DNA of 64,000 nt from positions 620,001 through 684,000 of the forward strand of contig NZ_JAMSLS010000001.1 in NCBI RefSeq assembly GCF_023806465.1. The letters run 5' to 3'. The notes under the pieces are model-generated. The model was not told the DNA's origin. It worked only from the letters and a program-made list of their open reading frames with translations, and did not search any database. Made by a program: the position numbers and the translations under genes. Of the stretch, positions 1 to 64,000 are shown one piece after another (the first letter of the stretch is position 1; each line of letters begins with the position of its first letter). Source of the stretch: Thermomicrobium sp. CFH 73360. GTDB taxonomy: Bacteria > Chloroflexota > Chloroflexia > Thermomicrobiales > Thermomicrobiaceae.

Positions 1-2
1 GA

Positions 3-314
3 ATTGATCTCTCGCTCTACTTAGGAGAAGAGCCGAACGAGCGCGGCGCACTCACTGACCTCCTTGGCCATTATCGGTTCGCCTTAACGCATGCGCCGCA
101 TGGTGAACCAGCAGAACCGAGCGATCGCCTTACTCCGGTCTTGACGGTCGAACTCGACTACAGCGGCTCTGAACTCGTCGAGGCGAACGATCATGTCGAC
201 GTGCTGTTCCTTGACCCGCAGGGTGAGCCGATCGTCCGGATGCACGCCCGGGCCGCCGAACTCCGTCTCATCGTCGAAGAACTCCAGACGATCGGCCGGG
301 ACGGTGGCTTCTGA
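3..314 (+). CDS. C-terminal part of an unrecognised protein
   Basis: An open frame enters from the left edge in the third frame and stops with TGA at 312-314, giving the last 103 residues of a protein. The segment is acidic and soluble-looking (it ends near LRLIVEELQTIGRDGGF), with no membrane segment or motif I recognise; a run around LTVELDYSG and VDVLFLDPQGEPI suggests beta strands. Codon use resembles the neighbouring genes, so I believe it is a real gene end. It converges on the CvpA-like gene, with a hairpin between them. Function unknown. Confidence 0.6.
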   Translation: MDLSLYLGEEPNERGALTDLLGHYRFALTHAPHGEPAEPSDRLTPVLTVELDYSGSELVEANDHVDVLFLDPQGEPIVRMHARAAELRLIVEELQTIGRDGGF

Positions 315-327
315 CTTTGAAGGGGAT

Positions 328-353
328 GGTCGCTCTCACGTAAGAGCGAGACC
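328..353. terminator. Hairpin between convergent genes
   Basis: GGTC-GCTCT (328-336) pairs with AGAGC-GA-GACC (343-353) around a CACGTA loop, with a two-base bulge. It lies between the convergent ends of the left-edge gene and the CvpA-like gene, the usual place for a shared terminator. There is no clear T-run on either side, so it may be Rho-assisted or only a stabilising hairpin. Confidence 0.45.
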
Positions 354-389
354 CTTCGAGCGGAGACTTGCCTCCGCCCGTGGCCAGCA

Positions 390-1271
390 TCACACTACAC
401 GTCCACAACGGGGGCAAAAGACCTCGGCGTCGCTGATATCCGCATGACAGTAGGGGCACCGCCCACCCGCAGGAAGCGGTGCGGCTGGTGTTGCTGAGCG
501 AGCCAGCACCGCAGTCTCCTGGTTTGCAAGATCACTCACCGCTCGCCCTCCGGTATCGGTTTGTTCAAGAGTCGGACGCAGGGGACGCGTCGGCTCCTCA
601 GCGGGACGGACCGGCTCGGTCTTATAGGCCGCTGCCGACGCGCGATAGCTCGATGGCATCCGCGGCGGAAGCGGTCGCGTTGGGGTGTGCTGGAGGGCAA
701 ATTCTGCCCCACCGCGGCTGACCTCGACCTCCTCTTCGACGGCCCGTGCACCAAGGACCGCCACCAGCACGATCACTGGTAGACTAAGGATCGCTCCGGC
801 CAGCAGCACCCACGGCATGCTTTCGCTGAGGATCCGGGCGACAAGCGCTTGCTCAAAGAGACCAGAAGGGAGACCACCGAGGAGATAAAGCCGGATAGCC
901 CGCAAGGCAAAGCCGAGGAGAAGCGTCCCGTTGGCGAAGGCAACGAGCGCACCCAGTAAGCGCCCAATGAGCCCGGGTTGTGGCGTAAGGATGACCGCGC
1001 TCGAACCATAGCCGATCAAGAACGTGCAGGCGACGAGCAGCAGTACTGCTGCGAGAAAGCTGGCAGCCCCCTCCCCTAGCCCAGTCCAGTCAGCAAGGTC
1101 GAGCCCCCACGGCTGCGCCCAGAACTCGCCAAGCGCAAAACCGAGCAGGATCCCGAGCGTCACGAACACCTCGCGCGCTGCACCACGCCAGAACCCGATC
1201 GGGACGAAGAGTGCCAGTAACACCAGGAGGAGGATGTCAAGAACGAGATAGAGCGTCACAACCAGTCCCAC
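390..1271 (-). CDS. CvpA-like membrane protein with C-terminal zinc ribbon
   Basis: About 290 residues. The first ~165 residues hold four to five hydrophobic helices laid out like the CvpA/colicin V production family (FWRGAAREVFVTLG is the typical loop after helix 1). A low-complexity proline/arginine-rich linker follows (about 180-265), and the last 25 residues form a zinc ribbon with CPYC and CPRC pairs. CvpA proteins sit in the inner membrane; their exact role is unsettled, with links to envelope homeostasis. The zinc ribbon tail on the cytoplasmic end is not part of the basic family. The first codon is GTG at 1269-1271; a GTG four codons later (1257-1259), preceded by GAGGTGG, may be the true start. 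It stands alone, downstream of the beta-oxidation operon on the same strand. Confidence 0.75.
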   Translation of the reverse strand: MGLVVTLYLVLDILLLVLLALFVPIGFWRGAAREVFVTLGILLGFALGEFWAQPWGLDLADWTGLGEGAASFLAAVLLLVACTFLIGYGSSAVILTPQPGLIGRLLGALVAFANGTLLLGFALRAIRLYLLGGLPSGLFEQALVARILSESMPWVLLAGAILSLPVIVLVAVLGARAVEEEVEVSRGGAEFALQHTPTRPLPPRMPSSYRASAAAYKTEPVRPAEEPTRPLRPTLEQTDTGGRAVSDLANQETAVLARSATPAAPLPAGGRCPYCHADISDAEVFCPRCGRVV

Positions 1272-1559
1272 CTCGCGGCAGCATGCTCACTCCGTGCCAA
1301 GCCTACCACGTGTCGGACATCCTTCGATACCTGTCCAGCGGTGAGCGGCACCGCCGGGGATACGACGGGTGCAACGGGAGTGACTTCTTTCTGTCTGCGC
1401 TGCCCCAACCCCGCTGTACACTGCCGTAACCGATGCAGTACGCAACACGCGCCATGCGCTGGCACGCGTTCCCTCGGTGAGTCACGAACTTCCTGTCTTG
1501 CATGCTTCACAAGGAGACGGGGCACACGCCGAGCAGTTGACGACTGGATACCACGCCGG

Positions 1560-2858
1560 TCACCGGACGAGCTGGAACACTCCCGCGAGGACGTCGCGAA
1601 GAAGGCGCGTCGGACGCAGATCGCGGATGAGTTCGCGGATGATCGTGCCGTACTTCTGCGCTTTTGGCGTGCCGTCCACCGTCAAATAGTGCTGGAATGC
1701 TCGCGTGAGCGCTTCGGGATACTCACGGAGGAGATACGGCCGCTGGTGTACAAATGGGGTCACATTACGAATGGTTTCCAAATCCGGCAGGATAAAGCTT
1801 TCCTCAAGCTTCTGCCAGTAACGGCTGAGAGCAAACGCCGAAAAATCGCCTACGGCACGAGCTTCCAGGATGGTTTCGGCAGCCAGCTTGCCAGAAATCA
1901 TGGCAAAGTTGGAACCTTCACGGCTCAAGGGATTAACGAAACCGGCCGCATCCCCAACGACGAGCGCACCGTCAGCGAAGAGGGTTGGCAGAGCTCGCCA
2001 GCCACCTTCGGGGATGAGGTGCGCACTGTACTCGACGAGTTCTGCTCCTTCAAGCAAGGGCGCAATCGCTGGGTGTCGCTTAAAACGGTCAAGCAGATCA
2101 CTCACATTGACCTCGTGGGTGATGAGGTCACTCAACAGCGCACCCGTACCGACCGACACCGTGTCGCGGTTCGTATATAAAAAGCCATAGCCAAGTAGAC
2201 CACCGGTGGAAGCACCGAACGCCTCGATTGCCACCCCGTGACCTGCTGAGACGCCAAATCGCCGCTCAATCTCTGTTTCCGAGAGTCGCAGAAGTTCCTT
2301 GGCAACGAGCGCTTGCTCTTCCGGTCGCCACTCGCGAGTGAGTCCCGCCTTCTGGGCCAAGAGAGAGTTCGCCCCATCAGCCAGAATGACAACGTCCGCA
2401 TAGAGCTCGCCTTGTTCGCCTGCACGAACGCCGACAATCCGCCCATCCTCCCAAAGGACGTCCTCGACTGTCACGCCAGTCGCCAGGAGTGCACCGGCGT
2501 TCTCTGCCTGTTGTGCAAACCACCGGTCCCACTCGGCCCGCAGAACACTAAAGGCATTATAGGGTGGCTGTCCAAAAGCCGGCGTTCGGTAGGTCACACC
2601 GAGAGCGTCCTCCTCGGTCAGGAGGAGATACCGCTGCTCGACGATCGCGCGCTCGAGTGGTGCCTCGCGCCAGAAGCCCGGGACGAGCTCCTCGGTCGGT
2701 TGACGATAGAGGATCCCGCCCATGACGTTCTTTGCGCCGGGATAGGCCCCACGCTCGAGCACGACAACTTCCACACCAGCACGTGCAAGCGTCAGTGCCG
2801 CCGCAACACCAGCTGGGCCTGCCCCGACAACAATAACCTCAACGCGCTCCTGGCTCAT
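1560..2858 (-). CDS. fixC: FixC-like FAD-dependent electron transfer flavoprotein-quinone oxidoreductase
   Basis: 432 residues, the normal size for FixC. The N-terminus carries a dinucleotide fold with VVGAGPAGVAAALTLARAG (residues 9-28) followed by the adenine-binding acid in VVLERG; a second FAD contact GDAAGFVNPLSREGSN lies in the C-terminal half. Members take electrons from reduced ETF and pass them to quinone (or, in nitrogen fixers, toward ferredoxin). I chose ATG 2858, two bases after the etfA stop, because it starts right at the conserved fold; an upstream extension would overlap etfA. No FixX ferredoxin gene follows. It is the last gene of the acyl-CoA dehydrogenase operon, which fits electron delivery from fatty acid oxidation to the respiratory quinone pool. 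A geranylgeranyl reductase-like role is a less likely alternative. Confidence 0.88.
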   Translation of the reverse strand: MSQERVEVIVVGAGPAGVAAALTLARAGVEVVVLERGAYPGAKNVMGGILYRQPTEELVPGFWREAPLERAIVEQRYLLLTEEDALGVTYRTPAFGQPPYNAFSVLRAEWDRWFAQQAENAGALLATGVTVEDVLWEDGRIVGVRAGEQGELYADVVILADGANSLLAQKAGLTREWRPEEQALVAKELLRLSETEIERRFGVSAGHGVAIEAFGASTGGLLGYGFLYTNRDTVSVGTGALLSDLITHEVNVSDLLDRFKRHPAIAPLLEGAELVEYSAHLIPEGGWRALPTLFADGALVVGDAAGFVNPLSREGSNFAMISGKLAAETILEARAVGDFSAFALSRYWQKLEESFILPDLETIRNVTPFVHQRPYLLREYPEALTRAFQHYLTVDGTPKAQKYGTIIRELIRDLRPTRLLRDVLAGVFQLVR

Positions 2859-2860
2859 CC

Positions 2861-3847
2861 TCAGCGCCCTCGCCGTTCGCGGAGCCGAGCAATGAGACGG
2901 GGAACCACCTCGTTCCAATCAGCAATGAGGGCAAAGTCGGCCATCTTGACGAGTGGTGCGTTGGGATCCCGATTGATGACGACAATCGTCTCACTGCCCT
3001 GCATACCAACAGTGTGCTGTACCGCACCGGAGACGCCGACCCCAAGATAGAGCCGCGGTCGCACCTGTTTCCCCGTCTGCCCGATCTGCTCGGCATGTGG
3101 TCGCCAGCCTAGGTCACTGACTGCTCGTGTACAGCCGAGTGCCCCGCCCAACAACTCTGTGAGTTGGGCAAGTTGCGCAAATGCCTCCGGACCACCGACA
3201 CCGCGTCCTCCGACCACCACGACAGGAGCATTCTCCAGATCGACCTGCCCACGTGGCTTCTCAACCATTCGTGTCATCCGTGCACGCTGGTCAGCAGGGG
3301 AAAAGGCCACAGTCAGGTCTTCAACCCTCGCCTGCTGACCACTTGGCTCCGGCGCTCGGTATGTTCCGGCACGGATCGTTGCGACTGCCGGACGAGCTCG
3401 GCTGGCACGAACTGTGGTCAAGAGCTTGCTCTGGTAGACAGGCCGAGTTGCTAGAAACTGCTCCGCCGTGACATCAAGCGACACGATGTCAGCGAAATGG
3501 GGTACGCCATGGCGTGCAGCAACCAGGGCCGCCACATCTCGTCCGAGGGTGGTACTTGGGAGGAGCGTGAGCGCTGGCTGGACGACGTCCCAAGCCGTCA
3601 AGACCACGCGCGCCATGACCGCTGCCACTGGATGCGCACAGTGTGGGTCATCAACCACGAGCACCCGCTCCGCCCCCAGGGTAGCAACCTGCTCAACGGC
3701 AGGAGCGATACCGTGCCCAACGACCAGTGCTGTGACCGGCCCGAGGGCATTTTGCACCGCTCCTGCTGCGCCAAAGAGCTCCAAGGAAGTTGCTCGTGCG
3801 GCACCGCCGGACGTCTCGACAAACACCAAAATCCCGCTGCTCTGCAT
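2861..3847 (-). CDS. etfA: Electron transfer flavoprotein alpha subunit
   Basis: 328 residues, typical for EtfA. The C-terminal FAD domain shows the family signature in the stretch LYLGVGVSGAVQHTVGMQGS (residues about 250-270) and the following VVINRDPNAPLVKMADF. With EtfB it forms the heterodimer that accepts electrons from acyl-CoA dehydrogenase and hands them to the FixC-like quinone oxidoreductase encoded next. The ATG at 3845-3847 is preceded by GAGGAGGGCC, a strong ribosome site, and lies ten bases after the etfB stop; the longer frame upstream would overlap etfB. Part of the six-gene minus-strand operon. Confidence 0.95.
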   Translation of the reverse strand: MQSSGILVFVETSGGAARATSLELFGAAGAVQNALGPVTALVVGHGIAPAVEQVATLGAERVLVVDDPHCAHPVAAVMARVVLTAWDVVQPALTLLPSTTLGRDVAALVAARHGVPHFADIVSLDVTAEQFLATRPVYQSKLLTTVRASRARPAVATIRAGTYRAPEPSGQQARVEDLTVAFSPADQRARMTRMVEKPRGQVDLENAPVVVVGGRGVGGPEAFAQLAQLTELLGGALGCTRAVSDLGWRPHAEQIGQTGKQVRPRLYLGVGVSGAVQHTVGMQGSETIVVINRDPNAPLVKMADFALIADWNEVVPRLIARLRERRGR

Positions 3848-3857
3848 CAGGCCCTCC

Positions 3858-4622
3858 TCAGCCCAGGAGACCACGCGACTCGAGGAAGGTCAGCAGGCGT
3901 TCCACGGCCTCGTCCGGTGGCACATCCTGTACCACTACACCGGCTGCCTTGGCCACGGGCTGACTCAACCCCTCCCACTGCACGAGTGGCTGCAGCGCCT
4001 CGTCGCTGAGTCCAAGATCAGCCGCAGTGAGATGCTCAACCGGCTTCCGGCGGGCATCCATAATCCCGCGCAAAGTGGGCAGACGAGGCTGAGGCAATGC
4101 CGAGAGCGCACACAGGACAACTGGTGGCGCCACCTCCTGAAACTGGTGGCCGTCCTCGATCTCTCGCTCGATCTCAAACACCCCGTCGCGGAACTCCCAC
4201 CCAACAACATTGCTCACCAGCGGGAGATCGAGCTGCGCGGCAACCGCCGGACCGACATTCCCCGTTCCCGAGTCACTCGTTTCCTGCCCGCACCAGATCA
4301 CATCAGGCTGTTCACGCTGCAACCAGGCCACGAGTGCTCTCGCGGTGGTCCAGGCATCACCGGGCAACCCATCTCCTTCCAGATTGACCGCCCGATCTGC
4401 ACCCATCGCCAGAGCTCGATTGAGCGCATCGCGCGCCGTGCCAACGCTGGCCACGATGACCTCCCCACCAACTTGCTCGCGGAGACGCAGTGCCGCCTCG
4501 AGTGCATAGAGGTCATACTCGTTGGCCACCCTTTGAATTCCGGGGACCAGATCACCGAGTCGCGGATCATAGCGGACAGCGTTAGGGTCTGGCACTTCTT
4601 TGAGCAGCACCACGATCTTCAT
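3858..4622 (-). CDS. etfB: Electron transfer flavoprotein beta subunit
   Basis: 254 residues, normal for EtfB. It opens with MKIVVLLKEVPDPNAVRYD, and the family signature lies around residues 115-140 (CGQETSDSGTGNVGPAVAAQ), which shapes the AMP/FAD interface. The gene partners etfA immediately downstream. Start ATG at 4620-4622 was chosen because it matches the conserved N-terminus; the frame remains open a further 25 codons upstream but overlaps the crotonase end and is not conserved-looking. Reaction: one-electron shuttle from acyl-CoA dehydrogenase FAD to the ETF-quinone oxidoreductase. Confidence 0.95.
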   Translation of the reverse strand: MKIVVLLKEVPDPNAVRYDPRLGDLVPGIQRVANEYDLYALEAALRLREQVGGEVIVASVGTARDALNRALAMGADRAVNLEGDGLPGDAWTTARALVAWLQREQPDVIWCGQETSDSGTGNVGPAVAAQLDLPLVSNVVGWEFRDGVFEIEREIEDGHQFQEVAPPVVLCALSALPQPRLPTLRGIMDARRKPVEHLTAADLGLSDEALQPLVQWEGLSQPVAKAAGVVVQDVPPDEAVERLLTFLESRGLLG

Positions 4623-4693
4623 ACACACTCCATCCCAGTCCGAGGACCATTTGTAGCGCCCTTGGGCAGTGCAGTATCTCCGGGCATGAGACC

Positions 4694-5467
4694 TCATCGA
4701 CCGCGGAACTGTGGCTGTCGTTTCTCGAGGAAAGCTCGCATCCCCTCACGTTGATCTTCGGTGGTGAAGGCGTAGGCAAAGCACTGCCGCTCGTAGGCAA
4801 GACCTGCCGCAAGCCCGTGCTCGTCGCCGAAGCGCGTTGCCGCCTTGGTGAGGCGGACTGCGACGGGACCATTGGCTGCGATTTGCTGTGCGAGCTGCCA
4901 TGCCCGATCGAGGAGCTCAGCCGCAGGATACACCGCATTGACCAAGCCGATCCGCAGCGCTTCGTCAGCCGTGATCCGTCGACCTGTATACAGGAGTTCA
5001 CGTGCAATCCCTGGCGGAACGAGCCGTGGCAAGCGCTGCGAGCCGCCCCAACCTGGGGGAATACCAAGCTTCACCTCGGGTTGTCCGAACACTGCACGGT
5101 CGCTAGCCAGGCGGATATCGCAGGCGAGGGCGATCTCACACCCACCACCGAGTGCGTACCCATTCACCACCGCGATCACCGGCTGGGGAGCCTCTTCGAT
5201 TGCCCGACACACCGCATGGCCGAGCTCGGCGAAGGCTAAAGCCTCAGCAGGTGACTTTTCTGCCATCTCACTGATATCGGCTCCGGCGATGAAAGCGCGC
5301 TCGCCAGCACCAGTCAGCAACATGACGCAGGTGGACTCGTCAGCTGCCAACTCCCGGAGGGTTTCCAACAGTGCACGGAGCGTCGGCGTGTCGAGTGCAT
5401 TCAGGCGCTCGGGCCGATCCACTGTGATCAGAGCAATGCGCTCCTGGCGCGTGACTGTAATGCTCAT
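4694..5467 (-). CDS. Enoyl-CoA hydratase / crotonase family protein
   Basis: 257 residues, the classic crotonase length. The oxyanion-hole segment FIAGADISEM is at residues 59-68, and both catalytic glutamates of true enoyl-CoA hydratases are in place: E111 in GGGCEIALACD and E131 in GQPEVKLGIPPG, twenty residues apart as in the rat enzyme. This supports syn-hydration of trans-2-enoyl-CoA to 3-hydroxyacyl-CoA, the step after the acyl-CoA dehydrogenase of the same operon. Its ATG overlaps the stop of the upstream gamma-carbonic anhydrase-like gene in an ATGA, indicating coupled translation. Substrate chain length cannot be read from the sequence. Confidence 0.92.
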   Translation of the reverse strand: MSITVTRQERIALITVDRPERLNALDTPTLRALLETLRELAADESTCVMLLTGAGERAFIAGADISEMAEKSPAEALAFAELGHAVCRAIEEAPQPVIAVVNGYALGGGCEIALACDIRLASDRAVFGQPEVKLGIPPGWGGSQRLPRLVPPGIARELLYTGRRITADEALRIGLVNAVYPAAELLDRAWQLAQQIAANGPVAVRLTKAATRFGDEHGLAAGLAYERQCFAYAFTTEDQREGMRAFLEKRQPQFRGR

Positions 5468-6006
5468 GGTTCTCCTCCCCTATCGCCAGCCAAGAGCGCT
5501 CGGAACTCCTGAGCACGTTCAGCATAGCGTTGGGCCCGTCCGAGCAAGGCTAGGCGCTCCTCGGCGCTCACTTCGCGCCGGATACGGGCCGGAATACCCA
5601 TCGCTACGGCTCCTGGAGGGATCTCCATCCCTTCTGGAACCACGGCGCCAGCCGCCACGACGGCCCCCGCACCAACGCGTGAACCGGTCAAAAGAACCGC
5701 TCCCATCCCGATCTGAGCCCCTGCGCCGACCACGGCACCATGGACAATGGCGCCGTGGCCGACCGTGACGTCGTCCTCGAGCACCACGGGGAATCCCTCG
5801 TCGAGGTGGACAATGACCCCTTCCTGGAGATTCACACGCGCCCCAAGGCGGATCGGGCCGATATCCCCCCGTACCACGACCCCAAACCACAGACTCGAGC
5901 CTGGTCCTACGACGACGTCACCGATGACAACTGCAGTCGGTGCGACAAAGACGTCATCGGCTAGCTGTGGTTTTTTGCCCCGATAGGCGAGAATGAGTGG
6001 CTGCAT
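5464..6006 (-). CDS. Gamma-carbonic anhydrase / PaaY-like left-handed beta-helix protein
   Basis: 180 residues beginning MQPLILAYRG. Hexapeptide repeats from about residue 20 to 140 (for example VVIGDVVVGPGSSLWFGVVV and IVHGAVVGAGAQIGMGAVLL) define a left-handed beta-helix trimer. The metal-ligand histidines of gamma-class carbonic anhydrases are seen in IVHLDE, VGHGAIVHG. In the YrdA/PaaY branch the activity is often weak carbonic anhydrase or acyl-CoA thioesterase. Its place between acyl-CoA dehydrogenase and crotonase genes favours a PaaY-like CoA-salvage role, though this is inference. The start at 6004-6006 overlaps nothing and comes one base before the acyl-CoA dehydrogenase stop region; the longer frame would run inside that gene. 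Confidence 0.85.
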   Translation of the reverse strand: MQPLILAYRGKKPQLADDVFVAPTAVVIGDVVVGPGSSLWFGVVVRGDIGPIRLGARVNLQEGVIVHLDEGFPVVLEDDVTVGHGAIVHGAVVGAGAQIGMGAVLLTGSRVGAGAVVAAGAVVPEGMEIPPGAVAMGIPARIRREVSAEERLALLGRAQRYAERAQEFRALLAGDRGGEP

Positions 6007-6007
6007 C

Positions 6008-7219
6008 TTAGCTCCGCATTGCCAACGTCTCGTACCCCTGAGCCGGTGGTTGTGGGCAGCGGAGTGGCTTATCGACCCGATACCCGAGGGCGTACTCCGC
6101 TTGGAGAAGCGTGTGGATCTCACGAGTCCCCTCGTAGATCACCGCGCCGCGAGCATTTCGGAGATAGCGCTCGACCGGATACTCGCTGGAATAACCATAT
6201 GCACCGTGAATCTGAACCGCGTCGTTGGCCGCTTCAAACGCGCAGTCGCAGGCGTGCCACTTGGCGAGTGAGGTCTCACGCGTATTGCGAATCCCACGGT
6301 TCTTGAGCTCGGCAGCACGGAAGACGAGCAGTCGCGACGTCTCATAGCCACGAACCATCTTGGCAATCATTTGCTGCACCAGTTGGAAACGCCCGATTTC
6401 CTGTCCAAAGGCCTGCCGCTCATGGCAGTACTTCACGCTCGCCTCCAGGCAGGCCCGGATGAGCCCGCAGGCACCGGCGGCGACAGTAAAGCGTCCTTGG
6501 TCGATCGCACTCATCGCGATCTTAAAACCCTCGCCCGGCTCACCGATCATATTCTCAGCCGGTACGCGGACATTCTGCAGGGAGATCCAACCGGTATCTC
6601 CAGCACGCACGCCCAGCTTACCGTGGATGGAGCCAGTGGTCAGGCCGGGAGTCCCGCGCTCCACCATGAAGGCACAGAGGCCACGGTGGCCCAGGGTTGG
6701 ATCAAGTGTGGCAAAGATGAGGAAGTGATCGGCAGTGTTGGCGAGTGAGATCCACATCTTCTCGCCGTTCAGGACGTATGAATCACCGTTCCGAACGGCT
6801 CGTGTTTGGATGTGTCCGGCATCGGATCCCGCGCCAGGCTCGGTTAGGGCGAACGTTGCCAGCTTTTCGCCTCGCGCTTGAGGAACGAGCCAGCGCTGCT
6901 TTTGCTCCTCCGTACCCCACTGGAGCAGCGTGAGGCTATTCAGTCCGACATGGACACTGATGGCAACGCGCAAGAAGGTATCGACCGCTTCGAGTTCCTC
7001 GCAGACGAGGGCAAGGGCCACGTAGTCAAAACCACCGCCACCGTAACGCTCAGGAATCGGCAAACCTAAGAGCCCGAGTTCACCCATCCGGCGATAGATC
7101 TCAGGATGGTACTCACCCTGAGCATCCCACTCCCGGATAAAAGGTGCAACTTCCCGCTGCGCCCACTCGCGGACCATGTCGCGAACTTGGATCTGTTCGG
7201 GCGTGAATTCAAAGTCCAT
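6008..7219 (-). CDS. Acyl-CoA dehydrogenase
   Basis: 403 residues, normal for the family. N-terminal helical domain with FTPEQIQVRDMVREWAQ, then signature 1 FALTEPGAGSDAG (residues 123-135) contacting FAD and substrate, and a C-terminal HGAYGYSSEYPVERYLR followed by IYEGT, where E363 is the expected catalytic base (the position of E376 in medium-chain enzymes). It oxidises acyl-CoA to trans-2-enoyl-CoA, passing electrons to ETF, whose genes follow. First gene of the operon, behind a TTGTGA-17-TATACT promoter; ATG at 7217-7219 follows GTGGGAGGTCAACC. A glutaryl-CoA or short-chain preference cannot be decided. Confidence 0.93.
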   Translation of the reverse strand: MDFEFTPEQIQVRDMVREWAQREVAPFIREWDAQGEYHPEIYRRMGELGLLGLPIPERYGGGGFDYVALALVCEELEAVDTFLRVAISVHVGLNSLTLLQWGTEEQKQRWLVPQARGEKLATFALTEPGAGSDAGHIQTRAVRNGDSYVLNGEKMWISLANTADHFLIFATLDPTLGHRGLCAFMVERGTPGLTTGSIHGKLGVRAGDTGWISLQNVRVPAENMIGEPGEGFKIAMSAIDQGRFTVAAGACGLIRACLEASVKYCHERQAFGQEIGRFQLVQQMIAKMVRGYETSRLLVFRAAELKNRGIRNTRETSLAKWHACDCAFEAANDAVQIHGAYGYSSEYPVERYLRNARGAVIYEGTREIHTLLQAEYALGYRVDKPLRCPQPPAQGYETLAMRS

Positions 7220-7278
7220 GGTTGACCTCCCACCAGTGCCGCGTTATCGGCGTGCCGGGGCGGCACCATCCGGCGGGC

Positions 7279-7307
7279 AGTATAGGACAGTGTCAGGTCG
7301 CTCACAA
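7279..7307 (-). promoter_or_regulatory. Sigma70-type promoter of the beta-oxidation operon
   Basis: On the minus strand TTGTGA (7307-7302) and TATACT (7284-7279) are separated by exactly 17 bases, about 60 bases upstream of the acyl-CoA dehydrogenase start. Both boxes are close to consensus. Nothing resembling a FadR-type palindrome is obvious beside it. Confidence 0.6.
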
Positions 7308-7855
7308 GCGGGACGAGTCGTGCTCCACCCCGGGAACCATAACGCGGTCTGACCGTCTGCCATCGGTACTTCTCTCGTCGAGCGAGAGATCCGCCAAACC
7401 TTGCCTCCGCCAGTACCGCAGAAAGCCTGAAAGACACAGAAGGACTCTGTTGGACGAGATCGTTGCGTACTGGTAGGTTGTCGCGGGCTTGGAACTTCGC
7501 GGATTCGAACCGTACGCAAGCAGCCGTCCGTTTCTCGCACGGGCGAGGCATTCCCCTCCCTGATGAACGAGGGGCGCGATCATGTCCCCAGACAGAACGG
7601 CTACGTACCCTGCCCAAGAGACTTCCGCAACGGTGCGAGGCACTTTCGGCAGAATCGTTTCACTATCTGTCAGGTTACACGCGAAGCGAACGCGATAGAC
7701 TACGCCCATAACGAGAAGCGATACGGGAAAGGATCGGAGAGGACGCAAAGGTAGCGGAGAAGCGCTCACCGACCACTGTCGAGCCACGTCACTCGACAGC
7801 AAGTTCTCGTCGTGGGCAAAGTGGGTGCCGCAGCATGAGGCCGAAGGAGATCCGG
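7308..7855. other. Intergenic region, no gene seen
   Basis: The stretch separates two divergent genes. Several open frames exist on the minus strand but none has recognisable protein character. A GGATTCGAACC near 7502 resembles a tRNA T-arm but no cloverleaf folds around it. The plus-strand gene's ribosome site GAAGGAGATCC sits at 7843-7853. Confidence 0.5.
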
Positions 7856-8980
7856 ATGGGTGACAACCGGTTCCACCTGGCACTTGTTGTCCCAGCCCAG
7901 CCGCCAGCATTCGGGATCATTGGGCTGGTGCGTCTGGCACGTCTCCTCGGGTACGACGCGGTCATGGTCTGGGATCACCTCCAAAACTTTGTCCCTCGCG
8001 TTCTCTGGACGCCGCGGACAACCTGGATGGCACGGCTGCAACAGAGCCCCCACCCCTACTATGACTTTGCCACGCTCCTTGGGTACCTCAGTGCCCACGC
8101 CGGGCGACTCCGCCTCGGCGTGGGCGTCACCGACGTGATCCGCCGCCATCCAGTTCTCCTTGCTCAGACCATGCTGACGCTCGCGCACTTTGCCAAGCGC
8201 CCACCGATTCTGGGTCTGGGTGCTGGAGAAGCGGAGAATCTCACCCCCTACGGCTTTCCGTTCGACCAGCCGGTGACTCGTCTCGAAGAAGCGCTCGGCC
8301 TCCTCCGCTGCTGCTTGGATAACCCCGGTGAGATCCGCTTCTTTGGTCGCTTCTATCACGTGCCAGACGGGATCTTTGAGCTCACTGCACCGCGAGGACG
8401 GAAACCCGAGCTCTGGCTTGGCGCGCATGGCCCGCGCATGCTCGAACTCACTGGACGCTACGCTGACGGCTGGTACCCGAACTGGATTGCAACACCGGAG
8501 GAATACGCCCAGAAACTGGCGATAATCCGCGCCGCTGCAGCTCGCGCTGGGCGCAACCCCGAGGCTCTTTGCCCTGGGATGCAAGCACCACTCCTGCTCG
8601 CACCCACGGAGCGGGCAGCCCGGGCACTTCTCTCCCATCCGGCATTACGCCTGACGGCGCTCCTTCTGCCAGCCGCCGATTGGGAAGCGCTTGGCCACAA
8701 ACACCCGCTCGGCGAACGATTCCGTGGCTATCTCGACTTTGTTCCAGAGCGCCTCACACCTGAGGAACTTCGGCGCGCTCTCCGGGTTGTTCCACCAGAA
8801 CTCGTCGAGCGGAGCTTCCTTTGGGGGACACCGAATCAGGTAGTCGAGCGTATCCGGGCCTACCGTGCTGCCGGCCTCCGCTTTTTGAGTGTGCTGCCCG
8901 CCTCGGCCCTCCGCTCGCCCGGGGCCGCGCTCTGGACCTTCCTCGCACTGCGGCACCTGCGACGAGCGCTGCGGGACTGA
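7856..8980 (+). CDS. LLM-class (luciferase-like) flavin/F420-dependent oxidoreductase
   Basis: 374 residues. The TIM-barrel features of the bacterial luciferase superfamily are visible: MVWDHLQNF (residues about 36-44), RLGVGVTDVIRRHP, and PPILGLGAGEAENLTPYGFP, which strongly resembles F420-dependent reductases such as methylene-tetrahydromethanopterin reductase and glucose-6-phosphate dehydrogenase relatives. The family transfers hydride between reduced flavin or F420 and varied substrates; the substrate here is unknown, and F420 use is inferred. The ATG at 7856 was preferred to one at 7835 because GGAG lies six bases upstream of it. The gene stands alone. Confidence 0.85.
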   Translation: MGDNRFHLALVVPAQPPAFGIIGLVRLARLLGYDAVMVWDHLQNFVPRVLWTPRTTWMARLQQSPHPYYDFATLLGYLSAHAGRLRLGVGVTDVIRRHPVLLAQTMLTLAHFAKRPPILGLGAGEAENLTPYGFPFDQPVTRLEEALGLLRCCLDNPGEIRFFGRFYHVPDGIFELTAPRGRKPELWLGAHGPRMLELTGRYADGWYPNWIATPEEYAQKLAIIRAAAARAGRNPEALCPGMQAPLLLAPTERAARALLSHPALRLTALLLPAADWEALGHKHPLGERFRGYLDFVPERLTPEELRRALRVVPPELVERSFLWGTPNQVVERIRAYRAAGLRFLSVLPASALRSPGAALWTFLALRHLRRALRD

Positions 8981-9009
8981 CCGTACACGACGTCGTTGGG
9001 AAAGAGCTT

Positions 9010-9198
9010 GTCATCTCGTCCAGGCGCAGCGAGCACCACGGCGAGCAGTTGCTCATGCTCGACCGATCGACCGAGTTCAGCGAGCAGGCTCGTCGCCGTC
9101 GGCAACGGAAGTTCGTCAGTCGGGATAGTGACGCTCATCCCGATCCCCATACGGAGATCGTCCAGTGTCTCGCCCCACACGCGACTCTGCCGGAGAAT
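9010..9198 (-). pseudogene. Remnant of a second biotin-protein ligase gene
   Basis: Read on the minus strand, this frame (beginning ILRQSRVWGETLDDL) matches the inside of the birA protein encoded at 10059-10604 from ILLQSRVRGETVDYL onward: about 32 of 50 residues are identical, including the run LPLPTATSLL. Upstream of the ILRQSR point the match ends abruptly and no start or nucleotide loop (GRGREGR) is found; downstream it fades into unrelated sequence. The catalytic KxPND segment is missing. It therefore looks like a fragment of a duplicated, decayed birA copy, left about 1 kb downstream of the surviving gene on the same strand. Confidence 0.75.
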
Positions 9199-9409
9199 GC
9201 TGTGCGGGATGGAACCATAGCAGAGTGGCGGGCACGGAACTCGATTCGACCCGGCTTTGACCGTATCTCCAAAGGCCTGAAGCCAGGTCTCTGAGTCGAT
9301 TGCAGAGTTACTGGATCCAAGTGTTGACAGTATTGTAGGGACTTGAAACGTCAGCTACTTCCTCCTCGAAGCACGTCGGGAGCACGGGAGACTGGAGGGA
9401 GCAGCCGAT
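9199..9409. other. Short intergenic region upstream of the phosphatase gene
   Basis: Contains TTGACA at 9324-9329 but no matching -10 element at the right spacing. GGAGGGAGCAGCCGAT just before 9410 supplies the ribosome site of the next gene. The sequence left of it carries the last traces of the birA remnant. Confidence 0.35.
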
Positions 9410-9886
9410 ATGGCTTGTCGGCATGATGCGGCGTACACCATCTTTGAGGACCGGGGACGGCAGCTCCGCGCAGCAAACCAACGTGGACTTCAGGACGCGC
9501 TGAAGCGCGCTGATTGTCTCGTGGATCTCGCTGGCTTAACGGACGATGAGGATAGCCTGCGGTTCATTCTGCCGGGAAGTCATCCACGGTTTACACCACT
9601 CCACGAGGTCCTTCGCCCGCCAATGGTTCTTCGACTTGACTGGGAGAACATGGGTGTCCCGCCGGTTGGTTTGGCGTTCTGGGAAAAGCTCTGGGAACTC
9701 CTTCCTGAGGGAGTAACCGTCTTTGCGTGTGCTGGAGGGCATGGGCGGACGGGCACAGCACTTGCGGCCATGCTCATTGCACGGGGGATGAGTGTGGAGG
9801 AAGCAATCGAGTATGTCCGAAGAAAACACTGTCCACATGCTATCGAGACACGAGGACAGGAGGAATACCTCCGCTCACTCCGTTGA
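9410..9886 (+). CDS. Small protein tyrosine / dual-specificity phosphatase
   Basis: 158 residues, a minimal cysteine-phosphatase domain. The P-loop is FACAGGHGRTGTALAAM: C107, five residues, then R113, satisfying CX5R(T). The candidate general acid is in the loop around LDWENMG (D78 or E80). Members dephosphorylate tyrosine or serine/threonine residues through a cysteinyl-phosphate; target unknown. The ATG at 9410 has GGAGGG ten bases upstream. No kinase gene lies beside it. A phosphoinositide or nucleotide-phosphate substrate cannot be excluded. Confidence 0.8.
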   Translation: MACRHDAAYTIFEDRGRQLRAANQRGLQDALKRADCLVDLAGLTDDEDSLRFILPGSHPRFTPLHEVLRPPMVLRLDWENMGVPPVGLAFWEKLWELLPEGVTVFACAGGHGRTGTALAAMLIARGMSVEEAIEYVRRKHCPHAIETRGQEEYLRSLR

Positions 9887-9992
9887 ATGCGCAAAGGACA
9901 GGACCCCCATCCCGCTCTTTGTGTCAACAAGGTGAGCCCTATGGGTTCGGAGAAGAGCGATGAGGGCATAGTATGAACGGCCCGGCATCGCA

Positions 9993-10019
9993 GGCTCCCA
10001 ATACAGGAGTATGGGAGCC
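9993..10019. terminator. Hairpin downstream of birA
   Basis: GGCTCCC (9993-9999) pairs with GGGAGCC (10013-10019), and ATAC (10001-10004) with GTAT (10009-10012), one bulged A, loop AGGA. It follows the birA stop by about 40 bases on the minus strand. No T-tract follows on either strand, so termination by it alone is uncertain. Confidence 0.45.
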
Positions 10020-10058
10020 CAGACACGGCAGCACGTCGAACGCTGCAGCCGCCTTCTG

Positions 10059-10604
10059 TCACGCTGGCGGGAACCATGCGGTCTCTCGTGCCAACTCCTT
10101 CAAGACCGCTGCCAACAGGACGCTGCGGTCGACCGGCCGTCCGAGCTCCACCAGCAGGCTCGTCGCTGTCGGCAGTGGCAGTTGCTCCCGCGGGATATTC
10201 ACGTTGATCCCGATCCCGACCAGCAGGTAGTCCACGGTCTCGCCGCGAACACGGCTCTGTAACAAAATCCCCGCCAGCTTCCGCCCGTTGACCATGAGGT
10301 CATTTGGCTCTTTGATCTGGGGCCGCAGTCCACACACCGCCGTTATCGCCCCGGCCACCCGCTCCGCCACCCGCACCGAGAGTCGCTCGTCCTGCACCGC
10401 TGCAAGCTCCGGCCGTGCCACGACTGTGAACAGTAAGGACGTCCCGGCCGGGGCCTCCCAGCGCCGTCCCTCTCTTCCCCGCCCCTCTGTCTGTTCCTCC
10501 GCCACTACTACTGTTCCCGCCGGGGCCCCCTCGGCAGCAAGTGCCGCCGCCACGTCCATGGTCGAGGTCACCCGTTCATGGTGAACGATCCTCCAGCTGA
10601 CCAT
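10059..10604 (-). CDS. birA: Biotin--[acetyl-CoA carboxylase] ligase, short monofunctional form
   Basis: 181 residues. It lacks the N-terminal helix-turn-helix of E. coli BirA, so it is a pure ligase. Seen motifs: the biotinyl-AMP loop GRGREGRRWEAPAG, KEPNDLMVNGRKLAGILL (usual KWPND, here KEPND) and VGIGINVN. The protein ends soon after LLAAVLKELARET, without the C-terminal SH3-like domain that most ligases carry, so it is short for the family (usually 230 or more). It attaches biotin to the carboxyl carrier protein of carboxylases. The start ATG 10602-10604 lies seven bases after the corC-like stop. The other frames beyond the stop show no continuation of the domain. Confidence 0.85.
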   Translation of the reverse strand: MVSWRIVHHERVTSTMDVAAALAAEGAPAGTVVVAEEQTEGRGREGRRWEAPAGTSLLFTVVARPELAAVQDERLSVRVAERVAGAITAVCGLRPQIKEPNDLMVNGRKLAGILLQSRVRGETVDYLLVGIGINVNIPREQLPLPTATSLLVELGRPVDRSVLLAAVLKELARETAWFPPA

Positions 10605-10611
10605 CGCTCGC

Positions 10612-11895
10612 TCAGCTCCCGTTATCGCTCGAGGGAACTGGTGTTGAGACTCGTCGTACCTGCAGCTTGCGCACCCGGTTGCCATCGACCGCCAGTACCG
10701 TCACCTCCAGCCCGTCCACCAGCACTGACTCGCCTGGCTGCGGGATTCGCCCAAGATGCGCTTGCACCAATCCCCCAATCGTCGACGTCTCCTCCTCTTC
10801 AAGCGACACGCCAAAGATGTCCGCAATCTCCTCCAGCGTGATTCTCCCGTCGACGATTGCCTCCTCGGCACTGACTCGCTCAACCAGTGGTGCCTCAATG
10901 TCGTACTCGTCTTGGATCTCGCCAACGATCTCCTCTAAGACGTCCTCGATCGTGACAAGTCCAGCAGTCCCGCCAAACTCATCAACAACGATGGCCATGT
11001 GCACCCGTTGCCGCTGCAAATCGCGCAGCAGCTCATCGACCCGCTTCGACTCCGGAATGAAGTAAGCCTCTCGCATCACATCGCCAACCTTGACCCCCTC
11101 GGCTGGCTCCAGGGCAAAGCGCACCAAATCACGAACGTGCACAATCCCCACAATTCGGTCGATCGTCCCTTGGTAGACCGGCAAACGAGAGTGCTTGCGC
11201 TCTCGGGCCAACACCACCGCCTCACGCACTGCGGCCTCAAACGGCACCGCCACAATATCAGTGCGTGGAACCATGATGTCACGCGCAATCAGCCGATCCA
11301 GCCGGAGCACCCGCTCAATCAGTTCTTCAGCTTCCTCAACCGCCTCTTCAGTCGGTACTGCGGGAGCAGCTGCCGGCGGCAGAACGGCCGGTGCAGGCGG
11401 CACGAGCATGCTCAGTGGGCGCTCAAGGAACTCACTGACAGCAGCCAATGGTCCTCCCACCCTGCTCAAGACACGGGCGAGGAGGCGCAGCCGCCTTCCT
11501 GGCCGCTCTCGCCGCTGTTCCAAGATCGCCATTGGCAACGCACTGGCCAGGACAAGGAGTGCAAGAATGGCAATTAAGCCTGCAACGGCCAAAGCCTGTG
11601 CTGGCCACCAGTAGAGGCCAAGTCGGACGGCAAGCAGTGTGAGCACGAGGAACGTCACACCTTGCACGAGTCGCACTGCTGGCCGTGCCGCGTGCAGTTG
11701 CTCCAGCACCGTTGCTCCGTTGCCGTTGTGCAGTTCTGCGAGCTCGGCAAGGAACTCGCGCAGTGAACGTCGTGCTGGGAGACAGCTGGCCAAATCAGCA
11801 AGCGCCGCAAGAGTAAGCAGGATCGCTGCTGCAACGATGAGGATCAGTTCTATCCAGGGACTACTCAATCGCACACTCCCGGGGTGGCCCCGCAC
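10612..11895 (-). CDS. HlyC/CorC (CNNM-type) membrane transporter-like protein
   Basis: 427 residues. Three or four hydrophobic helices lie at about 14-32, 70-95 and 98-122. A pair of CBS domains follows (RDIMVPRTDIVAVP to VDEFGGTAGLVTIEDVLEEI, about 205-335), then the C-terminal CorC/HlyC domain (IADIFGV ... TIGGLVQAHLGRIPQPGESV). The family is tied to magnesium or cobalt efflux and is sensitive to adenine nucleotides through the CBS pair. The usual DUF21/CNNM membrane domain is less well conserved here than the cytosolic part. The first codon is GTG (11893-11895); a TTG nine codons in, with GGGAG upstream, is an alternative start. It lies between prs and birA, with 14 and 7 base gaps. Confidence 0.85.
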   Translation of the reverse strand: MRGHPGSVRLSSPWIELILIVAAAILLTLAALADLASCLPARRSLREFLAELAELHNGNGATVLEQLHAARPAVRLVQGVTFLVLTLLAVRLGLYWWPAQALAVAGLIAILALLVLASALPMAILEQRRERPGRRLRLLARVLSRVGGPLAAVSEFLERPLSMLVPPAPAVLPPAAAPAVPTEEAVEEAEELIERVLRLDRLIARDIMVPRTDIVAVPFEAAVREAVVLARERKHSRLPVYQGTIDRIVGIVHVRDLVRFALEPAEGVKVGDVMREAYFIPESKRVDELLRDLQRQRVHMAIVVDEFGGTAGLVTIEDVLEEIVGEIQDEYDIEAPLVERVSAEEAIVDGRITLEEIADIFGVSLEEEETSTIGGLVQAHLGRIPQPGESVLVDGLEVTVLAVDGNRVRKLQVRRVSTPVPSSDNGS

Positions 11896-11909
11896 AACGC
11901 GGCGCGCGG

Positions 11910-12848
11910 TCAGGTGAAGAGCGCACTAATGCTCAAGTCCTTGTGGATCCGCATGATCGCCTCTGCCAACAGCGGGGCGACCGTCAGCACCTCCACCTTG
12001 TCCGTGCACACCCCTTCTGGTAACGGAATCGTATCAGTCACAAAGACCTTCTCAATCGGCGACAGCTGAATACGCTCAAGCGCGTTCCCGGCAAAGACCC
12101 CGTGGACCGCGGCAGCGAAGATGCGACGCGCTCCGCGCTCCCGGAGAAGCTCCACCGCCTGTAGCAGCGTGCCCCCTGTCGCGATGATGTCATCGACGAT
12201 AACTGCATCACGCCCCTCGACATCACCGACCATCTCCAGTACCTCGGCAACCTCCGGTCCCGGTCGCTTCTTGGAGATGATCGCCAGACTGCCACCAGCA
12301 CGCCGCCGAAACTCATCGGCGCGAACTACCGCACCAGCATCCGGACTGACCACCACGAAGTCAGTGAGCCCAAGCCGGCGAAAGTGGGCAGCCAGAATCG
12401 GAGTAGCACGCAGGTGATCGACCGGGATGTCAAAAAATCCTTCGATCGCCGGTGCATGCAAGTCGAGCGTCAGAACGCGGTCGGCACCAGCCGTCGTCAG
12501 CAGATTGGCGAGGAGCTTGGCACTAATCGGCTCACGTCCCGCCGTCTTCTTCTCCTGTCGTGCGTAGGCGTAGTATGGGATAACCGCGGTGATGCGCGCA
12601 GCCGAGGCCCGCTTGACTGCATCCAGCATGATCAGCAGTTCCATGATGTTCTGATTGACCGGCGCGCAGAGTGACTGAATGACGAAGACGTCCGAGCCTC
12701 GGACGTTCTCCTCCAAGCGCACCCGCGTCTCACCATCGCTCCAGCTTGAGACCTCAGCCCGTCCCAGCGGTGTCTCAAGTACACTCACGATCGCCTGCGC
12801 CAAGCGCGGATTGGAGTTTCCTGCAAAGATCTGGAGTCGTCCATCCAC
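11910..12848 (-). CDS. prs: Ribose-phosphate pyrophosphokinase (PRPP synthetase)
   Basis: 312 residues, the standard length. The cation/ATP signature DLHAPAIEGFFDIPVDHL is at about 126-143, the catalytic flexible-loop region RQEKKTAGREPISAK at about 96-110, and the PRPP-binding loop DAVIVDDIIATGGTL at about 212-226. It makes PRPP from ribose 5-phosphate and ATP for nucleotide, histidine and tryptophan synthesis. GTG start at 12846-12848 with AGGAG eight bases upstream. It sits three bases after glmU, the classic glmU-prs pairing known in many bacteria. Confidence 0.96.
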   Translation of the reverse strand: MDGRLQIFAGNSNPRLAQAIVSVLETPLGRAEVSSWSDGETRVRLEENVRGSDVFVIQSLCAPVNQNIMELLIMLDAVKRASAARITAVIPYYAYARQEKKTAGREPISAKLLANLLTTAGADRVLTLDLHAPAIEGFFDIPVDHLRATPILAAHFRRLGLTDFVVVSPDAGAVVRADEFRRRAGGSLAIISKKRPGPEVAEVLEMVGDVEGRDAVIVDDIIATGGTLLQAVELLRERGARRIFAAAVHGVFAGNALERIQLSPIEKVFVTDTIPLPEGVCTDKVEVLTVAPLLAEAIMRIHKDLSISALFT

Positions 12849-12851
12849 TGC

Positions 12852-14294
12852 CTACGCTCCTGTCTCGTCACCTCTCCGGACGCGGCGTGACCCGATCGGC
12901 CGTGCAGGCACCCCAACCACAGTGGCTCCTGGTTGCACGTCCTTAGTCACCACACTCCCCGCTCCAGTCCGCGCACCACGTCCCACCCGCACCGGCGCAA
13001 CGAGCATGGTGTCGCTGCCGATGAACGCGTCGTCCTCGATGATCGTCCGGTGCTTGGCCACACCATCAAAGTTGCAGGTTACCGTTCCGGCGCCAATGTT
13101 GACTCGTGCACCCAATTCGGCATCACCCACGTAACTCACGTGCCCAATCCGCGTGCCGGGTCCGACACGCGCGTTCTTGAGCTCGGCAAAGTTCCCGATG
13201 TGCACATCGTCCTCTACGACCGTTCCCGGTCGCAAGTGACTATACGGGCCAACGTGAACGCGGGCACCAAGGGTCGCCTCCTCCAGCACCGAGGCAACGA
13301 CCACACAGTCAGGCCCAATCACGCTGTCACGCACGAACGCCTGCGGGCCGATACAGGATCCGCTCCCGATCCTCGTCCGCCCTCGCAGAATGGTGAACGG
13401 CTCGATCCGCACGTCGGCCTCAATCTCGACCCCCGGCTCGATCCAGGTCGAGGCTGGATCGACGATCGTCACCCCAGCCCGCTGGTAGGCCTGCACAATC
13501 CGATCACGAAGCAGCGCCTCGGCTCGCGCCAGATCCACTCGATCGTTCACGCCAAGCGCCGTCTCCGGTGGCGCAACAACGGTGATGACCGGATCAGTCG
13601 AGTGCTCGCATGTCGCGGCGAGTGCGACCAGCGCGGTGTGGTAGTACTCGCCTGACGGGCTACGCGGCACGCGCGGCACAGCGCTTTCCACCCATGGCCG
13701 CCAGTAGAGTGTCGCGCCGCTCACCACCTCAACCGGTCCAGTATACGTTTGCTGATCGTCTCGCGCCTCGACCACCCCCTGCACACGCCCCTCCCCATCA
13801 CGCTGGATACGCCCATAGGCGCCCGGATCGGGCAAGATCGTCGTGAGCACCGCAGCGAGCGGCCGCTTCGCCAGTGCCACCGTCCACAGCCGCTCCAGAT
13901 CCTGCGCCGTCAGCAGTGGATGATCGCCGAAGACGAGGAGAACCCAGGACACCTCCGACCGAAGGGAGGGGAGCGCCTGTGCCAATGCATGCGCTGTCCC
14001 AAGCGGCTCAGGCTGCACCACCATCTGCCACCCATCTGGCAGGAGCGCGCGGAGCTCCGTCTTTGCCGGGCTGACGACAAGGATCCGCTGCCTAGCGGGA
14101 AGCGCTTGGGTAGCCTCGAGAACATAAGTGATCAAAGGCCGACCGGCCAGGGGGTGCAGTTCTTTCGGTATGCGGGAACGCATCCGCGTTCCCAGCCCGC
14201 CGGCGAGCACGACGACCGCCAGCGATTCGTCACTCGCCGCTTGCGTTGCGTCAGGCTTCGCGTCCACTTCTGTCGTCTGGTCGGGCACGCCCAT
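12852..14294 (-). CDS. glmU: Bifunctional N-acetylglucosamine-1-phosphate uridyltransferase / glucosamine-1-phosphate acetyltransferase
   Basis: 480 residues. The N-terminal pyrophosphorylase domain has VVLAGGLGTRMRSRIPKELH (the family loop, with AGG in place of the common AAG), QPEPLGTAHAL and FGDHPLL. From about residue 275 hexapeptide repeats form the left-handed beta-helix acetyltransferase, with GNFAELKNARVG and the catalytic-region histidine in HVGPYSHLRPG. The product is UDP-GlcNAc for the envelope. The first ~25 residues are an unusual polar extension and the ATG at 14294 lacks a good ribosome site. tRNA-Gln lies 29 bases upstream on the same strand and may share the transcript. Confidence 0.95.
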   Translation of the reverse strand: MGVPDQTTEVDAKPDATQAASDESLAVVVLAGGLGTRMRSRIPKELHPLAGRPLITYVLEATQALPARQRILVVSPAKTELRALLPDGWQMVVQPEPLGTAHALAQALPSLRSEVSWVLLVFGDHPLLTAQDLERLWTVALAKRPLAAVLTTILPDPGAYGRIQRDGEGRVQGVVEARDDQQTYTGPVEVVSGATLYWRPWVESAVPRVPRSPSGEYYHTALVALAATCEHSTDPVITVVAPPETALGVNDRVDLARAEALLRDRIVQAYQRAGVTIVDPASTWIEPGVEIEADVRIEPFTILRGRTRIGSGSCIGPQAFVRDSVIGPDCVVVASVLEEATLGARVHVGPYSHLRPGTVVEDDVHIGNFAELKNARVGPGTRIGHVSYVGDAELGARVNIGAGTVTCNFDGVAKHRTIIEDDAFIGSDTMLVAPVRVGRGARTGAGSVVTKDVQPGATVVGVPARPIGSRRVRRGDETGA

Positions 14295-14323
14295 TCACAG
14301 CGCGGCTCGGGCGTGCCACCCGG

Positions 14324-14394
14324 CTGGCGGGCCAGGATTCGAACCTGGAACAGAGACTCCAAAGGCCCCTGTGATACCGTTTCACCACCCGCCA
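14324..14394 (-). tRNA. tRNA-Gln (anticodon TTG)
   Basis: The minus strand folds into a cloverleaf: acceptor TGGCGGG with CCCGCCA, D-arm GTGA...TCAC, anticodon stem GGGGC/GTCTC with loop CTTTGGA (anticodon TTG), T-arm CCAGG-TTCGAAT-CCTGG, discriminator G. The CCA end is not encoded. It lies just upstream of glmU. Confidence 0.93.
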
Positions 14395-14413
14395 ATGTTT
14401 GTAACCATCATCT

Positions 14414-14443
14414 AGCCTACACGCCCGCGACCAACTCCGTCAA
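14414..14443 (-). promoter_or_regulatory. Promoter-like elements upstream of tRNA-Gln/glmU
   Basis: Minus strand TTGACG (14443-14438), 18-base spacer, TAGGCT (14419-14414), placing a start about 12 bases before the tRNA 5' end. The -35 box is good, the -10 box only fair. Confidence 0.45.
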
Positions 14444-14935
14444 CCTTCCCGGCGATAGTCCAGGTACCACAGAGCCACGCTGACCCCTTCCCAAGCAAGA
14501 CCGCACTGCAACAGTTGTCTCCGTGGCACGGCTGGCTGTAGCCAGCTTGTCTCCAGTAGCCAAGCTCACCCGGCCTCGGCTTCGAGAACCAAGGGTAGCC
14601 CAAGCCACGCTGTGCCCCCCCCACCACGTTGGCCTCGTGTCGCTCGAGCCGGCCTGCCGCAACCGCACGCAGGCAGCGGGTCACTGCCAAAGAGCCAATG
14701 CCACCGCCTGCTCTCGCTGCGCCGAGCCAGTCCGCACCACTCGCCACCAGATGCTTGCGATGCGCGCCTTTCGGGGAGAGGAAGGACACGGAGATCATTT
14801 ACCCCGACGGCTGCGCGGCTGTCCGATCTCACCGCGCCAATGTCCGTCCCGGCAAGGCCAGCGAGAGAGTAGGGACATCTTTCCTACCCTGCCTGTCTTG
14901 TGCCTTGCCGATCCCCGAACTAGACTCCTCCGCGA
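14444..14935. other. Intergenic region, no gene seen
   Basis: Divergent promoters for the tRNA-Gln side and the DegS-like side must lie here. A long plus-strand frame continues upstream of the DegS-like gene from 14523 but its translation is arginine/serine/proline-rich with no family resemblance, so I treat it as non-coding. GGAGG at 14936-14940 is the ribosome site of the next gene. Confidence 0.45.
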
Positions 14936-14948
14936 CGGAGGCGTCGTG

Positions 14949-16007
14949 ATGGCTGAGCGGCAGGAGACCGGAACGTTCACTGAACAACTGCGCGCTACAG
15001 TTGAGCGTTGCCGAGCGGAACTCGGAGAGACCGGACGGTCGCTCGAGGAGATCGAGCTCCTGCTCGCGCAGACCGCGACAGAGGTCGAGCGGCTGAGTCA
15101 GCGCGAGATCCAGCTGAGCGCTCGCCTCCGTGACGTCGAGACCAACCTCGAGGCCTATCCGCGTAGCGAGATTCGCGACGCCTATCGCGCTGTCCACGAG
15201 GCGACCCTTCGGCTCTTCATGCTGCGTAACCAAATGGAACAGCTGGAGGAGCGCCGTCGTAGCCTCTCGCTGTACCAGGAGCGCCTCCGCGAGCTCCTCG
15301 CCTTGGCCGAAAACCAGCTCGCCGCTGCCAGCGACCGTATGAGCGAGCGGCGCACCCGGCTGCTCAGTCCTTCCCGCGAGCCATTCCCGACGGAGAACCT
15401 CCTCTCGCTCGCCGAACGTGAACGTGCGTCCGTCCGGCGAATGCTGGAGCATGAACTCGCACAACTCCTCAGTGCACTCGTGTTGCAGATTGAGATCTGT
15501 CTCCAGCTCGAGCGCCAGCGACCAGAAGAGCTACACGTCGAACTCCTGCGGCTGCGCCAGATGGCGAGCGAGGCGGTGCACGGCCTGCGTCGCACCCTGC
15601 TCGAGCTGGCGCCGAGTCAAGTCGCGGAAATTGGGCTCGTGGCTACCTTACGCCGGTATGTCCGCGAGCTGGCACGGGTCAGTCGGCTCGAACGGTTCGA
15701 GGTCAATGGCCCAGACCGCGACGATGCACTCCCCCCAGACTTCTCACAGCTCGCCTATCGGCTCCTGCAGGCAACGTGTGCTCACGTCGCCCGGCACGCA
15801 GGTGTGACAGAACTCCTCGTTGACATCCACTACGAGCCAGCGCAGCTCATTGCGCGCCTGGAGGCAGCCGGCCCTGCACCACTCGACCCTCTCCCACCGT
15901 TCGACCCGCTTCTGGCTGAACGGTTGGAGCATTTGAGCGCGAGCCTTGCCAGTGAGCAACTCGCGCCGGAGCGGCTGCGTCTCACGCTCCTCATTCCCCT
16001 GACTTGA
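14949..16007 (+). CDS. DegS-like protein with degenerate histidine kinase core
   Basis: 352 residues. Residues 20-135 form a long coiled coil, and the stretch EIRDAYRAVHEATLRLFMLRN closely resembles the sensory coil of DegS. Next comes a HisKA_3-like helix ERERASVRRMLEHELAQLLS: aligned with the intact paralogue at 60357-61466 (REIHDGPAQVL), the phosphoacceptor histidine position is E167, with a histidine one step later (H168). The ATPase part is also eroded: the N-box region LLQATCAHVARHAG lacks the usual Glu and Asn, and no G-box GxGLxxM is seen near the end. It is probably not an active kinase; it could be a partner or scaffold. It lies 276 bases upstream of two pilin genes. ATG 14949 follows GGAGG by eight bases. 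Confidence 0.75.
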   Translation: MAERQETGTFTEQLRATVERCRAELGETGRSLEEIELLLAQTATEVERLSQREIQLSARLRDVETNLEAYPRSEIRDAYRAVHEATLRLFMLRNQMEQLEERRRSLSLYQERLRELLALAENQLAAASDRMSERRTRLLSPSREPFPTENLLSLAERERASVRRMLEHELAQLLSALVLQIEICLQLERQRPEELHVELLRLRQMASEAVHGLRRTLLELAPSQVAEIGLVATLRRYVRELARVSRLERFEVNGPDRDDALPPDFSQLAYRLLQATCAHVARHAGVTELLVDIHYEPAQLIARLEAAGPAPLDPLPPFDPLLAERLEHLSASLASEQLAPERLRLTLLIPLT

Positions 16008-16283
16008 GTCCTCCTCGTTTCCCACTCTGTGGGATGATTCCGATCCCCCATTCGGATGCGAACCGAACTCCCGATTGCGATGGGGACAAATGCGCCTACG
16101 GCCCGGGGGCAACAACACCGTAGTGTCAGCACAGACACCTGACACGACCGACCTCGACGCGGCAGCGAGAGAGGGGGTGAAGGATCCGACAGCGGCGCCA
16201 GGCGGTCGCGGGTCAGTGAGTCAGCGGAGTCATCATGCCGAGCTGTCATCGGCCGGCGACAGTGGTGGAGGGAGCAGGAACCC
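16008..16283. other. Leader region of the pilin genes
   Basis: No gene seen. GGAGGGAGCAGGAACCC directly before 16284 is a strong ribosome site. No near-consensus promoter was found. Confidence 0.4.
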
Positions 16284-16487
16284 ATGGTGCAGCGATATCT
16301 CTACGACGTCCTCGCCTGGTGGGAAACGCAGAAGGATCGAACAGCCGAGGGACAGGGGTTGGTCGAGTATGCGCTGATCATCGCCCTCGTCTCGATTGCA
16401 TTGATTGCCGCCCTGACGGCACTCGCTGGAGGGATTGGAAACGTCTTCGCAACCATCGAGGGTGCACTTGGTGGCGGCAGCCAGTAA
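16284..16487 (+). CDS. Flp/Fap-type pilin 1
   Basis: 67 residues. Type IVb (Flp) prepilin: a short leader ends in EG, then QGLVEYALI with the conserved Glu +5 and Tyr +6, followed by a hydrophobic helix (residues 26-50) and a glycine-rich tail. Prepilin peptidase would cut between G23 and Q24. Flp pilins build thin adhesive fibres exported by the Tad machinery, or act as minor components. No tad genes are in the window. A second, diverged pilin follows 40 bases later. Confidence 0.88.
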   Translation: MVQRYLYDVLAWWETQKDRTAEGQGLVEYALIIALVSIALIAALTALAGGIGNVFATIEGALGGGSQ

Positions 16488-16527
16488 CACCTAGCACTGT
16501 GGTTTCACCGAACGGTGGTGGCAGGTC

Positions 16528-16689
16528 ATGACCAAGAGCTACCGGGCTGCCGCGGCTGGCCAGGGTCTGGTCGAATACGCGCTGATCATCCTTTTTGTCG
16601 CTATCACGCTCGTCGGCGCGTTGACTATCCTCGGCGGAACACTCGCCGACTTCTTCCAGACTGCCGCAGCCGCGTTCCCCGGCTCGTAA
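16528..16689 (+). CDS. Flp/Fap-type pilin 2 (short)
   Basis: A 53-residue frame starting MTKSYRAAAAGQGLVEYALI and ending in TAAAAFPGS. The cleavage site (AG then QGLVEYAL) is identical to pilin 1 over nine residues, while the hydrophobic helix and tail differ. The tail is shorter and more hydrophobic. Two tandem pilins of unequal length suggest a major/minor pair. A terminator hairpin follows six bases after the stop. Confidence 0.85.
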   Translation: MTKSYRAAAAGQGLVEYALIILFVAITLVGALTILGGTLADFFQTAAAAFPGS

Positions 16690-16694
16690 ACGGG

Positions 16695-16726
16695 ACGCCC
16701 TGCGCCACGCCCACTGCGCAGGGCGT
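16695..16726 (+). terminator. Terminator of the pilin operon
   Basis: A perfect 11-base stem: ACGCCCTGCGC (16695-16705) with GCGCAGGGCGT (16716-16726), 10-base loop, followed by TCTGCTCTC. Its position directly after the second pilin supports intrinsic termination. Confidence 0.8.
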
Positions 16727-17686
16727 TCTGCTCTCTCCGCACGACAGGCGGACGATACCGGCTCAACTCGGCCATCCAATGACCATGCCACTGTATCCAT
16801 CCCTGCTGGACCGACCCGCACCTCCAGCATGCCTCGTTCCACTCGGGACCGGCACTGCTGGGCAGCACCGTCTTGGAGCTCCGTCCACCCCTCGCTCATC
16901 GTTTCGCCCGACCTCGCCTCTCCCACCCCAGCGGTGCCGGAGAATACCGCCACAGCCGCATTCTGGGCAGCAGACCCAACGCATGTCCCGGAGCTATCTT
17001 CCCCCGGAGGACACCCCTGCAAACCTCTGGGCACGCTTGCAGATTGGTTGGGTCGGCGGTACCACCAAGTGCCCCAGAGGAGCGGTTCGCGCCAATTCCT
17101 TACCATCGGATCGTGCCAGGCGAAGCCCCAACAGACGCGATCGCCCGCCACCGACCACTGCTCGCCCAATTCCAGGAGAGGAAATAGCGAACCTGTTTGA
17201 TCAACGATTGGGGAAAGCACGCGCTGATTGCGCAGTTCTCAGGTGGCTGCTGAATACGGGTTGCACCCGCTACGGAAGAGGCTCACCCCGGACACCTCCG
17301 ATGGCTCAAGGGGCCGCTTTACCGCCGCGCGTGTCTATCCAGCTCTGCTCGACCATCCACGGGTTTTTGTGACCCACTGCGCATGCCGGGAAGCAACCAC
17401 CTCTCCGCTCCTGCTGAGCGCGAGGGAGTGCCTACCACTCGGCTGATCACTTGGCCGATCTGATGCTGTGCTGCAGCTGACCTGAGATCGTGCCTACACT
17501 GGCCGCACTATGGGGATTTCGCGCATCACAAGTAGCCTCCGAACGCTCGAAGCTCGTCGGATGTTGGACGGCCCCTTTATGCGCATCTCAAGGAGCCACT
17601 GAACCCCTTAAGGACTCGCGCCCACCCACGCGGCCAATTCCAGGGATCCTTCTCACTACATCCATGAGTGCCCTATTCGCGATCGC
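16727..17686. other. Intergenic region of about 1 kb, no gene seen
   Basis: Frames on both strands run through this stretch, including one of 280 codons on the minus strand that also overlaps both pilins, but all give tryptophan/arginine/proline-rich translations without family character. No RNA gene fold was recognised. Confidence 0.45.
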
Positions 17687-18823
17687 TCACACGCCGAGCA
17701 CCTCTTTTATCCGTTCGAAGAGTCCCTTGCGGTGTGCTTCACGAACATCCGGCCGCTCCAGCGACTCGGCGAGTTCCGCAAAGAGCTCCCGCTGTCGGGG
17801 AGTCAGTTCGGTCGGCACAACAACACGTACCGTCACAATAAGATCGCCGCGGTGCCCCGTGCCAAGTTCCGGCACGCCCCTCCCTCGCAGACGGAAACGC
17901 TGCCCCGGCTGTGTCCCCGGTGGGATGGTCAGCAGCACCGGACCATCGACTGTGGGCACTTCGACTTCGGCACCGAGCGCCGCCTGCGCGACGTTAATCG
18001 GTACGTCCAGGTAAAGTGTTGTCCCCTCACGGCGGAACAGTTCATGTGGTCGTACCCGCACATGGACATACAGGTTGCCTGGTGGCGCACCCGGCTCGCC
18101 ATGCTCTCCTTCGCCGGTCAACCGGAGTGTCGCACCGTCCTCGATCCCAGCCGGGATCTCCAGGCGCACCGTCCGGCGCCGCAGCAGCCGGCCGCGTCCA
18201 CGACATGTCGGGCAAGGATCGGCGATCACCCGACCTTCGCCACCGCAGTGGCTGCAGGTCGTCGCGGTGATCATCGCACCGAGGATCGTCTGCTGGTAGC
18301 GACGCAGTTGTCCACTGCCGCCACAGACAGGACAGGTGACGGGTTGCGCACCGTGGCGCATCCGGGTGCCGCGGCAATCAGGGCAGATCTCCAGTCGCTC
18401 GATTTCAAGCTCTTTCTCAACGCCGCGCAGCGCCTCCTCAAACTCCAGCTCGATCGTCGCCTCAAGGTCGGCACCCCGTGCTGGGCGACGTCGGCTAGCC
18501 CCCGTCATGTCACCAAAGAACGAGTCGAAGAGGTCGGTGAACAGTGAACCGAACCCAAACGGGTCGGCACTCGCCCCCGAATTCCCGCCCACGCCGACCT
18601 GCACACCGGCGTGACCAAAGCGATCGTAGGCTGCACGCTTGTCCGGGTCGCTCAGCACTTCGTACGCTTCGTTGATTTCCTTAAATTTTTCCTCGGCGTC
18701 CGGCGATTTATTGACGTCCGGGTGGTACTGCCGCGCGAGCCGACGATAGGCTCGCCGGATCTCATCCTGACTCGCCGTACGACTGACGCCGAGTACCTCG
18801 TAGTAGTCCCGCTTCGTCCCCAT
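17687..18823 (-). CDS. dnaJ: Chaperone DnaJ (Hsp40)
   Basis: 378 residues. J domain at 1-70 with the HPD motif in [20 protein letters not shown], a short Gly/Phe linker ([17 protein letters not shown]), the zinc centre with four CxxC pairs (CPDC, CPVC, CSHC, CPTC; about 147-205), and the C-terminal beta domains. It stimulates DnaK ATPase and delivers unfolded proteins. The first zinc repeat reads CPDCRGTR rather than CxxCxGxG, a small departure. Start ATG 18821-18823 has GGGG eight bases upstream. No grpE, dnaK or hrcA lies next to it. Confidence 0.95.
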
Positions 18824-19688
18824 GCGCAAACCCCTGCCTTATGGGCAACCGGCACACCCGCCGAGTCTGATATGGAGTATAGCAAGGTGGAGGCCGCGAA
18901 CAGTCACATGGCTGAATGAGCCCGCATGCCGCGCTGCTTCGCCCTTTGGAGCTTGCTCTCTGAGCAGAACCGTCGTCCCACACCATACCGTCAGGCACTA
19001 TACAGGCGGAGAGGGTGAGCGCAGCAGCGTGATCAGTCACTGCTGCTTCGGCAACCAGTACATTCGCCGGCGCTTTTCCCGCTGTCTCCCAAGTGCCATG
19101 CCTTCTGTCACACGGTATGCGGGCATCTCTCCCGCGAGGGAAATCCACCAACCGCTGTCTGCACCGGTTGGTTGGATCAGTTCACTGCAGGCGGTCACAG
19201 GAGGTTCCCTGGAGACTGATCCACGCTGCCAGCAGCCTCTGGCGCTCCTGCCGATTGGAAGGGACGGCTGTGCTTCTCTGAGCCAGTGCTGCTGCACGCT
19301 ACGCTGCTGCAGAAAGAACGCACCCACAATTCTTTTGGTCGTCGCGCACGGAGCTGGCGCACGCAACGCCGCCGACAGCAACGCCGGGCACGCGTGCACC
19401 AACGGAGTAGCTTCTCGGGCCCCACGACGCGCCGCTTCCCTGAACACCGGTGACTCTGTCGAGCGCTACACCAAGACGCCAAGGTACGCCTCGGGTGCGG
19501 TCGCCCCCGCCGCCCGCCTCCTCCCTGCAAATGACCGCAACGGACGACGTGTCTCTGCCTGGACTTCCGGCCGGTCTATCAGGTGAGGCCGCTGCGGTGC
19601 AGTCGTTGCACAAGGCTGATCGCCATCCGACCAGCTTCTGGTCGCCGTCGCGCGCAGGACACCACGTAACTGGCACCATTGCCCGGAG
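18824..19688. other. Intergenic region, no gene seen
   Basis: Nearly 900 bases between divergent dnaJ and the MocR-type regulator. Open frames are present but compositionally random. No CIRCE element (TTAGCACTC-N9-GAGTGCTAA) was seen near dnaJ. Confidence 0.45.
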
Positions 19689-19722
19689 CCATCCAATGAC
19701 AGGAAGTGGACGGATTGGATGG
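19689..19722. promoter_or_regulatory. Inverted repeat, candidate operator of the PLP regulator
   Basis: CCATCCAAT (19689-19697) and ATTGGATGG (19714-19722) are perfect 9-base complements separated by 16 bases. A -10-like TACAAT lies at 19734-19739 with no good -35 box at normal spacing, as expected for an activated promoter. Position, about 80-115 bases upstream of the regulator that heads the pdxST genes, suggests autoregulation. Confidence 0.5.
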
Positions 19723-19802
19723 TTCAGCAGTGCTACAATGGTCGTTGGCACCCGGTATTGACCGCCGTAGGTTTTGGATGAGGTCGAGCAGAGGAGAGGT
19801 CC

Positions 19803-21305
19803 ATGCAGATCCAACTCGACCGTACAACTCGAACACCACTCTACCGCCAGTTAGCCCAACAGCTGCGTCGTCGTATCTTGAGTGGTGAGCTTCCGCCTGG
19901 CACGCGGCTCCCTCCGGAACGGCGCCTCGCCGCCATGCTTGGGGTGAACCGCAGTACGGTGGTGAGTGCCTACCGAGAACTCGCTGCGGAAGGACTCATT
20001 TCCGGCCACGTGGGACGCGGCACCGTGGTCATTGATCATCGGCGGCCAGCAGCGCCTGAGTGGCCCGCCGGCGGTGTCCCGTGGCCACAGCTGTTTGCTC
20101 CACTCGCCTCGCTCCTCTACGACCCGGCACTCGAAGACGCAGCACTCGCCTCCTCCCGGTCCGACGTGATTAGCTTTGCTACGGGACTCCCAGCTCCTGA
20201 GCTCTATCCCATCAGCGTGGTCCGGCAACTCCTCGACGAGGCGTTGCATCGCGAAGGGCCGCGCCTTCTCCAATACTGCCCGAGTGAAGGCTATCCCCCG
20301 CTGCGCGAGGCGATTGCCGCCTGGTCCCAGCGTTGGGGGATCCGTTGCAGTCCCGACCAGGTCCTCGTCGTCTCCGGCTCGCAGCAGGGGTTGTACCTCA
20401 TTGCTCGCGCCCTGCTCGAGCCTGGGGACCTGGTCGCGGTGGAAGCACCGACCTATGTCGGGGCTCTGCAGGTGTTCCGTGCAGTGGGAGCTCGCCTACT
20501 CCCGGTGCCGGTCGACGATTATGGTATGCGGGTCAGCGTGCTGGAGCAGGCTCTAGAGCACCGCCGCCCCAAGCTCATCTACACGCTGCCGACATTCCAG
20601 AACCCCTCCGGCGCCACACTCTCACTCGACCGCCGCCAGCGACTCCTGGAACTGGCCGCACGAGCCGGCATCCCGGTGATCGAGGACGACCCATACCGCG
20701 AGCTCTGGTACGAGGCACCTCCAGCATCTCCGCTCGCCGCGCTTGACGACGCCGGCGTCGTGATCTCTCTGACCACCGTCTCCAAGATCCTGTTCCCAGG
20801 GTTCCGGATCGGTTGGGTCATTGCCCCTTGGCCGGTCATTCATCAGCTGACTCTCGTCAAACAGCTGGTTGATCTCGACACCAATCCGCTTATGCAGTGG
20901 GCGGTGTGGGCATTCATCGAGCGGGGGCTCCTGCTCCCACACCTCGAGACACTGCGTGCAGCTTATCGGGAACGTCGCGATGTCCTCGTCGCTGCGCTCC
21001 GTGCTGAACTCGGCACAGCGTTGCGTTTCCGCGTGCCGGGTGGCGGGCTCTACTTCTGGTGCGAACTTGCCGAGGGAGTGCGTGCACGAGATCTCTTGCC
21101 GGAAGCTGCTCAGCGCGGCGTGGCCTTTACACCCGGTGAGAGCTTCTTTCCTGATCCAACAGTTGGCCGCGCCTTCCTGCGCCTCAACTTCACCTACCCG
21201 GCACCAGCAACGCTGGTCGAAGGAGTACGCCGCCTTGCAGCAGCACTCCGGGCTCTGCAGACCGCGCATGCGGTGCGCGAGCGAGCAAGTGCACCGATCG
21301 TGTAG
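19803..21305 (+). CDS. pdxR: MocR/PdxR-type regulator (GntR helix-turn-helix fused to aminotransferase fold)
   Basis: 500 residues. N-terminal GntR-type winged helix ([20 protein letters not shown] through [19 protein letters not shown], residues 12-65), then a class I aminotransferase domain from about 120. The PLP-lysine is expected in [18 protein letters not shown], and [10 protein letters not shown] and [10 protein letters not shown] are the usual cofactor-pocket strands. MocR proteins use bound PLP as effector. PdxR members activate PLP synthesis genes, and here pdxS and pdxT follow directly, so PdxR is the best reading; the exact ligand response is inferred. ATG at 19803 follows GAGGAGAGG. 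An inverted repeat upstream may be its site. Confidence 0.88.
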
Positions 21306-21334
21306 TTCCGAACAGGACCAGAAAGGAGGAGCCG

Positions 21335-22237
21335 ATGATTGGCGCGAACAGCAATATCGATCAGGCGACCTGGCGGACCAAAGTTGGTCTAGCCCAGATG
21401 CTCAAGGGGGGCGTCATCATGGACGTGGTAACCCCTGAGCAAGCCCAGATTGCCGAGGAAGCGGGAGCTGTGGCGGTCATGGCACTCGAGCGCGTGCCCG
21501 CTGACATTCGACGCGAAGGCGGGGTGGCCCGGATGGCCGATCCCGATCGGATTTTGCGCATTAAGGAGGCTGTCACGATTCCTGTCATGGCCAAGGTCAG
21601 GATCGGCCACTTTGCCGAGGCACAGATCTTGGAAGCGCTCGGTGTCGACTTCATCGACGAGAGTGAGGTGTTGACCCCAGCAGATGACCGCTACCACATT
21701 GACAAGCATGCCTTCCGCGTTCCCTTTGTCTGTGGCGCTCGTGATCTTGGTGAAGCGCTCCGCCGTGTAGCCGAGGGAGCGGCGATGATCCGCAGCAAGG
21801 GTGAGGCCGGCACCGGCAACATCGTCGAGGCGGTCCGCCACTTGCGGGACATCCTTGATGGGATTCGGCGGCTCACTGCGTTGCCTCGTGAGGAACTCGT
21901 GACAGCGGCCAAAGAGCTGGGGGCTCCGCACGAACTCGTTCGGGAGGTCGCCGAGCAAGGACGGCTACCCGTCGTTCTTTTCTGCGCCGGCGGTGTTGCC
22001 ACGCCAGCCGATGCCGCGCTGGTGATGCAACTCGGAGCAGAGGGAGTGTTCGTCGGCTCAGGGATCTTCAAGTCGGAGAACCCCTTTGCCCGCGCGAAAG
22101 CGATCGTCGAAGCAGTCACCCACTACCGGGATCCGGAAGTCCTCGCTCGAGTCTCGCGTGGCCTTGGTGAGGCGATGCCAGGGATCGATATCGTATCGCT
22201 CGCGCCCGAACAGCGCTTAGCACCACGCGGCTGGTGA
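21335..22237 (+). CDS. pdxS: Pyridoxal 5'-phosphate synthase lyase subunit PdxS
   Basis: 300 residues. The (beta/alpha)8 barrel makes PLP from ribose 5-phosphate, glyceraldehyde 3-phosphate and ammonia. Catalytic residues are in place: D30 (GGVIMDVVT), K87 ([14 protein letters not shown]) and K155 ([15 protein letters not shown]), each offset by six from the B. subtilis D24, K81 and K149. The start has AAAGGAGGAGCCG directly upstream. It lies 29 bases after the regulator and 9 bases before pdxT. Confidence 0.97.
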
Positions 22238-22246
22238 GGAGGAGCC

Positions 22247-22861
22247 ATGTCGCGTCTCATCGGCGTCCTGGCACTGCAGGGAGACTTTGCCGAACATCTC
22301 CACGTGCTCCGGCGCATCGGTGTTGAAGGACGTGAAGTGCGCCGACCGGCAGATCTGGAAGGGGTTGCCGGCCTGATCATTCCGGGCGGCGAGAGCACCA
22401 CCATTGGTCGGCTCCTGGAGCGGTTTGAGCTGGTTGAGCCGATCCGTGCTCTTGCGCAAGCGGGCCGACCAATTTGGGGCACGTGTGCGGGCCTCATTGT
22501 GCTTGCTCGGGAGGTGGTCGCCGAAACACGAGCACGGCACCAGCCGCTGCTTGGGCTCCTTGATGTTGTCATCCGCCGCAACGCGTTTGGCTCCCAACGT
22601 GAGAGCTTTGAATGTGACCTCCTCGTCGAGCCACTCGGACTCCCACTCCTGCGGGCCGTCTTCATCCGTGCACCGGTGGTGGAGGTCGTTGGCCCGACGG
22701 TGGAGGTCCTGGCACGTCTTCCGGATGGAACACCAGTTGCAGTGCGGCAGGGGCCGCTGATTGGCACTGCCTTCCATCCAGAACTCACCGACGATCTCCG
22801 GTTTCACCGCTGGTTCTGCAGCCTCGCCACGCCTGCAGCCAGTCTGCAGTCAACGGCGTAA
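22247..22861 (+). CDS. pdxT: Pyridoxal 5'-phosphate synthase glutaminase subunit PdxT
   Basis: 204 residues, class I glutaminase. Seen: IIPGGESTTIGRLL (residues 44-57), nucleophile C80 in WGTCAGLIVLA, and the H177/E179 pair in GTAFHPELTDD. It supplies ammonia to PdxS in the 12+12 complex. ATG 22247 is preceded by GAGGAGCC. It is the last gene of the unit. Confidence 0.97.
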   Translation: MSRLIGVLALQGDFAEHLHVLRRIGVEGREVRRPADLEGVAGLIIPGGESTTIGRLLERFELVEPIRALAQAGRPIWGTCAGLIVLAREVVAETRARHQPLLGLLDVVIRRNAFGSQRESFECDLLVEPLGLPLLRAVFIRAPVVEVVGPTVEVLARLPDGTPVAVRQGPLIGTAFHPELTDDLRFHRWFCSLATPAASLQSTA

Positions 22862-23522
22862 GGCGGTTTTCTCGCCACCGCGCATGCAGCAGTCCAGATC
22901 ATTCTGTACAGCCGAAGCGCGGTGGTCCGTTTTGGCGGGGCCTACCGTGACACACCTTGTTGTGAACGCAGCGGCCCCATTTAGGGGCAGCAGACCATCG
23001 CTGCCAAGAGTGACGGGCAAAAGACACCTCCCCGGCCTGCTCCCGTTGCCGGGCCAGTCAACGAAGCATCCTCCCTCCACAGACCGGCGATGGACGGCCC
23101 GGGATGCTTCCAGCGCAGGCGTCTTGGCTTTTGCGAGAGCGACATACCAGGAGAACGGCTCAGAAGCTACCATGTCTTATTCTCTGCTTGCCAGCTGTCA
23201 GGCACGTGGGTAGAACAGTACAGTTCCTGTCACCAGGCAGAGACGTCGTGGAGTACAGACAACCTCTCCCGAGGAGTCTCTGGAGGTCCTGTCTCGCATC
23301 GACTCTGCTTACTTTGCGTCCCGCCTCTCGGGCAATCAGCTCACCGCAAACAACCGTCGCAATGTGTGGTGCTAGGCCCCTACCAGGGAGTACGGGGATA
23401 CGGCACTGGCGCCGCGACCAGATTGCGCACCGCACGGACGATATTGTCGCAGAGTGGAAACCTTGGTCGCAGCCCAGGCATCTCTGCCATGATGGGAGGA
23501 GCCAAGAGAAGGAGGAGGACAG
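22862..23522. other. Intergenic region with one inverted repeat
   Basis: No gene seen over 660 bases. GAAGCATCC (23063-23071) is complementary to GGATGCTTC (23102-23110), a 9-base stem with a 30-base loop; its role is unknown. GAAGGAGGAGGACAG just before 23523 is a strong ribosome site for the next gene. Confidence 0.45.
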
Positions 23523-24611
23523 ATGGGACTCGAACTTCCGACACTCGGCAAGATCTCGCGCGAGGTGTTCGATCAGATTATCTTGCCCAATCTCGGTGCC
23601 CCGTCACCACAGGTGCTCGTGCCGCCACAGCACGGAGTTGACGTTGGTATTGTCGACCTCGGGAACGGGCTGGTGATGGCCGTGACCACTGACCCAGTGT
23701 TTGTGGTTCCGGCCTACGGCTGGGAGCGAGCGGCCTGGTTTGCGATTCACATCCTCGCTTCCGATGCAGTCACGAGCGGGCTACGGCCGACCTACCTGGC
23801 GATTGACCTCAATCTGCCGCTCGAAATTACCGCGGAGGAGCTTGCGCTGCTCTGGACGACGATGCACCGCGTCTGTGCTGAACTCGGGATTGCCATCGTT
23901 GCTGGACACACCGCACGGTACGAAGGATGCAACTATCCCATGGTCGGTGGCGCGGCGGTGCTGGCGATTGGTCCGGCGGACCGCTATGTTACCCCGAAGA
24001 TGGCACGGGTCGGCGATGTGGTGGTTGTGACTAAGGGAGCGGCGATTGAAGCTGCGGGACTGTTTGCGGTGAGCTTCCCGGAGCAGATTGCGGCGGCGTA
24101 CGGGCGAGAATTTGCGGAGCGGGCACAGGAACTCTTTTGGCAGATGACGGTGGTGGAAGATGCGCTGACCGCGGTGAGTATCGGCGTCCGCGATGATGGG
24201 GTGACGGCGATGCACGATGCCACGGAGTGTGGCGTCTTAGGGGGGCTAGTGGAAGTGGCCGAGGCGTCTGGAGTGGGCATGCGGATCGAACAGGAGCGGA
24301 TCATCCTGCGCGAGGATGTTGCGAAGATCTGTGCGCTGTTTGGGATGGATCCATATGCGGCGATCAGCGAGGGGACATTGATCATCACAGTGCGCCCGCA
24401 CAAGGCGGATGCCCTCCTTGCAGCCTTGCAGGCCAAGGGGATAGCAGCGAGCATCGTTGGTGAGGTGGTACCGCCAGAGCAGGGGTTGACGCTGGTCGTT
24501 GGGGGTAAGGAGCACCCACTGGTGCACCCGCGTGTCGATCCCTTCTGGGCCGCTTTTGGCCGAGCGATGGCGAGCACGCAGCAGAGTAGTGAGGGCGCAA
24601 CTACTTTCTGA
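23523..24611 (+). CDS. AIR synthase (PurM/HypE/ThiL) superfamily protein
   Basis: 362 residues. The two-domain PurM fold is evident: GVDVGIVDLGNGLVMAVTTDPV with the ATP/metal acidic strand, FAIHILASDAVTSGLRP (residues about 75-92), then the C-terminal domain with VRDDGVTAMHDATECGVLGGLVEVAEASGVGM, which is close to HypE (hydrogenase cyanide ligand synthesis). It lacks an obvious C-terminal PRIC/V cysteine tail of true HypE, so a HypE-like paralogue acting on a different phosphate or nucleotide substrate is more likely. No hyp or hydrogenase gene is nearby. It converges on the cas operon end. Confidence 0.78.
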   Translation: MGLELPTLGKISREVFDQIILPNLGAPSPQVLVPPQHGVDVGIVDLGNGLVMAVTTDPVFVVPAYGWERAAWFAIHILASDAVTSGLRPTYLAIDLNLPLEITAEELALLWTTMHRVCAELGIAIVAGHTARYEGCNYPMVGGAAVLAIGPADRYVTPKMARVGDVVVVTKGAAIEAAGLFAVSFPEQIAAAYGREFAERAQELFWQMTVVEDALTAVSIGVRDDGVTAMHDATECGVLGGLVEVAEASGVGMRIEQERIILREDVAKICALFGMDPYAAISEGTLIITVRPHKADALLAALQAKGIAASIVGEVVPPEQGLTLVVGGKEHPLVHPRVDPFWAAFGRAMASTQQSSEGATTF

Positions 24612-24651
24612 AGCGGGACAACTCCTCTGTAGGTTGGACAGCGCAGGAGCC

Positions 24652-24915
24652 CTAAACAAGCTGCGACGGTGCATTCTTTACGATACCGATCGTGACGCGC
24701 TTAGCCACTGAGGCCTGTGGAAGGATGTAGAATTGCACGGTGTCATTGTCCTGGTCGATGGCCCGCTCCAGTTCCTGCTGGAGGCGGCGGAGCTGTGCAG
24801 GAGTCAATTCTCCCTCGAGGAGAGAGTTCTGCACCCAGGTTAAGTACTTGCGGCAAATCTTGAGTACTCGTGCGACCCGTTCCACCCCCACGTCATAGGC
24901 GACGATGACGTACAT
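24652..24915 (-). CDS. cas2: CRISPR-associated endoribonuclease/integrase subunit Cas2
   Basis: 87 residues, normal for Cas2. Ferredoxin-like fold beginning MYVIVAYDVGVERVARV with the conserved Asp (D9) after the first strand, then RKYLTWVQNSLLEGELT, typical of type I-B proteins. Cas2 bridges two Cas1 dimers during spacer integration. It is last in the operon, 74 bases after cas1. Confidence 0.95.
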   Translation of the reverse strand: MYVIVAYDVGVERVARVLKICRKYLTWVQNSLLEGELTPAQLRRLQQELERAIDQDNDTVQFYILPQASVAKRVTIGIVKNAPSQLV

Positions 24916-24989
24916 CCCGACTCCCGTTTCCTCTGAGTTCCTGAGGTGCTGTTAGGAAGCATACCGAGGAGAGGAGCGACCCGGTGACG

Positions 24990-25976
24990 TTAGCCGCGTA
25001 GTGCGAAGGGCAAGAACTCCTGCTCTCCAAGCAAATGCTTCTCGATCTTGTACAGCTCGAGCCGCAGCGTGGTGCGGTAGGAAACCGAACGATTGAGCGT
25101 GGGATGACGGTACGTCTCTTGTAGCGTTTGTTCCCAGGCCTCGACGACCAATTTGCGGCCATCGTCGTCGAGGAAGACCCCTTCAGCACCAGTCACGAAG
25201 TGCCGTCGTTGGAGCTGTCCCCGGTTGACGAGGCGAAAGATGAGGCGGTCAACGAGCACCGGCTTGAAGATCTCGGCTACATCAAGATTGAGCGTATGGC
25301 GACGGAAATTCGTCTCATGAAGATACCCGATGCGCGGATCCAGGTGCGTCTGATAGATCTGTGCCAGGACAGCGGTGTAGAGAAGCGAGTTCCCGAATGA
25401 AATCAGTGCGTTCGTTTCGTCGCGAGGCGGGCGACGCGTGCGCGGACCGAATGGGAACTCGGCGTCGATGATGCGAGGCCAGACAGCGTAATAGGCTTCT
25501 CGCGCATGCCCCTCCAGCGCCATGAGTGCAGTCGGCGAGTCTGCCGCATCGAGACCGGCCAGTGCCTGGTCAACGACCTCCAGTGCCTCTTGAACGTCGA
25601 CCTGCCGGCGACGGTAATACAGGAGGACGGTGCGGATATTCCGGAGCGACCCGCGGACAAACGCCCGAGCGAGCAAGAGGCGCCGTGATTGGTCTAAATA
25701 GTGTTCGACCTGGCGGAGAATGAGGGCACCGCTGGCGAGGTACTCACGCGGATAGAATGTCCCAGAGTAGTAGCCGTAGCGGTTGAAGAAGTGGAGGAGG
25801 ATCCCCTCGCGAGCCATGAACTCGAGGAAGCGCTTATTCAGGTCAACTTCACCGAAGATATAGAGTTCGCTGACCTGCTCGACCGGGAGGAAGCGCTTGC
25901 CCTCGTCGGTTTCCAGGACGATCGTATTCTGGTGCCGGGCAAGTCTTCCCGAAGAGAAGACATAGACCGGTTTCAT
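24990..25976 (-). CDS. cas1: CRISPR-associated integrase Cas1 (type I-B)
   Basis: 328 residues from MKPVYVFSSG. The metal triad is visible: E155 in LMALEGHAREAYY, H220 in GYLHETNFRR and E235 in LNLDVAEIFKPVLVDR. It integrates protospacer DNA at the leader end of the array with Cas2. The ATG overlaps the cas4 stop in ATGA, so translation is coupled; a longer frame inside cas4 was rejected. Confidence 0.97.
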   Translation of the reverse strand: MKPVYVFSSGRLARHQNTIVLETDEGKRFLPVEQVSELYIFGEVDLNKRFLEFMAREGILLHFFNRYGYYSGTFYPREYLASGALILRQVEHYLDQSRRLLLARAFVRGSLRNIRTVLLYYRRRQVDVQEALEVVDQALAGLDAADSPTALMALEGHAREAYYAVWPRIIDAEFPFGPRTRRPPRDETNALISFGNSLLYTAVLAQIYQTHLDPRIGYLHETNFRRHTLNLDVAEIFKPVLVDRLIFRLVNRGQLQRRHFVTGAEGVFLDDDGRKLVVEAWEQTLQETYRHPTLNRSVSYRTTLRLELYKIEKHLLGEQEFLPFALRG

Positions 25977-26578
25977 CGCTGCGTCTTCTCCGCCGTTGAG
26001 ACCTGTCGAGTAGGACGACGCCGCGGTGTTGCCTGCGATTCTTCGTCTGCCTCCGAGACCCAACAGAATTCATAATAGGCACAGTGTGTACATGCCGGAA
26101 TCCGTACGGGAGGTGGAGGAACGGGGCGGGCGAGGAGTTGTTCGATGCGCGTGATTGCTTGGCGCACCGCGGCCTCTAGTTCGGGTGTTAGTTCGACCGG
26201 TTCAACGCGACGCTGCTCGGGATAGCGGAGTTCACCACGGACGTGGAGGCCGGCCTCACGGAGTCGGAGGAGGTAATAGCCGAGCTGGAGGCGTTGGGCG
26301 TGTTGGGCACGCGGCGAGCGCTTCACCTCGCCGATAACGAGTGCCTCATCCTCCTCGGCATCAGTGGGGCGACGTCGGAGCACGTCGACTTTCATGCCGG
26401 GGAGGGCAAGTTCCTTGCGTTCGCGCGGATAGGCAGATTCAGCGAGCACCCGACCCAGCGCCAGGAGCTCGTGGTCGCGGTACGGCTCGATTGCATGTGC
26501 CATAAGCCATGCCTGGCGCGGGCAGATAGCAACGTACCAGATAAGCGTTCCGGTCACACGAATTGGTTCAGATCCCAT
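25973..26578 (-). CDS. cas4: CRISPR-associated exonuclease Cas4
   Basis: 201 residues. RecB-family nuclease core with D65 (MKVDVLRR) and E84/K86 (VIGEVKRSPR) plus the four iron-sulphur cysteines C19, C163, C166 and C172 (ACTHCAYYEFC). Cas4 trims prespacers and sets PAM orientation. It starts inside the last codons of cas3 (25-base overlap). A basic tail follows the last cysteine. Confidence 0.94.
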   Translation of the reverse strand: MGSEPIRVTGTLIWYVAICPRQAWLMAHAIEPYRDHELLALGRVLAESAYPRERKELALPGMKVDVLRRRPTDAEEDEALVIGEVKRSPRAQHAQRLQLGYYLLRLREAGLHVRGELRYPEQRRVEPVELTPELEAAVRQAITRIEQLLARPVPPPPVRIPACTHCAYYEFCWVSEADEESQATPRRRPTRQVSTAEKTQR

Positions 26579-28956
26579 TTGAACCCTGTCTTCTCATCGT
26601 AAAACGACTCCAGTTGCTCACAAGTGATCAACCGCAGGTCCTCACGGCCGTGAAGAAGTGGCGGCGGCAGATTACCAACAGCGCGCTGCAATAGTGGCGT
26701 AATGGTATAGTACTCCAGTTCATGGAACGCTTCCCGCACGGCAAGACGGCGCTCATGCGGATGTTCGAGTGCCAGAGCGTTCAGTACCTTCTTGATGGCA
26801 GTCGTGGCATGATCATCCTGCTCCACCACAATACTCAGTGCGGGTAGTTCTTCAATAAGGCGGAAACAGCTGAGCGGAACAGAGGCACCCAACTTACGGC
26901 AGTCGACATTTGGACGATCGTAGTCGAGGGAAGCAACTGCCTTAAGTAAGGCTTCCGCATGGGCTTGACTAATCCGCTGCTCGATGGTTTGAAAGTAACA
27001 ATCGAGTCGTTGAATCAGTTCCAGATCGCTCATAGCTTCGGGTAGGTGAGAGCGTGCCGCCTCAAGCAGGATACGACCGTAGACGCGCTCTCCCTGACCT
27101 TCCTGCAGAGGGATCACTCGCAAAAACGCTAGAGATTGTTCAGCGTTTCGGTTGATACGCCCTGCCACCTGGAGCAAACTCTCGAGAGGCCCCCATTCTC
27201 GCCAGCCTACCTGAAAATCAACATCAATACCAGCCTCGACTACTTGCGTACTCACCAAGACAACGGGTTCACGTGCCAGGAGTAGCTTCTGTATTTCCGC
27301 GAGTCGCCTGCGGCGGTCACGGGGGGTAATGTTGGTGGACAGATAATAAAGATACGGGAAACTGTAACGCTCCAAGGCGCGATAGAGTTCAAGAGAAACC
27401 CGGATACTGTTCACGACAATGAGTTGACTGCGATCCCGAATGCCTGCGATCGCCTCAGCTAATTCTGGTATCGTTTGAGGGGCTATGGGCTGCAGCACGA
27501 CTCTTGACGGGTAGTCCGTCAGCGGCGGATCCACAAGTTCAAGCGCGGCACCAGACTCGACCAAACGCGGCTGGGTCGCCGTCATAAGGATGACTGTGAC
27601 ATTCCATTCTGGAAGATCGGCAAGAAGTGCCCGAAGAAGAGGCCAATAATGGGCATCAAGCGCCTGAACTTCATCAAGAATAAGGATAGAACCAGAAACC
27701 AGCGTATGCAATTTTTTGAGCGATCTATTTTGATACCCGACTAACGTATGGAACACCTGCACAAACGTTGTAAGCACTATCTCCGCATCCCAGGACTCTG
27801 CGAGGAGCAGTGCTTCGTCCACATCAAGATCTTCCTCAAACTGGTCCTGATTCGCAGCTTGTGCCGCAGTGTGACTGGCACCGCGCCGCACTAGAGGCGC
27901 AAGATGATGATGCTCGATCAGGACATCGTCTGGGTCAAACCCACCCGTAACGAGAACATTCCGTACCACAGATGCTGTCTGCTCAATGAGATTGATATAC
28001 GGCAATGCGTAAATAATACGAGGGCTCCAACCACACTCTTCCTCGACACGCGCACGGATAGTCAGCGCTGCGTGCAAGACCGCAAGCGTCTTCCCTGCTC
28101 CCGTTGGTGCAGTGAGGGTGAGAAGTGCAGGGAAAAGCTCCGGGAGCGGGCGCAGAGAAACCTGTCGGGCCACAGTCTCAAACAATACTCGCCGCTGCCC
28201 TTGCAAAGGACTAGCGCGGGAGCTAGTGGTTGCCAGGTAGCGAACGACGAGATCACGTGGCAAGCGAACCCGTTCGGGATTCTGGTATTGTGCGGCAAGC
28301 TTCTTATCCGCATCGATCAAAGCGGAAAAGAGAATATTGATCTCCCAGTAGCGACGGCGTGCCTGGGGATCATGAAGAGTCGGCAAGGCATGAACTTTAA
28401 GACGCCACGCCTCCTCGCAAAGCTCCCGAAGAATATCCCATATCTCGCCCTGAAGAAATGGAGTTGGGTCAGGCAGCGCTAATTTCTCGCATAATGAAGG
28501 CCAACTCTTCGCCACCTCTGGAATTTGCCGACAAAGGGCACGGAGTACACGTCGTAAGCCTTGCCGATCGACAGTCAAGAAGTCAGGTGGATCAATATCG
28601 TCCGGATCAGGGAGGAGAGCTGCCGGAGTGCGCAATGGACCGTGGTGACGGGCCACAGCAAGGAAAACCGCCAGTGCATCGAAACCTCTTTGCTGAGCCA
28701 CCCAGGCCCCAAAGAGTGCACCAATGTATGCGTGATTTGCCGCCGGATCTGCGAACTGTGGGTTGTTTAAGCGCTGCTGAAAGAACGGAGTTGCTTTCCC
28801 TAAATCATGCACCAAGCCGACAAGCTCAGCCATTTCGGCAAGCGAGGGAGGAGCGAAGTTCCGCGCAAGTGTCCCCACCGCACGGAGATGGGTCACGAGC
28901 TCTTCCCCCTCCCTAGCAAGCCACTCATTCGTATGGTTTAGTCGATCAGGGCCCAT
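26554..28956 (-). CDS. cas3: CRISPR-associated nuclease-helicase Cas3
   Basis: 800 residues. HD nuclease at the N-terminus (LVHDLGKATPFF, H50-D51; NHAYIGALF, H75; ARHHGPL, H104-H105) followed by a superfamily 2 helicase: Walker A APTGAGKT (283-290), DEVQ box in ILILDEVQALD (428-431), motif III LMTATQPRL, and a C-terminal motif VSTQVVEAGIDVDF with LLQVAGRINRN. It degrades the displaced strand after Cascade recognition. HD and helicase are fused in the normal order, and no domain is broken. The start overlaps the end of cas5 by 19 bases. Confidence 0.97.
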   Translation of the reverse strand: MGPDRLNHTNEWLAREGEELVTHLRAVGTLARNFAPPSLAEMAELVGLVHDLGKATPFFQQRLNNPQFADPAANHAYIGALFGAWVAQQRGFDALAVFLAVARHHGPLRTPAALLPDPDDIDPPDFLTVDRQGLRRVLRALCRQIPEVAKSWPSLCEKLALPDPTPFLQGEIWDILRELCEEAWRLKVHALPTLHDPQARRRYWEINILFSALIDADKKLAAQYQNPERVRLPRDLVVRYLATTSSRASPLQGQRRVLFETVARQVSLRPLPELFPALLTLTAPTGAGKTLAVLHAALTIRARVEEECGWSPRIIYALPYINLIEQTASVVRNVLVTGGFDPDDVLIEHHHLAPLVRRGASHTAAQAANQDQFEEDLDVDEALLLAESWDAEIVLTTFVQVFHTLVGYQNRSLKKLHTLVSGSILILDEVQALDAHYWPLLRALLADLPEWNVTVILMTATQPRLVESGAALELVDPPLTDYPSRVVLQPIAPQTIPELAEAIAGIRDRSQLIVVNSIRVSLELYRALERYSFPYLYYLSTNITPRDRRRRLAEIQKLLLAREPVVLVSTQVVEAGIDVDFQVGWREWGPLESLLQVAGRINRNAEQSLAFLRVIPLQEGQGERVYGRILLEAARSHLPEAMSDLELIQRLDCYFQTIEQRISQAHAEALLKAVASLDYDRPNVDCRKLGASVPLSCFRLIEELPALSIVVEQDDHATTAIKKVLNALALEHPHERRLAVREAFHELEYYTITPLLQRAVGNLPPPLLHGREDLRLITCEQLESFYDEKTGFKWDLNQFV

Positions 28957-29693
28957 CGCTCTGATTCGATCTGCAGCCAGCGTCCACGATAGCGGCAGCG
29001 GATAGGATACCCTCGCAAATCGACAATGAGATCCCGTGCGTCGACGAGGCGCCGTTGCTTATCCAGGCGGACCGGATAGCGGTCGCGGGAAAGGCGATGC
29101 GGAGTACGCTCATCCAGCACAAACTCCTCAATCTGCGAGGCATCCAAAGCCCCAAGATAATCAGCAACAGAGGGGTCATCATGTCCGACCTCAGCCTCGT
29201 GAACCTCAACCCCCTCGATCCACCCAAGACAATAGGCTGTGCCGAGTGCCGGTGGATAGATCGGAGCTCGCAGTGCCTCTGCCAATTGACCTACGGACAG
29301 TCCTTCCGGAGGCACCAGAACCAGATGAAATCGCAGTGATGTCGTGTCCCAGTCATCGAAACTTGTCTCTGGCAGCAGAAATTGTGTAGGAATCTGTGTC
29401 CGCGGCTCGAAACCACGAAGCTCTCGTTCGGTACCCGACTTCACCATCAGCGCATTGGTTGATTGAAGCAGTGCGCGAAGTGGCTGTCGCACACCGATAG
29501 CCATCTGCAATGTGCGCAGTCTCTCCGGATAGTCACTTGGCTCCAGGCCCAGTGCAGCGGCCACCAAGCCGCGGATCGTTGAGGGGGGCGGTATCGGATA
29601 GCTCAACGATGACGAGTTCGTATAGAAGCGCCGGAAATGAGCAAATTTTCCGCAGAGGTCACAGTGGACAACCGCAACCATTGCGCGCCTCAC
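28938..29693 (-). CDS. cas5: Cascade subunit Cas5 (type I-B)
   Basis: 251 residues. The N-terminus VAVVHCDLCGKFAHFRRFYT and SYPIPPPSTIRGLVAAALG is the RAMP Cas5 signature for types I-B/I-C. Cas5 caps the 5' handle of the crRNA. The GTG at 29691-29693 overlaps the cas7 stop (GTGA); an ATG four codons in (29681) with GTGAGG upstream is equally possible. The C-terminal half is less conserved, as usual. Confidence 0.93.
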   Translation of the reverse strand: MRRAMVAVVHCDLCGKFAHFRRFYTNSSSLSYPIPPPSTIRGLVAAALGLEPSDYPERLRTLQMAIGVRQPLRALLQSTNALMVKSGTERELRGFEPRTQIPTQFLLPETSFDDWDTTSLRFHLVLVPPEGLSVGQLAEALRAPIYPPALGTAYCLGWIEGVEVHEAEVGHDDPSVADYLGALDASQIEEFVLDERTPHRLSRDRYPVRLDKQRRLVDARDLIVDLRGYPIRCRYRGRWLQIESERWALID

Positions 29694-30667
29694 CCGCTCA
29701 CCCGCACAACGTGGGGCAGTTGCAAAAGCGCTTCTTCACCGCGGACGTTGAGCTCGTCGTGCCGCCAGTAGCGGACACTGGCAATGTCGTCGCGATAGCG
29801 CATGATGCGGCTGACCAGCGGCTGAAGATCGAGCACAAACTCCTCGATACTCCGCCAGCGCTCGACGGGAAGCTCCTCTTGGGCCGCCAGGAGACGAAGA
29901 CCGTCGCGTGGATCGCCGAACGACGGCGCACGGTCCTTCCAGTCAACACGCAGATATAACCGTGGCGTCTGTCCCAGTTTACTTCGCGTGGTCGCCTCAC
30001 TGGAGAGCGCATGAAGGAGTGCATCCTCCAGTGCCTCAAGATCCTCAGCTGTCATCTGCGTTGCCTTGGCGCGGTGGGCGGCAACGTGCCCCCAAAAGGC
30101 GATCAGGGCATAAAGAACACGCCAGTCCTTCCCGATGGTTCCGTATTCGCCCTTTTCTCCCCCACGACCAGCAAACATCGAGGTAATACTGTTTGATGGG
30201 TTTATTTCCACTGGATGCAGAGAGTATCCCCAGCTAAACTGAACAGGCCCGGTATATTGCTCGGACAGCCCACGACTACTCTGACCCGCTTTAATTGGTA
30301 GTGTTGCACCAAAAAGGCGGACATCAATAAGTCGGCTCAGGAACCATTGCCGGTATTCCTCGTCGGATCGGGTGCCTCGACGACCAAGCTGCTGCCCGGT
30401 TTCCTGCTCGAAAACCTTCCGCAAGTCTTCCTCGCGTTGCGTCGCATCCACGCGGCTGCCATCGTCCCGCGTGCGCACCCAGACATCCAAATCTCGGGAG
30501 AGCCAGTAGTCACGGAGGAAGCGCTTCAACCGAACATCGCTCACCAGCACGCGCTGCGTGAACGGATCCATGCGCGGCCGATTCTCATCGTCCGGATCAC
30601 CATTCGGGTTCGTCAGCTTGGCATCATACAGGAACAACAGGTCGGCATTCCGTACCTGGTTATCCAT
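29690..30667 (-). CDS. cas7: Cascade backbone subunit Cas7 (Csh2-type)
   Basis: 325 residues. Csh2/Cas7b features: DLLFLYDAKLTNPNGDPD near the start, RMDPFTQRVLVSDVRLKRFLRDY, and GPVQFSWGYSLHPVEINPSNS with FAGRGGEKGEYGT in the middle. Multiple copies coat the crRNA spacer. It is followed by cas5 with a four-base overlap and preceded by cas8b with a 40-base gap. Confidence 0.95.
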   Translation of the reverse strand: MDNQVRNADLLFLYDAKLTNPNGDPDDENRPRMDPFTQRVLVSDVRLKRFLRDYWLSRDLDVWVRTRDDGSRVDATQREEDLRKVFEQETGQQLGRRGTRSDEEYRQWFLSRLIDVRLFGATLPIKAGQSSRGLSEQYTGPVQFSWGYSLHPVEINPSNSITSMFAGRGGEKGEYGTIGKDWRVLYALIAFWGHVAAHRAKATQMTAEDLEALEDALLHALSSEATTRSKLGQTPRLYLRVDWKDRAPSFGDPRDGLRLLAAQEELPVERWRSIEEFVLDLQPLVSRIMRYRDDIASVRYWRHDELNVRGEEALLQLPHVVRVSG

Positions 30668-30707
30668 TGCGTTCTCCTTCCTTGACTCGCTTCATGCGCG
30701 TTTGCCT

Positions 30708-32900
30708 CTACTGTACTTCTTGTAGCTCGGCAGCTGATTTGTCACGCCCGCGACGAATCATCCGACCCGTTTCATAGGCGTAGCCAGCTAAAACGAAATA
30801 GACGTTTTCCGCGTCAGTTAATGGCCAGTGGGAGCGATGTCGAGTGAGTTGCTGGATCGCCTCAGCGAAGAGCACCTCATTCTCCGCTGCATACTCACCA
30901 CTGAGTAACCGATACTGGCGTAGTTTGTCAAATAACTCATTCGCAAAGACGATCACTCGTGGTAACGACATGCCACTGTAGTTTAATTTCTCTAGGATCG
31001 GCTTTGTTCTGGACTGATCACTCCGATATTGCTCTGTTGCTACTCGCGCAAGCAAGACCCCCAGCAAGAACAGCGACTGCTCCTGCTCTGAAAGACCAAG
31101 TTCTCGCATCGCCGTACGGTACGATTCTGGCACAAGCACACTCACTGCAGCACCTCCAAAAGACGTGCACCCAACCTCACGTACGATAAGTCGCAAGGCA
31201 AGGGTACGAGCAAGGTACGCCCGCATCACCCGATCCACCTCTTCGGAGGATGGGGAGCGATCTTTCCATTGTTGCGAGACAAGCCAATATCCAGTGTGAG
31301 CGCTACGAATTGCACGAACCCCTTCCACAAACGCAGCATGGAGATCAGCGAGATCGATCGGCTCCTGTTGTAGAAGTTGACGAGTCAGTGTCAATGCCGG
31401 TCGGATCACTGGCCTCCCCTCACTGCGGCGAATGGGAAGTGTATCTAACAAAGCATCGAGTCCATCAAACCACACTTGATTGATAGGCCCGACGAGAGGC
31501 TCAGCCCAGCCGCCAGCCCCAGCTGCGTCGTTGACTTGATTGATCGCCACAATCACCTGCTGGACACGCGAGGGCGGTACCTCCGCCACGACTTCGCGGA
31601 TTTTAACCGCCATGTTCTGCTTTTCGTGGAAGAGCAACGTCAATGCAGCGTAGCGAGCTGAGCGCTCTTGTGCAACCGCCGCAAGGTCTTTTGTCGCCTG
31701 CCGAAGTTGCTTGACGCGACCAAGCTCAGTAGCCTGCTGCCGTATGCTTTGGAGAACTCGTCGAACGCCATGAAGATCCGTGGACGGTTGCAGCACAAGT
31801 TCTGGAACAAGGAAAACCGGCGACCGAAGGAGCTGCACTTCCAATTCCTGCTCCAGGAGTCGATCAGCAATTAACAGATAGGTGTAGCACCTCTGACATA
31901 TACTATAGCGCTCCCAAAATCCATCTCTCCGAAGATTTCCAGCAAAACTGACTTTATCATTAATGAATATCTTTATTCGCATGGGCACAAAATTGGAAGT
32001 AACCACCGCTGTCTTTCCGCAAAGGTGACAAGTACCGCTGATGCTCTCCTGCCCCTGAAACGGCTCATCGAGAAGAACTGAACGTATGTATTCACGGTAT
32101 GCTGATTGTTCAGCAATCGGGCAGCCTTCAATGCTCAGGGTAATGTACTGGACCTCCTTCTTCCATCCCAGCGCTTCACGAAGCTCATGCGTCAGCGCGT
32201 CGCGCAATCCCTTGGCCAGCTCGTCAGGCCGCTCTTTTCGCCCTTGCGGGGCCTCTTGCCTCAGCTTGTCCCAATTGATCTGCACAATACCATCATGCAC
32301 CTGAAGAATTCCTTCCTTTATCGTTGTAGTCGGTGGCGGATCGAGCCGCAGACCGTCGAGCTTTAAGAAAAAGCGATCTCGCGGCCGCACCGATTTCTTA
32401 AACTCCTCTAATTCCTGCACATCACAAAGGGCCGTAAAAATGTTATTCAACTCTTGAAATTCATGCAGATTCTTAAAGTCATACAGCATCGGCTTTATCG
32501 GCTGAATACTCGGCTCCAGTTTATCCAATGCTGGATGCTGCGATTCCCCCAACAGAAGCCGTGGAGCAAGACCAACGAAGACGGGACCAAGCAGATACTT
32601 CAAGTCGCGGACCGTTACGTCGCGTACGTCGCCACCTGGCGAGAACTTCATAAGCTGGAGCCATAGGAAACGCCGCAAGTTCTCGGCGCTTGCTTCCACG
32701 AGATGGTGTCGTACAGTTCGAGTTGACGGCGACACATCGAGCACGCCGATGTAGGTGCGCGCTGTGCTTACCTTCCCATCACCCGCCAACGGTGGACTGT
32801 CATCAGCAGTCGTCAATGCCAGTTGCTCGACGATCGCTTCAGGATCATCCCGAAGCAGTTCGGCAATCGATCGTCCTAATGCGTACAGACTCCGGATCAT
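30708..32900 (-). CDS. cas8b: Cascade large subunit Cas8b (Csh1/TM1802 type)
   Basis: 730 residues. Assigned by context and overall pattern: a large protein between cas6 and Csh2-type cas7, with a zinc-finger-like pair CHLCGK (about residue 292) and CQRCYTYLL (about 340) typical of TM1802/Csh1 proteins. The large subunit recognises the PAM and recruits Cas3. The sequence is fast-evolving, so no catalytic motif is expected. ATG at 32898-32900 overlaps the cas6 stop in ATGA. Confidence 0.92.
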   Translation of the reverse strand: MIRSLYALGRSIAELLRDDPEAIVEQLALTTADDSPPLAGDGKVSTARTYIGVLDVSPSTRTVRHHLVEASAENLRRFLWLQLMKFSPGGDVRDVTVRDLKYLLGPVFVGLAPRLLLGESQHPALDKLEPSIQPIKPMLYDFKNLHEFQELNNIFTALCDVQELEEFKKSVRPRDRFFLKLDGLRLDPPPTTTIKEGILQVHDGIVQINWDKLRQEAPQGRKERPDELAKGLRDALTHELREALGWKKEVQYITLSIEGCPIAEQSAYREYIRSVLLDEPFQGQESISGTCHLCGKTAVVTSNFVPMRIKIFINDKVSFAGNLRRDGFWERYSICQRCYTYLLIADRLLEQELEVQLLRSPVFLVPELVLQPSTDLHGVRRVLQSIRQQATELGRVKQLRQATKDLAAVAQERSARYAALTLLFHEKQNMAVKIREVVAEVPPSRVQQVIVAINQVNDAAGAGGWAEPLVGPINQVWFDGLDALLDTLPIRRSEGRPVIRPALTLTRQLLQQEPIDLADLHAAFVEGVRAIRSAHTGYWLVSQQWKDRSPSSEEVDRVMRAYLARTLALRLIVREVGCTSFGGAAVSVLVPESYRTAMRELGLSEQEQSLFLLGVLLARVATEQYRSDQSRTKPILEKLNYSGMSLPRVIVFANELFDKLRQYRLLSGEYAAENEVLFAEAIQQLTRHRSHWPLTDAENVYFVLAGYAYETGRMIRRGRDKSAAELQEVQ

Positions 32901-33649
32901 CGCCTCGGCACCTCTCGATCAGGGACCTCCTCCACATACCCGAACCCTTGACTGTTTTTCGCCCCGAGCCCCGCTTCGAGCGCAAGCCGGAGGTACTCCG
33001 CCGGCCCTTCCAGCAGAAATCGCCCGACCCACCCTTCGATCCAAGTCCCCTTGTAACATTCCAGCCGTTTGCCCCTCGGATGCACACTGAGCGCCTGCAC
33101 GCGGACTGTCCCCTCCCTCCCCTCCACACCGAGAACCGACGCCTTGCGCCGGAGATTGGCGACCACCAGCTCGCCAAATTCCTCATGCAGTGGGTTGTAG
33201 TACTGTGTGCGCCGCTTTCCCTCGATCTCCAGCGTCCGATAGACCGTGATCGGCGAAAGGGCTCGTACCACCAGCCGCTCCTCCAGCGCCGGCAATGCCA
33301 GTGTGGCAATCTCCCGCACTGCAAACTCCAACGTCGCAATCCGTATTCGGCCAAACCGCAACAAGCCTGCTGCCAGCCCCAACGCCAGATCTCGCTCTGG
33401 CGACGCAAAGCGGAACCAGACCGGCCCCCTGATCTCGACCCCTTCACCCGGCCGATACTGGACCTCCCCATGGAGCTGCGAGAAGACAAACAGCTTCAGT
33501 GGCCGTTCACTCTGCCAATAGGCACCATCGTGCAACGGCTGCCCAATCTCCCGCGGGAGATGTCGATAGATCATCGCCTGCAGCGCCTCACGGTACTGCA
33601 GGGGAAGGACCCCTAACCGGTCCGGCTCCAGCCGGATCTCCAGACGCAC
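32897..33649 (-). CDS. cas6: CRISPR pre-crRNA endoribonuclease Cas6
   Basis: 250 residues. RAMP fold with the C-terminal glycine-rich loop in EAGLGAKNSQGFGYVEE (about 222-238). A histidine such as H30 (MIYRHL) or H40 (QPLHDGAYW) may be the catalytic base. It cuts within the repeat to leave an eight-base 5' handle, CTTGAAAC for this array. GTG start (33647-33649). First gene of the cas operon. Confidence 0.93.
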   Translation of the reverse strand: MRLEIRLEPDRLGVLPLQYREALQAMIYRHLPREIGQPLHDGAYWQSERPLKLFVFSQLHGEVQYRPGEGVEIRGPVWFRFASPERDLALGLAAGLLRFGRIRIATLEFAVREIATLALPALEERLVVRALSPITVYRTLEIEGKRRTQYYNPLHEEFGELVVANLRRKASVLGVEGREGTVRVQALSVHPRGKRLECYKGTWIEGWVGRFLLEGPAEYLRLALEAGLGAKNSQGFGYVEEVPDREVPRR

Positions 33650-33685
33650 CGTCTTCCCTACCCAATTGCATCACTGCTCACTCAA

Positions 33686-33714
33686 CCTTAACCGCCCAAC
33701 TCATGCTCTGTCAA
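33686..33714 (-). promoter_or_regulatory. Promoter of the cas operon
   Basis: Minus strand TTGACA (33714-33709), 17-base spacer, TTAAGG (33691-33686), about 37 bases upstream of the cas6 start. Perfect -35, fair -10. No CRISPR-repeat-like sequence was found immediately beside it. Confidence 0.6.
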
Positions 33715-35024
33715 GAGCCCCTTTTGTTTCCTAGTATCCTTGACCCACGGGAATACTGGTGTTCCCGTTGCACTGCAGCATCAGGCACGCTCGAGAAACA
33801 CACCAACGACCAGGGGCGCCCAGCCCCTCCGCAGCAGCCTCCACACCCCATGCCCAGAAGGTTTGTGAGCCAAGAACGAGCATCCGCCGCCGCTCACTGC
33901 CCCCGACTTCAGTGACGAGAGTCGGAACAAAACCAACCCGGCAAGGGGGACCCTCGCATCTCCGTGGCCTCGACCGCTCAGTAGTTCAGTACTCCGCCAT
34001 CAGCATCCCCCAAGAAGAGCTCGCCTGAAAGACAAGCCACTCCGAGGCCAACGCCCCCCGCAGTCCTAGCACTCACCACCGAACGAGCAAAATGGTACGG
34101 CGTTACCGCAGCAGGAACTCAAGGAAGGGCCCAGTTGGGGAGTGCACCGTCCGCATGGGACGCCCGGAGGGGACGCGATGCCTCGTGCCATGCGACGTCT
34201 CACCATGAATGAACGAACGACCCGTCACCGTCCGACATGCTTCCCTTCCGGCAGACGGAATTCTTTTTGTGCCGATTACCCAAACCAAGCCTGACCGACA
34301 CAGCACTGCTCAACCCGCAACTGGTTCCGACAGTCAGCAGACTGCTCGGTGCACGTGCCGGGAGAAAGCAGCGGCTTTCGAAGCCAGTTTCCCAAAACGC
34401 AGTGGCATGGAACGCTCTCGCCGCGCTTCTCGAACTCTTGCTGCGCAGGCCATGGCGCACGCACGCGAACCAACGTCGCCGCAAGGAGGTGACAATCTCC
34501 TTGAAATCAGAGAAGCGACCGAGGCATGAGCGCACGTCCACCCATTCTGGGCACGCCTGGCCGTTGCACTCGAGCTCCTCACTGTGAGGGCCAACTCTCC
34601 AAACAGGAGGATGTTCGGCCGGGAGAGAAACAAAGAGGAAGCCGCCCTACCGGGTGTGGGGAATGGCGTACGACTTTTCCACGAGGTGATCCTCCAGCTG
34701 CAGGATTCGGTACCTCGGAGACTCAGAGTTGCGAGGAGCTCTGCCCAGCGGTGTTCCGCGTGAATTAAGGATCTCCAGAACACTCCGCAAACACTCGCGG
34801 CACGACGGCACTCACGGAGACCCCGTTAGCGCCGCAAGGGGGAAGAAAGATGGTCGGGTCGCCGTGAACAGGTATCCGGCCCATTGGTGTCGCAGTGCGG
34901 AGACCTATCGGCACGGAGAGAGCCTCGGTGACAGCCGCACACCACAGACCAACTCGCTGGCCAGGCAATGCAGCGAGGACAGCATGATGTCACCAGAGGC
35001 GAACCACCGCTTGGCAACCATCGG
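33715..35024. other. Gene-poor region between cas promoter and tRNA-Ser pair
   Basis: About 1.3 kb without a convincing gene. Open frames up to 150 codons occur but their translations lack family character. I looked for RNase P, SRP and tmRNA core sequences by eye and saw none. No clear periodic repeat here, unlike further right. Confidence 0.45.
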
Positions 35025-35116
35025 CGGGAAGGGTGGGATTCGAACCCACGGGGGCGAGTTTTGCTCGCCCCAATCGCTTAGCAGGCGACCCCTTTCGACC
35101 TCTCAGGCACCTTCCC
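35025..35116 (-). tRNA. tRNA-Ser (anticodon GCT)
   Basis: Acceptor GGGAAGG with CCTTCCC, anticodon loop CTGCTAA (anticodon GCT), long variable arm GGGGCGAG...CTCGCCCC, T-arm GTGGG-TTCGAAT-CCCAC, discriminator G. The long extra arm confirms a serine tRNA. CCA is not encoded. Seventeen bases downstream of the other tRNA-Ser. Confidence 0.94.
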
Positions 35117-35133
35117 AAAGAACGGGCCCGCGG

Positions 35134-35217
35134 CGGAGAGGGAGGGATTCGAACCCCCGAGGCTCATCGCCTTGCCGTTTTCAAGACGGCCGCCTTCAAC
35201 CACTCGGCCACCTCTCC
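35134..35217 (-). tRNA. tRNA-Ser (anticodon TGA)
   Basis: Acceptor GGAGAGG with CCTCTCC, anticodon stem GCCGT/ACGGC with loop CTTGAAA (anticodon TGA), long variable arm, T-arm with TTCGAAT. It is the first of a two-gene serine tRNA unit on the minus strand. CCA is not encoded. Confidence 0.94.
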
Positions 35218-35231
35218 GCGCACCACGCTCT

Positions 35232-35259
35232 AGTGTACAGACCACCACTCGAGCGTGAA
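35232..35259 (-). promoter_or_regulatory. Promoter-like elements of the tRNA-Ser pair
   Basis: Minus strand TTCACG (35259-35254), 16-base spacer, TACACT (35237-35232); transcription would begin about eight bases before the first tRNA. A second -10-like TATACT lies further upstream, near 35275. Confidence 0.4.
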
Positions 35260-36120
35260 GCCCGTGCTGACAGTATAGCAGCGATGGAGGAGATCAGTCC
35301 AGGGAGAGCGCGACCGCTCAAGTGGCCGCTCTCCACCGAATCGGCGGGGGTCAGCCCATCCAATGCCGTACAAGGTCGTTCGATCGCCGCTCTGACTGCA
35401 CTTGCCAGGCACTCTCCAATTCCGCAGCATTCACCACTCTGCCTTTTCAATCGGCCGTTGTCGACTCCGCATCGTACGGACAGAGGAGAAGCCTTCACAC
35501 GTGACCACCCTGCCGCACCACGAACCTGCACTGAGCACTCGACGAACGCAACTCCCCGCTCTTTCGTGCCCCGATGCGAAGACATTGAATCTGGAGAATA
35601 AGCGCCACGGACGTCACATTGCTGGTCGTGAGTGCGGGTGGGTGGAAAGCCTTGTAGTGGCACGATGCAGGACCGCAGTACCCTTGGCGGGACACGACCG
35701 GCTTGCGACCGTTTTACGGCAGATTTCTCGAGTCATCTCTGCAGTCCGCTCGTGTTCGTGCGCACCTGCACCCCTTGCGCCCGCCAGGTCAATGAGCGCC
35801 TTGGGAGATACGCCACACTGTCTGTGAGGTGGTGATCGCAAGGACAGCAACGCAATCGTCGGACAAACAGTCACCATGGGACGAGCACGTCAGCTTCTTC
35901 CCATACCTCTAGTGTCTGCCGACGCAACGGGGCCGACCTGCGGGCGATGACAACGCTCGGGCAGAAGGATCGGTCTCGTCCGGCCTGTGCCGCGCTCCGA
36001 CGCACCGCCGTCGCCACTCCTGTGCGAGCTGCAAATAGTGTTTGCTGTCCTCCACCGGAGTCAACCGTGTTGCGCGAGATGAGCCCGGGGCAACACCGTG
36101 ACCGCTCGGGACACGCCAGT
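35260..36120. other. Gene-poor region, no gene seen
   Basis: Frames up to 155 codons on the minus strand have no recognisable character. From about 36060 the sequence begins to show the CAGC-centred periodicity described in the next repeat entry. Confidence 0.4.
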
Positions 36121-36533
36121 CAGCAAAGGCTGGACAAGAACTCGCTGCGCTCCACTGAATGCGTCCATGACACACACGGTCCCAGCAAACGGCGAAGCCC
36201 TCGACCTCCCCGTCCGGGTCGTGATCGTCTGCGTCCATGACACACACGGTCCCCAGCCCATCCTCGACGAACAGCAGGCATCGCCATTGGGAACAACCGC
36301 GGGAGCGCATGGGGTATCAGCTCGAATTGTCGGGCCAAAGGCAGCGCACCCGGCACCAGCACCCGCAGCGCACCCGCGTATCAGCTCGAATTGTCGGGCC
36401 AAAGGCAGCGCACCCGGCACCAGCACCCGCAGCGCACCCGCGTATCAGCTCGAATTGTCGGGCCAAAGGCAGCGCACCCGGCACCAGCACCCGCAGCGCA
36501 CCCGCGTATCAGCTCGAATTGTCGGGCCAAAGG
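36121..36533. repeat. Tandem direct repeats, period 62-71 nt (core units exactly 64 nt)
   Basis: Four copies of a segment starting GTATCAGCTCGAATTGTCGG begin at 36314, 36378, 36442 and 36506; the first three units are identical over 64 nt. To the left, the 23-nt segment beginning GCGTCCATGACACACACGG occurs at 36161 and 36231 (70 nt apart), and a shared CAGC anchor recurs at 36121, 36183, 36254, 36318, 36382, 36446 and 36510. Because 64 is not a multiple of three and frames differ between copies, this is not a protein repeat. The spacing equals that of the CRISPR units at 40097-45863, but the sequence is unrelated to that repeat. Confidence 0.85.
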
Positions 36534-37048
36534 GAATTCGTGCGCTCCCGCTCGTTTCACCGGAAAGATGCGCGATCCACGCCATCCACCCCGTTTTCCA
36601 GCGGACGCCCAACCCGTACTTCTATGCTGTGGGCGTAGGTATTGACTGTTGCAGAGAAGAGACGTCCTCTCTCCAGCCACACGCATGGCGCAGCGTCTTC
36701 GGCCCAGCGGATACAAGTGGTCACTCGGGTCCATGCCTGTCCCGCAATCACTCTGGGCTTCTCCAACCAGTCCAGTACAGGGAGCACCTCTGAGGTTTCC
36801 TGACCGGCGCGAGACACTGCCGGGTCGTTCCCTTCGCTCAGACCGGTGGCAGCTCGAAGATTTCCCGACTCAGGCTTGCCGAGAGGCGAGGCCTCCACAT
36901 GCGAACGATAACCGCTAAATCATTGAGCTTCTGGCAAACCGCTCGGCGGTCTCCTACGACTGAGGTACGACACGTCGCTCGTGAGCTCGCGGACGCAAGC
37001 CGACGATGAACCGTCAAGCGAGAACCTCGGCGTCCATCGTCGTCGACT
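36534..37048. other. Gene-poor region between two repeat blocks
   Basis: No gene and no clear repeat seen over about 500 bases. Confidence 0.4.
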
Positions 37049-37400
37049 CCAATCACGAAGCGTCAGGGAGGAACTGACGCCGAGTTCACGACTGACCCCC
37101 TGCAGCATGCAGTCGCCATTCATGAAGCATGAGGTGAGAACTCCTCGAGCGTCGCCCGAACACGCTCATGAATGCCATCTCCATTCATGAAGCATGAGGT
37201 GAGACGGAGGACTCGCTCACGGCCTCCTGGCGGATGCCGGAATCTCCATTCATGAAGCATGAGGTGAGACGGAGGACTCGCTCACGGCCTCCTGGCGGAT
37301 GCCGGAATCTCCATTCATGAAGCATGAGGTGAGACGGAGGACTCGCTCACGGCCTCCTGGCGGATGCCGGAATCTCCATTCATGAAGCATGAGGTGAGAC
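37049..37400. repeat. CRISPR-like block: five 24-25-nt repeats spaced 65 nt apart, plus one decayed copy
   Basis: The element beginning CCATTCATGAAGCATGAGG begins at 37116, 37181, 37246, 37311 and 37376, always 65 nt apart. A decayed copy (17 of 24 matches) starts at 37049, 67 nt before the first. The 40-nt interval after 37116 is unique; the three after 37181, 37246 and 37311 are identical to one another. The element contains the palindrome TTCATGAA. Repeat and interval lengths look like a small CRISPR, but the repeat does not match the large array and three identical intervals also fit simple tandem duplication. Confidence 0.85.
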
Positions 37401-38117
37401 CCCAGCTTCACCGATTGACGGCAACCTTGGAACAACCCACGAGCTTGCAACACAACCGGTAGCAACCCAGTTTCACCCCGTATTCGAATCGTCGGCTGCT
37501 CTCCTCGACCGATCGGGTGCCGGTGGTACCCTGCCGCTTTCTCCCGTGATCTGCAACGACAACAGTGTCCGACGGGGGAGTCCTTCACGGCGGGCGATTA
37601 CCGTCATGTATCTGGGACAGGGACGCTCGTGCCCAACAGGAACGGATCCACAGCTGGAACGGAGCCCATCGTCGGAGGGTCGAGGGTCCCTAATCCTCGT
37701 CTAACGAGAAGTCATGTCGAGGTGGAGCGCCCCTCAGAGACTCGGAGAGACACGCATGACGTGGGCTGACCGGAAGGGTTCCCGACGGTTCGGCAGACAG
37801 ACGCGAGGAAGCACCGTGGGGAGTGGCTCGCCTGGCAAGGGGGAACACGATGGTTCCCGTGGAACGGTTCTCCCCGTGCGACGCAATGATATCTTCTGTT
37901 CACCAAACACGAGGTCGACGGAGGCGATCGCAGTCGTTTGGCGCCGGTAGCGCGTCCTCACGGTGAGATGACAGTCATCAGATGATGAGCAAGGAGAGCT
38001 GCCCAAAGGCAGCCAGTGCTCGCACCGCTGGGTCACGTGCTTCCGCTCGTTCAGCATCCTTTGCATAGCCATCGGGCGACGTTCCTCACCGACCCAAACA
38101 CGTCCCTTCCACTCCTG
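37401..38117. other. Gene-poor region with faint periodicity
   Basis: CCCAGCTTCACC (37401) and CCCAGTTTCACC (37466) are 65 nt apart, continuing the spacing of the block to the left with a different sequence. Nothing else recognisable; no gene seen. Confidence 0.4.
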
Positions 38118-38201
38118 GTCCGAGCGCCTGCTTGACAAATGGGAGGGCGACGGGGGCGCGCAGACCTGGTCGACGATCGGGTCGGAGCTCCCGCTTGACA
38201 A
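38118..38201. repeat. Pair of 21-nt direct repeats 63 nt apart
   Basis: GTCCGAGCGCCTGCTTGACA (38118) and GTCGGAGCTCCCGCTTGACA (38181) match at 18 of 21 positions counting the following A. A weak third copy (GTGATCGCCTGCGTATCGAA) starts at 38243. The intervals of about 42 nt are unrelated to each other. Confidence 0.6.
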
Positions 38202-39310
38202 CCGAGAAGTCCTTCGCCCACCGAAGCACAACAGCCACTCTCGTGATCGCCTGCGTATCGAAGCCGTCCAACGCGTGGCCGGGCTCGTGTGCTCCTGCAC
38301 GGTGTACGGGTTCGTGTTCGGTGGCTGTCCATTTCCCACATCTTGTTAAAGACTTCCGACCACTTGCAACGGCACGGGTGTTATCGGGTGATCTCTGTGT
38401 TGGAGCCCGGCGGGCTAAGGCCGAGATCGTCCAGCGCTCGTCGGGATCAGCGAGTGTTCTCTGTCTGGTTTTTGTTGTGGACCATGGTCAGGAGCGCCTA
38501 TGCAATGGCACGTGCCGAAACACGTTTCCACGAGGACACCCTGCGCATGACAGCTTTGAGAAGGCAAGCAGGGATGTCTTGGGACAGCAGAGAAAACCGG
38601 CATGCCCTTTCGAGCCGTTCTCTGATACGCATTGGAACAGCGCATCCGGCCAGTCTTCTCAGCGACGGAGTCAAGGGACCTTTCGGCGCAACCTGCGATG
38701 GGAAACTCACCTTCAGACTGATTGGCGTTGCAACACGTCACCGGCGGCCGGCACCCGCGTTCGCTACTTCCAGAGGTGCATCACGAAGACGATTGGTAAA
38801 GGCCCGGAAAGCCAGTCGGGCCCCAAGAGGCGACTGTGCGCCTTCTCTTTGCGAGACACTTTGATGGCGAGGCGAAGTCGCCCCCGCGTCCACCCGTACG
38901 AGCGGCTTCTCTTGCTGAACAATTCGCGGCAACAGGCGAAAGCAGGGTGATGCACCAGGACATGGCACCCTTCGGCCGACCGCACTTTTGTCGATGCCCC
39001 CAGCGCAATACTCGAGTCGCGCGAGATGCGAGCCTTCACCGCCGGTCGACGATGGCGATACCTTGGCTTGACAGCTATGGCAGCCATAGCCGTCTGCTGC
39101 GACAACAGAGGGGCATCTGCCTACTCCCGGGTGCGGCGAGGTCGGGCCGGAGCAACTCCTGTGAGGAGTCTGGGAGCTTCTCGACCAGGCATCCGGCATT
39201 CCGCGGTCGCAGTGGAGCGACTGCCGTCAGAGACCACGACGTTAAACCCTTCTCGGTTACCCTCAGTCAGGCTGCATCATGGTCCTACCCCCAGCACCCT
39301 GCAGACCTCT
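38202..39310. other. Gene-poor region, no gene seen
   Basis: About 1.1 kb with overlapping frames on both strands (up to 270 codons on the plus strand) that lack recognisable protein character and carry codon use unlike the neighbours. No convincing repeats in the middle part. Confidence 0.4.
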
Positions 39311-39876
39311 TGTAGAAGCCCCTGAGGACGTGACGGATGCTCCCTCACGACCACAACGAGTGGCGTAGCGAGCGCATCTGCAACCCTGAAGAAACGTGTC
39401 GGATCGCATGGTCATACCTGATCCCTCTCTTCTGCTCGCATCTGCGCCCTTGAGCATGCGTGTCAGATGCTTCCACTCCTTACGCGCAAAAGGCCGCGCC
39501 GGCCTGACCGCAGTCAACACCCTCCCCGAGTGCGATGATCTTGCCGCCAAAAGGTCTTCGTTTCAAGCCCTCATAGGTACTGTGCGAGGATATTGACTGC
39601 GGTGATCTTGCCGCAGGTTCCAACCACTCGCCTCAGCCTCACGGCAGTTGGGCCGGGGGCATCTACGACATCCGGGTCGACGCTCATTCGCTTGTACGAG
39701 CCGCAGTGGGTCCTAATGTAGGATGCATCTACGACATCCGGGTCGACGTGGTGGTCGTCGAGGACGCCTTCGATATAGACGAATGCAGGACGCATCTACT
39801 ACATCCAAAACAACGCGATCAGCCCTCGGCCAGCCCATCACTGACAAGTGATGGATCTACTTCATCCAGGTCGACG
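39311..39876. repeat. Decayed direct-repeat array, period 61-68 nt, just left of the CRISPR leader
   Basis: Related short elements recur at near-constant spacing. CCCTGA-GA-CGTG-CGGAT elements are at about 39320, 39384 and 39448 (64 apart), with GCATCTGC leading the last two. TGCGATGATCTTGCCGC (39531) and TGCGGTGATCTTGCCGC (39598) are 67 apart. GCATCTACGACATCCGGGTC is at 39659 and 39725, with weaker copies at 39792 and 39853. The intervals of about 40 nt are all different. It looks like an array whose repeats have drifted stepwise; neither this consensus nor its intervals match the main CRISPR repeat, apart from the inverted piece at 39560-39583. Confidence 0.65.
39560..39583 (-). repeat. Isolated, inverted partial copy of the CRISPR repeat
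   Basis: These 24 bases are the exact reverse complement of the last 24 bases of the 30-nt array repeat (the part ending GGGCTTGAAAC); the first six bases of the repeat are replaced. It stands about 510 bases left of the first true repeat, reads on the minus strand and keeps the eight-base handle CTTGAAAC. It lies inside the decayed repeat array, between the two TGATCTTGCCGC elements, and is flanked by an 11-base inverted repeat (39507-39517 and 39593-39603). Confidence 0.9.
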
Positions 39877-40028
39877 AAGATGCAGCACTTTTCTCCTCGC
39901 GCGATGGTGCATCCGAAGGGGGCTGACGGAGCCGTCGACCACCGGTACTGCAAAAAGCCCCGGGGGTCGACGAATTCCGGGACCTGCTCTTCACCCTGAA
40001 ACCATACGGACTGCGAATACCCACCCCC

Positions 40029-40057
40029 TTGCCCTGCGCAGGTTTGCGTGCTACGTT
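40029..40057 (+). promoter_or_regulatory. CRISPR leader promoter
   Basis: TTGCCC (40029-40034), 17-base spacer, TACGTT (40052-40057). Transcription would begin about 30 bases before the first repeat, in the direction that yields crRNAs with the CTTGAAAC handle. The leader is not AT-rich. Confidence 0.5.
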
Positions 40058-40096
40058 TATCAAAGAGGATCGTCGCATCCGTGCGGCGCCCGTTTG

Positions 40097-43000
40097 GTTC
40101 AGACAGTACCTATGAGGGCTTGAAACATCGTCGCCACAGGGATCTAGCGCGACAGAAAGGAGGGTTCAGACAGTACCTATGAGGGCTTGAAACCCGAGAT
40201 CACCATGGCACTGGATGCAGACGGGGCGGGTTCAGACAGTACCTATGAGGGCTTGAAACGAGCTCCGGTCGACCGTGCAGCCGCTGTTTCGCAGGTTCAG
40301 ACAGTACCTATGAGGGCTTGAAACGGGATTGCGCTCGAATTCGGACGATGGCCAGTCCACGTTCAGACAGTACCTATGAGGGCTTGAAACAACAGGCCGT
40401 GCAGGCTGCCAATGGTAAGCGCCATCGTTCAGACAGTACCTATGAGGGCTTGAAACGGCGGTTGTAGCGGTACATGAGTTCGACGAGGCGCGTTCAGACA
40501 GTACCTATGAGGGCTTGAAACAGCGATTGCGCTCCTCCTCGCTAATCTGGTGGTAGCGTTCAGACAGTACCTATGAGGGCTTGAAACTCGCGTGCGGTTG
40601 GTCAACAACCTCGCCAGTCTCTGGTTCAGACAGTACCTATGAGGGCTTGAAACCTGGGATCTTCGCCGAAGGGGCAAGGGAAGAGGAAGTTCAGACAGTA
40701 CCTATGAGGGCTTGAAACGTCATAGAGCGCCAGATAGGGGAGATCCTGCGTCAGTTCAGACAGTACCTATGAGGGCTTGAAACTGCGGATCAGGACCGCT
40801 TCCTTCGCCGGTTCATCACGTTCAGACAGTACCTATGAGGGCTTGAAACATAGTGCACCAACACTGGGCCCGTTTCGCGCATAGCTGTTCAGACAGTACC
40901 TATGAGGGCTTGAAACATTGCGATCGTTCGCGACGTCTTGCCGCCGAATGCATGTTCAGACAGTACCTATGAGGGCTTGAAACGCAGACTGGAGTTGGCG
41001 TGATGTCTGGGCCTACATGTTCAGACAGTACCTATGAGGGCTTGAAACGCCGGTGTCTCCGCATCGCCGTCATTTCGCCGCGGAGCGTTCAGACAGTACC
41101 TATGAGGGCTTGAAACACGGACGTCCCGCCATGCCCCCACGCCGCCATGAACGTTCAGACAGTACCTATGAGGGCTTGAAACGCGGCATGCCTCGGAGCT
41201 CTGGGAAATCGACGATCTGTTCAGACAGTACCTATGAGGGCTTGAAACAGAATATCAACAGCCATCAATAACAGTAACGCTATGAGTTCAGACAGTACCT
41301 ATGAGGGCTTGAAACAGGGGTGGTTGGAGCTCCGTACCGTGCCGCCGCGCCGTTCAGACAGTACCTATGAGGGCTTGAAACACGGACGAGGTCATCCGTG
41401 ACGCTCAGGGGTGCATGTTCAGACAGTACCTATGAGGGCTTGAAACCACGAACGAACCGGTCAGGAATGGGTCATCGATACGGTTCAGACAGTACCTATG
41501 AGGGCTTGAAACGAAAATCTCGTATTCCAGCGCCCTCAATACGCCACGTTCAGACAGTACCTATGAGGGCTTGAAACCGGGGCCAGAGACGGGGTGTCAG
41601 GCGAATCTGGAACCGTTCAGACAGTACCTATGAGGGCTTGAAACAGCGGTGGTTGGAGCTCCGTACCGTGCCGCCGCGCCGTTCAGACAGTACCTATGAG
41701 GGCTTGAAACACGGACGAGGTCATCCGTGACGCTCAGGGGTGCATGTTCAGACAGTACCTATGAGGGCTTGAAACCACGAACGAACCGGTCAGGAATGGG
41801 TCATCGATACGGTTCAGACAGTACCTATGAGGGCTTGAAACGAAAATCTCGTATTCCAGCGCCCTCAATACGCCACGTTCAGACAGTACCTATGAGGGCT
41901 TGAAACCGACATTGCGCGCCAGGATGCCCCACTTGACGGCAGTTCAGACAGTACCTATGAGGGCTTGAAACTGGGAGCAGCAGACCGGCCAGGATCAGAA
42001 GACGTTGTTCAGACAGTACCTATGAGGGCTTGAAACTGAAGAAACGGCTTCCACATCACACGCACCCCAGAAGTTCAGACAGTACCTATGAGGGCTTGAA
42101 ACCTCGAGCTCGGCAACGATGAGCTCCTGCACGGCAGTGTTCAGACAGTACCTATGAGGGCTTGAAACCCCCATCCCCATCGTGACAAGGAGGTTCCCGA
42201 ATGCGTTCAGACAGTACCTATGAGGGCTTGAAACCTCGACCCCGCCTTCGTCTATGCCCAACGCGGTGCGCGTTCAGACAGTACCTATGAGGGCTTGAAA
42301 CTTCATGAACACCGTCACCGGCGAGGAGAACCTTGGGGTTCAGACAGTACCTATGAGGGCTTGAAACTCGTGTTGCCACCTTGACCCAGGCGTCTCCATA
42401 CAGTTCAGACAGTACCTATGAGGGCTTGAAACGCGATACGATGGGCCCACTCCCAATCCCGGGCGTGGGTTCAGACAGTACCTATGAGGGCTTGAAACAA
42501 TACATTAAAGAACACGTAATGAACTTCGTTTGCAAGTTCAGACAGTACCTATGAGGGCTTGAAACTGTCACGGCTGGGCAATTTCTTCGGCTTGCAGTCG
42601 CTCGTTCAGACAGTACCTATGAGGGCTTGAAACTGGGGATGAGCGGAACATTGAGCGCTGGTTGGGTATGTTCAGACAGTACCTATGAGGGCTTGAAACT
42701 GGCCCCGCAGTGCCAATCGATGCCGGGGCAGTCCATGTTCAGACAGTACCTATGAGGGCTTGAAACCATGTGACGCCGCAGCGGGTGCAGGTGTTGGTCA
42801 ATGTTCAGACAGTACCTATGAGGGCTTGAAACGCGAGCTCCGCCACAATCAAGCCGGCGCTGCAGTAGTTCAGACAGTACCTATGAGGGCTTGAAACGTT
42901 ACCATCGCTGCGCCCCCTGGTGGAGCGTGCCTGTTCAGACAGTACCTATGAGGGCTTGAAACCAATGCGCGGAGAATGGGCGTCGAGCCGGTTTTCTCGT

Positions 43001-45863
43001 TCAGACAGTACCTATGAGGGCTTGAAACTCTCGTCACCGAAATGGACAATGGGGCTGACGGCCTGTTCAGACAGTACCTATGAGGGCTTGAAACCCTCCA
43101 AGAATAGCGGAAATCCGATAACTAGCATATGTTCAGACAGTACCTATGAGGGCTTGAAACCCGTGCCCTCACCGCTTGCGCGGTGAGGGCAGAAACGTTC
43201 AGACAGTACCTATGAGGGCTTGAAACCGGAGTGAATCCCTTAATAGGGCGCTCAGCATTTACGTTCAGACAGTACCTATGAGGGCTTGAAACCTCAAGCT
43301 CGGCCCGGAAGGCGGCCACCGCCGCGGCGTTCAGACAGTACCTATGAGGGCTTGAAACTGTATAAATCGTCAGTGTCATGTGAGCTCCAGAACGTTCAGA
43401 CAGTACCTATGAGGGCTTGAAACCAGAATAATCCAGAGCGGTGTCCGATCCTCCACGTAGTTCAGACAGTACCTATGAGGGCTTGAAACTCGGATACGCT
43501 CCATGACGCCCTCCTTCCAGCAGTGGTTCAGACAGTACCTATGAGGGCTTGAAACTCTCTTTCACTACTACTGCAATCTCGCAAACGTCTGGTTCAGACA
43601 GTACCTATGAGGGCTTGAAACCCGGAACGGGTCCTCTATCTGTCCCATGCGGAAGAGTTCAGACAGTACCTATGAGGGCTTGAAACTCGAGCGCGTTGTG
43701 CGCATCGATGGAGACGCTGTTGTTCAGACAGTACCTATGAGGGCTTGAAACGCGGATATACACGATAACATGCTCATCGCTCTCCTGGTCGTTCAGACAG
43801 TACCTATGAGGGCTTGAAACTCCGGTAAAAGTCGGACAACGCCTCATTGTAATTGCGTTCAGACAGTACCTATGAGGGCTTGAAACACCCCAGTGGGCCA
43901 CGTCGGGGCTGGGGAGGAGCTAGTTCAGACAGTACCTATGAGGGCTTGAAACCGCCAATAGAGGGGTGGTCGTCGCAGCGTTCCCCAAGTTCAGACAGTA
44001 CCTATGAGGGCTTGAAACCTCGTTGCGCGTCATCCATTGGCCTTGCCTCTCGAGTTCAGACAGTACCTATGAGGGCTTGAAACCCCAGGTGGCCAGTGCG
44101 GGCCGGTGCCATATGGCACGTTCAGACAGTACCTATGAGGGCTTGAAACAGCAGCTCCGAGAAGCGGTGGTCAAAGCGGGAGGCGTTCAGACAGTACCTA
44201 TGAGGGCTTGAAACGCAAAATCCACGAGCGCAACAGAACGACGAAATGTTGTTCAGACAGTACCTATGAGGGCTTGAAACCGGGCCTCGTGGATGCAGCA
44301 AGGGGCGCGACGCGGGGTTCAGACAGTACCTATGAGGGCTTGAAACAGGCTCGTCGCGCACTGGAGCTGGAACGAGCTCGGCGTTCAGACAGTACCTATG
44401 AGGGCTTGAAACTGATCACTCTAATCCGCATATCCCTTATGAAACACGTTCAGACAGTACCTATGAGGGCTTGAAACTGATCATAAAAGTCCACTCGGTA
44501 CAGTGTGCACTCAGTTCAGACAGTACCTATGAGGGCTTGAAACGCGCTCAATAATGCGCAGATTCCCCGCCGCGAACTTGTTCAGACAGTACCTATGAGG
44601 GCTTGAAACAGGAGCAATTCATCATCACAGGGGAACGAACCATCAGTTCAGACAGTACCTATGAGGGCTTGAAACTCGGATACGCACTGGCTGACCTCAT
44701 TAAGTCAGCTCAGTTCAGACAGTACCTATGAGGGCTTGAAACAGGTCTCTGTCGAGGGGGCATCAGCTGTTGTCGTACTGTTCAGACAGTACCTATGAGG
44801 GCTTGAAACAGCTTAAGTGTCTCGCAAATGTAGCGCAACTTATGCGTTCAGACAGTACCTATGAGGGCTTGAAACTAGGTCGTTGGTATCACGTATGCGC
44901 CGACGCTATAGGTTCAGACAGTACCTATGAGGGCTTGAAACCAGAAGATCAGGCATCACCTTCGGCCACCATGGACCGTTCAGACAGTACCTATGAGGGC
45001 TTGAAACGAGCGCGTGGGGCCGTTCGCAAACGCAGTGCACCTCGGTTCAGACAGTACCTATGAGGGCTTGAAACTCAATCTCGCCTCCTTCCCTTACTAT
45101 GCGGAAGCGCGTTCAGACAGTACCTATGAGGGCTTGAAACTCTCATCTCCAGATCAATGTGCCCATCACCACCGAGTTCAGACAGTACCTATGAGGGCTT
45201 GAAACTCAACAATGTGTCTCTCGCTTGTCGACGAGGAAACGAGTTCAGACAGTACCTATGAGGGCTTGAAACTTCGAGTAGCCCAACCCACTCAATGCGC
45301 CGCTGGAGTTCAGACAGTACCTATGAGGGCTTGAAATACGCACGAATCGTGTGCGTGCGTGCAGAGTAAGGAAGTTCAGACAGTACCTATGAGGGCTTGA
45401 AATAGCGATTGTGATAGAAGCACATGAAGTATGAGGCGTACGTTCAGACAGTACCTATGAGGGCTTGAAATTGGCGAGGAGCGAGCTCCGTATCAGAGAC
45501 CAATACGGTTCAGACAGTACCTATGAGGGCTTGAAATTCCTGTTACCTGATTAGGACGACGACTGTCTCATCCGTTCAGACAGTAGCTATGAGGGCTTGA
45601 AACCGGAACTCGGGGAATGCACCGCTCGGCGCCTCGCCGGTTCAGACAGTACCTATGAGGGCTTGAAACGCTGGTACGGGTATGTGGGCTGCTGCATAGC
45701 CGACTGGTTCAGACAGTACCTATGAGGGCTTGAAACGAGAAAGATGCGATTCCCCTCTCGTTGCTCCTTCATGTTCAGACAGTACCTATGAGGGCTTGAA
45801 ACCAAATTATCACGAACGAGGATCCGCTGGAATACGAGAGTTCAGACAGTACCTATGAGGGCT
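40097..45863 (+). CRISPR. Type I-B CRISPR array, 88 repeats and 87 spacers
   Basis: A 30-nt repeat beginning GTTCAGACAGTACC and ending GGGCTTGAAAC recurs every 64-68 nt (hand count 88, the last cut to 24 nt); spacers are mostly 34-38 nt. The conserved GAAAC end is that of type I-B repeats, so transcription is rightward and the leader is on the left. Repeats 80-83 (45308, 45374, 45442, 45508) end in GAAAT, repeat 84 (45574) has C to G at position 13, and the last (45840) is truncated, marking the old trailer end. Four spacers are duplicated in a block (from 41316 and again from 41645). The matching cas operon lies 6.4 kb to the left on the opposite strand. Confidence 0.98.
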
Positions 45864-46501
45864 GGTAGAAGCATGAGGGGCACCCCCTCTGCACCCGAGG
45901 CCCCAGGCCTCATCTCCAGCCAGAGCACCCGGTTCCATCCGCTCTCGACACCAGCGCTCATTCCTCTCGCAGGAGCGCATCGTTTCCACACTCACCAACC
46001 CATCCCGCCTCTCAGTGACGGCGCTGCTCGCGCTTCACAACGTCCGGTGGCTTCCTCTCCTCGCTGAACCCCATCTCCTGCGCCAGGGGACCAGCTGTCC
46101 ACCGTTGTTCACCTGGATTCATCAACGGTGATCGCCCGCAATCGCACGGGCCACAATGTCGTCACCGTTTCTGGCGCAGATTCGACTGCATTCCGAACAC
46201 CATTACGGAAGACAAGCTCCGCCGTTCGGCACGGTCACATCCTGGTCATCCTGCACCAGGAACTTGACCGTTTATTCAACGCCCGCAGGTTCCGCTGCGC
46301 TCACTACCTGACGACGGAGCGGTCCAAGTGGAGGTGTGACAGGCCTCAGCGCAGATGCCTCGCGCCAAGCGGAAAGACCTCCTTCTACCTACTAGCAGCA
46401 CTTTTGGAGGTTCATTCTGAACCTTCTCTTTGGTCATGCTAGCCCACTCTTTTATCCCAAGCCTTTGAAACCTTCATCGGCGCTGACTCCCTCGCACAAT
46501 C
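45864..46501. other. Intergenic region right of the CRISPR array
   Basis: No gene seen. CACCGTTG (46100-46107) pairs with CAACGGTG (46123-46130), a possible terminator-like hairpin for array transcripts, without a T-run. Confidence 0.4.
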
Positions 46502-46530
46502 TTGACAGGCTAACTGATGGGTCCTACAGT
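46502..46530 (+). promoter_or_regulatory. Sigma70-type promoter of the secreted protein gene
   Basis: TTGACA (46502-46507), exactly 17 bases, TACAGT (46525-46530), about 80 bases upstream of the coding start. Confidence 0.6.
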
Positions 46531-46608
46531 AGGGACGATCCTTGGTGACGGTTTGGGCGCGAGCGCTGCGGCAGTGCCCGCGCCCCTTCCAGGGAGGGAG
46601 TGCAGGTC

Positions 46609-49005
46609 GTGCCGCGTGTCCTCTTGCCCTTTGTTGTCTTCGCCGTGCTGCTTCCTCTCTTCACTGTCGTTGATCCTTCCTTCGCACAAGACTCCGCACC
46701 GCCAACCCCGCGCCTGGCCTTCCCTTACGTTCCAAACGGAGAGCACTACGCCGACACCGGCCCCTGGTACGGCACAATCATCCTCCAAAATCCAGAGGCA
46801 GCTCCTCTCACGGTCGAACTCCGGACCACTAGCGGCACACTCCTCCGTACCGTGGCACTCGACCCTCATGCTTCAACAATCGTCTCTGCTGAGCAGCTCT
46901 TCGGCGCTTGCCGACGATACCGCACGGTCATCCGCAAGCACCAGCCAGACGGGATCGATACGGTTTTCTTACCGACGATCTCCCTTTCGGTGGACCGTGT
47001 TGAGATCCCGGGCTTCCAGGTTGGAATCGACTACACCTGGCAGGTCCTCGGCGCCGAGCTCCAGATCGACTGGTCCCTTCCGGGATGGGAGCCCACCGGC
47101 GAATACGAGGTCGTTGTCGTTGACTGCCCTGATGGGCAGCCAGTACTCATCGCTCTGCTTGATCCACCAGCTGCACTGATGGCCGATGCCTCCGCCTGTG
47201 TCAGCCGAACACGGGCAATTGAGCTTGCTGCTGTCAAAGGAGTCGTGGATAGCGCTGACGCAGTCCGTCTCCCTGAGGGACTCGGACCGATTACCGTGGT
47301 CGAGGTCCGTTACGGCCCGCGGTACTGGGCCAGTCTCGGTCTTGGCGATCCGACCGCTGTTGATACCTCCGGCCGCTGGCAGGCAACAGTCAGCGCTGGC
47401 GCCGTCACCATTCACTGGGGCACGCTCTCCGGCGACGACGACGGCGGGATTCCCCCCGGCGCACGTTATTCGGTCATCGTTCATGCCCAGGAGACAATGT
47501 GCCGCGAACCACGGCTCTCGGCGATGCTGCTGCTGACCGCCGGAGCACCTACCGCACCGGATGGCTCCACCACCGGGGCCGCAATCGTTTCGAGTCTTCC
47601 GGCTGCCATGTTCAGCCAGCTCAGTTCGCAGGCTGTGCTCCCTCTGATTCAGCGTCATAACGGGTGGACAACCGTCCTTCACCTTGCCCATCGCGGCTCA
47701 ATGACCTGCCCGCTTCAAGTTGCGCTCCGTGATGGGCGCGGCGAGCTCCGCTGGTCCAGCACTCGCTCCCTTGCCCCAGGCGAGATGTGGCACCTTGACC
47801 TCCGTACGCTCGATCTCCCCGCCGATTTCATCGGCACGGCATGGTTGCTGAGCAGCTGCGGGCCTCTTGCCAGCGCCGATCGCATCAAGCCAAGCCACAA
47901 ACTCGCATTGACCAACTCTGCTGTTGATCCTGACCACACGCCGGGTGAATTGCTGCTCCCCATCGTCTATTCAAATCACAACGGCTGGAACACCGGTCTG
48001 GCGATCACCAATCTTTCACGGAACCAGGTTACCGTCGATCTTGCTTTCCACAACCCAAGTGGCGCACTCGTCCGGTCAGAGCGGCGAACGCTCGCACCCA
48101 CTGAGCAGACGATCCTCTATCGTCCCGATCTCCCATCCGGATTGCCTGGTCAGACTCCACTCACTCCTGTCGACGGAGAGCAACTGAGCGGCCACGTGTT
48201 GCAACTCTTCTCGCTCCAGGTGCGAGCTACCGGGCCTGTTGCTGTGATCGGCGATACGGTGAAATATGTGACCAATGCCGGTCGGGCGCTGACTTTGCCG
48301 GCAACGCCGGCTGTTCCAGCAGGTGTCTCCTTGCTGCTACCACTCATGCATGTTGCGGTCCCAGCAGAAAGCGGGGACGTCACAGGGATCACGGTGGCCA
48401 ACGCCACTCTCAGTCAGGCGCCGACAACAGTCGAGATCTGGCCGACTGCTGCGCCGGCCCCTCTCCGCCTCACGATCCCGCTCGGCCCACGTGGCCTCGG
48501 CGTTCTCTATCTTCCGACGCAGTTCCCCAACCTGAACCGACTGTCCGGTACTGCCGTTCTCTGGGTGGAAGCCGGAGCAGCTGCTGCCGCCGGGACGCAC
48601 GTCAACGCCGCCATCCTTGGCGACGGAGCGACTGCGACACCATTGACCGCTGGGTGGGCAGCGCCGATCCTTGGCATAAGCCTGCTTCCGACCTGGGACG
48701 CCCAAGGTCCGGGTAGTCAGCCTGATATTGGGCTCACCGCTGTCGGCCTTCCCGGTACCCCGCTCATTGTCGAGCTAATCGATGGCAATGCAGACGTGGA
48801 CAGCGATCCGGCTTGTTCCAGTGGTTCACCCGTCCGCTCACTGGGCAGTGGAAATATCACCGTGTCCTTGTTCGTCTGCGCCCTGGACCCGGTTGCACCG
48901 CCCACGTTCACGGTGCGACTCTGGTGGGATCGCGGCACAACGCCGGGGGCGCTCGATCCCGGCGACGAACTGCTGGTGGAACAGCAAGTTGCCCTTCCAC
49001 GGTGA
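46609..49005 (+). CDS. Large secreted protein of unknown function
   Basis: 798 residues. A Sec signal peptide is clear (MPRVLLPFVVFAVLLPLFTV, then SFAQD with cleavage after SFA). The mature part is rich in beta-type segments, prolines and hydroxyl residues, with no transmembrane anchor. Two related modules recur, marked by FPYVPNGEHYADTGPWYGTI (near the N-terminus) and VLPLIQRHNGWTTVLHLAHR, LLLPIVYSNHNGWNTGLAIT, and LLLPLMHVAVPAESGDVTGI further on: each begins with a hydrophobic LxLPxx strand followed by a GW/GxT turn and a series of strands, suggesting four tandem extracellular beta-domains. I do not recognise the family. GTG at 46609 was chosen over GTG 46600 because GGAGGGAG then sits eight bases upstream. 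Confidence 0.8.
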   Translation: MPRVLLPFVVFAVLLPLFTVVDPSFAQDSAPPTPRLAFPYVPNGEHYADTGPWYGTIILQNPEAAPLTVELRTTSGTLLRTVALDPHASTIVSAEQLFGACRRYRTVIRKHQPDGIDTVFLPTISLSVDRVEIPGFQVGIDYTWQVLGAELQIDWSLPGWEPTGEYEVVVVDCPDGQPVLIALLDPPAALMADASACVSRTRAIELAAVKGVVDSADAVRLPEGLGPITVVEVRYGPRYWASLGLGDPTAVDTSGRWQATVSAGAVTIHWGTLSGDDDGGIPPGARYSVIVHAQETMCREPRLSAMLLLTAGAPTAPDGSTTGAAIVSSLPAAMFSQLSSQAVLPLIQRHNGWTTVLHLAHRGSMTCPLQVALRDGRGELRWSSTRSLAPGEMWHLDLRTLDLPADFIGTAWLLSSCGPLASADRIKPSHKLALTNSAVDPDHTPGELLLPIVYSNHNGWNTGLAITNLSRNQVTVDLAFHNPSGALVRSERRTLAPTEQTILYRPDLPSGLPGQTPLTPVDGEQLSGHVLQLFSLQVRATGPVAVIGDTVKYVTNAGRALTLPATPAVPAGVSLLLPLMHVAVPAESGDVTGITVANATLSQAPTTVEIWPTAAPAPLRLTIPLGPRGLGVLYLPTQFPNLNRLSGTAVLWVEAGAAAAAGTHVNAAILGDGATATPLTAGWAAPILGISLLPTWDAQGPGSQPDIGLTAVGLPGTPLIVELIDGNADVDSDPACSSGSPVRSLGSGNITVSLFVCALDPVAPPTFTVRLWWDRGTTPGALDPGDELLVEQQVALPR

Positions 49006-49121
49006 GCGGTTCGATGCGGCTGTAGGCAGCCGGCACGTCGCAGTCCACCCTGCTACACTCGGTATCGTGCGCTGGCAATGGCGCCAGCGCTGCGTTCGGC
49101 GAGGAAGCCGTAGGGTGTGCC

Positions 49122-50699
49122 ATGGCTGAACTGCTTCTCCGCGATCTCTGCCGCTGGGATCGTCGTTTCACGCTCGTCTGCCCACCAGGACAGACGGAGG
49201 AACTCGTCCTTGAGCGACCCATCTCCTGGGCAGTGAATGTGCGCGCTGCACCGCCCTTCCTGCCCCCGCTGCGCGGTGACGAGCTTATCATCTTGAGTGG
49301 CCGAGCCCTCCGCGAGATCGAAGCCACAGGAATGGCCAATGCAGTAGAGCTCCTTGAGACACTGGCTGAAGCACCGATCGCTGCGCTCGTCACCGAACCA
49401 AACCTCTTCGAGGAGCCAATCGGCTCGCTGCCCTTCCTCCTGTTTCCCGGCCCGATCCCGCTCGACCTCGAATCGACGCTGAACCGCCTGCTCACTGAGC
49501 AACGGCGCGCGCTCTACCGCCTCTCGACCGAACTCACCCGGGAGTTCTCGCGTGCCGCCTTGACAGGGGGGATCGAAGCCGTCGTCCAGGCTGCTGCACT
49601 TGCCAGTGGTCGCTCACTCGTGCTCCAGGACAGCGAAGGCCTTGTTCTGGCCGCCGCTGGTCCCGCCCCCGTCCCCGCGCCACCGACGGCACTTGCACAT
49701 GCCCGTCCCCATCCAACGGTGCGGACACTCCCGGAAGGGCGCGGTGAGCGTCTCCTGACAACTCTCAGCGCGAGCGGGCGGCTCGCCTATCTTTCTCTTC
49801 TCGCTTCGGAAAGCAGCACGGAACGTGACCGCCTCGTCCTCTCGTTGCTCGCCGGGCTTTGCGCGAGTCTGCTTGCCCAGGAGGGTCGGTCCACGCGTCC
49901 CGCACCGCTAAGCCAGCTCGTCGCCGACCTCTTGCTCGGTCGGCTGAGTGACAATGTGCTTCCTCATATCGCTCAGCGCCTCGGCCTCAATCCAAACGGC
50001 CCCATCGTGGTCGCCCTCCTCGGCGGCGAGAAACCGGAGACACGTGACCAGCTCGTCCGGCGCCTCACCGACCCCGGCACGCGTGATCGGGGAACGACGT
50101 TGGGTGAGGCGATCGCTCTTCTTCTCACTCCAGAGGAAGCTGCTCAGATCGAAGCCCGCGCTGCAGCGTTGACACCGACCCAGCGTCAGTCTTTCCTGAG
50201 CGGGCCGTCCCTGGTCGAACGGCGGCACGCACTGCAGCCGTGGTACCTTGTCTTTGCAAGGCCACTGCCTCGGCTGCGCACAGCCCCCGAAGGGCTACGG
50301 CAAGCCCGTTTCTTGGCCGGCCTTGTGCGCAGTGGGGTCGTCCCTGGTCCAGTCGCCAGGTTTGATGACCTAAGCGTCACTGGTCCCTTCGCCCTTCTCT
50401 ACCACCTCTGGGGCCACCCAGAAGCCGAGGCGTTCCGTCAGCGGGTGCTTGGGCCGTTACTCGAGGAGGACGAGCGTGCAAACGAACTCTTGCAGACACT
50501 CGCAGCATTCCTTGAATACGGCAGCGCATCCGAAGTCGCCGCTCGCCTCGGTATCCATCGCAACACGGTCGCCTATCGGCTGACACAAGTCGCAGAACGA
50601 ACGGCGCGTAACCTCAGCGATGCGCGCGACCGCTTACTGCTCTATCTCGCGCTTACCCTCGGAGCCCTGCCTCCTGCCGAGCCAGAAGCTCCTCAGTGA
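49122..50699 (+). CDS. PucR-family transcriptional regulator
   Basis: 525 residues. An N-terminal PucR-like sensor domain (about 1-120, with FLPPLRGDELIILSGRAL) is followed by a GAF-like middle part (VVQAAALASGRSLVLQDSEG) and the C-terminal helix-turn-helix of the PucR/CdaR type: LLQTLAAFLEYGSASEVAAR then LGIHRNTVAYRLTQVAE (about 450-495). Such proteins control purine or sugar-acid catabolism or other regulons; the ligand here is unknown. Its stop overlaps the end of the convergent PRC-barrel-like gene by seven bases. Confidence 0.85.
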   Translation: MAELLLRDLCRWDRRFTLVCPPGQTEELVLERPISWAVNVRAAPPFLPPLRGDELIILSGRALREIEATGMANAVELLETLAEAPIAALVTEPNLFEEPIGSLPFLLFPGPIPLDLESTLNRLLTEQRRALYRLSTELTREFSRAALTGGIEAVVQAAALASGRSLVLQDSEGLVLAAAGPAPVPAPPTALAHARPHPTVRTLPEGRGERLLTTLSASGRLAYLSLLASESSTERDRLVLSLLAGLCASLLAQEGRSTRPAPLSQLVADLLLGRLSDNVLPHIAQRLGLNPNGPIVVALLGGEKPETRDQLVRRLTDPGTRDRGTTLGEAIALLLTPEEAAQIEARAAALTPTQRQSFLSGPSLVERRHALQPWYLVFARPLPRLRTAPEGLRQARFLAGLVRSGVVPGPVARFDDLSVTGPFALLYHLWGHPEAEAFRQRVLGPLLEEDERANELLQTLAAFLEYGSASEVAARLGIHRNTVAYRLTQVAERTARNLSDARDRLLLYLALTLGALPPAEPEAPQ

Positions 50700-51106
50700 G
50701 GACGCGGTCGACGCGGCCGTCGCCCCAACTCGGCCGCCGTGCGCCCCAGCACGAGACGTTCAAACGAGACAATCTGAATAGCGGACACGGGAATCCAGTA
50801 CCAACCGAGCGGCAGAGGAAGTCGCCCGACAGCGATCGCCCCTGTTCCCAACGGCAAGGCATCATCAGACCCGGTAGCATACCCGTTGGCTGCAGTCTGG
50901 ACCAGGGGACCAGGATTCCCAAGTGGTGCAGTCGGCTGTGGCCCGAGAAATTCACCGGACACGATGCTCCCCTCATTGGGAAGAGCCCGCACTGGCCGCA
51001 TGTTCGGCGCAGGGCCAAGGCGAACCCGCCGCACCGTTCCAAGGTACACCCAGTCGGCGGTGTAAACGTCCATGCCAATGCGCAGATCACGCGTGTCGAA
51101 GGTCAT
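50693..51106 (-). CDS. Small PRC-barrel/DUF2171-like protein
   Basis: 137 residues from MTFDTRDLRIGMDVYTADWV. The opening IGMDVYTADWVYLGTVRRVRLG and the closing WYWIPVSAIQIVSFERLVLG resemble the two halves of a PRC-barrel or DUF2171 domain (a small beta barrel), with a variable, glycine/proline-rich insertion between them. No signal or membrane segment. Start ATG 51106 follows GCAGGAGTGGAAGA. Function unknown; similar proteins are often stress-linked. Confidence 0.65.
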   Translation of the reverse strand: MTFDTRDLRIGMDVYTADWVYLGTVRRVRLGPAPNMRPVRALPNEGSIVSGEFLGPQPTAPLGNPGPLVQTAANGYATGSDDALPLGTGAIAVGRLPLPLGWYWIPVSAIQIVSFERLVLGRTAAELGRRPRRPRPH

Positions 51107-51210
51107 TCTTCCACTCCTGCTCGCCCGATTAGGACCGATCGGCGACGACGCTCGGGCCCACGTTCCCGTAGTATAAGGAAGCGAGCTCCGTCTGCGGGAA
51201 GGGGGACAGG

Positions 51211-52911
51211 GTGCGAGGACGGACGCGACGGGAGTTCCTCGCGAGCATCGGAGCACCAGCTTTGGTCGCCGTCGTTCTCTCGCGTCACGCAAGAGCAGCG
51301 GCTGACGAGGCGACAGAGGTGCTCGAGCGAATCAACCGCTGGCGCGGATGGGCCGGTCTAGCTCCCTTGACGAGACACCTGGCACTTGAGGCAGCCGCCC
51401 AAGCCCATGCCAATTACTACCGGCTGAATATCGGAGATCCCGACTTAGCAGGTATGGGGCTGCATCGCGAGAAGCCAGGGAACCCAGGCTTCACCGGCGA
51501 GGATATCCTCGCCCGAGCCCGTGCCCAGGGCTACGACGGTTCGGTTAATGAGAACATCGGGTTGACCGGCTCACTTTCCGCCTCCGTTAACGCATTTCTG
51601 GGAACAGTCAACCACCGCTTACCGCTTCTTGATCCGCGCTACCAACATATCGGCTTCGGGGCCGTGAACGAGGGTACGGTGCGGATCGAGGTTGTCATGG
51701 TCGGCACGACAGCCCCTTGGAGTGAGCAGGCATCTCCTGAGTGGGTGCTTTGGCCGATCGATGGAATGGCTGGTGTCCCAACACATTTCTGGGGCGAGGC
51801 GCCCAATCCGTTTCCTGGTGCCCAATATCCCCTTGGGTACCCGATCACTGCAAAGTATTTCGGTCCGGGAACGGTCATCTTTACCCGCGGCGAGCTCCTG
51901 CGCGAGGGTCAGCGTGTTCCCATCCATTTCGCGACCGGATCGGGTTGGCTGACACGCCGTGCTGCATTTCTCGCAGCAACGGCACCGCTCACCATGGGAA
52001 CGAGCTACCAGTATGTCATCGAGGGGACAATCGATGGCCAGCACTTCCGGCTCAGCGGAACCTTCCGGACCGCATCCACAGACGGCGAACCGCTCACTCC
52101 TGGGACACCTGCGTTGTCGCTGCCCCTCCCACCTGGGCTAACTGCAGCCCCCGCGACTATTCAACAACGCTGGCTGGCAATCGACGGCCCAGTCGCGAGC
52201 GGACAACGTGAGGGATGGATCTTCGGCCCTGATGCCTGGGCCGTACGCTGGGAACCGTATGCTGAAGCGCCTGGCGGGCGCCGCCAGGTTGTCTACTTCG
52301 ATAAGGCTCGGCTTGAACTCACCAATCCCAACGCTGACCTCACGGCACTCTGGTCAGTGACCAGCGGCCTCCTCGTTCGTGAAATGGTGCTTGGACAGCT
52401 GCAGACCGGTGACGTTCGCTTCACATCCCGCACACCACCCGAAATTCCGCTTGCCGGGGATCCGGCTCCGTTCAACCCTGAGGCACCGACCTACGCGCGC
52501 CTCCGGCGGCACAGTGCGATGGTCACTGGAAGACCATCGCCAGATCGCCGCGGGCAGCAGATCAGTGAGGTCCTCCGTCGTGATGGAGTCGTCAGCGAAG
52601 ACCCGACCCGCGTCGGAGCAACCTATGCAGCCTATGACCCAGTCACTGGGCATAACGTGGCGAGTCCATTCGTGGAGTGGTTCCAGACGCAACCCTGGGA
52701 CCCGCTCTTCATTGTTGGACGACCGATCGCCGAGCCATACTGGGCCCTCGTCCGGTTGCAGGGTGAGGTACGCTGGGTACTGGTCCAGGCGTTCGAGCGG
52801 CGGCTCCTGACCTACACGCCCGACAATCCGGAAGGCTGGCGAGTGGAGATGGGGAACGTTGGACGACACTACTACGAGTGGCGATATGGTACACCACCGC
52901 CGTCAAGCTGA
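51211..52911 (+). CDS. Secreted CAP-domain (SCP/PR-1-like) protein with Tat signal
   Basis: 566 residues. Signal of the twin-arginine type: TRREFLASIGAPALVAVVLS then ARAA (residues 5-30). The CAP domain spans about 33-170: VLERINRWRGWAGL, AAQAHANYYRLN and VNENIG carry the usual His/Glu cavity residues, and HIGFGAV follows. The remaining ~370 residues form two further beta-rich regions of unknown type, one ending in PTHFWGEAPNPFPGAQYPLG. CAP proteins outside eukaryotes are of unclear function, often cell-wall or lipid binding. GTG start at 51211 with AAGGGGG upstream. Confidence 0.85.
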   Translation: MRGRTRREFLASIGAPALVAVVLSRHARAAADEATEVLERINRWRGWAGLAPLTRHLALEAAAQAHANYYRLNIGDPDLAGMGLHREKPGNPGFTGEDILARARAQGYDGSVNENIGLTGSLSASVNAFLGTVNHRLPLLDPRYQHIGFGAVNEGTVRIEVVMVGTTAPWSEQASPEWVLWPIDGMAGVPTHFWGEAPNPFPGAQYPLGYPITAKYFGPGTVIFTRGELLREGQRVPIHFATGSGWLTRRAAFLAATAPLTMGTSYQYVIEGTIDGQHFRLSGTFRTASTDGEPLTPGTPALSLPLPPGLTAAPATIQQRWLAIDGPVASGQREGWIFGPDAWAVRWEPYAEAPGGRRQVVYFDKARLELTNPNADLTALWSVTSGLLVREMVLGQLQTGDVRFTSRTPPEIPLAGDPAPFNPEAPTYARLRRHSAMVTGRPSPDRRGQQISEVLRRDGVVSEDPTRVGATYAAYDPVTGHNVASPFVEWFQTQPWDPLFIVGRPIAEPYWALVRLQGEVRWVLVQAFERRLLTYTPDNPEGWRVEMGNVGRHYYEWRYGTPPPSS

Positions 52912-52980
52912 TTGCCAAAGCTGTCGGACACTTGGAAGGCCGGACACCCACTGATTCAGTAAGGAAGGAAGAGACAAGGG

Positions 52981-53478
52981 ATGAGCACGAGTCGAGACCG
53001 AGAGAGCATCCTGGAAGAGGCACGACGAGCACTGGAAGCACAACTCGCGGTTGGGGATCGAATACCAGAACTTCTCGAGGAGGCCTGCCGGATCCTTGAG
53101 CACAGCGTGCCATGGTATGACTGGGTCGGCGTCTACCTTGTCGAGGGCGACGAGCTCGTGCTTGCCGCCTGGTCAGGGCCGGCCGCGACAGAGCACGTAC
53201 GAATTCCGATTGGCCAGGGAATCTGCGGCGCAGCAGCACGTGAGGGCCAAACGATCATCGTCTCGGACGTACGCGAAGACCCACGGTACCTGCAGTGCTT
53301 CCTCTCCACCCGCTCCGAGATCGTCGTGCCCATTCGTCGCGGCGGCACGGTGATTGGCGAAATCGACATTGATAGCGATCGACTTGCCGCATTCGACGAG
53401 GACGATCGGGTGCTCTTGGAATGGCTGGCAGAAAGACTCGCTGAGCGCTTGCCTCAGGCGGGCAAGACTGCGGTCTGA
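52981..53478 (+). CDS. GAF-domain protein, free methionine-(R)-sulfoxide reductase-like
   Basis: 165 residues, one GAF domain. The pattern WVGVYLVEGDELVLAAWSGP, IPIGQGICGAAAREGQTIIV, SEIVVPIRRGGTVIGEIDID matches the fRMsr (MsrC/YebR) family. Two of the three family cysteines are present (GICG and YLQC); the one just before VRIP in E. coli YebR is Glu-His here, so the normal disulphide relay would be altered. The substrate would be free methionine sulfoxide, or the protein may be a sensor only. GGAAGGAAGAGACAAGG precedes the ATG. Its end overlaps the convergent phosphodiesterase by 25 bases. Confidence 0.8.
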   Translation: MSTSRDRESILEEARRALEAQLAVGDRIPELLEEACRILEHSVPWYDWVGVYLVEGDELVLAAWSGPAATEHVRIPIGQGICGAAAREGQTIIVSDVREDPRYLQCFLSTRSEIVVPIRRGGTVIGEIDIDSDRLAAFDEDDRVLLEWLAERLAERLPQAGKTAV

Positions 53479-54278
53479 CGAAAGAGTTCGTCCCAAGTCC
53501 AAGCGATCGTGGGGCGGAGCTGCCGATTTGTGAGCGATTGGAGCAGTTGCACTGGCACATCGCTCGTCAGCGCACGCACACCAGCACGGAGGAGCCGCAT
53601 CGCTTCGCGCGGATCGTTGACCGTCCAGCTCGTCACCTGCCACCCCTGGAGACGCAACCACCGCGTGAGCCATGGCGTGACGACCCGGTGCTGTAAAGCC
53701 ACGACGTCGGCTCGCGCTAACCGGAGCGTCAGCGCGAGTTGAAAAGCCATAAGCGACCGGACAGGAAAGGCACTGCGCCCAGCGACCGGCCGCGGCATCC
53801 GCGTGAACGTGTGACCATGCGAGAGTCCGCGGTACGCAAGGGGCAGGATCCCTGCAAGGCGACGGAGACTCGCGGCATGCTGACTCGTCACATAGACGCG
53901 CTCTGGATGACCCCAGCGCTCGACCACTCGTGCCAGTTGCCGTTCATACCCGCTTCCTTTTAAGTCAAGATTCACCAGCGCCTGGGCACCGAACTCCTCG
54001 AGAAACTCCTCAAGTGTCAGGAGCTCCGGCACGGCGATGCGCAACGCTTCCAAACTCGCATGCCGCACCACCAGCCGTCCGCCTCCCGGAAGCGGCACCA
54101 CACCGTCGTGCAGGAGCACCAATGTGCCATCGCCGGTTTGGCGAACGTCACATTCGAGCGCTGGCACTCCAGCTGCGAGCGCCGCCCGGAATCCCTCCGC
54201 GCTGTTCTCACCCCGCGCTGCACTGCCCCCGCGGTGAGCAATCAAGGTGAACGGCCGAATGGTCCGGGATCGCGTCAC
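53454..54278 (-). CDS. Glycerophosphodiester phosphodiesterase
   Basis: 274 residues. TIM-barrel GDPD: HRGG and the glutamate in ARGENSAEGFRAAL (residues about 14-27), ECDVRQTGDGTLVLLHD with the metal/catalytic Glu, Asp and His, and a later LVNLDLKG. It hydrolyses glycerophosphodiesters to glycerol 3-phosphate and an alcohol. The GTG at 54276-54278 overlaps the PAP2 stop in GTGA and has GGAAAGG eight bases upstream. No signal peptide. It lies in a run with PAP2 and IspH, suggesting lipid turnover. Confidence 0.9.
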   Translation of the reverse strand: MTRSRTIRPFTLIAHRGGSAARGENSAEGFRAALAAGVPALECDVRQTGDGTLVLLHDGVVPLPGGGRLVVRHASLEALRIAVPELLTLEEFLEEFGAQALVNLDLKGSGYERQLARVVERWGHPERVYVTSQHAASLRRLAGILPLAYRGLSHGHTFTRMPRPVAGRSAFPVRSLMAFQLALTLRLARADVVALQHRVVTPWLTRWLRLQGWQVTSWTVNDPREAMRLLRAGVRALTSDVPVQLLQSLTNRQLRPTIAWTWDELFRQTAVLPA

Positions 54279-54943
54279 GATCGGCACCTTTCCGGCGACG
54301 CACCAAGGAGCCGAGTCAGCCCGAACCAGCTTCCACCAAGCAAGTAGCCACCGAGGACGTCGGTCAGCCAGTGATGTCCAAGGTAAATCCGTGAAAGCCC
54401 TACCAACCCGACCAAGAGAGCCGCCACCGTCAAGAGCACGCCGCGCAACCAGCTCCAACGGGCATGCTCGGCTGCCGCCGTGAGTGCCGCGAGCCAGAAG
54501 GCGGTGTAGGTCACAACGTGGCCGCTTGGATAGCTGGCGTCACGCGGTTGAGCCACTACAATCCGCACCGCCGGATGATTCGGGCGCGGCCGGCGCACGA
54601 GCCGCTTGGTCACAAAACTGATCACACTGGCCATCCAGGTCAAAATGAGATGGACGGCGATTCGGCGCTGACCGCGTATCCAGAACGCTGCAGTCACGAT
54701 GCCCGGCATCAGTACACTCTGCGGCGGGAAACCGAGCCAGCTTACCCACCGCAACACTCTTGCAGCCGCTCGTGGCATCCGGGTTTGGATGCCACGCGTA
54801 ATGGCCAGCTCAGTCGCAGATTCAGGATGTCGTCGCACCCACACTGCGAGGAGTACATAACCGAGGAGCGCCGAGAGCGCAACAGCAAGACCGGGTAGTC
54901 GGCTTCGGCAACACATCACGCGTACGCAACCACTTTCTGTCAT
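54275..54943 (-). CDS. PAP2-type membrane phosphatase
   Basis: 222 residues, five or six hydrophobic helices. All three phosphatase motifs are present: KRLVRRPRPNHP, SYPSGHVVTYT, and SRIYLGHHWLTDVLGG. This pattern fits phosphatidic acid phosphatase or undecaprenyl pyrophosphate phosphatase activity; next to IspH, a prenyl pyrophosphate role is attractive but not proven. ATG at 54941-54943 overlaps the ispH stop in ATGA. Confidence 0.88.
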   Translation of the reverse strand: MTESGCVRVMCCRSRLPGLAVALSALLGYVLLAVWVRRHPESATELAITRGIQTRMPRAAARVLRWVSWLGFPPQSVLMPGIVTAAFWIRGQRRIAVHLILTWMASVISFVTKRLVRRPRPNHPAVRIVVAQPRDASYPSGHVVTYTAFWLAALTAAAEHARWSWLRGVLLTVAALLVGLVGLSRIYLGHHWLTDVLGGYLLGGSWFGLTRLLGASPERCRS

Positions 54944-55902
54944 TCCGCAAAGTCTTCGAGATCGGGCGCCTCGTAACGCCAGAGACGCTCCGGCCGCTGA
55001 TACCCAAGCGCAGCCAGTCGATCGACAACGGCCAGCACAACCTCGTCCGGTGTCGACGCCCCCGCTGTGATTCCGACAACGCGCTTGCCTTCCAACCAGG
55101 CAAGGTCGATTTCCTCTGCCCGCTCGATGTGGTAGCTGGGGACACCACAAGCCCAACCAACCTCGGCGAGACGAGCCGTGTTCGAACTCTTCCGGCCGCC
55201 GACCGCAAAGAGCACATCGACCTCACGCGCCAGCGCGCGCAGCGCCTCCTGCCGCTCCCATGTCGGTTGGCAGATCGTGTTGACGATACGGACCTCCCCA
55301 CCGTGGCGTGCCACCCAGTTCGCCAACGCAAGTGCGAAAGCAAGAAACTCGTCCGTCTGCTTGGTCGTCTGGCTTACAACAGCAACCTTGCGCGGTGGCG
55401 ATACGACTCCCGGCATTCCGCGGGGACCGTTCCACGGAAGATCCTCAAGGTGCTTTGCGGCGACTGCGCGGCTTGTCCCCGCCCAACCAAGGACACCACG
55501 GACCTCGGGATGGTACGCGTCGCCATACACGACCAAGAAGTATCCCTGGCGCACCAACTTCTCAGCGAGCCGCTGGACTTTGGTGACAAGCGGACAGGTC
55601 GTATCGATGAGCTCAAGCCCCGCCGCCTGCGCTTCTTGCGCCCGCTGCGGCCCAGCACCGTGTGCCGTGATCGCCACCCGCCGGAATCCACGCTCCCGTG
55701 CCTCGGCAACCGAGCTCACCGGTTCGATCCCTTGCGCCCGCAGCCGATCGACCACCTGCGGGTTGTGGATCACGTCTCCGACGGTCGCGATCGGCCCTTG
55801 TTGGGCAGCTTGCTGGATGATCTCGAGCGCACGACGGACCCCCCAGCAGTAGCCCATCACCTCGGCTAGGACGATCCGTTTCCCGGTGGCCGCTATGGTC
55901 AT
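54940..55902 (-). CDS. ispH: 4-hydroxy-3-methylbut-2-enyl diphosphate reductase
   Basis: 320 residues. The three iron-sulphur cysteines are at C19 (GYCWGVRRAL), C103 (DTTCPLVTKV) and C211 (NTICQPTWERQEAL). It makes IPP and DMAPP in the last step of the MEP pathway. ATG 55900-55902 follows GCGAGGAGGCGAGTG. Translationally coupled to the PAP2 gene. Confidence 0.96.
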   Translation of the reverse strand: MTIAATGKRIVLAEVMGYCWGVRRALEIIQQAAQQGPIATVGDVIHNPQVVDRLRAQGIEPVSSVAEARERGFRRVAITAHGAGPQRAQEAQAAGLELIDTTCPLVTKVQRLAEKLVRQGYFLVVYGDAYHPEVRGVLGWAGTSRAVAAKHLEDLPWNGPRGMPGVVSPPRKVAVVSQTTKQTDEFLAFALALANWVARHGGEVRIVNTICQPTWERQEALRALAREVDVLFAVGGRKSSNTARLAEVGWACGVPSYHIERAEEIDLAWLEGKRVVGITAGASTPDEVVLAVVDRLAALGYQRPERLWRYEAPDLEDFAE

Positions 55903-55929
55903 CACTCGCCTCCTCGCGCACACCGGCGC

Positions 55930-56640
55930 TTAGCCGAGCCCCAGTATACCGCCTGGTCGCGGCTCGCTTGCATCACCGCTTGCCCAGCGCTCGACCATTC
56001 GGTAGAACTCCAAGAGGGAACGCACCACCAGTGGTGGCATGCCTTCCCCGTTCCATTCCCGCCCGAAGCGATTACACCACACACTTACCAACCCGGCTCG
56101 GCGAGCTCCGACGACATCGTTCACTGGATGGTCACCCACATACAGCGCCTCTTCCGGCCGTACGCCCGCAAGAGCAAGTGCATAAGCGAAGATCGCCGGA
56201 TCTGGCTTGGCCACACCCACTTCTTCAGAGACCACCACAATGGGGAAGAGCCGCTCAATCCCGAGGCGCTCCAGCTTCGCGCGCTGGATGTCGCTTGGGC
56301 CATTGGTCACGAGTCCAGTCAGTAGACGACCCTGCAGCGCCCGCACGACCGGCAGACTATCAGGGAACAGTTCAAGGCCATAGAAACGGTCGCTCGCATA
56401 GACTGTGCGGGCACGTTCCAGGAGTCCCGCGTCGGTCACGCCGGCTCGCGCCAACACATGCTCCAACCCTTCCCAGGTGTGGCTGGGCTGAGCGAGGGCG
56501 GCTTCTACCACCGCCTGTGGCGGCAGCGCCAACCGATCGGCCGGGATCACCCGAAGTGCCCGTTGGACGCGTAACCGGAACGACGCGCTGTGGTCGCACA
56601 GCGTATCGTCGAGATCGAACAGCACAAGACGGATCGCCAT
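55930..56640 (-). CDS. HAD-superfamily hydrolase
   Basis: 236 residues. HAD motif I is LVLFDLDDTLCDHS (nucleophile and acid Asp near residues 8-10), motif II in LVTNGPS, motif III/IV in VAKPDPAIF and YVGDHPVNDVVGARRAG. The cap is of the C1 helical type. It is related to phosphoglycolate phosphatase/YjjG-like enzymes; the substrate is unknown. It precedes ispH on the same strand with a 27-base gap. Confidence 0.88.
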   Translation of the reverse strand: MAIRLVLFDLDDTLCDHSASFRLRVQRALRVIPADRLALPPQAVVEAALAQPSHTWEGLEHVLARAGVTDAGLLERARTVYASDRFYGLELFPDSLPVVRALQGRLLTGLVTNGPSDIQRAKLERLGIERLFPIVVVSEEVGVAKPDPAIFAYALALAGVRPEEALYVGDHPVNDVVGARRAGLVSVWCNRFGREWNGEGMPPLVVRSLLEFYRMVERWASGDASEPRPGGILGLG

Positions 56641-56746
56641 CAAACCCCCAGCAGCAAGCCTACGGCGCACTGCAATCTTCGGTCAACCTGCGGCGCGCCT
56701 TCCCTTGCACTCGGTATCCTCTGCAGGAGGATAACGAAGGGGAACG

Positions 56747-58492
56747 ATGGAGCGCCTCGGTCACCTCTGGAAGACATTCCGGGCACGGCCGGGCTATTGG
56801 GCCACGGTGTTGTTCCATCTCGCCGTGATTGCTGGACTCATTGCCGCGATACCGCTGAGCGTTGTCGCGCACCGCATGGCAGTTCGTGGAATCGAGACGG
56901 GAGAGGAGACGATACCAATTCCTCTTACTGACGTCAATCCGCTCGGAATCAATACGTTCCTCCAGGCCGAACCTGATCCTGCACGTGTTGCCCAGATGCT
57001 GGACATGATTGCCGCTGCAGGCTTCAGCTATATCCGACAGCCCTTCTTCTGGTACGAAATCGAGCCTGAGCCGGGAGTGTTTTGGGACGAGAAGTGGGGC
57101 GTTAGCACCTGGGAAAAGTACGATCGCGTTGTGCGGCTAGCCCGCGAGCGTGGGCTAGAGATCATTGCGCGACTCGATAAACCACCCCGTTGGGCCCGGG
57201 ACGGTCAACCAAATCTCGAGGAATGCCCGGACGGACCACCAACCCGCTACGAAGACTACGCCCGCTTTGTCCGCGCGGTCGTTTCGCGGTATCGCGGGCA
57301 AATCCGCTACGTGCAGATCTGGAACGAGCCGAATCTCCGGAATGAATGGGGTTGTCAGCCAATCGATCCGGCCGCCTTCACCCGGCTCCTTGCCGTGGCG
57401 TATCGAGCTGCAAAAGACGCCGATCCGAATGTGCTTGTGCTCATGCCCGGGCTTGCGCCAACTGACCAGACTGGGCCAGACAATTTGAGCGACCTCCTCT
57501 TTCTCGAAGGGATGTACCAGGCCGGTGCAGCCCCGTACTTCGACATCGCGAGTGCCATGATCTACGGATACGGTTATCCCCCACATGACCGCCGCGTTGA
57601 CTTCGCGCGCAACAACTTCTCCCGGATCATCCAGACACGCGAGATCATGGTCCGCTACGGTGACGCAGCAAAACCGCTCTGGGTCTCGGAATACAACTGG
57701 GTCGCCTTCCCACCAGAGTGGCAGGGCTATCCCTCTGTGTGGGGTCGTCCTGTTACCTTGGAGCAGCAAGCGCGCTACCTCTATGAGGGTTATCTCCGCG
57801 CACAACGTGAATGGCCGTGGCTCGGCGTCCTCTGCGTCTGGTACTTCCGTTGGTGGCTCCCGCCCGATGACCCAGAAAACTGGGCCGATCCGACACGCGG
57901 GTTCGCCATTGTCGAATGGGATTTCATTCCACGGCCAGCTTACCAACTGCTCGCCCGCGCCCGTCCTGTGCTGGATCGTGCCTGGACTGGCACCTACCCT
58001 GCGACCAGCCGGTATTGGAACGCCGACTCGGGCTGGGAGCTCCGCGAGACACCGTTCGGTGCGGCCTGGGAGCCAACACGCGAAGCCGCGCGGCTTACCT
58101 TTCCTTTCGGTGGCCCACGACTGGATCTTACCCTCCTGCCGGGTACACGTATCACCGTGCAGGTTGATGACCAGCCCCCACACCGTATCGTGGTCACAGG
58201 CCCTTCGCCACAACGTACCACCGTCGTGGAAGGACTCACTGACGCACCTCACACGCTCGTCGTGACAGCAGAAAGTGACAGCGGTGGGATCCTGGAGGCG
58301 AAGGTTATCCGACGCCCCTTTATCCTGGATGTACTCCCTTGGATCCTCGGTCTCTGTGTGAGCGTGCTGGGGTTGAACCTCGCCTCGCTTTTCTGGACTC
58401 TCCGGGCACCGTACCAGGCGAGATTCACGAGGACTCGGGTGCACGGCGGGACGTCAGGCATCGCGCAAGCGCATCCCGCCAGTCAGGCATGA
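56747..58492 (+). CDS. Membrane-anchored clan GH-A glycoside hydrolase
   Basis: 581 residues. An N-terminal membrane helix (about 19-42) and a C-terminal one (about 530-550) bracket the extracellular barrel. The acid/base is E194 in QIWNEPN and the nucleophile E315 in WVSEYNW, the spacing expected for families such as GH5, GH39 or GH42. A beta-type domain (about 430-525) follows the barrel, ending before the second helix. The substrate is unknown. ATG 56747 has GGAGGATAACGAAGGGG upstream. The 3' end overlaps the convergent RmlD gene by 68 bases. Confidence 0.82.
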   Translation: MERLGHLWKTFRARPGYWATVLFHLAVIAGLIAAIPLSVVAHRMAVRGIETGEETIPIPLTDVNPLGINTFLQAEPDPARVAQMLDMIAAAGFSYIRQPFFWYEIEPEPGVFWDEKWGVSTWEKYDRVVRLARERGLEIIARLDKPPRWARDGQPNLEECPDGPPTRYEDYARFVRAVVSRYRGQIRYVQIWNEPNLRNEWGCQPIDPAAFTRLLAVAYRAAKDADPNVLVLMPGLAPTDQTGPDNLSDLLFLEGMYQAGAAPYFDIASAMIYGYGYPPHDRRVDFARNNFSRIIQTREIMVRYGDAAKPLWVSEYNWVAFPPEWQGYPSVWGRPVTLEQQARYLYEGYLRAQREWPWLGVLCVWYFRWWLPPDDPENWADPTRGFAIVEWDFIPRPAYQLLARARPVLDRAWTGTYPATSRYWNADSGWELRETPFGAAWEPTREAARLTFPFGGPRLDLTLLPGTRITVQVDDQPPHRIVVTGPSPQRTTVVEGLTDAPHTLVVTAESDSGGILEAKVIRRPFILDVLPWILGLCVSVLGLNLASLFWTLRAPYQARFTRTRVHGGTSGIAQAHPASQA

Positions 58493-59276
58493 TGATTCCC
58501 AGGGCGGGCGCTGCCAGGCTTGTCAGCACACCGTTCCGCGGTGGACGTGCCGCACGGCGGAACTCACTTGCCGGAATCGGATCAACGGGAACAGCAAGAT
58601 CAAGGAGTTCAAGCACGGCAACCGCCCAGTCATACCACGACGCTGCTCCCTGATTGACGAGGTGAAACATCCCGTACGCTGGCTGAGCCACCAGCTGCCA
58701 GAGAGCACGGGCAAGGTCATCAACAAACGTGGGATTCCCGTATTGATCGGCCACCATGCGGAGGCGCGGCTGCTCGCGAGCAAGCCGAAGGACGGTTGTG
58801 ACAAAGTTCCGGCTGTGCGCGTCATAGAGCATCGCCGTGCGCACGATAGCGTGCCGCGGGCAGAGTGCGCGGACGACCTCTTCCCCAGCTAGCTTACTCG
58901 CCCCGTAGACACTGAGCGGGTTCGGCCGATCAAACTCGTGATATGGCTCATCACGCTCGCCGTCAAAGACATAGTTTGTTGAAATGTAGACGAGGGCAGC
59001 GCCTGCTTCAGCACACGCTGTCGCGACGTGCTGTGCGCCGAGGGCATTGACCCGCCACGCACGTTCCGGGTGGCGCTCGCAGCCATCGACGTCGGTCCAG
59101 GCCGCACAATGGACAATGAGCTCAGGCTCAATCCGAGCCACAATTGCACGGACCGTTGCCGGATCTGTGACATCACAGTCGCTCGAACCGAGCGCGACCA
59201 CTTCCATCCCCGCCGGCGCGGTACGGAGGAGCGCCCTGCCGAGTTGTCCATGCCCACCAGTCACCAGCACGCGCAT
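58425..59276 (-). CDS. rfbD: dTDP-4-dehydrorhamnose reductase
   Basis: 283 residues. Extended short-chain dehydrogenase: VTGGHGQLGRALL near the start for NAD(P)H, the YGASK catalytic pair in SVYGASKLAGEEVV, and STNYVFDG upstream of it. It reduces dTDP-4-dehydro-L-rhamnose to dTDP-L-rhamnose for cell-surface glycans. Other sugar-nucleotide genes are absent from the window. ATG 59274-59276 was chosen to match the conserved start; the ribosome site is weak. Confidence 0.9.
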   Translation of the reverse strand: MRVLVTGGHGQLGRALLRTAPAGMEVVALGSSDCDVTDPATVRAIVARIEPELIVHCAAWTDVDGCERHPERAWRVNALGAQHVATACAEAGAALVYISTNYVFDGERDEPYHEFDRPNPLSVYGASKLAGEEVVRALCPRHAIVRTAMLYDAHSRNFVTTVLRLAREQPRLRMVADQYGNPTFVDDLARALWQLVAQPAYGMFHLVNQGAASWYDWAVAVLELLDLAVPVDPIPASEFRRAARPPRNGVLTSLAAPALGIIMPDWRDALARCLTSRRAPESS

Positions 59277-59378
59277 TGCTCGTCCCCAACCTCGCATGAT
59301 CCAGCAGGCTACTATACCCTGCGTGGGAAGAGGCGCTTCCACTAAGGTGATGAAAGGAAGAGGGAAAGGAGAGGAACA

Positions 59379-60221
59379 GTGCGATTCGGAGCTCACATGT
59401 CGATCGCGGGTGGTGTCGATCGCGCGATCGATCGTGCCATTGAGATCGGGTGTGAGGCGGTCCAGCTTTTCACCAAGAGCAGCAATCAGTGGAAAGCCCG
59501 TCCATTAGCACCAGACGAGATTGAACGGTTCCGGGAGAAGGCAGCCCGTTATGGCCTTCCCCTCGTTGCCCACGACAGTTACTTAATCAACCTGGCAAGT
59601 CCGGACGATGCACTGTGGGAGAAGTCGATTGCGGCGTTTCGTGAGGAACTCGAGCGCTGCGAGGTACTGGGCATCCCTTATTTGGTCACCCATCCCGGAT
59701 CATTTGGTGATGCAGGCTTGGAATTCGGGATCCAACGGGTTGCAGAGGCACTGAATCGTCTGCACATCGATCTTCCCGGTTACCGGGTTAAGACGCTCCT
59801 TGAGACGACAGCTGGACAAGGCAGCAGCCTTGGCTACCGATTTGAGCAGCTTGCAGCCATCGTCGAGCGTGTGCGTGAGCCAGAACGTGTGGGCTATTGC
59901 TTCGATACCTGCCATGTGTTCGCTGCGGGATACGAACTCCGAACCCCAGAAGGGTATGCGCAGACGATGGAGGAATTCGACCGTATCGTTGGGCTGGACC
60001 GGCTGTTCGTCTTCCACCTGAACGACTCGAAACGCGAACGAGGATCACGCATCGACCGCCACGAGCATATCGGGAAGGGGAAAATTGGTCTTGAGGGATT
60101 CCGTCTGCTGGTGAACGACCGGCGGTTTGCCAATCATCCAGGGTTGCTTGAAACCGAAAAGAGTCCCGACATGCACGAGGACGTGGAAAACTTGCGAGTA
60201 CTCCGAAGTCTCCTCACATAA
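59379..60221 (+). CDS. nfo: Endonuclease IV (AP endonuclease)
   Basis: 280 residues, normal for Nfo. The trinuclear zinc ligands are visible: HDSYLIN, THPGSF, LETTAGQG, FDTCHVFAAG, FHLNDSK, DRHEHIGKG and LETEK. It cuts at abasic sites during base excision repair. GTG start at 59379 with GGAGAGG upstream. It stands alone on the plus strand, divergent from rfbD. Confidence 0.96.
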   Translation: MRFGAHMSIAGGVDRAIDRAIEIGCEAVQLFTKSSNQWKARPLAPDEIERFREKAARYGLPLVAHDSYLINLASPDDALWEKSIAAFREELERCEVLGIPYLVTHPGSFGDAGLEFGIQRVAEALNRLHIDLPGYRVKTLLETTAGQGSSLGYRFEQLAAIVERVREPERVGYCFDTCHVFAAGYELRTPEGYAQTMEEFDRIVGLDRLFVFHLNDSKRERGSRIDRHEHIGKGKIGLEGFRLLVNDRRFANHPGLLETEKSPDMHEDVENLRVLRSLLT

Positions 60222-60356
60222 GGGCACGAAAGTTCTGGATCGGCACACGTAGACCTTCATTGAAGAAGCTGGGGTGGTATGATAAATCAGCGACGGGAAC
60301 CGTGAGCGTGTTATTTTCTCAACACGGGGACGGTCGGGCCGTCCATACGTGAGCTC

Positions 60357-61466
60357 GTGAGAGCGGTGAAGATCGTGAGCGAAGGTACTGCGCAGATCCT
60401 GAGCAACCTGACGCGGGAAGCGGAGGAGGCGATCACCAGTTTGGAGCGCCATGTGGTAACCATCCGCGCCCGCGTTGACACGCTCGCTGGAGAACTGGAG
60501 CAACAGCGCATTCGTGTCCAGCTTCGGCTGGAGGAGCGACTTGTTGAAGCGGCCGGGCAACTCTCCGAAGAAGAAGTGGCGGAACTCCGCGCCTTGGAGG
60601 ACCAGGTGGTGAGCGACCTCGTTCGGGCACAGGCGCTTAGCCGGCAGCTCGCAGGATTCTTGCAGCTGCTCGCAGTGAGTCGCCAACAGTTAAGCGGAGC
60701 CGGGACACTCCCGGACCTCGACGCGGCTAAAAATCTTCTTGTCCGACAAGCGATGGTTCGCGCACAAGAAGAAGAACGAAGGCGGCTGGCACGGGAAATC
60801 CACGATGGTCCAGCTCAAGTACTGGCCAACGCCATCTTGACGGTCCAGTACCTGGCACGGCTGGCCGAGCGTAGTGATCTCCGCGGCGAACTCTTGCAAC
60901 AAGAGCTTGCACGGGTTGAGTCAGCACTCCGCGAGGGACTAAGCGAGACACGCCAGTTCATGTTTGCTTTGCAACCCACAACCCTCCAACAGCACGGGTT
61001 GCTTCGGACCATCGCACTGTACACTGAGACCGTACGACGCCACTGCCCAGCTGAGCTCAATGTCCAGTTACCCGAGTCGCTTCCCCCCTTAACCCCCGAG
61101 CAGGAACTCGCGGCCTTCCGGGTCATCCAGGAAGCGCTCCATAACGTTCAGCGCCATGCTCATGCTCGGCACTGTTGGCTAAGGATTTCCGTTCATCCGT
61201 CCGAAATAGTCATTGAGGTGATCGACGACGGACAGGGCTTCCGCCCTGGTGCCGTGGTCCCAACCTCGAGCGGTGGCTTCGGACTTCAGGGGATGCGCGA
61301 GCGCGCCGAACTCGTTGGAGGGCAGCTCGAGATCCAGAGCGAACCCGGTCACGGCACGACAATCCGGTTGCGACTTCCACTCGCGACGAGCGGACGTGCG
61401 AGCGACATGGAGAACGAGCGGGCTGAGGAAGCGAGAGTAACGCAGCAGAAGGAGCGGATCGCATGA
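60357..61466 (+). CDS. DegS-like sensor histidine kinase
   Basis: 369 residues, without membrane segments. Residues 10-130 form a coiled coil. HisKA_3 motif: EEERRRLAREIHDGPAQVLA, phosphoacceptor H149. The ATPase domain holds the N-box VIQEALHNVQRHA and G-boxes VIDDGQGF and GGFGLQGMRERAE. This is a cytoplasmic DegS-type kinase, the active paralogue of the degenerate protein at 14949-16007. Its stop overlaps the regulator's ATG (ATGA). GTG start at 60357, with an alternative GTG at 60366. Confidence 0.9.
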   Translation: MRAVKIVSEGTAQILSNLTREAEEAITSLERHVVTIRARVDTLAGELEQQRIRVQLRLEERLVEAAGQLSEEEVAELRALEDQVVSDLVRAQALSRQLAGFLQLLAVSRQQLSGAGTLPDLDAAKNLLVRQAMVRAQEEERRRLAREIHDGPAQVLANAILTVQYLARLAERSDLRGELLQQELARVESALREGLSETRQFMFALQPTTLQQHGLLRTIALYTETVRRHCPAELNVQLPESLPPLTPEQELAAFRVIQEALHNVQRHAHARHCWLRISVHPSEIVIEVIDDGQGFRPGAVVPTSSGGFGLQGMRERAELVGGQLEIQSEPGHGTTIRLRLPLATSGRASDMENERAEEARVTQQKERIA

Positions 61467-62200
61467 GCCCAATCAATATCCTCATCGTGGACGACCATCC
61501 ACTCTTCCGCAGCGGCATCCGCTGGAGCTTGGAGCAACATCCCCAATTTGTGATCGTGGGCGAGGCTTCTGACGGAAGCGAGGCGCTGCGGCTCGCCGAC
61601 GAACTCTCACCGGACGTCATTCTCGTCGACCTCAGTTTGCCTGGCATGAACGGGCTCGAGGTCGCACGCGCACTCAAGCGGCGACAGCCACAAGCCGGGG
61701 TCATTATCCTCACGATGCACCAGGACGACGAGCAGCTCTTCAACGCTATCCGTGCGGGAGCATCCGCCTACTGCACGAAAGACATCGAGCCAGAACAGCT
61801 CATCGATATCATCGTCCGCGTCGCTCGTGGCGAATATCTCATCAACGAAATGGTGCTCTCTCGCCCGTTCGTCGCCTCCCGCGTCCTCGACCAGTTCCGC
61901 GAACTGTCTCGTCTGGATCGCACCGCGAGCGGCTTCTTCTCTCCCTTGACGCCACGCGAAATCGAGATCCTCGACTGCGTTGCTCGCGGATACAGTAACA
62001 AGGAGATTGCGCAGGTACTCAACATAAGCGACCAGACAGTCAAGAATCACATCACCTCGATCCTGCGCAAGCTTCAGGTGAATGACCGGACACAGGCTGT
62101 CATCTACGCACTACGACATGGCTGGATCAAGCTCGAAGACACCGAGGATGGCGTTCCAGGGGCGAATGTCAGCATCGGACGCGAGCGAGGACGCCGTTAG
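61463..62200 (+). CDS. NarL/FixJ-family response regulator (DegU-like)
   Basis: 245 residues. Receiver domain with D10, D11 and phosphoacceptor D56 (VILVDLSLPGMNG), and the switch Thr and Lys in ILTMHQ and YCTKDIEPE. The LuxR-type DNA-binding domain at about 165-225 has LTPREIEILDCVARGYSNKE and SDQTVKNHITSILRKL. It is the cognate partner of the kinase just upstream; the targets cannot be read here. It converges on mutL with a four-base overlap. Confidence 0.93.
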   Translation: MSPINILIVDDHPLFRSGIRWSLEQHPQFVIVGEASDGSEALRLADELSPDVILVDLSLPGMNGLEVARALKRRQPQAGVIILTMHQDDEQLFNAIRAGASAYCTKDIEPEQLIDIIVRVARGEYLINEMVLSRPFVASRVLDQFRELSRLDRTASGFFSPLTPREIEILDCVARGYSNKEIAQVLNISDQTVKNHITSILRKLQVNDRTQAVIYALRHGWIKLEDTEDGVPGANVSIGRERGRR

Positions 62201-63924
62201 CGCCGGCCGAACTGTCGCTCCAGCTCTTCGGTACTCAAGTGCACCACGGTTGGTCGTCCGTGCCCACAGGCCAGCGGTGCACGGCACTGTTCCAGCTGGC
62301 GAATCAATTCGCGCATCTCCGGCAGCGAGAGCTCTTGTCCCGCACGAATTGCTGAGTGACAGGCCGTGCTGATGGCCACCTGCTCAAGTGATGTCGTCCC
62401 TCGTCCACCGGCCGCAAGTTCGTCGAGAACCGCCAAGAGAACCCGTTCGATACTCCGCTGCACAACCGCCGGTACTGCGCGAACAGCGACGCTGGCCCCA
62501 CCAAACGGCTCGATCTCCCACCCGAGACAAGCTAACTCGCCTGCGTAGCGCTCGAACGCCTCAAGCTGTGACGGTGCCAGTTCCAGAATGAGCGGTTCGA
62601 GAAGTCGCTGCTGCTCCACACCGTGCGTCGCGAGCTCTTCAAACAGGCGCTCGAGCAAGATCCGCTCGTGGGCCGCATGCTGGTCAATCAAGTACATCCC
62701 ATCCGGCCCCTCGGCAATGATGTATGCCTGCCTAATCTGCCCAAGCACGCGAAGAATGGGCAAGCGTTGGCCACTCTCTGTCTGAGAGTCCTCAATCGGT
62801 GACACCGGTAACGGTTCGGGATCTGGCCGTGTCATCACCGGCGCGGCACGAGTCGGGTCCGCAACGAGCAGCCGACGCTGCACCGCCGGCGGGGAGAGCG
62901 GACGAAAGGCCACCGACGGTGGCGACTGGTCAGGAAGATGCGCGAGGAGCGTCCGGCGAACCGCTTCATGCACCGCAGCCGCGACCGCTCGTTCGTCAGC
63001 AAAACGCACCTCTCGCTTGGTCGGATGCACATTGACGTCGACCCGCTCCGGTGGAAGCTGTACGGCGATGACACCAATTGGATATCGTCCCACCATCAGG
63101 AGCGTGTGGTATGCCTGCTCGGCCGCTGCGACCAGCGTGCGACTCTCGACCCAGCGCTGGTTGACAAGAATGAAGAAAGTCTGTCGGTTCGCTCGGGATA
63201 CTGCGGGAAGTCCGATCGCTCCCGTGACCGTCACCTCATCGTGAGGCACCGGTTCAATCGGCACAATCTGCGCTGCCGTCTCAAGGCCGAAGACACCGGC
63301 GAGAGCATCGACCAGCTGACCGCTTCCCGGCGTTGCGAGAGCTATCCGGCCATCAACGATGAATTCAAACCGCACGTCCGGGCGCGCCAACGCTAGCGCC
63401 GCCAGTGCGCGCTGGATGTAGGCAACCTCGGTTGCATCCTGGCGCAGAAAGCGCCGCCGCGCTGGAATCGTCGCGAACAGGTCGCGAACGGTGACCACGG
63501 TTCCTGGGGCTGCGCCAACCGGTTCTACCCGAGCTGGCCGGCCGAACCGGACACGCAACCGCGCCCCAGAACTGGCTCCAGGGATGCACGACACAATCTC
63601 AAAGTCACTCACCGCGCTAATCGCGGCCAACGCCTCACCACGGAATCCGTAGCTCAGAACATGCGCCAGATCCTCGAACCGACGAAGCTTTGAAGTGGTG
63701 TGTCGCTCGACCGCCAGCAGTAGCTCATCCGCTGGTATGCCACACCCATCGTCCTGAACACGGATCAGCTCACGACCGCCAGCAACAACCTCAACACGGA
63801 TCAGACGTGCACCGGCGTCGAGCGCATTCTCGACGAGCTCCTTGACGACCGAGGCAGGACGCTCTACGACCTCGCCAGCAGCGATACGGCGAACGGTCGC
63901 CTCGTCGAGTCGGACGATCGGCAT
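62197..63924 (-). CDS. mutL: DNA mismatch repair protein MutL
   Basis: 575 residues. GHKL ATPase: VENALDAGA, DDGCGIPADE and GFRGEALAAI in the first 110 residues. The C-terminal endonuclease motif DQHAAHERILLE is present, with GHGRPTVV near the end, so this is a nicking MutL as in bacteria without MutH. ATG 63922-63924. No mutS in the window. Confidence 0.95.
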   Translation of the reverse strand: MPIVRLDEATVRRIAAGEVVERPASVVKELVENALDAGARLIRVEVVAGGRELIRVQDDGCGIPADELLLAVERHTTSKLRRFEDLAHVLSYGFRGEALAAISAVSDFEIVSCIPGASSGARLRVRFGRPARVEPVGAAPGTVVTVRDLFATIPARRRFLRQDATEVAYIQRALAALALARPDVRFEFIVDGRIALATPGSGQLVDALAGVFGLETAAQIVPIEPVPHDEVTVTGAIGLPAVSRANRQTFFILVNQRWVESRTLVAAAEQAYHTLLMVGRYPIGVIAVQLPPERVDVNVHPTKREVRFADERAVAAAVHEAVRRTLLAHLPDQSPPSVAFRPLSPPAVQRRLLVADPTRAAPVMTRPDPEPLPVSPIEDSQTESGQRLPILRVLGQIRQAYIIAEGPDGMYLIDQHAAHERILLERLFEELATHGVEQQRLLEPLILELAPSQLEAFERYAGELACLGWEIEPFGGASVAVRAVPAVVQRSIERVLLAVLDELAAGGRGTTSLEQVAISTACHSAIRAGQELSLPEMRELIRQLEQCRAPLACGHGRPTVVHLSTEELERQFGRR

Positions 63925-64000
63925 CACTCACACCCCGCAGGCCAGTATACCGCGTGACTCATCAACCCTCGTCTGTTGAGCCGAGAACATTGCTGCTCCG

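Follow-up and report, generated by a model that had tools for sequence, protein, structure and literature searches.

The periodic direct repeats that lie directly upstream of the CRISPR leader in the window (the whole stretch of 64,000 nucleotides of the hot-spring bacterium Thermomicrobium sp. CFH 73360 that was analysed) most likely mark places where the type I-B Cas1-Cas2, probably acting with Cas4, integrated spacers off target. We place the probability of this reading at roughly 0.78. The evidence comes from the repeats themselves and from comparable structures in a sister species, G004, for which relatives retain the site without the insertion.

Repeat pairs between the tRNA-Ser genes and the CRISPR leader

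The features surrounding the repeats are as follows:

24652..33649, minus strand: type I-B cas operon cas6-cas8b-cas7-cas5-cas3-cas4-cas1-cas2 (NCBIfam, PADLOC)
24652-24915, minus strand: cas2 (NCBIfam/PADLOC)
24990-26063, minus strand: cas1 (Cas1b match, 9e-132)
25973-26578, minus strand: cas4 (NCBIfam/PADLOC)
35023-35116, minus strand: tRNA-Ser (GCT) (ARAGORN, Rfam)
35132-35217, minus strand: tRNA-Ser (TGA) (ARAGORN, Rfam)
39933..39978, plus strand: conserved leader element upstream of the genuine array, with the inverted repeat GTCGACC...GGGTCGACG (alignment with G006)
40097..45869, plus strand: genuine CRISPR array of type I-B with 88 repeats, each 30 nt long

Cas8b is of the Csh1 type and Cas7 of the Csh2 type (NCBIfam, PADLOC). 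A single cas1 match was found in this genome (G000), where it is of type I-B, and a single one in G004. The leader element is conserved at 87% in G006, and the leaders examined in L054, L055 and L197 show it as well. Spacers of the genuine array are 35–39 nt long (mode 36), giving a mean unit of 66.0.

Both tRNA-Ser genes that had been proposed in the first-pass annotation were found, and the pair (35023..35217) bounds the scarred region on its left side. No Pfam match was obtained for ten of the longest ORFs and the only Rfam matches above threshold were the tRNAs, so the earlier description of the region as gene-poor stands. That annotation had also extended the phenomenon from the cas promoter to the leader, which holds for the part from the tRNA genes onward, but the 1.4-kb interval that separates cas6 from the tRNA genes contains no pairs at all and the phenomenon is therefore confined to the tRNA-leader interval.

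Within this interval (35218-40090), 15 pairs of 28-mers with at least 18/28 identity were found at lags of 61–70, exact tandem copies being collapsed to one, and there were 0 pairs each at lags of 51–60 and 71–80 at the same threshold. Shuffled versions of the region gave a mean of 0.39 pairs at lags of 61–70, with a maximum of 3 among 300 shuffles. The excess that had been anticipated is thus present, and as it is restricted to these lags it agrees with the earlier claim that the period is shared with the real array. At the stricter threshold of at least 20/28, 11 pairs with lags of 60–70 were identified in this 4.9-kb region, while a comparison set of 400 kb from the same genome gave 38 pairs over lags of 30–139, with 1 at lags of 60–70. 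No lag excess of this kind was found in 685 kb of the genome outside this region. The sites identified were as follows:

36160..36253, site A: exact 24-nt repeat TGCGTCCATGACACACACGGTCCC in two copies, lag 70; 27–28 nt with one indel
36314..36533, site B: 28-nt repeat GTATCAGCTCGAATTGTCGGGCCAAAGG in four copies, identical 36-nt insert three times, lag 64
36777..36869, site F: diverged 28-nt pair, 20/28, insert 37, lag 65
37047..37404, site C: small array, six repeats of ~29 nt (ATCTCCATTCATGAAGCATGAGGTGAGAC), leftmost decayed; lags 67, 65
38117..38201, site D: decayed pair, 19/22, lag 63
38385..38464, site G: weak pair, 12/14, lag 66; a tentative site
39137..39230, site I: decayed 29-nt pair, insert 36, lag 65
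39373..39468, site E0: decayed 32-nt pair, 24/32, lag 64
39528..39614, site Er: 20-nt pair, 18/20, lag 67
39659..39876, site E: small array, four repeats of GCATCTACGACATCCGGGTCGACG, three different inserts; lags 66, 67, 61

The groups of repeats reported earlier (at least four) are all represented here (36160-36253 with 36314-36533; 37047-37404; 38117-38201; 39373-39876), but the clear pairs at 36777/36842 and 39137/39202 and the weak pair at 38385/38451 had been left out. The repeats had been said to differ from one another and from that of the genuine array. Those of separate groups are indeed mutually unrelated. The insert of site Er contains, in inverted orientation, an exact 24-nt stretch of the repeat of the genuine array (39560-39583). 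Sites with sharp edges have repeats of 28–29 nt and inserts of 36–38 nt; some other pairs have repeats of 20–24 nt with inserts of 41–47 nt, and for these edge decay is required to match 30 + 36. Site C holds three different inserts of 36–38 nt, one of them in triplicate, and at site E copies 1 and 2 of the repeat are identical with copies 3 and 4 decayed. As sites C and E each carry several spacers, they are in effect small arrays with other repeats, and it is more likely that they were born on the spot than that they were inherited from another CRISPR system.

Alignment of the region with the homologous stretch of G006 was possible only at the tRNA genes, at one block of about 90 nt and at the leader. 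The remainder of that stretch is too diverged for alignment, and no empty site was found for the window's own scars. The region had no match in searches against phage and plasmid sequences, and there was no local lag excess at the g3-genus loci or in G001, which have other array layouts. A second candidate within the same genome (L057:8113, lag 66) falls in a coding DxDxDG repeat and was rejected. One I-E-like pair with a period of 62 and a recognisable repeat was also observed elsewhere in the genome. CRISPR unit lengths are 61 for I-E and 72–73 for the systems with 37-nt repeats in the sister genera, against 66 for I-B.

Dispersed pairs and empty sites in the sister species G004

In G004, 21 comparable pairs are scattered over 707 kb (a quarter of the genome); some of these pairs may be due to chance, with about 2 expected at such lags. 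The contig end truncates the array of G004 and the zone next to its leader. Their mean lag is 66.2, with a median duplication of 29 and a median insert of 36, against a unit of 66.0, a repeat of 30 and a spacer of 36 (mode) in the resident array. Across the 707 kb, 20 of 68 pairs had lags of 63–70, and other lags averaged 2.2 pairs per window of equal width. No clear dispersed cases were found in the sampled relatives G006 and G001; lag excesses at L184 and L185 of G006 are GC-rich or low-complexity repeats of another kind.

Insertion with target duplication was demonstrated at G004 sites by the single-copy sites of G006, G000 and G001. At the four sites aligned, relatives show either a single copy or no ~66-nt unit. 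At L120:2671-2830, a 27-nt sequence occurs three times in G004 and once in both G006 and G000, and the extra ~66–68 nt at L120:2160-2259, L112:5969-6060 and L120:12076 are absent from G006, with the unit at L120:12076 absent from G001 also. L162:1469 is likewise 66 nt longer than its G006 counterpart. Some of the G004 scars are located in genes, and at two of the loci hit the gene is broken in G004, the G006 counterparts being intact ORFs of 447 and 476 aa.

The duplications of G004 begin with G at 23 of 38 edges (60%, P = 1.3e-4), with neighbouring positions nowhere near this value; at the edges of the window's repeats G was found, by our reading, in about 7 of 16 (about 44%), which is not significant. 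Two inserts include fragments of the CRISPR repeat of their own genome, 24 nt in that of site Er and 13 nt at L118:1143. Donors of the inserts were not matched in phage or plasmid searches, and exact 22-nt cores of three inserts had no match in IMG/VR.

Proposed origin of the repeats

The first-pass annotation had read the repeats either as relics of older arrays or as periodic non-coding repeats. The link to CRISPR through the period is retained, but both readings are less favoured than fresh spacer-sized insertions that duplicate ~28–30 bp of arbitrary target, since the structures in G004 are single, scattered and partly in genes, with the uninserted site present in relatives. We propose the Cas4-Cas1-Cas2 adaptation module as the agent, its I-B Cas1 being the only one detected in the genus. 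In such a process, Cas1-Cas2 would place a processed fragment of ~36 bp into DNA other than the CRISPR repeat, and two staggered strand transfers, as at the array, would leave ~28–30 bp of target duplicated on each side, the product being a ~66-bp repeat-spacer-repeat unit with an arbitrary repeat. Further spacers may then have been gained at some scars (C, E), and recombination between repeats could have multiplied units at B and C, the unit of site B being tandem-duplicated later. Scars with added spacers or multiplied units would thereby become tiny new arrays. The window's own scars would have arisen in the same way as those of G004, gathered in an unconstrained stretch directly upstream of the leader in one genome and dispersed, genes included, in the other. 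We infer this order of events, as well as whatever use the new arrays may have.

The repeats could instead be relics of several older CRISPR arrays, each with its own repeat, imported or inherited and now decaying beside the living one; sites C and E, with a number of different spacers and one end decayed, look like such arrays. This origin is nonetheless unlikely, as there are at least eight unrelated repeats within 3.7 kb, mostly in two copies and never more than six, no second cas1 match was found in the genome, and isolated single insertions of the same structure occur elsewhere in the genus with empty sites in relatives. Ordinary tandem duplication or slippage in neutral DNA, to which the perfect tandem units of B and part of C could be attributed, is highly improbable: sites A, C0, C1, D-F, I and E flank unique inserts, which are not a product of slippage, and only one lag class is represented, the excess being absent from the 685 kb elsewhere.

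The insertion with target duplication seen in G004 would also be expected of a mobile element or another integrase, casposase-like for example, duplicating about 30 bp. Target duplications are usually 2–15 bp for transposons and about 14–15 bp for casposons. No mutual similarity was found among the 34 inserts compared, which argues against a mobile element, and neither a common element with terminal inverted repeats, nor shared ends, nor a coding autonomous copy was seen. With inserts of ~36 bp and both lengths matching the resident CRISPR, we give this explanation hardly any weight. A functional non-coding element, such as crRNA-like regulatory RNAs of the CreA/CreR type on partial CRISPR repeats, is very unlikely. 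The piece at 39560-39583 consists of precisely the last 24 nt at the 3' end of the repeat, a pattern that a crRNA-like regulator might show, and G006 shares a conserved block of 82 nt (37841-37922). However, the partial repeat is absent from the G006 region and sits in a duplication-flanked insert like the others, and nothing resembling the repeat is present at the other sites.

Comparison with known systems

Off-target spacer integration is a known activity, well established in vitro and observed in cells with Cas1-Cas2 overexpressed (PMC11788318, in a passage citing Nivala 2018); what is unusual here is its scale. In the present case it appears as many scars of differing ages in ordinary genomes, with empty sites in relatives, genes hit, and small arrays apparently grown out of single scars. 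Across this thermophilic genus, it seems somewhat probable that the CRISPR integrase has acted over evolutionary time as a genome-wide insertional mutagen, leaving dozens of 66-bp scars, hitting genes and building new arrays of several spacers on arbitrary repeats, with one species showing this mostly beside its own leader. If true, this would provide a natural record of how CRISPR arrays are born and of what adaptation costs in mutations. The extent of host damage from adaptation, and misplaced spacers as a source of new arrays, can now be tested, and the scan, which looks for direct repeats paired at the unit length of the resident CRISPR, is usable on any genome collection.

Nivala, Shipman and Church reportedly described non-canonical spacer integration in 2018, with neo-CRISPR loci as a proposed origin of new CRISPR loci, and are said to have given a few putative natural cases, in Yersinia pestis and Sulfolobus islandicus. 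The scars resemble the reported neo-CRISPR loci in having a spacer-sized insertion between repeat-length duplications of a non-CRISPR target. They differ in belonging to a natural type I-B system, with 21 pairs within one quarter of the G004 genome, and in the leader-side cluster of another genome, the multi-spacer offspring arrays, the empty sites and the broken genes.

The preference for G at the G004 edges (60%) is similar to that of the S. thermophilus II-A Cas1-Cas2 in vitro, for which 54–57% of off-target sites have G at the integrated position (PMC6895254). That work was biochemical, concerned chiefly with half-site products on plasmids and without a genomic record (PMC6895254). The scars share with the ordinary I-B array at 40097 a unit of 66, a repeat of about 30 and unique spacers, but unlike it their repeats are arbitrary, site-specific and usually in two copies, with no leader of their own recognised.

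Repeat pairs between the tRNA-Ser genes and the CRISPR leader

The genome with the window (3.06 Mb, 38 contigs), to which 'Bacterium HR28' (G006) is the closest relative with a name, carries a type I-B cas operon and a genuine CRISPR array. The repeats of this array end in GAAAC and are degenerate at its right end, which places its leader at the left, towards the 4.9 kb between a tRNA-Ser pair and the leader (35218–40090) in which scars, that is, direct-repeat pairs of CRISPR unit size around an insert, were found.

Features of the locus
24652–33649, minus strand: type I-B cas operon
39560–39583, inverted: partial CRISPR repeat, the exact 24-nt 3' part, alone, in a duplication-flanked insert (39548–39594)
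39933–39978: leader element containing the inverted repeat GTCGACC...GGGTCGACG and shared by the I-B leaders examined in L040, L054, L055 and L197 (contig stretches); a regulator or adaptation factor probably binds it
40097–45869: genuine CRISPR array, 88 repeats of 30 nt, spacers 35–39 nt (mode 36), mean unit 66.0 nt

Pairs of 28-mers with at least 18 identities were counted by lag, the distance between the start points of the two copies, after exact tandem copies had been collapsed. The first-pass annotation had proposed repeats of CRISPR period across 33650–40096, to be tested as an excess at lags 60–70 over shuffled sequence. Such an excess is present from the tRNAs to the leader, with 15 pairs at lags 61–70 and none at 51–60 or 71–80, against 0.39 expected and never more than 3 in any of 300 shuffles, but the part from cas6 to the tRNAs has 0 pairs. 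At a 20/28 cut-off the region held 11 pairs at lags 60–70 versus 1 in a 400-kb sample of this genome, where 38 pairs were spread over lags 30–139. Every repeat group noted in that annotation was recovered and two clear ones (36777, 39137) were added. The region is gene-poor as described: both tRNA-Ser genes were confirmed, a Pfam search of its ten longest ORFs recognised no protein family and Rfam gave no other family above threshold.

Repeat and insert lengths at individual sites
B (36314–36533): 28 + 36 nt
F (36777–36869): 28 + 37 nt
C (37047–37404), unit C0: 29 + 38 nt
C, unit C2: 29 + 36 nt
I (39137–39230): 29 + 36 nt

At clear-edged sites the repeats are 28–29 nt and the inserts 36–38 nt, while the remaining sites keep 20–27 identical nucleotides and their edges appear decayed. 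Repeats are unrelated from site to site. Sites C and E (39659–39876) each hold several different inserts and are therefore small arrays; the left two copies of E are identical and its right copies decayed, and in C the decayed copy is the leftmost. Perfect unit duplications occur in B and part of C, as in the genuine array, where a 329-bp block of five repeat-spacer units is present twice (41286–41908).

The homologous locus of G006 has the same order of cas6, two tRNA-Ser genes, leader and array, with 3.5 kb from cas6 to the array versus 6.45 kb in the window, but shows no lag excess between cas6 and the array. Only the tRNAs, one block of about 90 nt and the leader could be aligned in between, and as this stretch is mostly unalignable it shows no empty sites for the scars of the window itself.

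Several other elements were observed. An 82-nt block (37841–37922) is kept in G006 (L040:6113–6194, 80%) amid unalignable surroundings; it has the motif TTCCCGT(T/G)GAAC, similar to one upstream of cas6 (about 33760), and may serve as a promoter or an operator or encode a small RNA. Dense, apparently intergenic repeats rich in GGGGGTGAGGGTGGTCACC / CCCCTCACCCCCAAC occur at many lags in G006 (L184, L185; G006:C1:140001–180000), and palindrome-like units (CCTGGTAGCAGCTACAGGATACC) are repeated at lag 67 in a further relative (G001:C1, L192:9000–9500). At L145:8979–9070 (G000:C4), the window's genome has a type I-E-like CRISPR repeat pair (CGGTACACCCCCA.GTGCGTGGGG.CAAC, period 62), its one cas1 match being I-B.

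Dispersed scars in the sister species

The decisive finding of this analysis came from the sister species (G004), whose assembly is fragmented, with its CRISPR array cut by a contig end. A scan of 707 kb gave 20 pairs at lags 63–70, where about 2 were expected from other lags. The 21 pairs at lags 60–72, spread across many contigs, have a median duplication of 29 nt, a median insert of 36 nt and a mean lag of 66.2 nt; a CRISPR unit has these same dimensions. At L120:2671–2830 a 27–29-nt sequence occurs three times in G004 and once each in G006 and the window's genome. An extra ~66–68 nt at L120:2160–2259, L112:5969–6060 and L120:12076 is absent from G006, that of L120:12076 being likewise absent from G001, and at L162:1469 G004 has 66 nt more than G006. 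Two of the compared loci correspond to intact ORFs in G006, of 447 aa (taken for the solute-binding protein of a transporter) and 476 aa (taken for a GcvT-like protein), and no long ORF matching either is left at the G004 loci.

The scars of the window's genome lie upstream of the leader, with none in another 685 kb that was sampled. A single 25/28 pair (lag 66) was found in a sister genus about 0.2–0.3 kb upstream of another I-B array (L055:6176), and a weak pair in leader-upstream DNA of G004 (L197:1186). Stray integration may be drawn to the leader, or the DNA upstream may simply tolerate it. In G004, scars also lie in neutral or dying genes (coding and non-coding DNA being assigned by a simple ORF mask), a pattern consistent with untargeted insertion on which selection then acts as a filter.

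The probable agent: Cas1-Cas2

We infer that the scars were made by off-target integration by the I-B Cas1-Cas2. The inserts have no sequence in common, which is evidence against a mobile element, and the lengths of duplication and insert both match the resident CRISPR; we know of no other integrase that duplicates about 30 bp. Searches of phages, plasmids and, for exact matches to 22-nt cores of three inserts, IMG/VR found no insert donors. Pieces of the genomes' own CRISPR repeat are held by two inserts, 24 nt in the window and 13 nt at L118:1143, a length reached by 1 in 20000 shuffled inserts. The 24-nt piece could also be read as a CreA/CreR-like RNA, which is less likely; it stands alone within its duplication-flanked insert.

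The first base of the G004 duplication edges is G in 23 of 38 cases (60%, P = 1.3e-4), and the G share at neighbouring positions is nowhere near this value; the 60% applies to G004 only, with G at about 7 of 16 edges in the window. Off-target integration by S. thermophilus Cas1-Cas2 also prefers G (54–57%), and this preference has been described as common to diverse Cas1 proteins (PMC6895254).

Follow-up and report, generated by a model that had tools for sequence, protein, structure and literature searches.

The window, by which we mean the whole analysed stretch of 64,000 nucleotides (positions 620001-684000 of contig C1 of genome G000, a genome of 3.06 Mb in 38 contigs), carries a complete type I-B cas operon on the minus strand, in the order cas6, cas8b, cas7, cas5, cas3, cas4, cas1, cas2, together with a type I-B CRISPR array and its leader (Table 1). 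The adaptation genes cas1, cas2 and cas4 are present as predicted open reading frames with family matches, and the closest named relative of the Cas8b comes from a Thermomicrobium MAG, with 59% identity. Two tRNA genes stand at 35023-35217; an Rfam scan of 33600-46700 returned these two and nothing else, and from cas6 as far as the gene at 46600 a gene finder based on codon usage predicted no protein gene. The stretch of ~1.4 kb from cas6 to the tRNAs (33650-35022) has no predicted gene and shows no repeats with the period of the array.

The spacers of the array are mostly 35-37 nt long, with 36 nt as the commonest length (46 of the 83 distinct spacers in the window). The variant repeats found at the 45.3-45.6 kb end and the conserved leader blocks at 39928-39978 together place the leader on the 40 kb side. 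These variant repeats are five in succession near the distal end (45314-45603), four of them ending in AAAT and one having AGTAGC. At 41286-41908 an array stretch of 329 nt with five spacers is tandemly duplicated, the two copies being identical over 294 nt. The idea that a terminal repeat cut short at 24 nt is conserved in relatives was also considered and dropped, for the single other case was a contig end.

Table 1. Features of the type I-B locus, of the repeat-spacer units upstream of its leader and of similar units elsewhere in the genome (lag, distance between repeat copies)
Feature	Position	Strand	Description
cas2	24652..24915	-	PF09827, E 1.9e-21
cas1 (type I-B)	24990..26063	-	TIGR03641 above cut-off; PF01867
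cas4	25973..26578	-	TIGR00372 above cut-off
cas3, cas5, cas7, cas8b, cas6 (type I-B effector and processing)	26554..33649	-	
u1	36160..36253	+	24-nt repeat, two copies, lag 70
u2	36314..36533	+	28-nt repeat beginning GTATCAGC, four copies; one 36-nt spacer three times; lag 64; leader-side junction GG|GT
u3	37112..37400	-	29-nt repeat, five copies (that at 37112 partial), lag 65; two distinct spacers, one present in three copies; junction GG|GT on the minus strand
u4 (decayed)	38117..38201	+	22-nt repeat, lag 63
u5 (decayed)	39373..39468		32-nt repeat, 75% alike, lag 64
u6, left arm of 18-nt inverted repeat	39507..39524		matches the right arm (39586-39603) at 16/18; interpreted as the native stem ACCGCAGTC with the 12-nt loop 39516-39527 in flipped form
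u6, left copy of putative duplicated target site	39517..39547		last 20 nt match right copy at 18/20; first 11 nt match only after un-flipping the 12-nt loop (26/31 overall)
u6, putative captured 36-nt 'spacer'	39548..39583	-	array repeat over 24 nt (39560-39583) on the minus strand, followed by 12 nt of putative spacer (39548-39559)
u6, right copy of putative duplicated target site	39584..39614		31 nt; lag 67 = 31 + 36
u7	39659..39876	-	four repeat copies (two identical, two diverged), three different spacers; lags 66, 67, 61
Leader of the genuine array	39928..40096	+	block 39928-39978 conserved upstream of arrays in relatives
Genuine type I-B array	40097..45863	+	87 full 30-nt repeats (last ends at 45802), followed by a terminal one that stops after 24 nt (45840-45863)
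Further units in the same genome (lag)	L048:13410 (66); L039:985 (66); L040:15615 (61); L082:17088 (67); L084:10408 (66); L075:2508 (64)		

The element under study, u6, lies upstream of the leader. Its positions 39560-39583, GTTTCAAGCCCTCATAGGTACTGT, are identical to the reverse complement of 24 nt out of the 30-nt array repeat, and the original prediction of an inverted repeat piece on the minus strand is confirmed in both its coordinates and its exactness. It is the sole reverse copy of the array repeat in the whole genome at up to three mismatches, and the 87 forward copies are all inside the array. The two features described around it, an 11-base inverted repeat and direct-repeat elements 67 nt apart, are real and reach further than had been recognised: the inverted repeat (39507-39517 / 39593-39603) grows to 18 nt with 16/18 matching (39507-39524 / 39586-39603), and the direct repeat, seen as TGATCTTGCCGC at 39536-39547 and 39603-39614, extends to 20 nt (18/20). 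This inverted pair is the only one of at least 16/18 within 110 nt in the whole of 35240-40096, and a minus-strand RNA of 39500-39615 has a predicted fold of -49.7 kcal/mol (z -4.3), with none of 200 shuffles equally stable. What had been overlooked is that 67 nt is the period of the array itself (30-nt repeat, 35-39-nt spacers) and that units of the same spacing fill the region. The 24-nt piece ends at 39583, exactly 36 nt past the end of the left copy of the direct repeat at 39547, and the repeat piece occupies the spacer slot of the unit.

Regarding these neighbours, six further repeat-spacer units, each with a different repeat sequence, lie in the gene-free stretch of 4.86 kb on the upstream side of the leader. 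The short direct repeats of 35240-40096 are all spaced 61-70 nt apart and are all different in sequence; when u2 and u3 are masked, 12 self-match segments are found at lags of 56-76, where about 1.1 are expected from 360 other lags. Units with exact borders share one build, namely 28 + 36 nt in u2, 29 + 36 nt in u3 and 30 + 36 nt in L059, a unit on another contig. For the decayed units the lag minus the repeat is less regular, at 29-47 nt (15 nt for L082, where the match is overlong), which is expected if the part that still matches has come to differ in extent from the duplication as first made. Inside the duplicated sites, likeness to the CRISPR repeat was not significant (p 0.05-0.97).

Units of this kind occur elsewhere in the genome as well. 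We scanned 705 kb, sampled in 54 stretches, for intergenic self-matches (L068 being left out as low-complexity) and obtained 10 segments with a score of at least 15 at lags of 58-72, where the other lags predict 0.87; gene calls trained on a different set gave 9 instead of 10. The strongest of them, L059:18918-19145 on contig C23, has a 30-nt repeat in four copies and an identical 36-nt spacer three times, and its repeat is unlike the CRISPR repeat save for GGCAGTAC, which stands in register with the repeats of relatives. Two of the nine distinct sites at this score, L048:15062 and L034:6740, look coding or low-complexity; they are counted in the density figure given next and were left out of the 15 units of the junction test below. 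Site density per intergenic kb is 22-fold higher upstream of the leader, with 7 sites in 4.86 kb, than in the sampled intergenic DNA elsewhere, with 9 in 138.5 kb.

Among the relatives, the Cas1-less G010 has no segment at lags of 58-72 and eight at other lags (score at least 11; a small sample of 38 kb of intergenic DNA). The Cas1-positive G006 has one clear unit, L091:16529 with lag 68, and no match at other lags scoring at least 18 in 72 kb of intergenic DNA. In G001, also Cas1-positive, no excess was found with the complexity filter on (none at lags of 58-72 with a score of at least 15, against seven at other lags), and hence how visible the phenomenon is differs between relatives. The leader-upstream DNA of the relatives holds at most weak candidate units, and an empty site was not found in them, the part of the flank alignable to G006 being only ~61% identical and the relatives too diverged. 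An intergenic cluster of palindromic repeats rich in CCTGG/CCAGG was seen in G001 (L106:9000-9470).

Some of the units also carry a junction motif at their borders. With borders taken exactly as the scan reported them, G|GT stands at an outer border in 6 of the 15 units, where 0.55 are expected (P 8.7e-6); it is absent from both borders of u6 and from eight other units of the 15. Genuine leaders end in G|GT in six of the seven readable cases, and L016 has C|GT.

On this evidence we regard it as probable that the flagged element is an ectopic 'neo-CRISPR' unit, left by misdirected Cas1-Cas2 integration of array DNA in a hotspot upstream of the leader. The cell's own Cas1-Cas2, probably with Cas4, would have captured a 36-nt fragment of array DNA running from a spacer into a repeat and misplaced it into non-CRISPR DNA ~500 nt upstream of the array, where gap filling would have duplicated ~31 nt of the target site. 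The insert has the composition expected of such a fragment, since 24 of its 36 nt are identical to the array repeat and the other 12 nt, which were not traced in the spacer comparisons, form the putative spacer. The build of the other units is likewise found here, as a 36-nt insert and a 31-nt duplication that matches at 26/31 only with the 12-nt loop un-flipped, and at 18/20 without un-flipping. As they stand, the two copies match at 19/31, the left 11 nt not matching; the loop at 39516-39527 lies between the stem arms ACCGCAGTC and GA(G/C)TGCG(A/G)T of the left copy, and turning it round lifts the match to 26/31. By a binomial estimate, the chance of the 8/11 match that results from un-flipping is 0.003. 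The target site may thus be pictured as a small stem-loop whose 12-nt loop was later flipped in the left copy; the long inverted repeat would then arise as a by-product, and such a flip, read post hoc, explains the 18-nt inverted repeat best. The gene-free DNA upstream of the leader would be the hotspot, its six more units differing in target sequence and in stage of decay; two of these upstream units may have been expanded by recombination, and u7 carries three different spacers. Of what was originally put forward, the observation stands, and the alternative of a spacer captured from the array itself fits best, with the addition that it would have been inserted outside the array; the headline of a crRNA-like RNA resembling CreA, to which we return below, is not supported.

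The sources of the ectopic spacers were sought in several ways. Compared with 960 array spacers from the window and the related genomes, they gave nothing convincing among the matches listed, and the spacers of L059 and u3b match themselves alone in their own genome. A search of viral contigs used the 21-nt cores of three spacers and a 31-nt piece of u6: one spacer gave a hit, which extends to 25/36 only and is put down to chance, and the others had no match. Array spacers and seven ectopic spacers were searched against the analysed DNA with arrays masked, with no match. As the ectopic spacers have no traced source, no PAM can be derived from them. Finally, none of the 960 spacers in the arrays of this genome and its relatives holds at least 11 nt of repeat, so that self-capture from an array is otherwise unseen.

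Other explanations have to be weighed against the same evidence. It is unlikely that the element is a scar of recombination, an alternative also named in the original prediction, or of inversion. An illegitimate event that carried an array fragment upstream in inverted orientation would leave a truncated repeat with a piece of spacer, as is seen, and other rearrangements such as triplicated spacers lie close by; but such an event predicts neither the 67-nt direct repeat around the piece nor the 36-nt insert, and it does not predict six more units with the same spacing and unrelated contents. Quite improbable, in our judgement, is a set of ordinary minisatellites or, upstream of the present leader, an older decayed CRISPR array with a different family of repeats. 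Although u7 resembles a small decayed array, with four copies of which two are diverged and with three spacers, one shared repeat would be expected of such an array; here each unit has a repeat distinct from those of the others and from that of the CRISPR array, and therefore the units are not remnants of one decayed array. A tandem-repeat finder does detect u2 and u3, yet minisatellites would not keep 61-70 nt across unrelated sequences, nor would they start with G|GT, and the similar units on other contigs argue against both origins.

Very unlikely is the headline of a crRNA-like RNA, taken as a CreA-like RNA or a crRNA-like autorepressor: Cascade would be directed to the promoter of a cas or toxin gene by an RNA that is transcribed from the minus strand and carries the handle CTTGAAAC. 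In its favour, the Cas6-type handle is retained exactly, the minus-strand fold is strong, and close to the cas promoter, at ~33715, the 12 nt after the handle match at 9/12, against mostly 7-8 with shuffled seeds. But this best match has its mismatches at positions 3-5, which belong to the seed, and apart from the element itself the 8-nt seed GAAGACCT has a single occurrence in the window, at 3315. Moreover, the lone repeat piece lacks its first 6 nt and has no second repeat downstream, the promoter and terminator scan around the element was empty with no promoter-like site in 39300-40097, the element cannot be aligned in the syntenic leader-upstream DNA of G006, and neighbouring units without any repeat piece already account for the geometry.

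Work in vitro and with overexpression has made off-target integration of spacers known. Nivala, Shipman and Church reportedly showed in 2018 that non-canonical spacer integration gives rise to new CRISPR loci, in which a spacer-length insert outside the array is flanked by a target-site duplication; the neo-CRISPR unit proposed here has the same layout. The setting differs, since PMC11788318 cites that work as Cas1-Cas2 overexpression, whereas here several units of different age are clustered upstream of the leader in a natural thermophile and one insert is CRISPR array DNA. For type II-A integration in vitro, the accessible part of PMC6895254 describes off-target Cas1-Cas2 sites that resemble leader-repeat junctions and favour guanine, which is like the G|GT in 6/15 units here; those products are probably half-site ones on plasmids, whereas ours would be full integrations fixed in the chromosome by a type I-B system with Cas4. 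Ectopic acquisition in Streptococcus thermophilus CRISPR3, as presented in excerpts of PMC7999890, also takes place away from the leader-proximal position, but at a site inside the array, whereas the sites here are no CRISPR repeats at all. CreTA resembles the present case in that a type I-B locus has a sequence similar to the CRISPR repeat beyond its array. As described in PMC9458426, CreA combines one degenerated repeat, or two, with a spacer-like segment that has complementarity to the creT promoter; promoter complementarity and a second repeat were not found here.

A natural cluster of such units was not reported in the open-access literature searched. We put forward, tentatively and as a possibility rather than an expectation, that the leader-upstream DNA is a natural 'landing zone' of repeated Cas1-Cas2 mis-integration, that some inserts became small arrays with repeats of their own (u7 in this zone, L059 elsewhere in the genome) and that the flagged unit is recycled array DNA. 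If this were true, misfires would be a raw material for new CRISPR arrays and for regulatory RNAs which bear repeats, and array DNA reused as a prespacer could seed an ectopic repeat, a plausible route for the birth of CreA-like or scaRNA-like ectopic repeats. Pieces of repeat would thereby have a concrete way out of arrays, a point of relevance to how ectopic-repeat regulators and new arrays originate. Besides, such a graded chromosomal record would let the target rules be read from nature, that is, the junction motif, the length of the duplication, the hotspot on the leader side, and age by decay.

The same leader-upstream region contains one conserved noncoding block at 37841-37931, ~80% identical in G006 and ~71% in G001, where it also lies upstream of the arrays; it is not in Rfam and may belong to an extended leader or be a small RNA. 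The gap between two conserved blocks, as read from the match positions, measures 2092 nt here, against 624 nt in G006 and 259 nt in G001.
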